From Eucommia ulmoides (lineage: Eukaryota; Streptophyta; Magnoliopsida; Garryales; Eucommiaceae), in assembly GCA_016647705.1 (NCBI GenBank), contig CM028328.1:50081647-50145646 (forward strand): 64,000 bases of DNA, given 5' to 3'. The notes under the pieces were generated by a model that was given only the letters and a program-made list of their open reading frames with translations, was not told the origin of the DNA and did not search any database. The number at the start of each line of letters is the position of its first letter. Position 1 is the first letter of the stretch. The position numbers and the translations under genes were made by a program. This document shows, piece by piece, positions 1-64,000 of this stretch.

Positions 1-595
1 ATTAACCTTTTTTTATTGCGAAAATTGGGTCTGTCACTTACACAATGATGGTTACTAGTGGAAATTTGATGACATCATGCAGATATGAATCCATTGTGTG
101 CTTTGCAGTTTGGAATCTTTTTTTAGAATTCTTGAATATTCACAATGCATTGCCTTGTCTTGTCAAAACCTCCAGTTACCCCCCAAAAACATTCAAACCA
201 CATCATTTGGGATGATTCAACTAGCACAATTAGGGCTAAATGTGACCAAACCATGATCCCCCAATAAAACAAATCCACTGGATTAGATTCAGATGGACAT
301 GACACACAACCGGGGTAAATTTAATAAAAATTTACCATGACTGGCTAGTACATTAATATATTTATCAAAGTCAAAATTTTGATCGTAGATAATTCGAAAA
401 CACTATAACAATAATATATATAACGCAAACGGATGATTTAATGAACTTGAATAAAAATCAAACAAAACTCCATGTATGCAAAATTTGGGAAAAAAAAATC
501 AAATCGCTGTTGTACAAGACTTTCGGTTATGACGCTCGATTTTTTTGCATCCGTCACATCGAATCTCGGCCACCTCGCGCTTTGATTGGATACAC
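1..595. other. AT-rich intergenic sequence, no gene seen
   Basis: No coding region or recognisable repeat was found here. The one local structure is a short inverted repeat at about 315-337, with 9-bp arms GGTAAATTT / AAATTTACC and a 5-base spacer. It could be chance in such AT-rich DNA. Confidence 0.5.
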
Positions 596-2883
596 TTATT
601 CATTTGGACGTCCAAGTTGTTTCTTGGTAATCCGAGGAATGAACACAACTTCACCTTCTTTCCACACTAGCCGCTCAAGTGTCGAGACACCGTAAATTCC
701 TTCTGAGTATGTTCGTCTATAGTAATCCACCCAAAAATACACCTCATTGCAAGTGTGCATGTTTTGGCCACTCCTCAATATAGCAGAACATGCATGTATG
801 CATGAGAATCCATTTACTTGACAGTTGAAACATGAACACAATCTCTTGTCCAAATCAACCAACACAGAAAGATAGGATAATACTTCGTAAATGTTCTTCC
901 CACACTCGAAGGTCGTCCATGTTCATCCATCACTAATCATCTGTGCAATTATTTCATTGCGAGTAGGGCATACAATTCCTGTCATCATCAATGACTTCAT
1001 GCGTCTAATAGGCATTTGTGCCATTAGCTTACATCTGATTTTGTCTACCATCATAATGATTTCCAGGTGTCGTATGTCACCTATCCATGCATTGAAAGAC
1101 TGCGCAAGGTTCGATGACATTTTGCCATACCTCTTGCCTCTAAAGACCAAATTGCAGAATCTGTCCAGCAGGACATCCTGTAGAAAATTTTTCAACCCGA
1201 ACTTTATCTTCTATTTTCAATTCATCAAGTAATTGATTGTATTTATCTATTGTCATATCATACACAATTTTTGTTTGTAAACCAATGCCTCTTTGAATCC
1301 CTATTTCATTCTGGTCAATTTATCCTTCAAGTTATTATTCAAGTGATTGAGGCAATATGCATGAAAGTAGTTTGGGAACATTATTTTAACTCCATCAATG
1401 ATTCCACTATGCCTGTTTGATATGAATGTTAACACGCGTTCATGTGATACAATTAGTGACAAATTGCCCGAGAACCAACGTCAATTGTTGTTATTCTTTG
1501 TGGCCACAACAACAAATGCAATTGGGAAAATTCTTGGAAAAAACAAAACATATGCGTAGGAGTTTAGTAATCAAAATATTTGCATCACAATAGTCATATG
1601 GTATCAGTAGCTTACCGTTAGTCCCATCTTTCGCATTTGCCGCCAGCAAGCACTCCTTGTATTGACCACTTAGAAAAGTGTCGTCCAAGAAAATCATGGG
1701 TCGATAGTAATTAAAACCTCTTACACTAGCATTAAATGCAATAAAGATTCTCTTAAAATTTCTCGTATCTTTGTCGTACTCCAGAACGAAATGACTCCTT
1801 GGGTTGTTTTGCATACAAGCATCCATGTACCATCGAAGTTGGTTGTACGAAGATTTATAATCACCATATAACTTGTCCTGTACTTTCTCTACCCATTCCA
1901 CACAATATGATATGAGATCTCAATCCCATAATCATTCTTAAATGTGTGGACAACATCGATAGGGCAAACGTTTGGTGTGTTTCTTACCTAGTCAACCAAG
2001 CAAGACTTTACAACACTTGAATTCAAATTTACATTTCGGTTCTTCCTAAACGTTGCACCACACGAGCGTCTGTTCACAAGCTCCCAAATGTAAAAAAACT
2101 CATTCCTCTCATCGACTCTTCCATGTACTTTCTAGTTAAATCCCATTTCTTCCTTTAATGAATATTCCACAATGACCTTTTTTTTTTTTTTTTTTTTTAT
2201 CGTTTTTCTTGTACTTAAAGCTGAAACCTCCTTGGACGACAAACTTTCTAAGAATTTTTCTGAACTCTGGAACCTCACCCCTAAATATCTGTCCCACCTC
2301 TCTAATGCCTTCAACCCAATGATCTGATAACAATGCTTTTTGTGACAATGGACAAAATATAGGCAATAAGTCATCATCTCTAGATTCATCTCCCCTGGCC
2401 CCCCGGGCTTTTGAAGATTCAATCAGCATGTTGGATAAATTGTCACTCGACTCATTCCCATTGCCACAAACCTTGATATCCAAGCCAATATACTCAAACT
2501 ACAACACACGAGGAATGTTACAAACAACTTCAAAATTGTATTTGGATGACAATAGACATTTGTCATGTTTGGGTATCGAATAACAAAACTCAAAAGACTT
2601 ATACTGTAGCACCTCCCACCTTAATATTATCTTTTGAAGCAACATGTCAAAAGTGAGATAATCCACAACTTTTACTCCATATGAATAACCATCAAATGTA
2701 CACATCGATACTAGTTTGTATGGCATTTCCATTTCTGTGTTCTTCCCTGTCTATCAATAAATATCCTATTTCCCAAGAATACACTTTGACGTAAGTGTTC
2801 TTATTTAATGCGTCATCATTATTTTTAGCAATACAGATAACAAGATATGCAAAAGTGTGAATGTTAACCCTACCAGGCTTCAT
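596..2883 (-). pseudogene. Decayed Mutator-like (MULE) transposase
   Basis: Reading from high to low coordinates, the fragments follow the order of plant MuDR-type transposases. An N-terminal region (about 2880-2490) comes first. The DNA-binding domain follows (about 2480-2136), recognisable by phrases such as FRGEVPEFRK and GGFSFKYKKND. The catalytic MULE domain lies at 1901-1491, where LDDTFL (residues 72-77 of that piece) carries the expected first catalytic aspartate. A further piece covers 1195-923, and a C-terminal SWIM zinc finger lies near 838-794 (CSC...CIH; C10, C12, C22, H24 of the last piece). In the family this enzyme cuts and pastes Mutator DNA transposons in the nucleus. The frame is broken many times, and a 20-base T run at about 2179-2198 replaces coding sequence just after the KKND motif. 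I saw no convincing terminal inverted repeats. The family call is firm; exact ends are uncertain. Confidence 0.85.
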
Positions 2884-3632
2884 ATATGGACTACATGAGG
2901 ACCTATAAGAAAGTTCTCACATTATGCAGTATACAACAACATTTAGCATCGTTATTGTGAATGTTCTAGCAGTAAGCAACAAATGTAACAATCACATTTG
3001 AATGTTCTAAAAAAATACTGCCTGTATAATGCGCAACTATCAAAGTCGCCTTTGTATTCGTTTGCAAATTCAAAAAATGTGTAGAAATGAACAGGCTTCG
3101 GAACATATCGCATACAGGAATATCGAAAGACAACAACTAAGTATATAAAAAATAACATCGAAAACAAACCTTCAAAGCATAATCACAAAGAACGACAGCC
3201 ACACAACATAGGAACTGGAATTCGAACACCAAAAGGTCTACCTCCAAATCCGTGAATTGCAAAAATTCTACAAATATGCCTCTAGGATTCGAAATTGTAA
3301 TGCTCACTTCCCTATTTCCTCAAAAAAATTATAAATGATCGTCGATATACCCGAAATATCTTTGAAAAACATGAAAGCGACCAAAAATAATAGAAACAGG
3401 TACTTACCCTCACCGTCAACTCTTTGTGCGAGGGATATCGACGTCCATTAGTATGTTAATTTCAACTGCTGAGGATCTATTTTTAACAATGTTTGCAGGA
3501 AGGTTCAAAAAATAACTTTTTTTTCCCTTAATGGTCTACTGAGGAGAGAGAGTACTATGTACTATGAGATTTGGTCTAAACAGTAAAAATCCCTGATTTA
3601 ATTAAATACAATTTAATTATGTCTATTATCTT

Positions 3633-3663
<31 letters not shown>

Positions 3664-4028
3664 CGGATATGTCCGACTTAGAGGAACAACATATTAATTG
3701 TGATTTTAAGTTTTTTGTATTTTGTTGCGTTAATCTAATAATTTTAATATCCATTTCTTTTCAATAAGATCACAACAATCATGGCAAAATTGATTCCAAT
3801 CCATCAATTTTGGATTCTGATCAACTGAAAATATGATTCTAACCCGACTCAAATTAGAAATTTAAAATTAACTCAACATATAATTAAATGGGTTAAGTTA
3901 GGATTTACAAACAACATTTAAAATTTCAAACCATAATTTAAAAATTACTAACAATAAGACAAACCAATTATTGCTAAAAATATTTAATTGGAGGAATGAA
4001 GGTTAATGACATAAGTTAGTTTCTGCTC
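2884..4028. other. Noncoding flank of the MULE relic
   Basis: The segment may include the lost 5' end of the MULE, but no clear exon can be assigned. It contains a long T run at about 3639-3662. Otherwise I see nothing except AT-rich sequence. Confidence 0.4.
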
Positions 4029-5075
4029 TAGGACAGATAAATTGACACTTTTTCGATCATTGACCTGCAAAATTAAAATTAAAAAGTCGGTAAAGAAAAC
4101 CGTTGAATAAATATAACAGAAATCAAATGGTGCATGAACACTGAGACATTATAGACAGGCAATACAATATTTTTTAAAAACTACCGCTTAATATATACGC
4201 ACACATTAATTCAATTTACAATATAAAGAATGTGCAAAACCTTGAAATTTTCCCTTCATTAAGTTTTATCATATGGTAATAAATTATTATACAAATTCAA
4301 TTCAAAAAATTAAACTATGATTGGTTCAACCATAACTAGTTCAATTAAATAAAAATTTATAATATGAGTAATAATTAGTGTGTTAAAAGAAAAGAAAAGA
4401 AAATTATTTTTTACCAATCACAAAAAAAAAAAAAAAAAAAATGAAAAAAAAAACTCCTAAATTGATTTTAGAATTTTGTGATCATTGTAAAGCAAAGAGT
4501 TACCAAAAAATTGATAAACATACCAGTCACCTTTTAGCCACATCTCAGGCAGTGTTGAAAATAAATTTTATTTTTTTGAAAATAAGACGTGACCGAGATT
4601 TCATGGAACACTTTTTGTAGCACAGATAGATCAACACTTTTTCGATCACTGGTCGGGAAAATTAAAATTGAAAAATGCATAAAGAAAATCGTAGAATAAA
4701 TATAACGAAAAATAACACTTTTTTGAAAAATAGTGTAGGTTGTAGCACAGATAGATCAACAACTTTTCGATCACTGACCTGCAAAATTAGAATTGAAAAG
4801 AGGTAAAGAAAATCATTGAACAAATATAACAGAAAATCCAACGACGCATGAACACTGAGTCGACAATGGCAATGCAATATTTTTCAAAAATTACCACTTA
4901 ATGTATACACATATTAGTTCAATTTACTATATAGAGATTGTGCAAAAACTTGAAATTTTCCCTTTACTAATTTTTACCATATGATAATATAAGTATTATA
5001 AAAATTCAATTTAAAAAATTAAACTATGATTGGTTCAACCATAACTATTTCAACTAAGTAATTTATAAAAGGGAA
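4029..5075. repeat. Diverged direct duplication, about 0.3 kb unit
   Basis: Two similar blocks of about 300-330 bp lie at about 4029-4370 and 4743-5075. Both start with a motif like TTTTTCGATCA-TGACC and both end with the same block, AACTATGATTGGTTCAACC. A third, shorter copy of the first 100 bp lies at about 4619-4715. There is no coding content. The blocks could be a decayed tandem duplication or the ends of an unknown element. Confidence 0.6.
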
Positions 5076-5170
5076 AATTACTGTTTACTCCAAAAAAAAA
5101 AACACTACTTACCGTCTACTCCCATCATCTTTTCCTTGCACCGATCACTCCCATCGGAGAGTTTTTCTTG

Positions 5171-6130
5171 CACCGGTTGGAATTGCTATTTCGATTCTCA
5201 AACCATCGTTTCCCGAGGGAGTGTCAATAATTGAACTTCCTCGATGGGTTATTAACTGCAACAAGAAATTGGGTTAAAGAAGAAAACGGTACCACCTCTT
5301 TCAATCAACTAACCGCTGATAAAGCCTATCGATTGTTGGAAGATATGGTGGAGTATGATTTTCACTGTTGGAATGATTCAAGAAGCTACCAAAGCTTAGG
5401 GGATAGTTTCACCATTTTGGTGTCATGGATTGATACCCCGGACCAATATATGAAGTCTTTCCCTGCCTTGGAAACCATGTTCGCTGAATTTATGAGGGAG
5501 ACTCAAGCATTTTGGAGAGAAACAAATGACCATCTTAATGAGCATAAGGTTCGTTTTGACACTATTGAGACAACCTGCATTGAAATTGATGAGACCGTCA
5601 AGTCTCTTGAGACTCAAATTGGTCATCTTCTTTGCTTTATTCAGGCCGAGTCCGAAGCGGTGGCACTGAGAGACGAACAAGCCACATTTATTTGTGAAAG
5701 CCACCGGGATGAACCAGATACGAGCGGGAAAAGTTTGAGAGGATTCAATAATGATTATTCGAATGAGACGAAAACCCAAGCATGGATCGACGATTATGAT
5801 TCTTTACCATTTGAGATCCATCATGTGATGCCACCACCGATCCAAGACGATCACATCTATGGAGATCCGATATGGCTCACTTGTCCTTCGCCGCCATTTG
5901 CAATGTTCTTTCATGCCCACCAAGTACATGAGCCGGTGAAGAGTCTTGTTGAAAGATCGAGCAGATTAATGCCAAATCTCGCCAGTCTTGAGGGCGTTCA
6001 AAACCAAGACCCATATGTAGTGTTGTATAACACATACTATAGGCGGAAGTCGCTCTTTGATGAGCCATTTTCTGTGTCAAGCCGAAGACCTTAAATCAAG
6101 CACTTCTTGGGAGACAACCTAAGTCCAAAA
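5171..6130 (+). pseudogene. Athila-like gypsy gag fragment (element K)
   Basis: This is the longest open gag stretch in the window (5231-6094, 287 codons). It matches the broken gag of element A and the gag of element B over its whole length, for example FLDGLLTATRNWV, TSFNQLT and AYRLLEDM. That pattern fits the plant retrotransposon gag domain, where a ring of conserved residues precedes LLEDMA. Gag packages the element RNA in cytoplasmic particles. The open frame begins just after an in-frame TAA with no ATG, and homology continues upstream to about 5171, so the N-terminus is lost. After the stop, the GGGAGACAACCTAAG tail also matches element A until about 6138. There the match ends abruptly at an LTR in the opposite orientation. 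No zinc knuckle, protease or polymerase follows. Confidence 0.75.
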
Positions 6131-6144
6131 ATAAATTAGATACG

Positions 6145-7400
6145 TGGTGGCAGAATTTCACGTCGCCACTTTTACCGCAAGTGTATGGGTCAAGTTTTAG
6201 TACAGTGGGAAGAGTAAGGGTTATCGTTTCCACAAGGATTGTATTAGATCATCGATAAGTACCGCGATTGTCGTAACTGAATTTATCTAGGCGATTGAAT
6301 TCTGGGTTTTTGTTTTAAGAATATAAACTAGACTAATAATTAATTAAATTATAATACTAACGATAACGTTTAGGGGAATAAATTATATAGAGATTGACTT
6401 CGTTCACTTAAACATGTTCATTTTAGTCTAGTTTACATTAACGACATTCAAACTATCCGACAATCTAGGTATCGTAAACTTGCTCACTACCTCTCTCGAG
6501 TGTAAAGTGAGCGAATATGTGATTTCGCGTCAATGTCGAAGTCCACCTCAATGTATATACAACCCTTAGTTAGATGAGTCTTAACCCAACCTCACGGGTT
6601 GCATACTTTCTAACGCCCTCCCCGGTCGTTAGATCGTCATGATGTGTTTAACCTTACTCTGAATCTGGGATTACCTCTCCCGAGTGTCAAACCCTTTATT
6701 TTCAAAACCAACACTAATACCATAACAAGTATATCAAGATTGTAATAAAATGGTAAACACAATCAGATAAAGACGAACAACCGATAACAAAACACAGATT
6801 CAAACAAACAATATTTCCATTAACTAATCAAGCCCTAAATAACATATTTTTAGCTATACAAGATCGTTACCAAATATTCAAGATTTGAAGAGAAAAACAA
6901 CATTATACAACATGCAAAGTTAAGAACAAAGAAAAAAAATGAAGAAAAGAAAGAAAATCTTAAGAGTGGGGTGTTCCACTTCTGTCGAAACCACTCCGAT
7001 CTTGTTTCTACTTCATCAAAATGTGTTCTCCTCTTTCGTCTTTGATCAAGAAGCTCCAAAATGTTCAAAATTATTTCCCAAAATGTTCTTGGGTCTTTGG
7101 AAGAATATGAGATGATATAGGGACAACAAATATCACAAAATATCCCAAAATATCAATTATGTCAGTTGTTGGACCACCGTGGCGGTGGAAATGCAGAGAG
7201 TTTAGCAACTGTCTGCTGTTTGACCGCTACGGTGGTGACACCCTTTGATATTTTGGCTGTAACTTTCACGTCCAAACTCCGATTAGGTGATACAAAAACT
7301 TACAGAAATATAACAAAACAATATACAACTTATATGTTTTGAGTTTTCCGAAAATCGAATGGAATCATGTTCAAAATTGGCCTTATAGAAATATAAGAAA
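6145..7400 (-). mobile_element. Partial Athila-like LTR (copy 1)
   Basis: On the plus strand the sequence starts TGGTGGCAG and runs through the blocks shared by all gypsy LTRs here. These are the GTATGGGTCAAGTTTTAG segment, two CTCTCNCGAGTGT motifs about 185 bp apart (near 6490 and 6674), and a GC-rich palindrome at 7174-7188. It also carries the AACTCCGATTAGG segment found in the solo LTR at 17.4-19.1 kb. The TGATAGG end is missing, so the copy is truncated near 7400. It is either a solo LTR or one LTR of an element inserted beside the gag fragment K. Confidence 0.75.
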
Positions 7401-7432
7401 ATTAGCCTTCAACATTGGAATCGTGTTCCAAA

Positions 7433-7511
7433 ATCCACAGGGATTGGTGTAGATTACCGTTGAGTACCGTAATTATTATAACCTAACTTTATTTAGGCAA
7501 TAAAAATGTAG

Positions 7512-7543
<32 letters not shown>

Positions 7544-8745
7544 AATTACACTAATACTAAGTTAATTAATCTAATATACTAATATAGTGTTATGACGTTT
7601 ATGGGAAATTATTGCCTAGGGATTAACTTCATTCACTTAAACCTGTTCATTTCAATCTAGTTTACATTAACGGCGTTCATCCTATCGGATAATCTCGGTA
7701 TCAAAATCTCATTCACTACCTCTCCTGAGTGTCAAGTGAATGAATATGTGACTTCGCGTTAACACCAAAGTCCCTCTCGAGCATCTATACGATACTTGGT
7801 CACATGAGTCTCGCCCCAACCTCACGGATTGCACACTTTCTAACTCCTTCCCAAGTTACTAGATCGTTGTGTTTTATTTAAATCCTAGTCCAAATCCGGG
7901 GTTACCTTTCCCGAGTGTCAAACTATTCTCAATATATCTAAATAAGCATATAAACGTGGAATAATGGAAAACACAATCGGATAAATATGAACAACCATTA
8001 ATGAAATATTGATTTTATATAAATAACGTTTTCGTGAATTACATCAAGCCCTAAACAATATATGTCTAGCTACACATGGCCGTAGCCCTAATACTACTAA
8101 ATACAATCTAAACATATACAAACATTCAACCAATCTAAGATCAAAAGAGAGAAACCATGAGACTAGCCGTTATCTGAAGATCTAACACTAAAATTGGTCC
8201 GAGAACACTTCCTCCTTCTTCACGTTGTGATCTTTTATTGGTCGAATGGCCTTGGAGCTCTCAAGACTTCCGAAAACGTCTACTTTTTGTTTGGGGAGAA
8301 GAGGGACGATATTTATAGGATTCAAAATATCTCAAAATATCCTAAAAAATCTAGTGCTTGCCGCTGCAGCGGTTAATAGGTCGGTAAGATTTTGGCGGGT
8401 GACCGCTGCAGCGATGGAGCTCTCTGTATTTTCACTGCTGCAGTGGTGGCCTAACCCCTGCAGTGGTGGAGCTTCAACAAATTCTCTGTATTTTTACCGT
8501 TGTAGTGGTGGTTTCACCGCTGTAGCGGTGGATGCAGGCTCTGAATATGACATTTTTGCCCTTTTTTCTCCACCATTCTTCTACCACTTTGATTGTTTAT
8601 AGACCGTTTTAGTCCTTTTTCACCCCCCAAATACCTAATTTAAGACAAAAAAATAAAAACGTATTAAAACATAATAAAATGCTATAAAAATACTCGAAAA
8701 CTACCAAAACCGGCTTGAGAATAAATAGATAAATTACACCTATCA
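7433..8745 (-). repeat. Element A 3' LTR (truncated)
   Basis: The LTR runs in sense from TGATAGGTGTAA (ending at plus 8745) to the ATCCACAGGGATTGG block at about 7433. The final ~95 bp present in other copies is missing. It contains a 28-base T run (about 7511-7538), two CGAGTGTCAA motifs, a TATA-like box near 8309-8318, and five GC-rich palindromes between 8361 and 8531. Confidence 0.85.
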
Positions 8746-8760
8746 AATACCCCCAAACTT
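8746..8760 (-). other. Polypurine tract of element A
   Basis: The minus strand reads AAGTTTGGGGGTATT directly before the LTR start TGATAGG. The same tract stands at the same place in element C (14622-14636). It is the expected primer for plus-strand DNA synthesis. Confidence 0.85.
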
Positions 8761-9388
8761 GGAATTTTGCTAGTTCTCAAGCAAAACACTCACACTAAAA
8801 TTAAAAAATACAACTAATTAACTAACACAAAAACTAAACAATAAATAAAAACACAAACTACCTAAATATAACGATATATGAGTTTTGAATTCATCTATTG
8901 ACCAAAATATTTTTTCCTCAACAACCCCCAATCATATCGAGTTCTAGTTGTTAAACTTACCATGTGATGTTCTAGAATTTTGACATTCAATAATGGTAAA
9001 CGCCATTCTAGATCCTTTCAATGTGTGTATGCGGAACTCAATAATACAACTATCCAACAACCGGATTGGATTGTCCATCAACGAAACTCACGAATTAAAC
9101 CATAAAGGATTAGGATATACATATGCTTGATTGGGTTTTACTCTCAACTAATGTAGGCTAAGCAGTTCATATAGATCAAAAGGACTTGCTTCGGTTTGGA
9201 ACATGGCTAAGGGTATATCGGGAATATAAAATGGGTTAACGTTGTTAACTTAACGATACCCAAGGTACAACGCTTGGCACAAAATCACTCTCGAACCCCC
9301 ATAGATTAATTCGAAATAAACCTGAACATACATTTAAGAACGTCGTACTCACTTGTCGAAAGAAACATAAATTTAACTATATATACAT

Positions 9389-9449
<61 letters not shown>

Positions 9450-10290
9450 AATACCACACCCCCAAACTTATTCGATTATTACAATTTCATGAGTATGGTT
9501 AAAAGGAAATAAAAACGATAAGTGAGCACTCAAATACCGAACCAATCAAAAGTATGCCCTAAACCCAACCGCTCACTTCAAGTAGCATACATGAATGCTA
9601 ATTTGATTCACTCAAATTGTGCCTTTGGTTCAGCGATATAGGTCTGGAAAAAGTTCAATTGGCTAGGGTATTTATTATGTGTTTAGAATTAAAACGGCAT
9701 TATAGGCTCCGACAGGGTAACGAGATAAACATATTACAAGGTAAGCTTCAAAGGCTCAGGTAATCAAAATGAATGCCTAAATCACATCTCCTGAATTACC
9801 TCGCTTAGGATTTCGCCTCAAGTTTTCCCTCAATCAGATTCTAGAATCCTTAAATTCCCATGAGTTTGACTAATGGATAATTATCTTCAAATCAATTTAA
9901 TAGCTATACATTGAGTCTATATGCTCGTGCAAATTAGGATCCACAATAACTTTCATCATAACATATTGTCAAGCATACAGAACACACATGAATGGGCATT
10001 ACCCTTGATCTCGACAAACAACTAGGGGGTAATATCATCATCTGGTAATGACCCAGATGAACGTAAAACTCAGCATATGCAACAACAAACATAAACAAAA
10101 ACACATCCTATACTAAAAAAACATGCATACATTAAAAACAATAAAACATATTAACATACTACAATCACCCCCAACTTAAAATGGACAGTGTCCACAACAA
10201 CCCAATCATCAATCTCAACATTTGAAATAAAGCCTGCTGACGAAAAGGGTTTAGAACACGTACCTGGGAGGTGAGAGAATCTCTCATTTG
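8761..10290 (-). other. Conserved noncoding 3' block of element A
   Basis: This stretch of about 1.5 kb between gag and the polypurine tract has no ORF, yet it matches the same interval in elements C and D block by block. Examples are TTTTGCTAGT next to the tract, AACCGCTCAC, and TAGGATTTCGCCTC. A (TA)n run of about 50 bp lies at 9395-9444, flanked by GTTTTATATA and its complement, and is specific to this copy. Confidence 0.75.
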
Positions 10291-10357
10291 AATCAAGTCA
10301 GCGGTGATGGATCTAATTTATTTTTGGATATGGGTTGCCTCCCAAGAAACACGTGGT

Positions 10358-11290
10358 TTATTGTCCTCGGCCTAACATGGAGAAGTGCTCGTCAAAGAGT
10401 GGCTTCCACCCATAGTAAGTGTCGTACAACACTATGTATGGGTTTTGGTTCAGAACACCCTCAAGACTTGCGAGATTTGGTATTGTATGGCCCATACTTT
10501 CAACTCGATTCGTTGCTATCTCATGTGCTTGATAGGCATGAAAGAAAGGTACTAATAGCGACGAAGGACAAGTGAGCCATATCGGATCCTCATAAATGTG
10601 ATCATCTTGGATCGGTGGTGGCATCACAATGTAGATCTCCAATGGTGAAAAATCACAATCGTTGATCTATGATTGGGTACCCGTCTCATTCGAATAAGCA
10701 TAGTTGAACTCTCCCACGCTCATTCTCTAATTTCTGGTTCCTCCCGGTGGCTTTCACAATTGAATGTGGCTTGTTCGTCTCTTAGTGACATCATTTTTGA
10801 CTCGGCCTCAATTAAGCAAATAAGTTGACCGATTTGCGTCTGAAGAGACGTTATGATCATATCAATTTTGGTGCAGACCGTCGCAATATTATGAAGACGA
10901 TCCTCGTGCTGGGGAGTCAATCATGTGTTTCCCATAAAAAAGTATGAGTCTCCCCCATAACTGTGGTGAATATATCTTCCAAGGCGGGGGAAAACTCCAC
11001 ATCTTGAATCTGAGTGTCAATCCATGGTGCCACGGTGGTGAAACTATCCACCAAGATTTGATAACTTGTTGAATAATTCCAATAGTGATAATCATAACCG
11101 GCCATATCTTCCAACAACCAATAGGTTTCGTCCACGGTTAATTAGTTGAATGAGGTGGTATCGTTTCCTCCTTCAACCCAATTTCTTGTTGTGGCTTGTG
11201 ACCCATCGAGGAAGTTCAGTAGTTGACACTCCCTTAGGAAATGATGGTTTGGGAACCATATTAGCAACTCCTTGTAACGATCTAAAGCAT
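10358..11290 (-). pseudogene. Element A gag remnant
   Basis: Broken reading frames at 11135-10917, 10920-10720 and 10642-10358 line up in order with the open gag of fragment K. Shared phrases include YWLLEDMAGYDYHYWN, TSLQTQIGQL, MPPPIQDDHIY and NPYIVLYDTYY. The upstream part (FPNHHF...LLNFLDG) is visible at about 11200-11260. Frame shifts and stops separate the pieces. After the stop the GGGAGGCAACCCAT tail begins the 3' noncoding block. The product would have been the RNA-packaging protein. Confidence 0.75.
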
Positions 11291-11467
11291 AATAAAATGG
11301 CTTGGAATCTTATTGAAAGAAATGCATAAGTAACTGTTGATCTAGCATCTTCAAGTACCCTGCATGAAAAACAAAAATAAAACTACAAAAAAAATTATAA
11401 ACAAAAGAAATGCCTAAATTAAAATCAAGTTATTTACTCACAATATCAACAACAATCTAAAAACCAA

Positions 11468-11485
11468 TTCCCGGCAATGGTGCCA
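11468..11485 (-). other. Primer binding site, tRNA-Asp type (element A)
   Basis: The 18 bases match the complement of the 3' end of plant tRNA-Asp with three differences. The site stands six bases inside the 5' LTR, as in Athila-type elements. Equivalent sites occur at 20566-20583 and 43058-43075. Confidence 0.85.
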
Positions 11486-11491
11486 AAAACT

Positions 11492-12759
11492 TGGTAGCGC
11501 GTGAAAACGTCGCTACTTTCACCGCAAGTGTACAGGTCAATTTTTAGTAGAGTGGGAAGAGTAAGGGTTGTCGTATCCATAATAGTCATAACCTAACTTT
11601 ATTTAGGCGATAAAAATATAGTTTTTTTTATAATAATTATACTAATACTAAGTTAATTAATCTAATATACTAATATAGTGGAATGACATTTATGGGAAAT
11701 TATTACTTAGGGATTAACTTCGTTTACTTAAATGTGTTCATTTCAATCTAGTTTACATTAATGGCATTCATCCTATCCGACAATCTCAGTATCGAAATCT
11801 CATTCATTACCTCTCCTGAGTGTAAAGTGAATGAATATGTGACTTCGCGTCAACGCTGATGTGCCCCTCAAGCTTCTGTACGACACTTGGTCGCATGAGT
11901 CTCACCCCAACATCATAGATTGCACACTTTCTAACTCTCTCCTAGGTTATTAGATCGTCGCATTGTGTTTAAACCCTAGTCCGAATCTGGGGTTATCTCT
12001 CCCGAGTGTCAAACCCCATACTCTCAGTATATTATAACAAGCATATAAACGTGGAATAATGTCAAACACAATCAGATTAATATGAACAACTATTAACGAA
12101 ATATAGATTTTATATAAGCAACGTTTTCGCGAAGTACATCAAGCCCTAGACAATATATGTTTAGCTACACATGGCCGAAGCCCTAAATACTACTAAATAC
12201 AAATTAAACATATACAAAGATTCAACTAATCTAAGAGATAAAGAGAGAAACGAGGACACTAGCCATTATCCGAAGATCCGACGCTAAAACCGCTCCGAAA
12301 ACGCTTTCTCCTTCTTCGCATTGTGATCTTCTATTGGTCGAATGGCCTTGGAGCTCTCAAGACTCCCAAAAACATCTACTTTTTGTTTGGGGAGAAGAGT
12401 GACGATATTTATAGGATTCAAAATATCTCAAAACATTCCAAAATATACTAAAAAATCTGGCGTTGACCGCTGTATCGGTGGAGCTTCAGTAAACTTTTTG
12501 TATTTTCACCACTATAGCGGTGGTTTTACTACTGCAGCGGTGGATACAGGCTCTAAATATGACCTTCTTGCCCTTTTTTTTTTCCACTGTTCTTCCACCG
12601 CTATGATTGTTTATGGATCATTTTAGTCCATTTTCACCCCCAAATACCTAGTTTAAGACAAAATAAATAAAAATATATTAAAACATAATAAAACGATATA
12701 AACATACTCAAAAACTACCAAAAGTGACTTGGGAATAAATAGATAAATTACACCTATCA
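11492..12759 (-). repeat. Element A 5' LTR
   Basis: This is a complete LTR of 1268 bp, TGATAGG...CTACCA in sense. Reading in sense, the palindrome cluster (plus 12465-12543) lies about 55-140 bp before the TATA-like box. After that comes the CTCTTCTCCCC transcript start region, then the two CGAGTGT motifs, then the end next to the primer site. Confidence 0.9.
12405..12414 (-). promoter_or_regulatory. TATA-like box in element A 5' LTR
   Basis: The minus strand reads CTATAAATAT within an otherwise conserved LTR segment. The same box is present in the 3' LTR (8309-8318). Position and composition fit the LTR core promoter. The GC palindromes lie immediately upstream. Confidence 0.6.
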
Positions 12760-13258
12760 ACCGTCTCAATATTGTCAAGACGATCCCCGTGCTCATTGAT
12801 CTTGTCATTTGTTTCACTCCAAAATGCCTGAGTCTTTCCCATAAATTCAGCGAACATGGTTTCCAATGCTGGAGAAGACTTCATATGTTGGTCCGGGGTG
12901 TCAATCCAAGGTTCCAAAGCAGTGAAACTATCCCCTAAGCTTTGGTAACTTGGTGAATAATTCTAATACTGTAAATCAAATTTATCCATGTCTCCCAACA
13001 ACCAATAGGCTTCATTCACGGTTAGTTGGTCAAAATAGGTGGTACCATGTCCTTTTTCAACCCATGTTCTGGTTGCGACTAATAATCCGTCGTGGAAGTT
13101 CAGTAGTTGACACTTCCTCGGAAAACGATGATTGGGGAACCGGAGTAGCAAATCCTTGTATAGCTCCCAACCATAATAAAATGGCTCAGAAGTCGGTTAA
13201 AAGAAATGCAAAAGCACTTGTTGATCTAACATCGTCAAGCACCCTACAAGAAAACAAA
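12760..13258 (-). pseudogene. Element B gag fragment between A and C
   Basis: The segment encodes in order FPNHRFPRKCQLLNFHDGL, YWLLGDMDKFD, DTPDQHMKSSPALETMFAEF and NEHGDRLDNIE. These match the gag of fragment K closely. It ends abruptly at the LTR of element A (12759) and, upstream in sense, runs into the leader that is interrupted by element C. It is the gag start of element B. Confidence 0.8.
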
Positions 13259-13263
13259 AAAAC

Positions 13264-14621
13264 TGGTACGACGAGGATTTAATGGCTCGCGTATTGACTA
13301 CTTCCAAGTGCATGAGGTCTAGTTTTAATATAGTGGATCATTTAAGACCGGATATCATTCCCCCAAGGATGGGTTGAATAAGTTGAATACCACAATTGGC
13401 ATAGTCTCCTATTATCCAGACAGTTAAAGAAATGATTTAAAATTAAACTAATTAAAACTAAGATAAACTACAATTAGTGGGTTAATTCTAACTAAGTTGA
13501 TTAACTAGGAATTGATTTCATTCACTTAATACATGTTTGATTTCGTTTAGTTAACAATAACGGAGTTTAGGTATCTGACAATCTCGGTTCGTACACTCCT
13601 CTGCCACCTCTTCCGAGTGTAAGACGGGGGAATACGCAGCTTCATGTCAACGCCAAAGTCCCCCTCAATGTCTTAATGACCCTAGGCCGCGTGAGTCTTT
13701 CCCCAACGTCATCGATTGCACACTTACGAACGCCCTCCCGGGTCATTAGATCGTAACGATGTGTTTATCCTAGTCCGAATCCAAGGTTACCTCTTCCGAG
13801 CGTCAAACCCTAGATTCTCAAATCGAACCCTAATACCTTAAAAAGCATATTGAAGTTGTCATAAAATGATAAACACAATCAGATTTAAAAGAAAACAACC
13901 GTTAAAGAAACATATATTAAACCAAACGAGTATTTACACAACTACATCGATCCCTAGCTAATATTTATCTAATCTAACATGATCTTGGCCATTAGAACTA
14001 CAAACCAAGAGGTATTAATCATCATTTACAATAAAACATAAAATTACAAAGAGAGAAACAAAGCAAGAAAGATCAAATCTTAAAGTGGAGTGATCCACTG
14101 TCTCCAAAAACCGATCCGCCTATGTTTCTTCTTCTCTGGATAATGAATATCTTCTTCAAGAATGGGAAATGATCAATCTCCTAGGGTTAGGGACGTTCCA
14201 TGCTCCAAGCCATGTTAAGGGAAGTGGGAGAATAGGTATTAATAGGCACAAGGTTTCAAAATATCTAAAAAAATATCTATTTGGTGTGCAAAGGTCATGG
14301 CCGCAACGCTGGGATCACGGCCGTGGCAGTGGGGGTAAGTCTATTAGTTTCCAGATATTTTACCACCACGGTGGTGGACTCTCTGAACTTTCACTACCGC
14401 GGTAGTGGCTTCCTCGCTGCGGCGGTGACTCTTGTGATCTTAAAACTTTGTTTTGTCATTATTTCTTCACCATTTTCCTACCATTTTTTCTCTTTTATCG
14501 CTTGTTTCCGTCCCTACACCTGAATTACATAAAAACTAACAAAAACACAATTAAATATAACTAATTCACTCAAAAACTATCAAATCCGGTTTAGAAGTAG
14601 ATAGGCATTTTACACCTATCA
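13264..14621 (-). repeat. Element C 3' LTR
   Basis: The LTR spans 1358 bp, starting TGGTACGACG on the plus strand and ending CCTATCA. It carries three near-perfect palindromes at 14316-14325 (CACGGCCGTG), 14363-14377 and 14392-14407 (CACTACCGCGGTAGTG, perfect 16 bp). The two CCGAG-GT motifs lie near 13607 and 13792. Confidence 0.9.
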
Positions 14622-14636
14622 AATACCCCCAAACTT
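14622..14636 (-). other. Polypurine tract of element C
   Basis: The minus strand reads AAGTTTGGGGGTATT directly before the 3' LTR. It is identical to the tract of element A. Confidence 0.85.
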
Positions 14637-16340
14637 GGAATTTTGCTAGTCCTCGAGCAAAACTCTAACACTAAACTAAACAAACTAACTAAAAATGAAA
14701 AACTTGAAAAACAAAAGAAGTAAATGCATGTAAGTAAAAAGTTCAATCGAAAGGACCAATTTGTTCCTCCCTCAATAGCCCTAAATCTGATCAAGTTCGG
14801 GAAATAACCCACACCAATTGGTGTTATAGAATTTCAACATTCAATATCAATAAAAACTATTCTAGATCTATTGAATGTGTGTGTGTAAGAACTCAAATGC
14901 ATAATTACGCACATACCAGATTGGATTAGTCAATTGTTAAGTTCATAACGTATACCGTTTAAGGATTTAGGAAAATCATACGCTTGATTTGGGTCTACTA
15001 TCCACTAATATAGGCTCGGATATTCACAAAGATCAATAGGGCTTGGTTTGGCTTTAGAGAACTACCACGGGTATCACTGGAATTGAAAATAGATAATTGA
15101 TTTAATTGATTGATACCCGAGGTAAAATCGCTTGTCGCTATCATCTCTTATAACCCCACACTTTTAGAGTACAACTCTGAATAAGAAACGAATATCATGT
15201 GTATTCACTTGTCAAAAGAAAACAAAATGAAAACAATATTCACATAGTTGTTTTTTTTATTTTTTTATTTTTTTAGCACATTCCTAAATTAATTCGAATA
15301 AGAACCATTTTATGAGTGTGCAAAAAGAAGTTAGAGAAACACACCCTCACACTTATTTGAATTTATAATATTTTAGGAATATGCAAAAAGAAATGGTAGA
15401 AACACACCCCCAAAATTATTTTAGGAGCATGTGAAAAGAAATACGAAAGTCACAAGTGAATATACTAATACCAAGTCAATAAAAATTCAAATGAAACCCC
15501 ACCGCTCACTTGATTTTACTCAATTTGAAAATTAGGCTTAGCAACATTGGGTTAGGAAAAATTTAAATGAAAAGAGTATTTGAACGTTTTCAGAATTGAT
15601 TATGTTATCGGCTTCGACAGGGGAAATAAGGGATGAAAATTTTCATGTTAGCTACAACGGTTCAAGCGAAAGACGGCCTAAATCACATCTTCGAAATGAC
15701 CTTACCTAGGATTTCGCCTCAAGTTTCCCCCAAATCAAGTTCTAGATTCCTCATTTTTGTCATGAACTTCATATTGAATAATCGATGTCTAATTGATTAG
15801 ATTATTATACATTGAGTCCAAATGTCATGCTATTTTAGGATCGAGATAATTTTTACCCAATCAACATGTTAAGTACACAAAACACACATGCAAGGCATTA
15901 CCCCCGACCTCAATATGCAATTAGGGGATAATTCTCATCATCGGGACTTGGCCCAAATGAACTCAACAATTAAACATGCAAATACAACTTCATACATACA
16001 CAATTCTAAACTAAATCTAATACTAACATACATACTAATCTAAAAACTACACATGAAAAAACAAGGATTATACTAAACTGGAAATTAAAAACTAAAACAT
16101 TACTTAAAACAATAAAATTCATACATAAACATAATTTTGTATATAAAAAAAATAAATAAATTGCATTTTGTTCAAAAAATAATGGTTCATCCTTCTTCTA
16201 CAAAAACACAAAAATGGATGAACAACCCCCAAACTGAAACATGGCAGTGTCCATACTATCTAGCAGCGAACCCAATAACTGAATATAGCATGTAAAAATG
16301 AAAAATTGGGTTCGAACACATACCTAGGAGATAAGACAGA
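14637..16340 (-). other. Conserved noncoding 3' block of element C
   Basis: The interval lies between the ORF and the polypurine tract and is homologous to the same interval of elements A and D (TTTTGCTAGTCCTCGAGC, AACCGCTCAC, ATTTCGCCTCAAG). No reading frame is preserved. It ends near the TACCTAGGAG motif shared with A and D. Confidence 0.7.
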
Positions 16341-16351
16341 GGAGTCTTACC

Positions 16352-19181
16352 TCCTACTGTTCACCTGGGGAAGGATCATCACCACCATTTTCACATCAGA
16401 AAGAAAATTGTGGCAGTTGCAAAAGGTGCGGCGGCACTGGCGGCATAGCCGAAAAAGAATGCATATCGATGCCGAAGCGCTCGTACATAAGCCGGTTGAC
16501 TTGATCTTGATGGTGTCCATATTGGTCTTGGTAAATCCATAGGTCGTATTGCCCATGTCAAAGATCTCGAAGTTCTTGGTGAACTTGCTCCTCGTCGAAT
16601 CTGGCCCGTCCGGGTGCCTCGAGAGTTGGGGCCCCAGAAGGCCCTGCCTTGTCTCTTGATTGCTCTTCATCCTCTTCCGCTCCTCCCGAAGTCTAGCCTT
16701 GAGCGCTCCCCTTTGACATCCTTACAATTATGGCTGCATTGAGGGCATTGATTGGAAAAAATGGGTTATCCCCATGGATCACCACCCCGGCTCGCCGACA
16801 CAACTCCGTGATTAAGTTTGGAAATGGTAGGCCTCATTTGGTTATCCCCACGGTATGTAGAATCGAACAATATATATGAGATCCAACGTTGAGCTGTTTT
16901 CCCCGCTTTATGGAATGTAACACAATAGCCCGCTCCTTTGGCACGTCCGAAAAGTGAGGTTGGGATCAGGCTGCCACATATAAATTGGTGCCATATTTTC
17001 AGCACCGGCTTCAGGAATCTGGCGGAGAAATTTGCTTAATCTGGCCCTTTGATGGTCCATTGGACATTGCCCATTGTCAAGTCCCTGATCATGTCTTCCA
17101 TACTTGGTCGGAACCCAGAATATGGTTCTTTAAAAGGTGGAAACAGTCCCAATCCCAATACCTCATTCAATTTTTTAGGACTGAAGAAGAAAATCTTGCC
17201 TCGGACCTTTGTCCAGTTCTCTTGAGCTTTAGTGGCATTTGCGTAGAGCTCCCGGACTATAGATACTTTACCGAGGGGAGGCGATTTGCAAAAATACTCC
17301 CAACCTCGGCTTTGAATAACGCTTTAAAATTCTACCGAGAGATCTTCTAGGGGCCCGAATCCTCGCTGCTTTATGCACGACCTAATGAACTTGATAGGTG
17401 TAAATTACCTACGTATTTTCAATCTAAATTTGTTAGTTTTCGAGTACGTTTATAGTTATTTTTATATGTTTTAATATGTTTTTATACTTTTTGTATAAAT
17501 CAGGTGTATGGAGCAAAAAGATAGAAAATTGGAGCGAAAACGATAAGATCGAACTGAAGGCGAGTCGAAGTTACGGTGGATAAACAAGCAAGGAGGCAAA
17601 AATATGAAGGAAGTCCACCACCTAGGCGTCCAGACCTTCGCCTAGGCAGTGAAAATGCTGAGAATGACAAAAGGCTACTGACAGCCCACCGCCTAGGCAG
17701 GAAATTCCTCTGCCTAGGTGGAAACCTTAGTAGAAACATTTCCAAATCCACCGCCTACTTCTTCGCCCAGGCGGTCACCAAACCTGCAAAGCCGGTATAG
17801 GTGCTGTAACGTCAAGGCTATTTTGGACTATAATTCAATAAGATTTTGGAAATACTCAAAACATGGAAGTTGTATATATTTGTCTTAGATTTCCATAGGT
17901 TTTTGAATCATCTCAATCGGAGTTCGGATGAAGAAGTTACAGATAAAATAAAATTGCAAACCTGCAGTAACTTCGCTTAGGCGAAATTATGGCAAAAAGT
18001 TAACCGACTTAACTTCGCCTAGGCAAAATTCCTGTAGCACAACCTTGATATTTATGAGATATTTTGAGATCTTTTGGCCTATTTTTTTAATCCCTTCTTT
18101 CCTCTTCTCTTCTCTCTCTTCAACCCTTAAGGCCTTAGGCCATATTTTATGAGTAGGATTAGGGATTTTTGAGGGAGAGCTCTCAACCCGAGGTGGAGGA
18201 TCAACGAGAAAGCGATCGATCGACGTTTCTAGCGGCAAATCTTCGGATATCGGCTAAGTCGCTTGTTTTCTCTCTTTGTTTTCTTAATTTTGGTAGTTGT
18301 TGAGCATGTTTAGCTCATTTTACATTGTATAAACGGTTAGGGCCATGAGTTAAACATGGATTTTAATAGGGATTAACGTATTATTTATGAAAATGTAGTT
18401 TTGGTTGAATTTGTGTTTCGCTTATGGTTGGTCCTTATAATTCCAATTGTGTTGCCGTGTTTTCTTTGATTATATGCTAGTTTAGATATATTCTGAATAT
18501 AGGGTTTGACACTTGGGAGAGGTAACCCTGGATTCGGACTAGGGTTAACACAACACGACAATCTAACGACCCAGGAGGGCGTTAGAAAGTGTGCAATCAA
18601 TGATGTTGGGGCAAGACTCACATGACCTAGAGTCATTAAGACGTTGAGGGGGACTTCGGCGTTGACACGAAGTCACGTATTCCCCAGTCTTACACTTGGA
18701 AGAGGTGGCGGGAAAATTTACGAACCGAGATTGTCGGATATGCTGAACGCCGTTAATGTTAACTAAAATGAAATCAAACGCATTTAAGTAAATAAAGTTA
18801 ATCCCTAGGCAATATACTCCCTTAAACAATCTCAAATTAATATTTATAGTATAGTTAACTTAATTAGTATTTTAGTTTAGTATTAGTATTAAATGAAATT
18901 CTATTTTTGTCGCCTAGATAAAGTCAGGTTACGACAATTGCGATACTCGATAGTAACAACACCAATCCCTGTGGATACGATACCCGATCGAAAGGTCCAT
19001 TATACTAAAACTTGATCTGTATGCTTGCGGTGAAAGTGGCAGCGCTTATTTAGCGGCCACCAGAACTCTTGCTTAATGAAATGCTCATCGGCTTTCTTTA
19101 AAACGTATCGAGTGGAATCGAAGTCAGGAGCCAACCCCAATCCTTTACCCTTGCACTCTTAGAAACAACTCTTTTAGGCAT
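16352..19181 (-). pseudogene. Athila-type 'putative plant transposon protein' ORF, split by a solo LTR
   Basis: The reading frame starts at an ATG (complement of 19179-19181) with MPKRVVSKSARVK and reads, with frame changes, through DSTRYVLKKADEHFIKQEF. It is then cut by the solo LTR and resumes with KQRGFGPLEDL, RGWEYFCKSPP, VRELYANATKAQENWTKVRG, FSPKKLNEVLGL and VLKIWHQFICGSLIPT. This order matches a domain that is common in Athila-like plant elements and is often annotated as a putative plant transposon protein. Its biochemical role is not established. Stops and frame shifts are frequent. The C-terminal part (about 16700-16352) is proline- and glutamine-rich in one frame (PPVPPHLLQLPQF). 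It is the only coding unit of element C. Confidence 0.7.
17392..19062 (+). mobile_element. Solo Athila-like LTR nested in element C
   Basis: The sequence is a complete LTR of 1671 bp, TGATAGGTGT...GGCCACCA. It is flanked by the five-base duplication GAACT (17387-17391 and 19063-19067), with no internal region. Such solo LTRs arise by recombination between the two LTRs of one element. Its palindromes have CCTAGG cores, unlike those of A, B and C (17615-17631, 17637-17649, 17685-17701, 17710-17721, and further copies near 17970 and 18015). The long spacer with CTCAATCGGAGTTCGG is shared with copy 1. Confidence 0.95.
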
Positions 19182-20565
19182 GGTTCCTAGAAATCACATT
19201 CACAAACAAGACAAACCCAATCACATACGCACAATGAAAAATAGTCTCTATATCAACACTATCAGGAATAAGGCTTTATCTCAATACACATTCACCATTT
19301 ACTATGATTTCAACAAAAAAACTAACAATGTAGCATGTATTTTTGTTTCACACAATTAAACAATCCATTTAAACATGTTTATCACCAAGAATCCAACCAA
19401 AATCCCAAAGAAATTTGAAATTGCGAAAATAGGGTTTAAGGGGTTTAGGGCAAAACTTTAAAATCAAATGATTTTAACATAATCATGCAAACCAACCAAT
19501 AATTTCAAAAACTAGAGAAAATGTAAGGTAAAAGAAACTTACTTGTTGAGAAATTACGGTCAAATCGAAGAGAAATGAAGAAATTTCACCGTTCATGCAA
19601 AAACCCTAAAATCTCGGAAATGGGGGTGGAAATCTGATTCTTGGAGGGTGATTTGTGGTGGATTTCAAATTTTTTGTAACTAGAAGGATGATTTTGATGG
19701 GTTGGAAATGGTTTGGAGGGTTGGGATTAGAGGGATTTGCGTTTTAGAGAGAAGGGAGAGAGTTTTGTTTGAAAGAGGCGCTGCTGTTTTAATTTGAACA
19801 GATGCGTCACCACCGCGGTGCTGACAGGGCCTTTTCTTAGATGAGCTACTGATGTTCCATTGCTGTGACGGTAGTAGTGATTTTTCTAAACTTAAGCTAC
19901 TGACGTTCCATTGCTGCGGCGATGGATTTATTACCACGGCGGTGCAGCGTTTTGCTGGAAAAGAGATACATCCTGAAGTTTCACCACCGCGGTGGTGGGC
20001 TTCATTGATTTTTCTTCATTTTCCTCTACAAAACTCCTCACCACTTGTTTCCATTCCCCTAGTTCAATGATTTTAAGTACAAAACACAACCCTAACTATC
20101 CAAACTCCTGGATTTACCTCCAAACTCGTTTCAAGACCATTCCGGCCTCTAAAAATAATTAAATAAATAGAAAAAATTGGGCGGAATCATGCCCTCATTT
20201 TCATATAAAAAATAATGCATTTCACATCATAAAAATATGAGCTTGATTTACCGTCCCTAGCTGAACTTTCGTGTTGCTAAACATTTTTCACCAAAATTCC
20301 CCATAGACAAAGAATTTGGGCTCAAATGCTCAGTCAGATCAAGATCATGAATTTAAGTCAGCTTCTCCTCTCTATCCTTATCATTTTCAATATAAGCTCG
20401 ATCTTGGGATTGAGAATTAAGAATTCCAAACCTCTTCATCGTTTCTCGCACGGCTTGATCGCACTAACGCAATAAACAAAAATAAAAATTTAAAAATAAA
20501 ACAAAATAAATGTCAGGATTAATATTCGTCCACTTAGTCGCAATATCAACTTAAAATTCACACAA
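19182..20565 (-). other. Leader (5' noncoding region) of element C, with GC palindromes
   Basis: The region lies between the primer site and the ATG of the ORF. It carries its own palindromes at 19811-19820 (CACCGCGGTG) and 19982-19997 (CACCACCGCGGTGGTG, perfect 16 bp), plus weaker copies near 19861 and 19925. An 85-codon open frame at 19937-19680 looks incidental. Confidence 0.6.
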
Positions 20566-20583
20566 TCCCCGTCAACGGTGCCA
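20566..20583 (-). other. Primer binding site, tRNA-Asp type (element C)
   Basis: The 18 bases match the complement of plant tRNA-Asp 3' end with two differences. The site lies six bases inside the 5' LTR. Confidence 0.9.
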
Positions 20584-20589
20584 AAAACT

Positions 20590-21996
20590 TGGTACGACGA
20601 GGATTTAATCACTCGTGTATTGACTACTCGCAAGTGGATGGGGTCTAGTTCTAATATAGTGGATCGTTTAAGATCGTATATTATTCCAACAGGGACGGGT
20701 TGAATAAGTTGAATACCGCAATTGGCATAGTCTCCAATTATCCAGACGGTTAAAGAAATGATTTAAAATTAAACTAATTAAAACTAAGCTAAACAAAAAT
20801 TAGTGGGTTAATCCTATCTAAGTTGATTAACTAGGGATAGATTTTGTTCACTTAATACATGTTTGATTTCATTTAGTTAACAATAATGGAGTTTAGGTAT
20901 CTGATAATCTCGGTTCGTAAACTTCTCCGCCACCTTTTCCGATTGTACGACAGGGGAATACGCGACTTTGTATCAACGCCAAAGTCCCCCTCAACGTCTT
21001 AACGACCCTAGGCCACGTGAGTCTTGCCCCAACGTCATCGATTGCATACTACCTAACGCCCTCCTGGGTCATTAGATCGTAACGATGTGTTTATCCTAGT
21101 CTGAATCCAAGGTTACCTCTTCCGAGTGTCAAACCCTAAATTCTCAAATCCAACCCTAATACCTTAAAAAGCATATTGAAGTTGTCATAAAATGATAAAG
21201 ACAATCAGATTTAAAAGCAAACAACTATTAAAGAAACATATATTAAACCACACGAGTACTTATACAATTACATCGATCCCCAACTAATATTTATCTAATC
21301 TAACATGATCTTGGCCATTAGAACTACAAACCAAGAGGTTTTCATCATCATTTACAATAACACATGAAATTACAAAGAGAGAAACAAAGAAAAAAAGATC
21401 TAATCTTAAAGTGGAGTGATCCACTATCGCCAAAGACCGATCCGCCTATGTTTTCTCTTCTCCGGATGATGAATATCTTCTTCAAGAATGGCCAAGGATC
21501 AATATCCTAGGGTTAGGGACGTTCCATGCTCCAAGCTGTCTTAAGAGAAGTGAGAGAATAGGTATTAATAGGCACAAGGTTTCAAAATATCTAAAAAATA
21601 TTTATTTGTTGTGCAGGGGTCATGGCCGCGACTCTGGGATCACGGCCAAGGCGGTGGGGGTAAGTCAGTTAGTTTCCAGATATTTTATCGCCACGGCGGT
21701 GGACTCTCTGAACTTTCATTGCTGCAGTGGTGGGCCTTCATGCATTTTAGGCCTTCTCTGCAATCTCACTGCCGTGGCGGTGGCTTCCTAGCCGCGGTGG
21801 TGGCTCTTGTGATCTTGAAACTTTGTTTCTTCATCATTTCTTTTCCATTTTTTCACTGTTTTCTCTCTTTTATTGCTTGTTTGCATCTCTATACCTGAAT
21901 TACATAAAAACTAACAAAAACACAATTAAATATAACTAATTCAATCGAAAACTATCAAATACGGTTTAGAAGTAGATAGGTATTTTACACCTATCA
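20590..21996 (-). repeat. Element C 5' LTR
   Basis: The LTR is 1407 bp. It matches the 3' LTR along its length with substitutions and a segment of about 50 bp near 21730-21780 not seen in the other copy. Palindromes lie at 21689-21702, 21767-21782 and 21791-21801. A CACGTG core (GCCACGTGAGTC) occurs near 21013. Confidence 0.9.
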
Positions 21997-22001
21997 AAAA
22001 C

Positions 22002-23392
22002 TACAAACAAAAATTAAAAATAAAATGAATGCCTAAAGTAAAATCAAGTTGTTTACTCACAATATCAACAACAATCTAAAAATCAATCCCCGTTGCTACT
22101 TTGATAGCAAGTGTTCGGGTCAAGTTTTAGTAGAGTGGGGAAGAGTAAGGGTTGTCATATCCACAAGGATTGGTGTCGATTATCATTGAGAACCGTAATT
22201 GTCATAACCTAACTTTATTTAGGTGATAGCAAATGTAGTTTTTATAATAAATATACTAAAATAAGTTATCTAATTAAACTAATTAATCTAATATACTAAT
22301 ATAATGGTGTGACATTTATTGGAAATTATTACCTAGGGATTAACTTCGTTCACTTAAACGTGTTCATTTCAATCTAGTCTACATTAACGATGTTCATTTT
22401 ATCCGACAATCTCAGTATCGAAATCTCATTTACTACATCTCCCGAGTGTAAAGTGAATGAATATGTGACTTTGCGTCAATTCCGAAGTCCCCCTCAAGCG
22501 TCTATACAACACTTAGTCGCATGAGTCTCTCCCCAACCTCACGGATTGCACACTTTCTAACCCTCTCTTGGGTTATTAGATCATCGCGTTGTGTTTAAAC
22601 CCTAGTTCGAATCCTGGGTTACCTCTCCCAAGTGTCAAACTTTGTGATTTCAATATATCTAAACAAGAATATAAATGTTGAATAATGGTAAAGACTATTG
22701 GATAAACACAAACAACCATTAATGAAACATAGATTTTATATAAACGACGTTTTCGTGAATTACATCAAGCCCTGGACAATATATGTTTAGCTACACATGG
22801 ACGTATCCCTAAATAAACTTAAATACAAGCTAAAAAAATACAAACATTCAACCAAATCTAAGAGAAAAAGAGAGAAACGAGGAGACTAGCCGTTATCTGA
22901 AGATCCATCGCTAAAACCGCTCCGAGAACGCTTATTCTTTCTTTGTGTTGTGATCTTCTATTGGTTGAATGGCCTTGGAGCTCTCAAGATTCACAAAAGC
23001 ATCCACCACTTTGTTTGGGGGATAGGGAAAAATATTTATAGGATTCAAAATATCCTAAAAAATCTGGCGCTGACCGCTGCAGCGGTGAATAGGTCGTAAG
23101 GATTCTGGCGGGTGACTGCTATAGCGGTGGAGCTCTCTGTATTTTGACCACTACAGCGGTGGAGCTTTAGCAAACTCTATGTATTGGCTTTGAATATGAC
23201 ATTTTTGCCTCTTCTCTCCACCATTCTTCCACCGCTTTGATTATTTATGGACCGTTTTAGTTCATTTTCACCCTAAATACCTAATTTAAGACAAAATAAA
23301 TAAAAATGTATTAAAACATAATAAAATGTTATAAAAATACACAAAAACTAAAAAAATCAGCTTGTGAATAAATAGATAAACTACACTTATCA
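22002..23392 (-). mobile_element. Element B leader and 5' LTR
   Basis: After the AAAAC duplication the leader of element B continues (22002-22090), matching the leader of element A. The expected primer site and LTR end are shortened: CCCCG is joined directly to TTGCTACTTTG, a loss of roughly 40-45 bp. The LTR then runs from about 22093 to 23392 and starts in sense with TGATAAGTG. Palindromes at 23072-23088, 23114-23130 and 23147-23162 use CTGCAG, CTATAG and CTACAG cores. Confidence 0.8.
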
Positions 23393-23489
23393 CCAATCCC
23401 TGTGGATACAACAACCCCTACTCTTCCCACTTTACTTAAACTTGACCCGTACACTTGTGGTGAAAGTAGCCACGTAATATTCCGCTACC
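23393..23489 (+). repeat. 97-bp terminal piece of an oppositely oriented LTR
   Basis: The piece reads CCAATCCCTGTGGATACAAC and continues to CCGCTACCA, which is the 3' terminal part of the same LTR family in plus orientation. It directly abuts the minus-strand LTR of element B. Most simply it is the remainder of an LTR into which B inserted, CCAAT being the candidate target duplication. The partner half is not adjacent on the left side of B. Confidence 0.75.
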
Positions 23490-24689
23490 AGCTAGGTCAT
23501 CGGCATTTTGGAAATTCATTTTTCCTTTTAAAATTACCCGTGTTTTAACTTTCGTAGGTCTATGTACCCGAGATTTTCTTTAAGTTCGGGAATCGGTTAT
23601 GATCGGGAAAGATGTTAAACACTCCAAGACACCCGTCCGAAGACGATACCTCACTCTAAATTGATATTCACTATTAAACACTGTCCAAGTTGTTTTCTTT
23701 GATTACTTAATAATAATTCCCCCTTTTCAATGTTTTTCCTCTTTTTGTATATTTTGTCATGATGTAATGATAAGCAAGTAAATACTACAGCTAATACTAG
23801 TCGGTGACACTCAATAACAATTTATATATAGATAGAATGTAAATATGCAATCTATACAAAATGAAATGCAAACTAAGACTAAATTGTTTGGATACGCGAC
23901 TGAACCCGCACGTGAGTTGCCTACATATCTCGAATGAGAATCAAGTCTTTACGTAGTTTGTTTGTGTTAGGTTAAAGGATATGGTTTATTATTAAAGGTG
24001 TGACCGAACCCTTACGACTTGCGTACGTACTTTTGGTGTCACCGAAGATCAAGTAAGATGTAGTTTATTCTTGTTACATTTAAAAACTGGGTTGGTTTTA
24101 GTTAAAGACTGGTTTGTGTTAGTTATAAAAGATGGTTTGTTTTAGTTAATTTAAGTTGATTATTAGTTAGTTTTGGTTGTGAACAAGTTGAATCACAACC
24201 TTAGTTAGTTATTATTAATAGTTTTTAAAGTGATGAACAACCTGAATCACAAACTTAATTAGGTTTATTATTAGTTGATTTTAAATTATGAACAACCTAA
24301 ATCACAACATGATATGTACATAACACTCTTTAATTTTGTCATGAACAACTTAAACAAACTCTTTTGTCTTTGGTTTGTTAGTGTTAGTGTGTGAGTTATT
24401 AGTTGAAAAAGGAAAATAAATACCATATACTTATGCCAATCCTACTTGTAACTAAGGAAGATAAGAAATCACTCTTTCATTGTTTCAAGAACAACTTAAA
24501 TAGACTCTTTTATTTTTGGTTAGTTAGTGTTAGTATGTGAGTTGTTAGTTGAAAAAGAAAAATAAATACCATATATATATGCTAGTCCTACTCATAACTA
24601 AGGAAGATGGGAAGGTTTCCGAAGAAGAATCACATATATTCCTAAAGGAGTAGAGGCCCTTCCTTTATCCCAAGTTCTTAGTCATAACG
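23490..24689. other. Noncoding part of a decayed plus-strand element, with tandem duplication
   Basis: No gene is visible. A direct duplication with a period of about 146 bp covers roughly 24342-24620: TGTTAGTGTTAGTGTGTGAG and TAGTTAGTGTTAGTATGTGAG lie in matching surroundings. Upstream, the phrase GAACAAC-TGAATCACAA recurs near 24180-24300. The stretch probably belongs to the same element as the next pseudogene. Confidence 0.45.
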
Positions 24690-25950
24690 GTCTATATAGG
24701 TGCCAGTCCACAAGCCAACCTTAAGCAAACCGCGAAAAAGAAGAACCCCTAAGAAACCCAATTTTGACGCTATGCATTTTTTTAGCAAAGAAATTGAGAA
24801 CAAATGTATTAAGGATATAGTACGTCATAAAGTTGGGTGTGTTAAGCCAATGGATTTTGCAAGTCCAAGGAATAACCATATCAATATTTAGGAAATTTTT
24901 AATGGATTGGGTTGGACTTATTTCCTATCACGAAGTAACCCATGGTTTTCTCATTGGGTAAAGATGTTTTATGCTAATTTGACACTTCAAGATGACTCAA
25001 TATCTTCACATGTTAATGGGGTGGACATTGATTTGTCAATTAAGGATTTCACTGACATACTAAAGATTAATAGAGGGGATGTTTAGCCTCAAAATAATTA
25101 TCTTTGATTTGCACAAAACTTTAATGCTAATCAAGTTTGGAGGAATCTAAATCTTGTCAGTAAGAACACTGGGACGTTGAGTCTAGAAAATAGGATTTTT
25201 CACTCTATAATCACGTATTCTATTATTACTAGAGGAGGTAACCACGCCACTGTTACTAACTTGGACCTATACTTGCTATTGACTATCTTAGAAGGAAAAA
25301 ATATTGACCTTGTTTTTATTTTGTTTGAGCATATGAACTACCAGGTAGGAGTATTCTCTTGGGTCCTACCTTTTGGTAATGATCTTCAAATGGTTTTTGA
25401 ATCGTGTGGAATTGCTAATGAGCTAGATTAATAAACCTACGTTATGACATGCCCATTGTTATTGAATGCAAATAGTATAATTTTAATGGGGTATGAGTTT
25501 GTGGGAAATAGATGGGTGAGAAGGAGTGGAAAAGAGAGAAATAAAGGGTGAGAGAAATGAAAAGAAAATGGGATTCAGAAGTAAACATTAGAGGATGGAT
25601 CAATTCCAAAATCAGTTTGGTAATTTTCAACAATATACTGAAGTAGTAGATTGGCGGATTGATTGGATAACTAACAAGTTGAATTAACTTTCAAATGACA
25701 TCGGAAGGATGTCAATTTCAATGGATGTAGGGTTAGAAGAATGGTGAACTCTATCGAGCAACTCTACGAGATGATGTAGAATTTGCAACCATATGGAGCT
25801 TACTTTCTATCCGGAACATTCGGTCCATCCAGTTCATATTATTAGACGATACCTCCCAGAACCATTGGATAGTTGAGTTGGTACTATCAGCATCCTCCTC
25901 CAAGCAGTACTATCATTTCCCTGGTTCTGTTCCTTATTAGTAATCTCTCA
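24690..25950 (+). pseudogene. Decayed 'putative plant transposon protein' ORF
   Basis: After a basic start region (KPRKRRTPKK), one frame reads LGWTYF, WVKMFYANLTLQDDSISS, VNGVDIDLSIKDFTDILK, then RIFHSIITYSIITRGGNHATV and LLLTILEGKNIDLVFILFEHM. It ends VLPFGNDLQMVFE, with in-frame stops after 24888 and near 25084. This is the order of the domain found in Athila-like plant elements and in element C, so it is an independent plus-strand relic. A tail near 25640-25860 retains phrases such as ITNKLN and SNDIGRMSISMD in shifting frames, as in the coiled-coil tail of that family. The function of the protein is unknown. Confidence 0.65.
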
Positions 25951-26339
25951 ATTGGTTTGTAATATTATTCAGACAAGCCTAATTACTTATTTTTGTCTGT
26001 AATAGTACTTTAAGGTGTGTGATAAACATCTAGTCTTATAAAGGTTTATAGATGTTGCCATCATGATATTAGCGTATGACTTTGGATCTTTTTAAATACT
26101 TAATATTTCATTGACTCATAATGATCCATATAAATATTTGTTTTAAATGTGCTAATTAATTTTAATTTTTTAAACAAGAATATTGATGTTTTAAATTTGT
26201 TTGTATGGTTTATTGAGAAATATTTTTTGAACTTTAAAGGAGAAAACTTGATTTTTGAAAATATTATCTCTATGAATATTTTTCTCGATATTTTTTTTTC
26301 AATTTAATAATGTATAATGGTTTCAAAAATTTTTGGGAT
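25951..26339. other. AT-rich sequence without recognised features
   Basis: I see no ORF, repeat or element end here. Confidence 0.4.
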
Positions 26340-28680
26340 GAAAATAGACATTTTAATCCTTAGTCCCCACTTTTTGAGATGACAAAGATGGAGAAGTTAT
26401 ATGACGTTTTTAAAATATTATTTATTATCCTTGCATGAATTAATGAATCTAATTAAATAGGGGAAGCAATAACATTTTGTGTTTATATTGAATATCTTTT
26501 GATAAATGTTTTTCTCATAATAGTTCATAAACGAGTTAAAAACACGCCCCCATATTTAAGAGGAACATGGTTACTCTTTTAATAAGAAAACATCAAAGTT
26601 AATAGTTATCATCAAAATGGAGAGATAGTTGAACCTAATATATTTGATGAACAACTGAATGTTGATTCTTTATAGAACTGATGGGTCTATTAAGTGATTT
26701 CTGATTAGAAGTTCCATGAGAAAAAGAATGAATCAAAAACGTTAATTGTTGAAGATTTACGAGACAAATATTTAATAAAGAGATTCAAGATGGGTACAAA
26801 GTGAAAATATTGAATATTTTTTAGAGCGTTGAAGTTTTTTTGTATTCTTATGTAAAAAACAAGTAAATAAATCAATATCTCATTACTCTTATACTCTTAA
26901 TGAAATTTGAATTAGAATCACGCATGACACATTAAAATGAGTAATTTTATGTGTGGCATGGTAAGAAGTGATAAATTTAAGATCCTAAATGATTTTTATA
27001 ATGTATTAAAATCATGAAAATATTTTTAACATATAAAATGATAAGTTTCTAGTCATTTCGGTCAATCGACAAAGCGGGTCGGTCAACTAACAAAAACAGT
27101 GGTTCACAGGAAATTGAGAAAGGAGTCTACTAACCAAATCAGTCAACTGACCAGGGGAATGGACAAGCGACGAAAAATGGGCAACGATCAACTTTTGGAC
27201 CACTGTAGAGGTCGGTCAACCAGTAGTCAAGGCGGTCTACCAACGGGGTCTTATTCAATCAACTTCAATGTTTTATTTCTCATTATCTTTTACCCAATTC
27301 CAATGATTTTAAACATTGGAAAAATATATTTTTGGGGGATTTGAGTATATTTTTGATGAGGGTATTTTTTGACACCTCTGAGTCATCACTTGGGACCTAA
27401 CCACGCATCAACCCTCACAATGACAAGGATGTATTCTGGAATCCACAACGCCATACTGGAGCATATGCCGACTACGGATCATCCATGGAATCTCATTTTC
27501 ACCCAAGGAGGAGCGAGAAGCCTTGCAAGGACGTGCCGCTCTAAGCTCTGTGTCGTGCCCTCGGCGATCAGTTTTAGGGACTCATTTGTTCACCTCAACC
27601 GGCTCTCCTTTTCACCTTATTTATTCTCCAGGACTCCATGCATCTCCGCTCTCTGCCACCAATTCACCGTCGCAGGCTTGACAATGACCTGCAGGCTTCG
27701 ACAAATGGACCCAAAAGCTCAAGCCCAACGATTATCTCCTAAATGCCCCGGATTATCAGCTAAACACAGTGTTTCGACTAATTAATCATGTGTAGGCTCG
27801 ACTAATCATCTCCAATGCCTATATATATCGAGGGCTATGTAAGCTCGAGGTACGCAGAAATACACTTACATTACACGCGAGTTCATTTGTTTACTTGCTA
27901 TATTTTGTACCTTTTCTCTGTGAGCACTGATTACCATGCTGGAGGGGCTTCACCGGGACAAACCCCCCATCTGAGCCTTCTGTAGGTACACTTCCTAAGG
28001 ATTAGAACTCTAGACATAGTAGGTCAGTCCTCTCAGGACCCAGCACAGCTCATGCGAGGACTTTTCAACCGACGACTCCACCTCAGCAAGATGACCCACC
28101 TGTCATCCGACTGGACCATACTCGAGGTGTGTACCAGTTTTACACACAAAAAATTTCTATTATATATCATGTATTTTTAAGATCCTATTAATTTGGTCCA
28201 TATATTAATTAATTCTTTGGATTGAATTTGTAACACTACTTTTTATATTTAATAGTTTTGAATCTAAAATATTTAGGGGACCAAATCAAGCTTTTATAAG
28301 AGTATTTTTAAATCAAATATACCTATTTTTGTAGTATATTATGTATGAGGTCTTAGAGTATCATTTTTAGTCTTATCTTTTGAAAACTAGCCGTTATAAG
28401 GCTTAGTTGGAACTTTATATAAGGAAACCTGCGTTTTCAACTTTAATCAATCAAGAATAAAGAGTTTAAATCAACATTTGCTTTAAAGAGAGTGAGATTT
28501 TGATGAAATATTTCTAAGAGAGATATTCAGAAAGAGTTGTTGATAAGAGCGCGCAAAAGTTTTAATAACCGATTTTGTTCTACACTAAGCTATCTTATTT
28601 ATTTTCAAGAAATCTCAGTGAGATCTTTCTGTGTTGATTTAATTCAAGTGTAGGGGGCTACTAGAGAGAGAGGTAAACTT
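26340..28680 (+). mobile_element. Decayed copia 3' end and LTR (element L)
   Basis: The phrase AAACATCAAAGTTAATAGTT at about 26588 and the following purine-rich AAAATGGAGAGAT match the polypurine region of element F. An LTR-like stretch follows. It includes GGTCAAT-GAC repeats (about 27058-27240), GAAAACTAGCCGTTATAAGG near 28384 and TTTATATAAGG near 28414 as a TATA candidate. The CAACA end is missing, replaced by the LINE tail at 28681. About 0.78 kb of foreign sequence lies inside (next entry). Confidence 0.55.
27367..28145 (+). mobile_element. Possible solo LTR inside element L
   Basis: This segment is markedly richer in GC than its flanks. It begins TGACACCTCTGAG and ends near CAGTTTTACACA. 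It has a promoter-like order: CCTATATATATCGAGG near 27820, then CTGTGAGCACTG and a GC-rich tail. That resembles an LTR of an unrelated family. I could not find a clean target duplication. The 138-codon open frame at 27369-27785 has no recognisable domain. Confidence 0.4.
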
Positions 28681-28846
28681 AAGAAGACGTTAAACAAGAC
28701 TATTTGGAATAATTTGATGACATTAAACCTTACGGAGGGGATGGTCCTTAATCGATTACTATGGCGCAAATGGATTCATGTAGCTAACCTTACATAAGTA
28801 GGATAAAGGCTTAGTTGATGTTGTTGTTGTTGTTATTGTTGTTGTA
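28681..28846 (+). pseudogene. RTE-type LINE, 3' terminal fragment
   Basis: The frame reads KKTLNKTIWNNLMTLNLTEG, then MVLNRLLWRKWIHVANLT and a stop. That is the extreme C-terminus of plant RTE reverse transcriptases (pattern W-R-IHVADP). A TTG repeat (about 28814-28845) follows, the usual 3' end of plant RTE LINEs and of SINEs derived from them. The rest of the element is absent, as expected from 5' truncation during target-primed reverse transcription. Confidence 0.8.
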
Positions 28847-29225
28847 TCTAATTGATTACTTGGACTATTTATTTTGGAAAAAATCATTTTCATGTTTGAA
28901 AATCTTAATATCTTAAGAAACGATTTTTGCCTATGAAATCTGATTAAATATTATTTGTGCTTGAATTGAGTAAATCATACTTATTTCTCATACAGTTCTA
29001 TCATGAAGTATTCAGGACATTAATTGAGTATAATGTTTTGAGGTGCTAGAAACTCCTATGGGAAGAAACTAGTGATTTTTTATTTTTTTTGTATTTGCGA
29101 GTGTGAATGGATTAGACATATTTGGGACGGTGTCTAATCAGGGTGGCCTATTAAAAGGATTAGGTTTTGATTCTTCTTGTAATAGAATTAGGTTAGTCTT
29201 TATCCTGATAAAGAGATAAGATTCT
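28847..29225. other. Sequence without recognised features
   Basis: AT-rich with no ORF. The last part may be the diverged terminal part of LTR M, but I cannot align it confidently. Confidence 0.35.
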
Positions 29226-29286
29226 TAGTATAAATATAAATACTAAACTAAAATACTAATTAATCTAATTACACTATTTATACTAT

Positions 29287-30131
29287 ATAGTGTAAATAGT
29301 GCCTAATTTTGTTTGGGTGGATTTGTCCTTCAACTACAAAACCTAAGCACTTTGGTAGTTTTTGAGTATTTTTATCGTGTTTTAATTTGTTTTAATTAGC
29401 TTTTATTTATTTTTGTATAAGTTAGGTGTTTGGGACGAAAAGGAGCTAAAACGGTTGAAAATCGAGCTAATTGGTGAAACGACGGTGGAAGAACAGTGGA
29501 AAAATAATTCCAACTAGCTTAACTTCGTTAAATTTCAGAACCATTGCATACAACATGCCATTCAAATCCTACCTGCAATCCATGTTATATGCAATGGTTA
29601 TGAAATTTTACGAAGTTAAGCTAGTCGGAATACTACAAAGTTACAATTTGGAGATGATGATATCACTTGACACCAAAAATAAAGAGTGAAAAAATAGAAA
29701 AGAATTCAAACAATCCAAACAAAAAATCTTAAAGGTAAGATATGTAAGTTTAGGAGCCATTTGTTTTTCCTTTCCTTGATTTATCTTCTTGGGCTTAAAA
29801 TTATGGAATTTCAGTTCCTAAGTATTCTAAAACATTTGAAGTAATTAGGAAATTTCTTAAGAATTTGAGAAACAAGATTTTTTATTTTTTATTTTTTTTT
29901 ATTAAGAGTAGAAACCGAAAAACAAAAACATTAATCAACCGCCACCTTAGTTACTTGCTCAACATCGAAATCAAAATTACAAGTTTGCCTATTGTATTTT
30001 AGTGTGTTTTGTTGTCAAGTAGCAATTTTTTTTGTATCCCTATATAAATCTCGTTGAGAGGTAAGGGCTGACCAAAAGTGCTTAGGTTTTGTAGTAGAGG
30101 GACAAATCTACCCAAAACAAATTAGGCACTG
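29287..30131. repeat. Insert with ~57-66 bp inverted terminal arms in LTR M
   Basis: The left arm (about 29287-29352, AGTGCCTAATTTTGTTTGGG onward) is the reverse complement of the right arm (about 30075-30131, ending CAAATTAGGCACT) with a few differences. Inside the left arm the sequence continues as an LTR of the same family in plus orientation (29351-29507), so this is not a simple MITE. Confidence 0.6.
29508..29630 (+). repeat. Long hairpin, 50-bp arms and 23-base loop
   Basis: Arms 29508-29557 (TTCCAACTAGCTTAACTTCG...) and 29581-29630 (...CGAAGTTAAGCTAGTCGGAA) pair at 46 of 50 positions. The loop is 29558-29580. The hairpin follows directly after the plus-oriented LTR segment GGAAGAACAGTGG, where other LTRs carry their GC palindromes. 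Size and pairing resemble small-RNA precursors, but this is inference only. Confidence 0.8.
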
Positions 30132-31330
30132 GTTAGTATAAATATAAATACTAAACTAAAATACTAATTAATATAATTACACTATTTATACTATATTGAG
30201 ACGTTTAGGAGAATGAATTATCTAGGGATTAACTTCATTTACTTAAACATGTTTGGTTTCGGTTAGTTAACAATAACGGTATTCGATCTATTCGACAATC
30301 TCAGTATCATGAACTCATTCACTCCCTCTCCCGAGTGTCAAGTGAATGAATTTGTGACTTCGCGTTAACGTCGAAGTCCCCCTCTAGAGTTTTGTAGAAC
30401 ATATAGTCACATGAGTCTTATCCCAACGTCATGGATTGCACACTTTTTAATACCCTCTTGGGTCTTTAGATCGTCGCGTTGTGTTTAAACCCCAGTCCGA
30501 ATCCGAGGTTACCTCTCCCGAGTGTCCAACCCTAATTTCTCAACATATCTAAACAAGCATATTATGGAAATATAAGAACGGTAAACACAATCGAATAGCG
30601 AAGAACAACCGTTAATGAAACAGAATTCAAACAAATGACATTTTCATAAACTATATTAATCCCATAGATAATCCATGTTTAGCCAATGGCCATAACTGTA
30701 TATACAATAACAAACGAGCTAAACATGCTCAAACAAACTATCCAAGTTAAGAAATAAAGAAAGAAACGAAGGAACTTAGTCGTTATCTGAAGATCCAACG
30801 GTAAAACCACTCCGAGAACGTTCCTCCTTCTTCAATTTATGATCTACTTCTTTGGGTTTGAATAAGCTCCCCAAAAACTCTAAAACATATCCTATACTAA
30901 TCTCTAATAAGGTCTAATGGCCGAAAAATTGAGAGGAGGATAAGATATAGGAACAAAAAATATCTCAAAATATCACCGCTGCAACGGTGGCATCATCACT
31001 GCAGCGGTGGTTCGTCAGTGGGCACTCTGTTGTTTCACCGTTGTAGTGGTGGAAAGATAGAGGAAATGTGAGCTATTTTTTGTTTTACTGCTACAGCGGT
31101 GGACAACTTGGCTTTTTCATAATTTTTCCACCATTCTTCCACCGTCGTTTCACTGATTAGCTCAATTTTCAACCGTTTTAGCTTCTTTTTGTTTCAAACA
31201 CCTGATTTATACAAAAATAAATAAAATATAATTAAAACAAATTAAAACACGATAAAAATACTCAAAAACTACCAAATTCGATTTGAAAATAAATGGATAA
31301 ATTACCCCTATCACGTATTAAACATAGTAA

Positions 31331-31786
31331 GGTGACGTTTGATATGCAGGATTCGAGATGAGATTGGAATACCCATGGGAATGGTCATTTCATTCCTATG
31401 TTTGATACATGGGATTAAATCTCATTCCCACAACTAATGATTCTCTAATCTCACAAAATATGAGATTAACCAATATCAAGATAAACTTAGTATTAGTTAA
31501 TCCCATTTACATGGGATTAGGTTTTAATTATTCATTGGCCAAAAAATGAGACCAAATACTAACTAAATATTTGAATTGGAATAAAATTTAATTAAAATAA
31601 TTATTATACCATTTAAAAATTTAATTCAATTACAATATTACCCTTTGATGTCATCCCAGTACCACATGTAATTCCTTTTAGCACCAAACATTGAAATGAT
31701 AATGACCATTACATTATCATACTAATTCCAATCATATTGTCATTCCATTCCATTCCATTTCAGCATACTAAATGAAGCGTTTTAGG
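31331..31786. mobile_element. Candidate MITE
   Basis: A noncoding unit of about 455 bp starts GTGACGTTTGATATGCAGG. It ends with a sequence whose complement reads AACGCTTCATTTAGTATGCTG, so ACG-TT and TATGC-G recur at both ends. Internal stretches such as GGAATGG-CATTTCATTCC are partly self-complementary. Superfamily and target duplication are not resolved. Confidence 0.45.
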
Positions 31787-32192
31787 GTTTGATATTTGGA
31801 GGGAATCTTGGAAGTAATTGTATTAGTAGTACAAAAATATTATTGGAGAGAGTTAAAAATTTAGACAATTAAAAAACAACTAAAAAATTATATAATTAAA
31901 AACCCTAAGCTTACATATCCAAACTATTAGACAATTACGGAAGGAGCAAATTGAGATTTGAAAACCCTAAGAAGAACTATATTAAACAATTGAAAAATTA
32001 AAAAGCCTAACATTAAACATATTAAACAATAAAAAAAAAAGAAAAGGAAACTTGCCAATCGGATTGAGATTTGACTAGAGCAAAGATGGACAAGGCGCAG
32101 AAGATGAAGAAATATGTAGGCAGCATAGGTAGATGGAGCGCAGATGTAGTAAAAAGTTACAGGATCTTGGAATACCGTAACTTTTTCTTAAC

Positions 32193-32251
<59 letters not shown>

Positions 32252-32257
32252 TATATA
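31787..32257. other. Noncoding sequence and compound (TA)n / (TATG) microsatellite
   Basis: No gene is visible. An alternating TA run with two TG interruptions occupies about 32193-32257. The 83-codon open frame crossing it (32071-32322) is largely translated microsatellite. Confidence 0.6.
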
Positions 32258-34249
32258 AATCCGGACATATTTACATTTTGAGATATCAGATCGAATATTT
32301 GACGACTGAGATTATATTTTAAGACATTTTATATTTAAGACATTTTAGGCCATTGGATCGAATATGTAACGGCCGAGATTGAATGATATCAAGAGATATT
32401 TTGAGCCGTCAGATTGGATTAGATCTAAGGTTCAAGATCAAATATTAGGTTATATTAAAATTTTATAATTATGGTACCCCACAAAATCCCTAGAATATCT
32501 CAACAAATTAACCCTCCTCCTTCCCGAAATATAATAAATCAGGAAGGTGTTGGCTGACTGAGAGATTTTAAGGGTTGGGATCAACTTGAAAGGGATCTAC
32601 GGTGGATATTGAGTGCACTTATGAAGTGTGGCTCAAGTGGTATTTTCATAACTAAAAAGGAAAGGGTTGCGCGTTCGATTCTCCTATCTCGCACTTTCTA
32701 TTCCCCCCTCTCTTTTTTGGCTCCAAATCAGTTACAGATCCAACCTTAAAAATGTAGCTTCATATCTCTAAAACAGATCCATCCCTTCATAGCTCTAAAA
32801 CAAATCCAGCCCTTCATCCACGATCGTCGCGTATCGTCGTGCACCGTCGAGCCGTCATCCCTGCTCCATTCGCCGGAAATCTCCACGCACCATCTCTTTT
32901 TGTCTCTTTTTCATCATCCATCGCGCCTTACCATCCTCAATGGTGAGTTGATTCGATCTGTTGTTCGTTCAGCGTTAGGGTTTAGGGTTCGAGATCGTCC
33001 AGATCTGACTATTCATGATCGGATTTGATTTTGATTTTGCCACCCGTAGATCTTTGATCGTGCCTTAACCGAACCGGCCGTGATTTAGTGTTTGGCATCG
33101 TTTAGCCTTTGATTTTCCTATTTATCTATCTCTCTCCATCGCCGTTTTCTCATTGTCCACGAACTCACCTCTCACGTTTCGTCGTTTCCTCCCACCCTCC
33201 AACCTTTGTCGATTAATCCCTTCCCACGATCTTATTTCAATCCCTCATCCACCTCCACAAACACCTTCAATTGGTTTAAATCCCCACATTTTCATGCTAA
33301 CGGAACCTATTTTCTCCCCCATCTCTCTCATGTTCTCTCTCTGCGCAAACCCTTCCAATGAGGTTAGGATCGCCGACGGCCGACGAATGTAGAGGTCGCA
33401 GCGTCGACGATCAAGATTTTCCAACCAACTGCCATCCATGGTCTGATCGAGGACCGATTTGGCTAGATCTGGCCCGTTTTCCAAATCGATACGGGGACCA
33501 ACAGTACGTGCCTCTTCTCTCTTCGTTCCAAGCCACACAGGTGAGTCTCTCAGTCCTCGATCTTCTTCTATATGCACACCGCCGCCATATTTGATTAAAT
33601 TCATGATCATTTTTATTAAATTTAAGGTTTGTATTGCTGTTATTAAAGTAGTTTATATCATAAATTTAAGGTTTGTTAAATAGTGTTTTGGGCCAGTTTG
33701 TTCGCAGTGTTCTGATTAGTATTTTGGGTCTGTTTGTTCATAGTGATTGTTCTGATTCTAATTTGTTCAATAATTGTTTGATTTTTTTAATTTAGGTGCA
33801 AGTTCCCTAATTAGGGTTAGTGTTTCATGGTGTTTTTCATTGTTGGTTCTTAGAAAATCTCTTATACTGATTTTCATTGTTCATAGAATGTTCTAATTAA
33901 TGTCTGTATGTTCATAGTGGTTTGGGTCTGTTGGTTTATTGTTTATTGTTCATATTGATTTGATCCATCTCCCGTCATTTTGAATCTACTTTCATATTTT
34001 TGATTGTGTTTATGAATCAATTAAATTTAGGTTTTTTTACTTTGATTTTGTTAGATTAGTGTTTTTGGTGTCGGGATTTGATTGCATTTTCTTACAATAT
34101 GATTTGAATATGATTTGTGGTGAGGAATTTGATTGCATTTGCTTACAATTTCCCTCTATATACATATACCTGTCGTTTGAAATTGTGGTGAGGAACTTTT
34201 TGAATTTTAATATTATTTATTACGTTAAATTATATATAGAAACTTTAAA

Positions 34250-34281
34250 ACCCGTGTCTTTAGGCATAAGGTATACGCTAG
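34250..34281 (+). other. Helitron-type 3' terminus, degenerate
   Basis: CCCGTGTCTTTAGGCATAAG forms a weak hairpin, followed nine bases later by CTAG (34278-34281). The sequence is related to the termini at 36.4 and 38.1 kb. Confidence 0.45.
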
Positions 34282-34334
34282 ATTCATAAAATTAAATTGC
34301 AATTACGTGTATAAGATAGATTCATACAAAATCA

Positions 34335-34480
34335 TTAGATGTTGCGAAGATTTAGATGAGTGTACATGCTAGGCCAGATGAGTGTAAATTAATTAGATCA
34401 GATTTAGATGAGTATACATGCCATGCGTGGCCAGATGAGTGTAAAAGTATGTGAGTGTACATGCCAGGCCAGATGAGATT
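34335..34480 (+). repeat. Short degenerate minisatellite
   Basis: The phrase GGCCAGATGAGTGTAAA and relatives (GATGAGTGTACATGC) recur three to four times with variable spacing. No coding meaning is apparent. Confidence 0.6.
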
Positions 34481-35916
34481 AAGTTGCAATTGTGTGTATA
34501 TGATCGCCATCATCGTGCTCCATCACCATCATCGTGAACCTTCTCTAATTCTTCAAAAGCAATTTGTGGTGTATGTAAAGATGTACTAGGAAGCAAGAGC
34601 GTAGAAAGAAGAACAAGAAGGTATTTTTGTTTCTTTTTTCTTCTCTCTGGGGTATCCATTTTCTCAATTTTTACTTATGAATTTCTCACTCATCTATCTG
34701 ATCTGATTCTTACTCGGGTTACTTTAGTGATATGTAAACTTTTAAAAACTTGCATTTTCTTATTTCTAATTCCAATTCTGAGCCTCCAGCTCCAAACTTC
34801 CAAACACTACCTTATTGTATCTATATTCATTGAATGGATGACGAAATAAAATAAATAATTTTGTTATCATTTCATTTTGCAGGTCAAACATGTTGATAAG
34901 CCATGGAAGAGTCATTTGTGCACCTTTTTTTTCTTTTTTAATATATATTTTGCCTTCTCGCTCTTTGTAGAAAAATGAAAAACTCGAGATCGTCAAACCC
35001 TCACAGCAATGTCAATGGTGAGTTGTGGTAATATATTTTCTCTCACACCGTCGGATTAGTATCATTAGATATACTATGTGTTTTTTTTGGTCAAATGGAG
35101 CCCCTTGGGAAGAAAGCTTATTTGAAGGGTTTCTGTTATGTTTCCAATTTTGTAGGATATAATTTTGGGAATATATCGAATGTCTTATCAATTTTGATAT
35201 TTGCAAATCTATAGGGTTGGGCCTTCACAAAGGTTGTCAAGTATATTTGTTAACCCCAATGTATTTTCTCTCTAAACGGTATTTAGTTTTTATATTATCA
35301 AATGGTTGCGAGTAAAATATGAATAGTGACAAGGATCGCTCCAATCTTGGTAGTTGTTCAGTAGTTTCAACAAACCTTTGTATTCGGTGTCGTTATTTGA
35401 TTTAATTTTTTTTTCTTTTATTGAGGTTGATTGAAAATGATATTGTTCCATTTAAATTGCTTGAATTATTAGGGCATTAATTTCTTATTGAATTTGTTTA
35501 TTTTTTGTAATTTTGGTTGCTATTTTGAAACAACTGAGCATGTATTCAAATCAAAGGAGGATGGTTCTATTGTTCTTTAAATGTTCATGGATGAGATCTT
35601 ACCTCTGCAGGTTGAGTAATTTATTTCCTCATTTGTACTGATTAATGTATTTAATGTTTTAAAATTGTAAATTGAGAATTGACAAAATAAGATTGCATAG
35701 CCAAGCTAAAGACGTATAATTTTTTAAGAAATTTGAATAAAATGAAATTGTTGTATTTAATATTCATTTTGCTTAAATTGATTTTAAATTTCACTGTATT
35801 CTATTTATTAGTATTGTAATTCACCGACAAGTGGTGCCATGGGTATTTTAACGAGTGCGATTGAACTCTTTTATTATTGTGTGTGAAAAAGTTAATTGTG
35901 TGTTAAATGCATAGGA

Positions 35917-35937
35917 GGGGGGGAGGGGGGGTTTGGG
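35917..35937 (+). other. G-rich tract, possible G-quadruplex
   Basis: Two runs of seven G separated by a single A, followed by TTT and GGG, satisfy the usual G3+ N1-7 pattern. The surrounding DNA is AT-rich. Formation in vivo is not shown by sequence. Confidence 0.6.
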
Positions 35938-36408
35938 TGGTGGTGTTCGCTTGGACTGAGATAGAGAGGTAATGAAGGCGATTGATGGTCGGTGGCGACG
36001 AGTTGCAGACTTGCAGTGTTGTGTGGAGGTAAAAGTTTTGCTAGATGGTGGTAACAAAAGACGAAAGATGAGGAAATAAAGACGCTGATTACAATTATGC
36101 CCATAAAGTTTTCTCATATTATATTTTAGACCCCCAATTTTAATTTAAGAATAATTTGGTTTGGGCTCTAGCTAAAAAGGAAGAGGAAATAAAGACATTA
36201 ATTGCAATTATGCCCATAATATTTTTTTCATTTTTTATTTTAAACCCTTAATTTTAATATAAGGATAATTTTATTTGAGTTCTACCTGAAGAGAATAAGA
36301 TTAATTTAAACAAAACAATATATACCTATTATTATGTTTATCAACGTTAACTATGTTTGTGTTAAATTTATAATATAAAATAAAAATTAGACACCAACGA
36401 GTTATATT

Positions 36409-36437
36409 TGTGCCTTTAGGCACAGGGTATCGCTACT
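36409..36437 (+). other. Helitron-type 3' terminus with perfect 6-bp hairpin
   Basis: TGTGCC, loop TTTA, GGCACA (36409-36424), followed eight bases later by CTAC. The last base departs from the CTRR consensus. The hairpin is otherwise the same type as at 38070. Confidence 0.5.
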
Positions 36438-36691
36438 CTATAATACAAATTAGGATTGCATTTGAAAATGTCTAAAAGATATTTTTGGACAGATACATTC
36501 TAGGCCCTTGGATCTCATATCCAAGGGCTGAGATTGAATGATTGAGAGAGACATTTTAATCCATTGGATCAAAGTGATCCTATAGCCAAGATCAAATCTC
36601 AGATTCCCAAAAACTTTCCCACTATCACTCCTACGCTCTCTGTTCTCTCTATGGCTTCTCTCTCGCTCATCCCTGATGTGCCCTCTCATCT

Positions 36692-37326
36692 AGGGCTGAC
36701 AAAACAAGTAACAAGTCATTACACGATAACACAAAACACGATAAGACCCAAACATGATAAGCATATCGTATCAGACTATCCAAACATGAACACGACTCGA
36801 AAATTATCGTGTCAATACGGCACGATACGATAATTTTTCGTGTCAACACGACACGATACGATAATTTTTCGTGTCATATGATGACACGAAACCTATCAAG
36901 TAAACACGATACGATAAGACCTGATAGGTTTCCATTACACATTAACCTACCTATTACACGTTAACCCATTACACGTTAATGACCAGTTAACCTGTTAAGT
37001 TGACCAAATGAGTAGGGTTAGGGAAATGTGAATATATATATTAGGTACTAAATTATAATATTTGATAATTTGGGGGTGTAAAAATAATTTATTAAATTAA
37101 CGGGTAACCTATTAGATCTCAGGTTATCGTGTAACCTAAATACATGAAATTCTTATCGTGTAACCTATTGGGTTATCAGGTAAACCTGATAACCTGCACT
37201 ATTTCTTATTGGGTTATCGACTCTGACACGATAACGACCCGATACCTGATAAGAAAAATCTAAACCTGATAATTTCGTGTCGGTCTTGTGTCGTGTCATC
37301 ATGTAAATACCTGTTTTACTAACCCT
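36692..37326. mobile_element. hAT-type MITE with sub-terminal repeats
   Basis: The unit is about 635 bp. It begins TAGGGCTGACAAAACAAGTA and its other end, reverse-complemented, reads TAGGGTTAGTAAAACAGGTA. TAGGG-starting ends are typical of Ac-like hAT elements. Many copies of a CACGATA / TATCGTG sub-terminal motif fill both sides, including two tandem 31-bp units at 36821-36851 and from 36852. Sub-terminal repeats bind the hAT transposase in known members. No ORF is present. An 8-bp target duplication is not clear. Confidence 0.65.
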
Positions 37327-38069
37327 ACAATCTTATTGTCCCCAATTTGGAGGTCGCCACCGCCACACCATCCTCATCTCTCCAATGTCATCGCCGTCGC
37401 CATCGCCATCATATGTCCAGTGCCTCACCGTTGTCATCATCAGCGGACTCGCCAGTTCCATCACGTTCGGAGCACCATCGATTCGTCACTATCGCTCTCG
37501 TCTCGCCGTCGCCAACCACAGTGTAGTAGCCGTCTTCATCGATTCGGCCAGATTTGAGTTTGATTTGGCCATATCATACTTCAGCTGGGCTGGATTGCGA
37601 TAATATTATAAAACCTCTTGGAAGTCCAGGTTCTGTGGCTGGAGTTCATGTTGCAATGTATCGGTTAACAGCTTGCAATACTATGTTGCATAAGTATGCT
37701 CTCGATGATTAATGTAAGTTCCAGTAGTCTTGGGTGGTGGACTTATATTAGTATGTTTATATTGTATATAATTAATATGCTTATTGTGTTAGTCAAAGTT
37801 CATCATATTAGTTATTGTTGTGTTTGATTGTTATTGGTCGTGTTGATGTTGTGTTGTTTCAAGAATATGGGTTGAGAATTTGGAATGTCAAATAAGGGGG
37901 TTATGTTCAATTTTTTTGTAAATTAATTTCTGATTGTTCATTTGAAATATTTTTCAAATATTGGAGTTGATGTTGTAACAGACAGATCGGTTAATAACTT
38001 ACATAACTATGCTGCAGAAGTATTTTGTTTAATCTTTTTTATTTTTTTATTTTTTTTTGTTTTACACCC

Positions 38070-38097
38070 GTGCCTTCAGGCACCGGTTATGCCCTAG
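38070..38097 (+). other. Helitron 3' terminus (hairpin plus CTAG)
   Basis: GTGCC, loop TTCA, GGCAC (38070-38083) is followed ten bases later by CTAG (38094-38097) and then T. This is the canonical Helitron 3' arrangement of a hairpin just before CTRR inserted before T. It abuts the TA-rich remnant of the J LTR. Confidence 0.65.
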
Positions 38098-38102
38098 TGT
38101 AT

Positions 38103-38154
<52 letters not shown>

Positions 38155-38468
38155 CTCCTGATATATGCTTAATGTGTGTTTATGTGTATATATATATATA
38201 CATAGATTAATATATATTATTTACATCAACTATCCCAAAGTATTAATTATATTTCAAAAATTTTAAAATTATATTTTAAATATCGCAATAATTTCAAAAC
38301 TTTTAAAAGTCATTTTAAAATTAATATTTAACCCTAAAAAATTATCAAATATATTTATACCATAACTTTTCATAATATATAAAACAATCCAAAAACATTT
38401 AACTTATATGAAAAAATATTTTCAAAATATATAAATTTTTGGACAATTACAATTGTCTGGGTATTACA
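38098..38468 (-). repeat. Element J 3' LTR, truncated
   Basis: About 320 bp before 38468 match the 5' LTR of J (CAATTACAAT-TTCTGGGTA, ATTTTTAAATGTCA-like blocks). The rest is lost at a (TA)n run (38106-38150) next to the Helitron terminus. Confidence 0.7.
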
Positions 38469-38481
38469 ATCTACCCCCCTT
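38469..38481 (-). other. Polypurine tract of element J
   Basis: The minus strand reads AAGGGGGGTAGAT directly before the LTR start TGTAATACCC. Confidence 0.8.
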
Positions 38482-39445
38482 AAATAAATTTCGTCATCAA
38501 CATTTTATTTTTAAAATAGTTCAAAATCACACAATCTTATTAATTACATTCTAAAATATGATATTTCTAAATATTTTCACTGCGCATTCTAATTATAATA
38601 AAAATAATGATAATTAATCCTGATTTAATTTTTTACAAGCTCGCAAAAATATCACCACAGGCTTTCAGTAGAAGCACATAAACAATTGTTGTTAATAAAT
38701 GCAAAAATCATTTAATCCTATAATTTATATGGCATAAATTTCTACCGAAACATTACAACTAACAATATCAAATTGTTCTTGCACATGGATATGTATCAAA
38801 ATGAGTTCAATACACATGTGCATGTATGTGAAAATATTACAACTAAATATGAAAATTATGCGGACGACCTCGCGTCAAATTCAAGATAATGTTGAATTAC
38901 ACATATATTTAGATTATATAAATAACACTAAAATTATTTTAAATGTCAGCCATTCCAATACTCACAATACTCATATCATACTCTGACCTTACCTAATATT
39001 AGTAGTGAACCAATCTCTGCCTAAATTTCTTAACAAAATATTTTATTAGTGTACTGATTTCATAATATAAAAACAATTTTATAGAACAAGTGTTTTTTTT
39101 TTTTCTAATCAAAACTCATTTTCAACAAATATTACCACACTAGAAAATATCAAAATTCCACAAATATCATAGAATAACCGAATTTAAATCGACAGATCTC
39201 CTTATTAGTCATAGGATCGTTTTACCTCATGATTGGGAGTTATCATATCAACTACCTGCTGGGCTTATCCTTCGTACAGGTCTCAACACAACATATTGAT
39301 AATCAATTTCATATTCAACTTCTCCGATCAAATCAACAACATATTTTTATCACTTGTAAGACTTGTCATCTTGACAGGTTTAACAACATATTTGTTAGTC
39401 CAGTGAGCTACCAAAGAGGGGTGGTGAATTGGGTAGTGATAAAAA

Positions 39446-39691
39446 CATGTTAATACACTTTAACTAAATATGATTCACATAATTACCATATAATGTTTCT
39501 AAGATAACAAGTAACGCATCATTTAAAATAAGTCTTAGAAACCATTACCAACTTACCTATTTGGCAAGTCAGGAATCTTCCTCTTTAACAAATTCAATAA
39601 ATTTAAACCGCAAGGGATTAGAAGTACCTTTTATATCTTTCGGGGCGAATTTAATTTTTACCTAATTTGTACCCATGATTGATTTGGGTGT
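39446..39691 (-). pseudogene. Element E post-gag internal sequence (low side of D)
   Basis: The sequence continues gag from the other side of element D. In sense it matches element F from CACCCAAATCAATCA (F 57985) to GTTATCTTAGAAAC (F about 58180). It encodes only short broken peptides such as PLRFKFIEFVKE. Confidence 0.8.
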
Positions 39692-39696
39692 ATCAT

Positions 39697-41297
39697 TGTT
39701 GGCCGCAATTCATACGCTACCACTTTCATCGCAAGCGTACGGATCAAGTTTTAGAATAATGGATCTTTCGGTCTGGTATCGTATCCACATGGATTGGTGT
39801 TGTTACTATCGAGTACTATGATTATCATAACCTGATTTTATCTAGGCGACCAACAATGTAATTTAATTAACTAATACTAATACTAATATAGCTTAATTTA
39901 ATCTATACTAACACTAATATTAATATGAGATAGTTTTGAGAGAATAGGTTGTCTAGGGATTAGTTTCGTTTACGAATATGTGTTAAGTCTCGTTTTAGTT
40001 TATTTTAACGGTGTTCGACTTATCCGACGATCTCGGTATCTAAAACTCCTCCGCCACCTCTCCCAAATGTAAGACGGGGGATATAACACAACTTCGTGTC
40101 AACGAAAAAGTCCCCCTCAATGTCTTAAAGACCCTAGGTTGCGTGAGTCTTGCTCCAACCTCATTGATTGCACACAAAATCTCAGTTCGTAAACTCTTTC
40201 GCCACCTCTCCTGAGTGTGAGACGAGGGATATGATGTGACTTCGAATCAACGAAAAAGTCTCCCTCAGCGTCTTAACGACTCTAGGTCACGTGAGTCTCT
40301 CCCCAACGTCATCGATTGTCCACAATCCAAACCCTGACTGGGTTATAGGATTGTGGCGTTTGTTTATTCTAGTCCGAATTTGGGATTTGTCAAACCCCGT
40401 ATTCTTGATATGTAAATCTAAGCAATATAAACAAATAATACTGCATACACAATCAACATAATGAAGAACAATCGCAAACAAAACACAAACTCAACTAAAC
40501 AACGTTTTCATAAATTATATTAATAATCCCTATACAACCTATATTTAGCCAATGGCCATAACCACGTATACAATGTAAAATGGCATAAACATACTCAACA
40601 ACTACTAAAATGAAGAAAATAAAGAGAAAAAACGAGCGACTTAACCAATATCCGAAGAATAGTTGTTAGAACCATTGAACGATAGCTTTCCTCTTCATCC
40701 TCCACCTTGGGTTGAGAGCTCTCCCTCAAAAATCCCTAATCCTACTCCTAAAATATGGCCTAAGACCTTAGGGGCCGAAGAAGTCTGAAGAGATGAGAAA
40801 AGAAGGGTATTTATAAATAAAATATCTAAAATAAAATATCTAACACTGCGCAGAGGCCACCGTCACGGCGGTGGAGTATGTCAGTTAAGGTTCGCTGCAG
40901 CGGTAAAGAAGGCAGTGGTTGTGGAAAACTTTCTGCTGGATTTCTGCCTAGGCGGTAGAATTTCTGCCTAGACGGTGGGTGATTTCCGCCTAGGCCGAGG
41001 GCAGTCAACAGCAATTTGTTCTTCTCAGCATCTTCACCGCTGCGGCAGTGGTCTGGACGCCGCAGCAGTGAGCTTGTTTACAGAATCTTGCCGTCTTGCT
41101 CATTTTTCCATCGTTCTCCGACCGTTCTTGATATGATTTGATCGTTTATGCTCCGATTTCTTACATTTTCACCCCACGCACATGTTTTATTACAAAAGGA
41201 ATAAAAGAAATATAATAAAACATATAAAAATAACTATAAAATTACTCTAAAACTAACAAAATCAGTTTGGAAATATGTAGGTAGATCACACCTATCA
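39697..41297 (-). repeat. Element D 3' LTR
   Basis: The LTR is 1601 bp and starts TGTTGGCCGC on plus. The central ~145-bp module (CGCCACCTCTCC-GTGTAAGAC ... GTGAGTCT-GCCCCAAC) is present twice (about 40040-40170 and 40185-40310), against once in A and C. Palindromes include 40857-40874 and several CCTAGG-core copies at 40945-40995. Confidence 0.85.
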
Positions 41298-42780
41298 ATT
41301 ACCCCAAAATTCAAAATTTTGCTAGTCCTAAAGCAAAACACCCACACAATACAAGAAAATATAAAACCTAATTACAAAATTAAAAACTAAAAAAGAAAAA
41401 TACAAAAACACAAAAATGTGTAAGTTTCGATTATCATCTACCGGCCGAAAGATTTTTCCCTCATCGGCCCCCAATCCTATCAAGTTCAAGAAAAAATCAC
41501 ACTATGTGGTATTCTAGAATTTCAACGTTCCCAAATATTAAGTGTCATTCTAGATCTTGTTTAAATGTGTGTGTGATTAAACTCAAATATACTACTATCC
41601 ATTGATTAGATGGGATTATCCCTAAATAAAGATCATGACTAAAACTTTTAAGGTATAGGGAATCCATATGTCTGACCCGGAATCTATTCTTCACTAATGT
41701 AGGCTCGAAGGTTCATGAAGATCATTAGGGCTTGGATTCGGTTTTGGAATAATGGCCACGGATATATCAGAAATACAAAATAGGTTAATCGTCGTTAACG
41801 TGACGATACCCAAGGCACATGCTTGGCTCTTTCTCACTCTCAAAACCCCATAGATAAATTGAAATAACCCTGAACATAAATTAAGAACGTAGTACTCACT
41901 TGTCAGCAAGAAATGTAAAGATATTTTTTTTTTCGAACACACCCCCAAACTCATTTGAATTTCTACAATTTTAGGAGTGTGCAAAAATATGAATGACATA
42001 CGACAAACAAGTACTCAAATACCGAACCAATTTAAAAGTTCGCCCTAAACCCAACCGCTCACATCAAGTAGCGAAATGCTAACTTGATTCACTCACATTG
42101 TGCCTTTGGTTTAGCGATAAAGGTTTAGAAAAAGTTTAATCGGCTAAGGTATTTGTTTAAATGTTAAGAATTGAAAGGACTTTAAGGCTTCGACAGGGTA
42201 ACGATGGATAATGATATTGCGTAGTAGGCTTCAAAAGGCTCAAGCGATCAAATGAATGCCTAAATCATATCTCCTAAACAATCTCGCCTAGGATTTCGCC
42301 TCTAATTTCCCTCAAATCAAGTTCTAGAACCCTAATGTCATGAAATTGAGTGAAGGATAGTCGGTTTCAAATCAATTAGATAGTGTTATATTGAGTTTAT
42401 GTTCTATTGCATTTAGGATCTACAATAACTTTTACTAAGACGATACATTAAGCACACAGAACACACATGAATGAGCTTTACGCTTGACCTCAAAACAACC
42501 AGGGGACAGAGTCATCATAGGGTAGAGGCCTAGATAACATCAAAACTCAGCACAAAAGACTAACTAAACTAAACAAAATAATCCTAAACAAGCATGCAAA
42601 CTATAAAAACAGTAAAATTTAACTAAAAACATAAACACATACTAAACATACTAACACATCACCACCAACTTAAAATAGGTGATGTCCTAAACGAGCCGTC
42701 AGTGATCCCAATGATAGTATATAGCATGATTTTGAAGACGAGGGTTTAGAACACGTACCTAGGAGGCGAGAGGATCTCGC
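41298..42780 (-). other. Conserved noncoding 3' block of element D
   Basis: Homologous to the A and C blocks (TTTTGCTAGTCCTAAAGC, AACCGCTCACATCAAG, AGGATTTCGCCTC). The polypurine tract at 41298-41312 is weakened to a sequence with TTTTGGGGTAATT on the minus strand. No coding frame is preserved. Confidence 0.7.
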
Positions 42781-43057
42781 CCCCGACTCAAATCGACGGA
42801 GATGTATTTAATTTATTTTTTACCCTGGGTTTCCTCCTAAGAAGCACTTGGTTTAATGTCCTCGGTCCGACATATGCCCTCAAGACTGGTGAGATTTTGC
42901 AATGAAAGGAACACAAGAGTACCTGTCGATCTAACATCTTCAAGCATCCTGCCAAAAAACAAAAAACAAAACTACAAAGAAAAATTATATATACCAAAAA
43001 TGCCTAAATTAAAATCAAGTTATTTACTCACAATATCGACAATAACCACCTTGCCAA

Positions 43058-43075
43058 TCCGCAGCAACGGCGCCA
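43058..43075 (-). other. Primer binding site, tRNA-Asp type (element D)
   Basis: The 18 bases include an intact GCAACGGCGCCA and match the tRNA-Asp complement with two differences. The site lies six bases inside the 5' LTR. Confidence 0.9.
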
Positions 43076-43081
43076 AAAACT

Positions 43082-45769
43082 TGGTGGCCGCTAATTAAGC
43101 GCTGCCACTTTCACCGCAAGCCTACGGATCAAGTTTTAGTATAATGGATCTTCCGGTCGGGTATCGTATCCACAGGGATTGGTGTTGCTACTATCGAGTA
43201 CCACAATTTTCAAAACCTGACTTTATCTAGGCAACCAAAAATATAATTTAATTAACTAATACTAATACTAATATAACTTAATTTAATATATACTAATATT
43301 AATATTAATATGAGATAGTTTTGAGAAAATAGGTTGTCTAGGGATTAGTTTTGTTTACGAATACGTGTTTAGTCTCGTTTTAGTTTATGTTAACGACGTT
43401 CGACTTATCCGACGATCTCGGTATCCAAAACTCCTTCGCCACCTCTCCCAAGTGTAGGACGGGGGATATAACGCAACTTCATGTCAACGAAGAAGTCCCC
43501 CTCAATGTTTTAATGACCATAGGTTGCATGAGTCTTGCCCCAACCTCATTGATTACACACAAAATCTCAGTTCGTAAACTCCCTCGCCACCTCTCTCCAA
43601 GTGTAAGACGAGGGATATGATGTGACTTCGAATCAACAAAGAAGTCTTCCTCAACATCTTAATGACTCTAAGTCACGTGAGTCTCACCCCAACGTCATCG
43701 ATTATCCACAATCCAAACCCCGACCGGGTTATAGGATTGTGTCGTTTGTTTATTCTAGTTCGAATCCGGGATTTATCAAACCCCATATTCTCGATATGTA
43801 AATCTAAGCAATATAAACAAACAATACGGCATACATAATCAACATAATGAAGAACAATCGCAAACAAAACACAAACTCAACTAAATAACGTTTTCATAAA
43901 TTATATTAATAATCCCCATACAACCTATGTTTAGCTAATGGCCATAACCACGTATACAATATAAAATGGTATAAACATGCTCAAAAACTACCAAACTGAA
44001 GAAAACAAGGAGAGAAAATGAGTGACTTAGCCAATATCCGAAGAATAGCCGCTAGAACCGTCGAAAAGCCTAAAATATGGCCTAAGGCCTTAGGGGCCGA
44101 AGAAGTCTGAAGAGAGGAGGTGAGAAGGGTATTTATAGACAAAATATCTAAAAAAAAAAATATCTAACATTACGCAGAGGCCACCGCCGCGGCGATGGGA
44201 TTCACCGCTGTGGTGGTAGAATATGTCAGTTAAGGTTTGCTGCAGCGGTGGAGAAGGTGGTGGCTGTGGAAAACTTTCTGCTGGATTTCCGCCTAGGCGG
44301 TGGGTGATTTTCGCCTAGGCCGGGGAAAATCAGCAACAATTTGTTCTTCTCAGAAGGGGCATGTAACACAACTTCGTGTCAACGAAAAAGTCCCCCTCAA
44401 CGTCTTAACGACCCTAGGTTCCGTGAGTCTTGCCCCAACCTCATTGATTGCACACAAAACCTTAGTTCGTAAACTCTTTCGCCACCTCTCCCAAGTGTAA
44501 GACAAGGGATATAATGTGACTTTGAATCCATGAAGAAGTCCCCCTCAACGTCTTAACGACTCTAAGTCACGTGAGTCTCGCCCCAATGTTATTGATTTCA
44601 TGTGTTGTGTTTACCCTATCGACAATCTCAGTTCTAAAACTCCTTCGCCCCCTCTCTCGAGTGTAAGACGAGGGAATACGTGACTTCAAATCAATGAAGA
44701 AGTCCCCCTCAATGTTTTAACGACCCTAGGTCACGTGAGTCTTGCCCCAACGTCATAGATTGTCCACAATCCTAACCCCAATTGGGTTATGGAATCGTGG
44801 CATTTGTTTATTCTAATCTGAATCAGGGATTTGTTAAACCCCATATTCTCGATATATAAATCTAACCACAATAAACAAACAATATGATAAACACACTCAA
44901 AACAGCGAAGAACAATCATCAAGAAACATAACTTCAACCAAAACTACGTTTTTATAAATAATATTCATCTCATACATAATCCACGTTTAACCTATGGCCA
45001 TAGCCATTTATACAATTAAAATTATGCTAAACATGCTCAAACGTACATAGAAGATAAGAAATGAAAGGAAAAATAGATGAACTTAGCCGATATCCGAAGA
45101 TTAGCCGCTAAAACCGTCCACTGAATGATTTTCCTTCTCTGCGTGTTGATCTTCTCCTTCCGATATGTTTGAGCACTCCTCATACTCTCTCTATACTATA
45201 ATCTAAGCCCTAAGGGCTGTAATGGCCAGCGGGGTGAAGGAGGCAGGAGGAAGGAGGAAAGAGGTATTTATAAGTAAAATATCTAAATAAATATCTAACA
45301 CTGCGCAGAGACTACCGCCACGGTGGTGGAGTATGTCGGTTAAGGTTCGCCTAGGCGGTGGATTGGGAAAACTTTCTGCTGGTTCACCGTCGCGGCGATT
45401 GATTTTATCGTTGTGGCGCTGGGTAGTCAGTAGCCTATTTTTGTTCTCTACTTCTTCACCGCTGAGATGATGGTCCGTCAGTGGACTTTGGTCTTTCTTA
45501 GCATCTTCACCGCCGTGACGGTGGTCTGGACGCTGCGGCAGTAGGCTTGTTTGCAGAATCTTGTCGTCTTGCTCATTTTTCCACCGTTCTCTGACCGTTC
45601 TCGATATGATTTGATCATTTATGCTCTGATTTCATACCTTTTCACCCTACGCACCTGTTTTAATACAAAAAGAATAAAAAAACATATTAAAACATATAAA
45701 AATAAGTATAAAATTACTCTAAAACTAACAAAATCGGTTTAGAAATATATAGGTAAATCACACCTATCA
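43082..45769 (-). repeat. Element D 5' LTR with large internal duplication
   Basis: The LTR is 2688 bp against 1601 bp for its partner. From 43082 to about 44353 it follows the normal LTR through the palindromes to TTTGTTCTTCTCAG. It then re-enters the LTR at the module region (ACACAACTTCGTGTCAACG at about 44367) and runs again through modules, palindromes and the CCTATCA end. It is therefore a chimera of two overlapping partial LTRs. A perfect 12-bp palindrome CCGCCTAGGCGG lies at 44289-44300. Confidence 0.85.
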
Positions 45770-45774
45770 ATCAT

Positions 45775-46790
45775 CCTTCTTGACTTGTCCGTATCTTCTT
45801 AGCCTTTTATTTTTGCTATTTGATTCACTGATACATCCATTTGCTCATGTCACTTGTGGCTTCCTAATGATATCCTATCTTGGATTTGACAATCCTTTTC
45901 TGATTACACGTTTCGGTTGTGGCTTCATTGTAATCTCACATTCTATCTTTGGTGCATATTTTCGCTTTGCACACATCGCTTGTGGATATTTGGTGACTTC
46001 CTGTTTTAGCTTTGACATAACTTCTTTGTTTTCTCCTTCAAGTCCACTTCGGATATTATGTAATTCTGCACAAGACATTTCAATAGTTCTTTTCAGTATC
46101 CATTTCATTTTGAATCCATCCTTATTAGACATAAACTTAGGGTTATGAAACGGACATGATACTTTAAAATGCCCAACTCTATTGCAATAATAACATCTCA
46201 AATTTGATTGATCATAGAAAGCAGGAGATGTAAAGGAAGAATCATTTCAACAATAGCCACATAATTATCACTGGCTTGTGATGAAGGATAAGATGGTGAA
46301 GTATATCCACTTTGCCTAGAAAAATCATTCTTAAAATCTATTGAAAAAGTCTTAAGGTCGGATTTTGATTTTTCAAAATTTTTCTTAAGTAAATCAATTT
46401 TAGAAACAAGATCTAACTTTTGCCTGAAAATCATATCAAAATTATTTTTAAAACTTTGTTTTCATTTTCAAGAGAATGCACTTTAGAGAGTAAATTGTTA
46501 ATTTCAAAAACAACATCAAAATATTCTTTTGTACTACAATAATAATCCAAATGCACTTTAGATTTTTAGACACTTTTTCCACCATTTTCAAAAGAATTAA
46601 ATTTTCTTTTTAAATTCAAGCTCTCTTTAGCAAAACGTAGTGTAAAAGAAAATAATTTTTCCATAACAAAAGGGACATTTTCATTATCATCATCTCCATC
46701 ACTACCACAAGAATTACAAGAATCATAAACCATATTTTCATATACGAATTTATCATTATCAAAATAGGATACACAAAACACATAATTCAT
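45775..46790 (-). pseudogene. Element E gag with intact zinc knuckle
   Basis: Three consecutive pieces (46790-46566, 46434-46198, 46201-45875) give MNYVFCVSYFDNDKF, an acidic SDGDDDNENV stretch and a lysine-rich coiled-coil-like region (IDLLKKNFEKSKSDLK). A CCHC zinc knuckle CYYCNRVGHFKVSC follows (C3, C6, H11, C16 of the third piece). The zinc knuckle binds the element RNA in copia gag. The usual N-terminal gag (UBN2-type) domain is missing: the frame begins about 55 bp after the primer site with this C-terminal half. The same arrangement is seen in element F. Confidence 0.8.
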
Positions 46791-46846
46791 GGTGTCTGCA
46801 CGTAACCGGTTTAGCTAAGATGTTAAGCCAAATCGAGCTAAAATTA

Positions 46847-46858
46847 GCTCTGATACCA
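46847..46858 (-). other. Primer binding site, initiator tRNA-Met (element E)
   Basis: The minus strand reads TGGTATCAGAGC two bases inside the LTR. This is the standard plant copia primer site. Confidence 0.9.
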
Positions 46859-46860
46859 AT

Positions 46861-49505
46861 TGTTGGCCCAGTGAGCTACCCAAGGCGGAGGGTGAATTGG
46901 TAGTGACAAAATTTAATCCAAATAAAAATATTTCAAAAATTCAAATAATTAATTTAATCCTAAATTCATTATTATCTCTTTATATTGCAGAGGATAAGTA
47001 TTATAAGTTCTAAGTGCATACCCAAACAACACAAAATAAAGTAAAGTAGATAAACCAGCATACTACGATATATCCTGGTTCACTAAGTTACTCTTGGCTA
47101 ATCTAGTCCTCCGAGCTTCTTGGAGATTCGCACCCACTAATCACTAAGATTCCTTTAAACAGGTAGAAATCAAATCTTTACAAAAATGATTCTTTTCCCA
47201 AGCTCAGAATCAACCTTTATAAATTCATTTTCCCAGGTTCTGGAATAACTTATTCTTTTTCCAAGCTGAAGAATAACCTTATCTTTTTTCAAGCTCAAGA
47301 CTAACCTAATTCTATTACAGGGAGAATCACAACCTAACTTTTTTTATACCTTAGTCTCAAGAATTAAACCTCACAATCACTCCATGTATCCTTTTTCTAG
47401 GTAAGGATAGAACCTTTACAATTCACTCACAATTTGATTCTAATAAGAAAGAATCACACCTAAGCTCTTTTCAACGGGAAAAGAGTAACATAACATTTCT
47501 GTACTTAGGTAAAGATCAAACCTCAATCTCTTTATAGGAAATGATTGAAACCCAAAGCTACCATGACTAGATATTTCCAGTAATATTTAATCTACACACA
47601 ACTCACCAATTACAGAATTGATAAGATTTTTTCCACTTATAGCTTCTACCACCCCATATTAATTAATACTCAATTAATTTCCAGATACTAGTGATAGAAA
47701 TAAAGTGAGAAAACAAAATCTGATTATAATAAATAATGCGGGTAGCACAATTAAGTACATAATCAGATTAACACACAAATCGTTTTTAAAAGATTTTTAT
47801 ACTTTTAAAGTTCAAAAATGATTTCTCAAAAAGATCAATTCACCAAGCAAATAATAATAATAAAATACTCAAGTAAAGAATAAGTTTGGAACGATCTTAC
47901 CAGGAAAACACCGAATAGATTGCACGTAATATCGCAAGACAGCTTAGATCAGTTACGCTAACTCAAATAGAGTTTTAACTCAAGAACTTCTCAATAATCG
48001 ATCTCACAATTGATCTATCAAAATAATATCAGAATGATAACTCTTAGAAAAACTTAGGAACTGAATAGTTCTTGATATTGTGTGTATTTTGTTCTGTGAA
48101 ATTCGCATGTCTAATTAAAGCCACTTAAAACAAGCCCTATAACGGCTAGTTTTCATAAAATATGTCATTTAAAATCACCTATAGACCCCATATATTTATT
48201 CCTTTCAATCCTGATATATTTGACTTAAAAATGTAACTTCTAAAGCTCTCAATTTAGTCCCCAAAATAATTTAATCTCAATCAATGAAAGTATAGAAAGA
48301 ATTATATTTAAATATATGGACTAAATCGTAAGATCAAAATAAAATCCCTTAAATCTCTCCCATATTTTAGACCCAAATTATTCTCCACCAAAATAGCAAT
48401 ATTTAAAATCAAAATTCGCAGGTTTAAATATAGGAATTTCAACGATATCTTATAACAACTACTTTTCAAATATTATGTCATTAAATAACGCCCCAAGACC
48501 CCATACATCATATATAATCAAAAAAGATCTTTTTTATTTAAAAATATTCTTGAAAAATCTCATTTTGGTCCTTAAACATTTTTAAATCGAGATTCATCAA
48601 AATAGAAAGTATTAAAGCACTTTAATTAAAAGAACATTTAATTAAATAGACCAAATTAATGGGGATAATAAAATAGATAGATCATATCTCAATTAAGTTT
48701 AGATTCCTAAGATATCTCTCATATCCTAACCATAAAACGGCTAGTATTTGAATAAATCCTGAAATTCCACAAATCCTGAAACTGACTATCGGTTGACCGA
48801 CCAACACCCATCGGTCGATCGCCCAATTCAAGACGTAGCCCAAGATAAAAGTTTCTGGCTCATCGATCAACTGGTAATTCACGGTCTGTCGACCAAACGA
48901 TACAGAGAGCTTCTTAAGCCAAAATCTATCCGCCTATCGGTTGACTGCCCATTCTTCATTTGTTGACTGGATTATTCAGCAAGTTTCACAAGTAGACCTA
49001 ACAATTTAAAGACTTTATGTATTTTACACAGGTCGACCGATTACACTCCACAAGTCAACCAATCCTGTTGGAACTTTTTTCTTAATTTATTTCAATTCAA
49101 TTCTTCGACATTTTCACTCCTTTAATCGATTTCTTTTCTCGGTTAGCTCCACTAAATTCTTAAATTCAATTTTAATCAATAATCTTTATTTATTTTTCAA
49201 TTACACATAGGAGCAAATAATTTAACTAATTAGGATCCTGTAAAAACACACATAATTTTGAAAAATATTTTGTGTCATGTGTGATCATAATCGAGATACA
49301 TTAAGAGTTAAAATTTAACCTGAGTTGTTTTTCCTAGGTTCTTCAATTTCTTCAAACTCTTAATCTTCCATCATCTTTAGCATTGTCACAATTTCTTCAT
49401 AATCATTTTCATCACTGGAACTAATAAACTAAAACACTCAATAAAATCGTTAGTTTCACAAAAAATATCAACATTTAATTGTTCATCAAAATCTTAGGAT
49501 CAACA
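46861..49505 (-). repeat. Element E 5' LTR
   Basis: The LTR is 2645 bp, TGTTGATCC...GGCCAACA in sense. The U3 part (about 48780-49070) has CGGTTGACCG, TCGGTCGATCG and GGTCGACCG motifs, a decayed version of the GTCGAC repeats of element F. The AACGGCTAG phrase shared with other copia LTRs lies near 48142 and 48734. Confidence 0.85.
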
Positions 49506-49510
49506 ATATT

Positions 49511-50277
49511 CATAATCAATTCCATATTCAACTCCACCACGTTATATTGTCAATATCATATTTAACTCCACCATATTAATAATCAATACCATATTCTCCA
49601 CCATATTGATAGTCAACAACATGTGTTAAAAGCTACCATATCACACCGATAATCATCGTCAACAACAGCAATATATATCAATTACAAGCAGAACTTGTCC
49701 TCTTGTCAAGTCACAATACAATGTCCTATAGGACATGCCCTCTCCTATAAAGACCAACATCATCTCGTAAGATATGCCCTTCTAGCGAGAAATCTATGGC
49801 ATAGTAAGATAATAAAAGCTATTTTCCACCTTTTAAATTCTACTTGATCCATTGAACATCATAAAACTGTCTATTTTCATCATAATTTTTTATTTTTTTT
49901 TTCAAAATTTAATATGAAAACTATAATTTGATAGTTTGTATAGAAAACAGTAAACACCTTTAAACCAATATTTTCAAAAATTTATCTTATGGTCCACAGT
50001 ACTCACCGAGTCTACAGAATCTATAACCTAAGCTTAATAACAAAATGAGTTCAATACAAATACTCAAAAATATATAACGGGAGCAAAATAAAATAATGAT
50101 CATTTTTAACTTTAGTGTTGAAAAGTGTCGAAAACAAAAATATCGGAATCTATTTTTGCTATACAAGCAACCGAACCTGCTGATTATTTTACTGGACTTG
50201 TAGGTTAGGCCTAATTCAATAAAATTAATGTTATTTTTGTATAATCTAATTAATAGCAAAAATTAATGTTAGTTTTG

Positions 50278-50343
<66 letters not shown>

Positions 50344-50966
50344 TCAAATATGCACAAGGACAATTCTTGTTTACTTAGAAACATAAATAATCTCATAAAT
50401 TTTAGGCACAATTCTTGTTTACTAAAAAAATTGATGAAAAAATTGATATGAAATGCTCAAAAGTAAAAATTAACGTAAATATATAACCGTTAATAAATAA
50501 CAAGAAAAATTAATAAATTATACTAACAATATTATTTTTAAATATTAATCAATTTATTATAAATTTATATTATGATACACAACCAATAATCAATTAATCA
50601 AATTTCATTATCTAAAGTGAAATGACATAATATTAATAAAAAAATTATTTATAAATAGAATGCATAAAATCTTATTTCCTAGGGCCCGGTTTATAACATG
50701 TATTTCACATGCATAATTTTTGAGTTACTAAAAATTATACATGTGATGTGGATTACATGCAACAAATCGATAATATTTATAACATCTTAAAAATCCTAAT
50801 TAAATTTATAAATTGTCTACAATTTGTAAAGAACTATGGTTGCCCATATTTTTTTATTTTTTTTCATGAATTAATGAATTATACAAAAATCATTATTTTG
50901 AAGTATTACTTCACTTATTATGAGTAATGTGTACTATTACCTAAACCTATGGTAGTCTTAACCTAT
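49511..50966 (-). other. Element J internal sequence, noncoding
   Basis: No protein domain is visible. The sequence contains degenerate ACCATATTGATA repeats (to about 49620), GTCCTATAGGACATG near 49724, and an (AT)n microsatellite at 50283-50337. Confidence 0.6.
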
Positions 50967-50978
50967 GCTCTAATACCA
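50967..50978 (-). other. Primer binding site, initiator tRNA-Met (element J)
   Basis: The minus strand reads TGGTATTAGAGC, one base from the consensus, three bases inside the LTR end CGTTACA. Confidence 0.8.
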
Positions 50979-50981
50979 CTT

Positions 50982-51544
50982 TGTAACGATCCTATTTCTC
51001 AGGGCCGTCATGCAGTTTCTCTATTTGGAGAATTAATACTAAAACTGAATAATCAATATTTCATTCTATAAAAATTCAAAAAATTTACAACTACGACGAT
51101 AATTATACTTAATTTATCGATTTATCGAGTAAATTTTACAGCAGTAACTAATAAATACAATTATTACAAATTAAATAGAAATTTAAATACAATTTTATGC
51201 GAAATACCATTTTCATCGATCCTGCAATGAAAACTGTAGGATTGTGATCTACAGTTGAGTAGAATTTTAACTCATTTTCTACGTGCATTTAATCAATTTA
51301 TAAATAAACACATAAATATGTTTCTCACATAATAATCCTAAATAATACATGAAAACTAGCAATTAAAATTTTACAACAACTTTAGCATGAATCATATAAT
51401 CAAGAGAGAGATGAAATATAAATATTAAATAGTTAAAAATTTTACCTGAAATCCGAACTGAAACATCCAAATATATAAGACCGTAACTTTTCTATATATA
51501 TTGATATATGCTCCTAACCTTACTTAACATATATCTGTATATTA

Positions 51545-51617
<73 letters not shown>

Positions 51618-51946
51618 CACGTGTGTTATGTATTCTATACACAACATATGTTGTGCTATTTTCTTTTAAACAAGACAGTATAACCAATATATATATATAT
51701 ATATTATTTACATAAACTATATTAAAATATTAATTATATTTTAAAATTCTTAAAATTATATTTTAAATAACGCAATAGTCCCAAAATTTTTAAATGTCAA
51801 TTTAAAATTAACACTTAACCCCCAAAAATTATCAAATATACATTTATACCATAAAGTACAAAATAACCCAAAAATATTAAATTTATATAAAATAATATTT
51901 CCAAAAATATTAATTTTTGGGGAATTACAATTTTCTGGGTAATACA
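50982..51946 (-). repeat. Element J 5' LTR with (TTA)n microsatellite
   Basis: The LTR is 965 bp and ends CGTTACA in sense. A nearly pure ATT/TTA trinucleotide run of about 74 bp occupies 51541-51614. The matching area of the 3' LTR carries a (TA)n run instead. Confidence 0.8.
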
Positions 51947-52389
51947 TTTTAGTTCAATTAGGAACCCAAATTTGTCTACATTTAAATACTTAAAAAAAAA
52001 AAAAAAAACAATTGTTAATAGTATGCCCCCACAATGTTATATTTAAAACATCTAACAAGATTCTTGGTTTCAAAAAAGAATTTATGAAATCTCTTTTGTT
52101 TAAGATTTTTTTGAAACCAATTGTAGCTTTATAAAAAAATCCCTCTTAAACTTCACAAAAGCATTTTAAAATTATTTTTAGCACAAGTGAATTTGAGAAC
52201 AATTGAATGTAAATCTTAAATATTGGATTTCAATTCAATGTTTTCATATTCGAATTTCATCCCTTACTTGTTAAGTGTGTTAATTATACTTTCTAGGCCA
52301 TTAATTTGAGAACATTTGTTTTTATAATCACGCGTTAGTTCTTGATAAATATCAAATAAATTATCAAAATCTAAAGGGTAAAAACTAGA

Positions 52390-52931
52390 ACATTTCGTTA
52401 CCTCATCGCACCAGTGGCCATCGAAGCAAGCATAGATGAATCATCATTGCTCAATTTTTTCGAGCTACTCGACTCTGAGCCATCCCAGGTGGCTTTCATT
52501 GACGTCTTCTTACTCTTCTTCACCTTTTTCTTTTTCTTTCTCTTTTTCCTTCTCCGACTCTGGACATTCAGATTGAAAATGACCAATTTTATAAAAATTG
52601 AAGCACTCAATATTATTCATGTTGAAGTTTTTCTTTCCATGGAATGTTCGTCAAGTCATCTTTTAGTTTTTTTTTTTTGTAAGAAACGATCATTTTCTTA
52701 CTCGCTTTCAAGGCTGATGTCATCACTATCATTGTCGTCCTCAGTCTTTTAAACCCTGAATGCCAAGGACTTATTTTTTCTATTTCTTGTTTCATCCTTA
52801 TATCTTCGAACACTCATCTCATGGGTTATTGGGTTGCCAATAAGTTCATCAAACGTATATACTATAAGATCCTTAGCTTCCTTAATTGCAATCACTTTTG
52901 GCTCCCAAATTTTCGTCATTGATATTAGTTT
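52390..52931 (-). pseudogene. Element I gag, C-terminal half
   Basis: In sense the sequence reads IWEPKVIAIKEAKDL, FDELIGNPITHEM, then MNNIECFNFYKIGHFQSECPE and a very lysine-rich tail (SRRRKKRKKKKKVKKSKK). SWEPKVTAIQEAKDL and DELLGSLMTHE are hallmark gag phrases of plant copia (SIRE-like) elements. The zinc knuckle has lost its second cysteine (CFNF for CxxC). It continues the gag at 62534-62019 across the inserted solo LTR G. Sense-downstream sequence (52389-51947) is too decayed to read. Confidence 0.8.
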
Positions 52932-54783
52932 TGTTGGCCTAGTAAGCTACCCAAGAGGGGGGTGAATTGGATAGATAACAAATTATCAGAGAAAATACTT
53001 GAAAAATATAAATAATTAATTTTAATCCTAAATTAATTATTATCTTTATATAAAAGCGAAAATATAATATCAACTAGGTGCACACCAAACAACAAAAAAA
53101 TAAAAATAAAAAAAATAATGAAAAATAGCAGTACACTAGAAATTTATACTAGTTCACCAAGCTACTCTTGGTTAATCTAGTCTCCCGAGGTCCACGGAGT
53201 GTCACACCCACTAAAATCAAGATTCCTTTAAAGGTAGGAACCAAACTCTCACAACAATTCTTTTCGTAGGCTTAGAATCAACCTTTACAAATTCTTTTTC
53301 ACAGGCTCAGGAATAACTTCTACTTTTTAAGGCTCAAGAATAACCTAATATTCTTTTACCTGGTAAAGATTAAACTGTTACAAAAAATTTCTCACAAATA
53401 AACTCAATTAAGGGAGAATTACTGCCTCAATCTCTTTACAGGAAGAGAATGAAATCAGCTACCATTTGATTAAATATTCCCAATAGTATTCAATCCGTCA
53501 CTCAATTAACAAATTACAAATTGATAAGCGATTTTTCTCACTAGAAGCTTCTATCACCCCAGATAAATTAGAGCTTAATTAATATCCCAAAACTAGTGAT
53601 AGTAAAGTGAGATATTCAAAATTTGATTTTGAACAAAAATTAGGTAGCACGTAATTGAGCACGTAATTAGATTTCTTCAAGAAATTATTTCAAAAAAATA
53701 TTTTTCAATAAAAAATCGAAAAACAATTTCAAAGATCAAATTCCAAGTAAATAATAATTATAGTAAATAAACAAATAACTTGGAACAAATCTCACCAGGA
53801 ATCCACCGAAAGAATAATGATTAGAATGCCAATGACACTTCAGATCGGTTCTAGCAATTATCCACAACAAATGTTTCTCAAAAACAAATCTCAAGAAAGA
53901 TCTCACAATATACTCAGTATGATAACTCTTAGAAAGCACAAAAGTTGAATAGCTTAGAATAATTCTCTATATGTGTCCCACTCAAATATGAAAAAATGCA
54001 GGTCTATTTAAAAGGGAATAAAACAAGCCCTCCAACGGCTAGTTCCCATGAATCATGATGTTTAGTTTCACCAATAGAACCTCTATATCATAATGATTCA
54101 TTTATGATATAATTCACTCAAAAATATCTTTTAAAACTTCCAACTAAGTCCTTCAAATTTTTTCTTCAAACACAATTGAATAGGATTGAAAGAATTATAT
54201 GTACAAAATTGAGAAACATAAAAAATACTTGAACCATAGGAACAATTAGATATCATTTAAATAACTAAAAACACTTTAGATTCCTAAGATATCTGGGAGA
54301 TCCTAACCAAACAACGGCTAGTAACAGCTACTTTTAGAATAAAATCAGGAATTCCACAAAATCCTGAAACAGTCCCCTAAGTCGACTGACCAAGGGTCAC
54401 CTGTTGACCGATCGATTCAGGATGTAGCCAAACCAAAAATTCTTTACCTATCGATCGACTGCTCATACTTTAACTGTTGACCGGACGACTCAGAGAGTTT
54501 CATGAGTCGACCTATCTATTGACCTAGAGATTCAGAGAGTTTTACTTTTGGTCCCAGGTCAACCTCCTTATCGATTGATCAATTCATAGAGTTCATCATT
54601 TAAGCTCAAGTTGACTTACCTGTCGACCAAGAGATTCAACAACTTCACCTTTTATATTTCGGTTGACTTACTTGTCGACTGTTCAATGCTGAGAACCTCT
54701 TCTAAATTCATTTTTAATCCACTTTTTTCACGTTTTTGCCCATTTAATCAATTTCTTTTCTCAATTAGCTCCACTAAATTCTT

Positions 54784-56892
54784 TATTGATCCTAAGATTT
54801 TGATGGACAATTAAAAGTTGAATTTTTTGGGGGAACTAACAGTTTGATTAAGTGTTTCAGTTTATTAGTTCCAAATAATGAAGATATGATGAAAAAGATG
54901 ATAAATGATTAAGAGGTTGAAGAATTTCAAGAACCTAGGAAAAACAACTCAGGTTAAATTTTAACTCTTAATATCCCAATTAGGATCACAAACGGCACAA
55001 AAAGATTTTTAAATGATTTTTATAAATATTTATTTTTAATAGGATCCTAATTAACTAAATTATTTTCTCCTATGTGTAATTGAAAAATAAATATTAATAA
55101 TTGATTAAAATTGAATTTAAGTATTTAGTGGAGCTAACCGAGAGAAGAAATTGGTTAAAGGAGTGAAAATATCAATAAAATGGATTAAAAATGAATTGAG
55201 ATAAGTGTTCCAGCATTGGTAAGTCGATAGGTAAGTCAACCGGAGTATAGAAGGAAAAGTTTTTGTATCTCTCAGTCGACAGATAGGTCGGCCTGTGCTT
55301 AAATATAAACTCTCTGTATCTATAAGTCGAAAGAGCGGTTAACTTGTGATAAGAAATAGAACTCTCTGAATCTCTAAGTCGACAGATAGGTCGACTGATA
55401 GGCACAGAATTTTTGTCTTGGCTAGATCCTGAATCGATCGGTCGATATGTGATTTTGGTCAGTCGACTTATGGGACTGTTTCAGGATATTATAGAATTCT
55501 GGATTTTATTCTAAAAGTAGTTATTACTAGCCATTTTATAGTTAAGATTCATCAGAGATTTTAGGGATTTAATGTTATTTGAGATATGCAACACATATTA
55601 TGATATTCTTGTAGATATGGTTCATTAAGTTTGAATATTTTTCAATTTGGTACATGTAATACTTTATATCCTATTTAATTGTGATTGAAAAATATTTGGC
55701 GGACTTAATTAAGAAGATTGAAATTTATAATTAAGTGATTTGAATCAAGATGAAGTCGTAATGATATAAGGGGTCTATAAGAGCAATTAAGTATCATAAC
55801 AAGTGGGAACTAGGCGTTAGAGAGCTTATTTTATTCCCATAGACCTACGTTTTATATATTAGAGAGAGAGAGATCAAGACTATTATACTGAGATTTTCTA
55901 AGAGAAATCATATTGAGAATTCTTGTGAATTATTTGTTGTGAATCATTGTTGCTACCAAATCTAAAGTGACATTGTTATAATTATTCTTTCGGTAGATTT
56001 CGAGTGAGATCTTTCCAAATTACTTTCTATTTAGTATTGCTTGATTATATTTGAAATTTGATCTTTAGAAATTGTTTTCTAATTTTTTATTGAAAAATAT
56101 TTTTGAAACAATTTGTTGAATCAATCTGATTACGTGCTCAATTACGTTCTACCCATTTTTGTTTAAAATTAGATTTTGAGTATCTTACTTTTCTATCACT
56201 AGTTTTGAGATATCAATTAAGTATCTGTGGTGGTAGAAGCTCTGAGTAAGAAAAATCACTTGTCAAATTTTAAATTGGTAAGTTGAGTGATGGATTGAAT
56301 ATTGTTGTGAGTATTTAATCTAAGGTTAGCTGGTTTCAGTCCTTCCTGTAAAGAGATTGAGGTAGTAATTATTCCTGAATTGAATTTTCTTGTGACCAAT
56401 TTTGTTACAATTCAATCCTTACCAGGTAAAAAGATATTTAGAGTGTTTGTGAGGTTTTAATTCTTTAGCCTTAATTTAAAAAAGAATTAGGTTATTCTTG
56501 AGCTTGTAAAAAATAGAGCTTATTCCTAAGTCTTTGAAAAGGAATTTATAAAGGTTGATTATGAGTATGTAAAAGAATCTTTGTGAGGGTTTGGTTCCTA
56601 ACTTTAAAGAAATCTTGAGTTTAGTAGGTACGATTCTCCGTAGAGCTCGGAGGACTGAATTAGCTAAGAGTAACTTGGTAAACCAGTATAAATTTCTGGT
56701 GTACTATTATTTTTCATTATTTATTTGTGTTGTTTGGTGTGCACCTAGGTGATATCATATTTCCACTGTTATACAAAGATAATAATTAATTTAGAATTAA
56801 AATTAATTATTTGGATTATTGAAGTATTTTTTCTCTGATAGTTTTTTTATCTACCCAATTCACCCCCTCTTAGGTATCTCACTAGGCCAACA
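54784..56892 (+). repeat. Element F 5' LTR
   Basis: The LTR is 2109 bp. It has GTCGAC repeats in U3 (about 55215-55450), GATCAAG after a TATA box at 55851, and the end CACTAGGCCAACA. Differences from the 3' LTR are spread along the length. Confidence 0.9.
55851..55860 (+). promoter_or_regulatory. TATA box of element F 5' LTR
   Basis: TTTATATATT is followed by an AGAGAGAGAG transcript-start-like region. In the 3' LTR the same place reads TTTACATATT (about 60587), a weakened box. Confidence 0.6.
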
Positions 56893-56894
56893 AT

Positions 56895-56906
56895 TGGTAT
56901 CAGAGC
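56895..56906 (+). other. Primer binding site, initiator tRNA-Met (element F)
   Basis: TGGTATCAGAGC lies two bases after the LTR end. It matches the plant initiator tRNA complement exactly. Confidence 0.95.
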
Positions 56907-56960
56907 TAGTTTTAGCTCAATTAGGCTTAACATCAACTAAATTGGTCACGTGCACAGACC

Positions 56961-57930
56961 ATGGATGATGTGTTTTGTGTATCCTCTTTTGATAGTAGTA
57001 AATGCGTATGTGATAATGTGATCTATGAATCTTGTGATTCTTGTGGTAGTGATGGAGATGATGATAATGAAAATGTCCATATTGTTATGGAAAAATTACT
57101 TTCACTCACACTACTTTTTGCTAAAGAGAGCTTGAATTTAAAAAGAAAAATCACTTCTTTTGAAAATGGTAGAAAAATTGTTTAAAAATTTAAAATGTAT
57201 TTGGATGATTATTGTGGTACAAAAGAGTTTTCGGACGTTAGTTTTTAAATTAATAATTTTCTCTCTAAAATGGATTCTCTTGAAAATGAAAATAGAGTTT
57301 TAAAAAATAATCTTGACATGATTTCTAAGCAAATGTTAGATGTTAATTCAAAAATCGATTTACTTAAGAATTGTTTTGAAAAATCAAAATCTGACCTCAA
57401 GTCTATTTCAAGAGCTTCTGAAAATAATTTTTCTAGGCAAAGTGGATATGGTTCATCGTCTTATCCTTCATCACAAACCAGTGATAGTTATGCTTCTATT
57501 GTTAGAAACGATTTATGTTTTACATCTCGTGCTTTCTATGATAAATAAGATTTAGGATGTTATTATTGCAGTAGGGTTGGGTATTTTAAAGTATCATTTC
57601 TATTCAGGAACTGTAAGTTTATGTCTAACAATGACAGATCCAAAACGAAATGGATACCGAAAAGAACTGTTGGAATGTCTTGTGCAGAGTTACATATTGT
57701 CAGAAGTGGACCCAAAGGAATAAACAAACAAGTTATATCAAAGCCAAGTTAAGAAGTCAGCAAGAATTCACAAGCGATGCATACAAAGCAAAAAGATGCA
57801 TTAAAGACAAGAAGCGAAGCTACAAAGAAGCCACGAGAGACATGTGCAAAGAGAAAAGTTGTGCCAAATCTAAGATGGGATATCACCAGGAAGCTACAAG
57901 CGATACGTGCAAAAGGAATCATCAATAAAT
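56961..57930 (+). pseudogene. Element F shortened gag
   Basis: The first piece (56961-57185) starts MDDVFCVSSFDSSKCVC with an acidic SDGDDDNENV stretch. The second (57270-57548) has a heptad-like coiled-coil region (LENENRVLKNNLDMISKQ) and a serine-rich SGYGSSSYPSSQTSDSY segment. The zinc knuckle after 57558 reads CYYCSRVGYFKVSF, so its histidine and last cysteine are lost. A lysine/cysteine-rich tail follows with an imperfect repeat (EATRDMCKEKSC / EATSDTCKRN). As in element E, the N-terminal gag domain is absent. The match to E is collinear, so both descend from the same shortened form. Confidence 0.8.
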
Positions 57931-59513
57931 CAAATGAAAATAATCAAAGATAGAGAGGATATGGACAGGCTAAGAAGAATGATGCACCCAAATCAATCAC
58001 TAGTACAAATAAGGTAAAGAGTAAAGTTGCCCCCAAAATATGTAAAAGGTACTCCTAACCCCTCGCAGTTTAAATTTATTAAATTTGTTAAAGAGGGAGG
58101 TGTTCGACTTGCTAAATAGGTAAGTTAGTGATGGTTTCTAAGACTTAGACTAAATGATATGCTTATCTGTTATCTTAGAAACAGTGCAGGGTGATTATAA
58201 AAATCACATTTAGTTAAGAGGTATTGACTTGTTTTTTATGTGCTTATATCGAGAAATGATCATGCGTTAATTTTAAAACATGTTACGTGGGTTGAAAAAA
58301 AAAATGAATTAAGTGTTTGAACTCCTACTAATTAGTGTTAATAACTTATTGTGTATGTATTTTAGTAAGAATATTTGTATAATGTGTTGTCATTCACGTT
58401 ATATACTTTTATACAAATAAGTTGAATTGAGCTGAGTTTTTATTAATCTTAATTTATTAAAATGCATGATATTTTATATTGAGGTGAATTAAATGATTAA
58501 AAAATGATTTAATTTGATCATGATATTGATATAACTTGTATGGTTAATATTAATATGAAAGCATGAGAATGTTTTTTTTTTTTTTTTTATATCATACATA
58601 TGAGTATTTGAATACATGACATATTAATCTATGATTAATGTTTCAAGTTGATTTTTTTTTTCACGAGGATATATTTATAGGCATGAAGCACCTAGGTATT
58701 TGCATGATAGTATGTTATTCTCATACGTGTCATATATCCTTATTTTTAAATGATTAGTAGTGTGAAAGGGATTTAGCATGGTACGAGATAACACCTTTAA
58801 TACGCATGTTATTATTGAGATAATTATTATTCTAAAATAGAGTTGATTTTTTTATGAGAGAAATATCCATTTATGCATGTTTAAAGCATGTATTAGATCT
58901 ATGTTGATTGATCCTAAGTTATTCTTGAGATATGTTTCCTATTCTAGTTCATTAAAGATTACACAACTTGATTTTATCTAATAGGAAGATATTATTTAGT
59001 ATCATGAGTAAGGTATGTGGACTTAACTAAAACTATATAAATACATGCTATATTGTTAAAATATTTCGATTGCCTCAGGTTTATTCACCTAAGCATGAAT
59101 TTGTTTGTTTAAAATTATATATGGGGAGAAATGTTCACAAGAGGGGCAATATTATGTGTTATGCTTAAATTGAAAAAGATAATATTGAAGATTTTCATAC
59201 TTTTGATTAGTTTGGTATACTCACTAAATCTCTAGCGGAAAATTAAAGTTAATTGTCATTTGCTTAGAGTAGTGATGTTTTTTGGTTCCCCTCTCTCCAA
59301 ATTTTTTTTGAGATGACAAAAGAGGATAATTAGTTGATGTTTTATTGAATATATTAAGGGGGAGTTCATTTTTATTATATTTGTGCTTTGTTGATTATTT
59401 TATATATATCTTCATTACTATGCTTAAATGAGTTATAAAATCCGTCCTCGGATTCAGGGGGAGTATAGTTATATTATTGTTTTGAAAAAAACATCAAAGT
59501 TAATTGCCATCAT
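57931..59513 (+). other. Element F internal noncoding region
   Basis: The sequence is AT-rich with short stops in all frames and no polymerase motifs. The first 250 bp match element E. Two additional purine tracts, AAGGGGGAGTT (about 59356) and CAGGGGGAGTAT (about 59455), precede the terminal polypurine tract. Confidence 0.7.
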
Positions 59514-59527
59514 AAAAAAGGGGGAGA
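59514..59527 (+). other. Polypurine tract of element F
   Basis: AAAAAAGGGGGAGA stands one base before the 3' LTR start TGTTGATTC. It is the expected plus-strand primer. Confidence 0.9.
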
Positions 59528-59528
59528 T

Positions 59529-61658
59529 TGTTGATTCTAAGATTTTGATGGACAATTAAAGGTTGATGTTTTTTGTGGAACTATTAGTTTGATTAAGTAT
59601 TTCATTTTATTAGTTCCAAATGATGAATATATGATGAAGGATTAAGAGGTTGAAAATTTTGAAGAACCTAGGGAAAACAACTCAGGTTAAATTTCATCTC
59701 TTAATGTTCCAATTAGGATCACACATGATACAAAAAGATTTTTAAATGATTTTTATAAATATGTTTGTTTTTAATATGATCCTAATTAGCTAAATTATTT
59801 GCTCCTATGTGTAATTGAAAAAGAAATATTAATAATTGATTAAAATTGAATTTAAGTATTTAGTGGAGTTAACCAAGAAAATAAATCGGTTAAAAGGGTG
59901 AAAACGTCAATAAAAATGGATTAGAAATGAATTAAGAGAAGTATTCCAATATTAGTAAGTCGACAGGTAAGTCGACCGGAGTATAGAAGGAAAAGTCTCT
60001 GTATCTCTCAATCGACAGGTATGTCGACCTATGCTTAAATATGAACTCTCCGTATCTATAAGTCGACAGAACGGTCGACCTGTGATAAGAAATTGAACTC
60101 TCTAAATCTCTAGGTCGACAGATAGGTTGACCTATGGGCACAATATGTTTGGCTTGGCTACATCCTGAATCGATCGGTCGACAGGTGATCTTGGTCTCTC
60201 TACTTATAAGACTGTTTCAGGATATTATGGAATTTCAGATTTTCTTCTAAAAGTAGCCGTTACTAACTGTTTTATGATTAAGATTCATGATAGATTTTAG
60301 GAATTTAATATTATTTGAGATATGCAACACATATTATGATATCCCTATTGATATGGTTCATTAAGTTTGAATATTTTTCAATTTGGTATATGTAATACTT
60401 TATATCCTATTTAACTGTGATTAAGAAATATTTGGAGGCTTTAATTGAGAAGTTTAAAAACTATAATTAAGTTATTCGAACCAGGATAAAGTCTTAATGA
60501 TATAAGGGATCTATAAGAGAAATTAAGTGTCATAACAAGTGGAAACTAGTTGTTAGAGAGCTTATTCTATTCCTATAGACCTGCGTTTTACATATTAGAG
60601 AGAGTGATCAAGAGTATTATAATGAGATTTTCTAAGAGAAATCATATTGAGAATTTAAGAGTTTTTTTAAGAGTTATTCTTGAGAATTATTTGTTGTGAA
60701 TCATTGCTGCTATCGAATTTGAAGTGACATTGCTATAATTATTCTTTCGGTGGATTCTGGCTAAGATCTTTCCAAATTACTTTCTATTTAATATTACTTG
60801 TTTATATTTGAAATTTGATCTTTAGAAATTGTTTTCTAATTTTTTATTGAAAAATATTTTGAAACAATTTCTTGAATCAATCTTATTACGTGCTTAATTA
60901 CGTGCTACCCATTTTTGTTTAAAATTAGATTTTGAATATCTTACTTTTCTATTACTAGTTTAGGAATATTAATTGAGTTCTAATTTATCTGGGGTGGTAG
61001 AAACTCTGAGTGAAAAAAATCACTTGTCATTTTTTAATTGGTGAGTTGAGTGATGGATTGAATACTGTTGGGAGTATTTAATCTAAGGGTAACTGGTTTT
61101 TGTCTTTTCTTGTAAAGAGATTGATGTAGTAATTTTTCCCGAATTGAATTGTTTTGTAAGCAATTTTGTAACGATTCAATTCTTGCCGAGTAAAAAGATA
61201 TTTGAAGTGTTTGTGAGGTTTTGATTCTTTAGCCTTAGTTTAAAAAAAAAAATTAGGTTATTCTTGAGCATGTAAAAAATAGAAGTTATTCCTAAGCCTG
61301 TGGAAATGAATTTGTAAAGGTTGATTCTGAGCCTGTAAAAGAATCTTTGTGAGGGTTTGGTTTCCACCTTTAAAGGAATCTTGAGTTTAGCGGGTGCGAC
61401 TTTTTGTGGAGCTCGGAGGACTGGATTAGCCATGAGTAGCTTGATGAACCAGTATAAATTTTTGGTGTGCTGCTATTTTTCATTATTTATTTATGTTGTT
61501 TGGTGTGCACCTAGTTGATATCATATTTTCGCTATTATATTAAGATAATAATTAATTTAAGATTAAAATTAATTGTTTGGCTTATTGAAGTATTTTTTCT
61601 CTGATAATTTTTTATCTACCCAATTCACCTCCCTCTTGGGTAGCTTACTAAGCCAACA
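59529..61658 (+). repeat. Element F 3' LTR
   Basis: The LTR is 2130 bp, TGTTGATTC...AAGCCAACA. U3 holds four tandem units of about 50-58 bp (59957-60145), each with a pair of GTCGAC-type motifs (for example AGTCGACAGAACGGTCGACC), and a fifth decayed unit at about 60170-60190. Confidence 0.9.
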
Positions 61659-62018
61659 TTCTTAAATTCAATTTTAATTAATTATCAATATTTCATTTTC
61701 AATTACACATAGGAGTAAATAATTTAACTAATTAGGATCCTATAAAAAAAACACATATTTATAAAAATTATTTTTTGTCGTGTGTGATCCTAATTGAGAT
61801 ATTAATAGTTAAAATTTAACCTGAGTTGTTTTCCCTAAATTCTTCAATTTCTTCAAACTCTTAATCTTCCATCATATTTGTTATCATCTTTAGCATTGCC
61901 ACAATATCTTCACGATCATTTTCATCACTGGAACTAAGAAACTGAAACATTCAATAAAATCATTAGTTTCATAAAAAATATCAATCTTTAATTATCCATT
62001 AAAATCTTAGAATCAACA

Positions 62019-62534
62019 AGTTTTTTTTTACTTTGTCCTCCATAGACTAAGGTTTTCCGAGTTGACCAAAGTTGTAGCAGATATTATTGAATATAGTGTA
62101 CATTTCCGGAATCGATTCTGCTTCACCCATATTGAATAGCTCGAATTAACGAATTAATGCATTGATCTTGGATTATTTCACCTAATTTGTCCCTTCATGG
62201 GTGATTTGTAACGTGTTCCCCATTTCTTTAGCCGAGCCACAACTTGAAACCTTAGTATATTCATTAGCATCTAAAGAACAAAAAGAATATTAATAGCTTG
62301 AGAATTGAAAGAAAGTTTATGTTTGTCAGAGGTTGTCAGTTATTCTTTTTTCTTAATCACATCATTCTCCTTAGGAACGAATGGACCATCCTGAATAGCT
62401 AGTCACACATCATAATAAGTGGCTTGAAGAAAATTAATAATTCTGTCACTCCAGAATGAGTAGTTATCACCTGCATACAAAGGTGGACAATGCATAGATT
62501 TTCCTTCACTGAGAGTGCCTATGGGGTGCGTCAT
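62019..62534 (-). pseudogene. Element I gag, N-terminal half
   Basis: The frame starts at an ATG (complement of 62532-62534) with MTHPIGTLSEGKSMHCPPLY, then AGDNYSFWSDRIINFLQA, AIQDGPFVPKEND, LTTSDKHKLSFNSQAINIL. Later frames give ITHEGTNQVK-like and MGEAESIPEMY phrases. This is the order of plant copia gag: the PPLYxGxNYxxW start followed by the UBN2-type domain. Several stops and frame shifts break it. The second half continues at 52931 on the far side of solo LTR G. Confidence 0.8.
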
Positions 62535-62592
62535 GAGATCTTTCTTAACTAAGATTTTAAGCCAAACAAGCTAAACCAATTGTGGTAACAAT

Positions 62593-64000
62593 TGTTGGTC
62601 CAAAGAGATAGCCAAGAGAGAGGAGCGAATTTGATAGTTACTAAAATTTAAACAATTAAACCCTTTAAACACAAATAATCAACTTTCCTAAATAAATTAT
62701 TATCTTGGTTCTAAATGCACACCCAAACACGATATATGAAATAATCAATGTAGCACACAACGATATATCTGTATTCGGTAAACTACTTTTACCTACATCT
62801 AGTCCCCTGACCCTCACGAAGATATGCAATCTACTAAATCCCTGATTCCTTTCCCAGGTAGGAACCAAACCCTTATAACCTCGATTCGTTTCATAGGCTC
62901 AGAATCAACCTTTATAATTATCTTTTTCACAGACTCAGGAAGAACCCTATCTTTTAACTAGGATCAAGACAATCCTAATTCTATTACAGGAAGAATCAAA
63001 ACCTAATCCTTTTAACAGACTAAAAATCAAACCTACCACTCCCTCATACTTTTATACTTATCTTTTTTTTAGATTTAGGAAAAACCTTTACAATCACTCA
63101 ATTCTATTGCAGAGAGAATTAAAACCTAATTCTTTTCAAGGGAAAAAAAAAACCTGACCTTTTTCTAGGACAAAAATCAAACCCTAATTTTTTTCACAGG
63201 AAAAATATCGAAACCTAGCTACCCTGATTTAACATCGACCCAAACGTATCTAATCCGCTCAAACTCACAAAAAAAAAATATAAAAAAAATAAAAATAAAA
63301 AAATCTTCTCATAAGGAGCTTCTATCACCTCAATACAAATATACTTGATTAATGTCTTAAATAATTACTACTTGATAGATATAATATAAGGTAACTAAAA
63401 TATAATTAATCAATAAAGTAAATAGTACAAATTTAGCATGTAATCAGATAATCAGCCATAAATGGCTTAAACAAATTTTCAGACTTCTTAAGTTCAAAAA
63501 TAATTTTTCTAACAATCCTAAACCAAGTAATCAAGATAAATATAAATTTAAAGTAATCAATAAAACTTTGAAGGATCTTACCAGAAAAACACTGAAGACA
63601 ATGATTGAATCACAATTAGAACCCAAATCGGTAATGCCAAACAGCTAGAGCTTTAGATCAAGAACTTGATTAGAATCTTACATAAAAATCTTAGCATAAA
63701 TCTCACTCTTAGAAAAGCTCAAATTGATTGTTCTTGAGGTACTCAACTCAATTCCCGCAGGTCTATTTTAATAGACAAATATCAAGCCCTCCAACAACTA
63801 GTTTCACAAAGATATGCTGCTTATGACACACTAAGACCCCATTTATGATAACCTTTCATTTCAAGTGTATTTCACTTAAAAATAACATCCAATTCTCTCA
63901 TATAAGTCCGTAAAACTATTCTCAATTTAAAACCATAGAGATAAGAATTATCAAATAATTTTAATTAGAAGAATTTCAAAATATATAGACCAAATCAATA
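62593..64000 (-). repeat. Element I 5' LTR, runs off the window
   Basis: The plus strand starts TGTTGGTCCAAAGAG, a diverged form of the copia LTR end, just before a degenerate primer site (GGTAACAAT). It continues with phrases shared with E and G (CCAGGTAGGAACCAAACC, GGCTCAGAATCAACCTTTA). The LTR start lies beyond position 64000. Confidence 0.75.

Follow-up and report, generated by a model that had tools for sequence, protein, structure and literature searches.

The palindrome cluster at 8360-8529 is real, and it is one instance of a long terminal repeat (LTR) promoter layout that recurs throughout the genome. We analysed a window of 64,000 nucleotides (G000:C4:50081647-50145646; the term denotes this whole stretch) from a plant genome of 946 Mb, which consists of nested LTR elements, the majority of them on the minus strand. 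What we observe directly is the layout, how often it occurs in the genome, the constant spacing inside its palindromic boxes, their helical phasing (weak in one LTR family, B) and the near-independence of the two box arms within families. As to function, we lean slightly towards the view that the cluster is an array of protein-binding sites on double-stranded DNA, set in helical phase and coupled to clock/cold MYB input, with box cores that would be drifting by methylcytosine decay.

The cluster lies in the U3 of a family A LTR that reads on the minus strand and starts with TGATAGGTG from 8745 downwards, preceded by the polypurine tract TTTGGGGG (8750-8757; start and tract together 8745-8757, by sequence reading). 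Six boxes of 14 bp each start at 8360, 8402, 8434, 8454, 8496 and 8516, with spacings of 42, 32, 20, 42 and 20 bp. Between the boxes and a TATA box (TATAAATA in LTR sense, 8310-8317, minus strand, by sequence reading) lies a match to the evening element (AGATATTTT in LTR sense, 8324-8332, minus strand). The initial annotation had described five inverted repeats just upstream of the LTR TATA box; the cluster and its position hold, and two of the sequences it gave are found at 8361-8372 (CCGCTGCAGCGG) and 8515-8531 (CACCGCTGTAGCGGTGG), but the count is six.

Nine further box LTRs occupy the window, on the minus strand unless stated. Family A LTRs carry three boxes at 12466-12541 (evening element at 12420) and three at 23073-23160 (without an exact evening element), and a family A-like LTR has four at 30975-31100 (evening element at 30957). 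Family B is represented by four boxes, mostly with CGCG-type cores, at 14317-14426 (evening elements at 14258 and 14270) and by five at 21642-21804 (evening element at 21584; the PBS-like GGCACCGTTG downstream at 20582); in each of these LTRs an extra evening element of opposite orientation sits inside the box array (14353 and 21678). Four boxes with CTAG-type cores at 17617-17775 on the plus strand (evening element at 18057) belong to a family C LTR that, by our reading of the coordinates, is nested within a family B element. The other family C LTRs have boxes at 40859-41049 with cores of CTAG, TGCA and CGCG type (evening elements at 40819 and 40833), four boxes at 44183-44301 (evening elements at 44141 and 44157; the PBS-like GGCGCCGTTG downstream at 43074) and four at 45314-45522 (evening element at 45276). 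A second minus-strand cluster at 19809-19999, without an exact adjoining evening element, is internal to the family B element by coordinate reading; lying downstream of the PBS-like sequence at 20582 and, on the same reading, outside its element's LTR, it recalls the extra Sirevirus boxes ahead of an internal open reading frame (ORF). Two more boxes at 7173-7236, with no exact evening element close by, are perhaps an old LTR fragment.

Counting as boxes those that match 7 or more of the 10 arm letters, all ten intervals named in the initial annotation exceed dinucleotide shuffles (0 of 300 shuffles in seven intervals, P = 0.003 to 0.02 in three), whereas under a stricter count, of 14-mers in which 6 or more of the 7 pairs are complementary, only four of the ten do so at P < 0.01. 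The interval 45313-45358 does hold boxes, but it is part of the four-box cluster reaching 45522. Other statements proved too strong. The arms were said all to share CACCGC and GCGGTG, yet exact ACCGC/GCGGT arms occur in only one of the six boxes at 8360-8529 and in 2 of the 42 window boxes with at least 8 of 10 arm letters; the stems were said to remain self-complementary, yet many boxes contain at least one mismatched pair. The boxes had also been placed at the same position in every gypsy LTR of the window; a Sirevirus-type LTR pair in the window (roughly 55100-61700) is free of them, so boxes are not a feature of every LTR.

Across the 946 Mb genome, 11,873 sites match the exact frame CACCGC-N4-GCGGTG, against 8 for a reversed control. 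Replacing N4 by N5-N12 yields only 138 sites for all of these spacings pooled (control, 646), which shows that the box geometry is fixed. The boxes are also concentrated locally: in 72 fetched LTR loci, the U3 windows (64.8 kb) contain 286 of them and the other 173 kb 38. A shorter geometry, ACCGC-N1-GCGGT, has 13 exact cases in the U3 windows. We further sampled the first 5.05 Mb of contig C1, where 50 listed exact-arm sites of the 11,873 fall into 44 stretches; this sample was chosen by position only, and one chromosome end may not represent the genome. At least two boxes are present in 42 of the 44 stretches, which together hold 201. Of the first 20 of the 44 stretches, compared by blastn, 19 match the fetched LTR loci or the window (L083 is the exception). 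The stretches show partial similarity across LTR families.

The second component of the layout is AAAATATCT, the evening element of clock-controlled plant gene promoters, of which AGATATTTT is the reverse complement. According to the accessible part of PMC8998424, clock-gene promoters carry this same 9-mer, often repeated, upstream of the gene; here, by contrast, it stands in LTRs at thousands of places, near the TATA box and beside palindromic boxes, in a stretch that its TATA box suggests is a promoter. AGATATTTT lies between the last box and the TATA box in 53 of 57 scorable LTRs, with 87 copies where first-order resampling predicts about 0.8. The C1 stretches contain the element anywhere in 38 cases (64 copies, none of the reversed motif) and lack it in 6 of 44, and the window has 18 copies against 3.5 in shuffles, 14 of them within box LTRs by coordinate reading. 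Genome-wide, GCGGT-N15..45-AGATATTTT gives 6,645 + 8,610 matches against 73 + 77 for the control, overlapping matches being included and GCGGT being half a box only; with the evening element flipped, the same search gives 359 + 353 against 121 + 161. At about 15,000 matches one way and about 700 the other, one orientation of the evening element prevails. Neighbouring evening elements are mostly 10-11 bp apart in family A and the C1 sample and 9-14 bp apart in families B and C. Around the element the sequence is AT-rich and repeats about every 10 bp; the element could instead be structural, as bent DNA. Among the genome-wide matches listed, several LTR types have a recurring linker (CACTCTGCACAG and similar) between the last box and the TATA box, where evening-element-like motifs also often form an inverted pair. 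We found no description of evening elements or helical phasing in such LTRs in the literature looked at, which, judged mostly by titles, is weak evidence of absence.

Boxes mostly stand whole helical turns apart, at multiples of about 10.5 bp, although this is weak in family B. The first 20 C1 stretches have 58 adjacent spacings, 47 of which measure 19-21, 32-34, 40-45, 49-53 or 62-65 bp. Across all 44 stretches (150 adjacent spacings), a scan of periods from 5 to 20 bp is highest at 10.5 bp (R = 0.65); merging homologous spacers into 53 clusters lowers R at that period to 0.47 and moves the peak to 10.25 bp. A null with ±5 bp jitter reached the observed value in 0 of 5,000 runs, a test that is optimistic in that spacer clusters may still share remote ancestry. 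By set, R is 0.84 in family A, 0.69 in family C and 0.60 in the window, and falls to 0.29 at 10.5 bp in family B, where the best period is 6.25 bp. The distance from the last box to the TATA box, scorable in 57 of the 72 loci, is similarly grouped: 55-58 bp in 8 and 66-67 bp in 19 family A LTRs (n = 28), 53-57 bp in all eight of family C, and, in family B (n = 21), 64-66 bp in 8 and 85-86 bp in 7, the other six being 45, 49, 74, 90, 91 and 112 bp.

The initial annotation had taken changes on both arms, and cores that switch while staying symmetric, as a sign of selection for symmetry. We aligned 33 family A copies at four box slots (132 cells), using the 119 ungapped boxes and dropping 13 gapped ones; the commonest box at each of the four slots is ACCGCTGCAGCGGT. 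Of 234 changes, 195 are C>T (90) or G>A (105). When partners were shuffled within slots, five of the seven pairs showed Watson-Crick pairing no better than expected by chance (P = 0.07 to 0.88); the two pairs that stand out, A-T (P = 0.035) and T-A (P = 0.004), do so on one and two boxes of the 119, respectively, with P values uncorrected. Paired changes thus lend no support to selection for symmetry within families. The double core 'switches', likewise, are about as frequent as independent C>T decay predicts. Family A cores comprise 77 TGCA, 23 TACA, 15 TGTA and 4 TATA of 132, and, as independence predicts 4.5 TATA, CTGCAG, CTGTAG and CTATAG represent zero, one and two independent decays (transitions) at CAG sites. 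In family B, CGCG (44), CGTG (15), CACG (7) and CATG (2; 2.4 predicted) make up the core counts of 116, and the outer pair reads TGCG in 10, CGCA in 8 and TGCA in 5 (1.8 predicted). Fisher tests give P = 1 for both core pairs, 0.15 for the family B outer pair and 1 for the outer core pair of the C1 sample. Both the pair shuffles and these counts, close to the independent expectation, lead us to reject within-family selection for symmetry. The variety of cores looks mainly like ordinary cytosine decay, probably deamination at CG and CHG sites: the mutation pattern suggests that cytosines on both strands of the ancestral palindrome were methylated and would have turned to T independently on each arm, which would mimic symmetric switching because the ancestral palindrome was itself symmetric. 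In methylated repeats, an apparent symmetric 'switching' of motifs can arise from cytosine decay alone, and selection should be claimed only after an independence test.

These data also bear on the idea that the boxes fold into hairpins, whether in the transcript or as single-stranded DNA, that host small-RNA machinery recognises, as proposed for maize Sirevirus palindromes. Small RNAs do pile up on those palindromes, as described in the accessible parts of PMC5311732 and PMC10760457, and the same sources describe a palindrome-rich, rapidly varying cis region in maize Sirevirus LTRs, as here, although the elements differ. The 181-nt cluster folds better than shuffles (z = -4.3 as RNA, -5.3 as DNA), but strong folding is expected of any palindrome cluster. 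Compensation is missing at five of seven pairs, and changes that keep a wobble pair are not preferred, C>T (which leaves G-U) numbering 90 and G>A (which leaves A-C) 105 (P = 0.27). Hairpins would tolerate loops of 5-12 bases, yet such loops are rare between exact arms, and helical phasing would be left unexplained. We therefore rejected an RNA or DNA hairpin as the conserved feature, do not favour the promoter hairpin suggested in the initial annotation, and consider recognition of hairpins by small-RNA machinery unlikely. The fixed half-site spacing, the phasing with neighbours and TATA box and the scant compensation between arms fit proteins sitting on one face of double-stranded DNA better than hairpins.

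Substitution rates are relevant both to constraint on the boxes and to plain descent, in which an ancestral LTR acquired the layout by chance and multiplied it by retrotransposition, with no current function. Transversions are depleted in boxes relative to the rest of the LTR, both at A/T positions (4/503 versus 340/11,179, P = 0.0016) and at CG/CHG positions (25/1,256 versus 93/2,712, P = 0.012), whereas CG/CHG transitions are only slightly rarer (208/1,256 versus 537/2,712, P = 0.016). The copies come from 40 scored of 6,581 candidates (30 fetched), so the sample leans towards the window copy. Descent would explain why box cytosines at CG and CHG sites are lost nearly as fast as those of the rest of the LTR, why stretches are partially similar across families and why window LTRs of families A, B and C have a common start, TGATAGGTG. 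It sits poorly with the depletion of transversions and with a single prevailing orientation of evening elements (about 15,000 versus about 700 matches), and although the number and positions of boxes vary with LTR type, their spacing mostly stays in phase; we judge descent without function quite unlikely.

The start TGATAGGTG is common to seven box-bearing window LTRs, with families A, B and C all represented. Two of the seven (8745 and 14621), which come after TTTGGGGGTATT, are preceded by TTTGGGGG, and that tract is near the LTR start in 21 of the 72 fetched loci (families A-C). Both PBS-like sequences within box elements, GGCGCCGTTG at 43074 and GGCACCGTTG at 20582, lie on the minus strand, and the pattern GGC[AG]CCGTTG occurs in 7 of the 72 loci. 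The Ty3/gypsy Tat-like (OTA) elements, for which the tRNA-Asp-like GGCGCCGTTG is a PBS type, are a candidate clade; judged from PBS and polypurine tract, the box-LTR lineage appears gypsy-like. The accessible part of PMC6317226 defines that clade by reverse transcriptase-RNase H-integrase (RT-RH-INT) phylogeny and an aRH domain. A Pfam scan of 10 of the 14 window ORFs of at least 120 amino acids detected no pol domain; two of the ten gave matches, a zinc knuckle at 45875-46246 and, on the minus strand at 2136-2498, a weak match to the MuDR transposase DNA-binding domain that is under the curated cut-off.

Those ORFs matter for the proposal that an activator or anti-silencing protein encoded by the elements themselves binds the boxes, whose types would co-evolve with it. 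VANDAL transposons offer a parallel, their VANC proteins binding short family-specific repeats, and such a protein would suit both the concentration of boxes in one kind of LTR (286 in the 64.8 kb of U3, 38 in the other 173 kb) and the fact that families hold different core classes. Neither Pfam match among the ten scanned ORFs suggests a box-binding protein, however, and arms and spacing are alike across families, so that we find this proposal rather improbable.

Only the central dinucleotide truly switches between two classes: it is GC or TA, depending on family and slot. Among the 201 boxes of the C1 sample it is TA in 71, GC in 69 and TC/GA in 16. Both classes are found within one LTR, at different slots, in family C, and the B-type LTR L059 carries CTAG-type cores in its middle slots. 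The change from GC to TA takes two transversions, and asymmetric intermediates are present in numbers: a hand count of the first 50 sites in the class, which has 3,554, gives 9 with CGAG/CTCG. We tentatively read the class change as few events, not a repeated pattern: a few box types, with central GC or TA, would have been fixed in different LTR families and slots and then spread by duplication and retrotransposition. One LTR type in C1 (L073, L085 and L090) repeats a fixed asymmetric core, CCAA (CCGA in L073), showing that asymmetric cores can become fixed too; its asymmetric-core box stands 19 bp from a TTAG box. Self-copying palindromes without function, perfected by template switching in reverse transcription, could account for the two boxes altered on both sides of the T-A pair and for the two transversions between classes, but are very improbable, given that double changes on the whole do not exceed independence, that asymmetric cores persist (CTAA/TTAG in 35 of 201 C1 boxes) and that phasing and evening elements would go unexplained.

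The closest described relatives of the boxes are the repeated motifs (RMs) of Sireviruses (Ty1/copia): palindromes that each LTR carries in numerous copies upstream of its TATA box, with a CGG/CCG signature in 12 of 13 and central bases that differ between elements (Bousios et al. 2010, PMC2829016). The accessible part of that study also reports extra RM copies upstream of the ENV gene, describes the RMs as absent from the classic retrotransposons of its set, and gives OPIE-2 and PREM-2 boxes the same CACCG...CGGTG ends as those here. The present boxes are likewise repeated CGG/CCG palindromes clustered upstream of an LTR TATA box. The initial annotation, which knew of no described palindrome family with constant arms and switching cores, is thus answered in print as regards palindromes with varying central bases, although the box LTRs appear to be of a different lineage. 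Here, half-sites are 4 bp apart, and evening elements and helical phasing go unmentioned in the accessible text of PMC2829016. The Sirevirus PBS TATCAGAGC is found in 0 of the 72 family A-C loci (1.5 kb flanks, many of which may fall short of the PBS), and AGGGGGAGATTG, which combines the Sirevirus polypurine tract with the attachment ATTG, in 0 of 72, so the box LTRs do not look like Sireviruses. The layout would thus be a Sirevirus-RM-like arrangement in another lineage. For gypsy/Retand LTR palindromes we found no matching description in the literature looked at, including the accessible parts of PMC11963269 and of PMC6911290, the latter dealing with insertion sites; for six exact box strings, published titles pointed to no evidently related use.

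The window itself contains a Sirevirus-type element at roughly 55100-61700, with an LTR pair whose 300-base pieces are 86% identical, TATCAGAGC at 56898 and polypurine tract copies AGGGGGAG at 59357, 59456 and 59519, the only occurrences of AGGGGGAG in the window. A second Sirevirus-type PBS lies at 46855 on the minus strand. TATCAGAGC occurs in the window at these two places only, and the adjoining LTR stretches that were examined have neither boxes nor evening elements.

On the favoured reading, the cluster would be the distal part of a compact LTR promoter, arranged from distal to proximal as usually three to six boxes, usually one to three evening elements 10-11 bp apart, and the TATA box. 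Each box, with its half-sites ACCGC and GCGGT held 4 bp apart, may be bound as double-stranded DNA by a symmetric, dimeric protein, and with most of the array at whole helical turns the bound proteins would face the same way. A dimeric binding site was among three ideas in the initial annotation and is the best of them, owing to the N4 spacing, the phasing and the rarity of transversions; the paired-change argument made for it finds no support within families. A dimer reading the two half-sites would be the simplest box factor, with proteins of LBD or AP2/ERF type as candidates. Evening elements are bound by CCA1/LHY/RVE proteins and confer evening-phased transcription; those in the LTR would take clock/cold MYB input of this type and, jointly with the boxes, set LTR transcription. 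For the boxes, LBD/LOB-domain factors, which bind palindromic DNA through 'molecular calipers' in the accessible part of PMC10118128, would as dimers read two GC-rich half-sites at a set distance and so explain constant arms with tolerant cores; the half-site there is GCGGCG and here GCGGTG, making them a candidate class only.

More tentatively, and with some doubt on our part, a non-Sirevirus plant LTR lineage would have converged on palindromic U3 boxes, joined in helical register to evening elements, and may in this way have spread enhanceosome-like promoters, responsive to clock or cold and read by a candidate dimeric factor, to thousands of sites in one genome. If so, palindromic boxes upstream of the LTR TATA box would have arisen in a second lineage besides the copia Sireviruses, and comparing the two could put host-factor models to the test. 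The LTR of a large retrotransposon lineage would then reveal its clock input, and thousands of dispersed copies could be evening-phased promoters or decoys for clock proteins.
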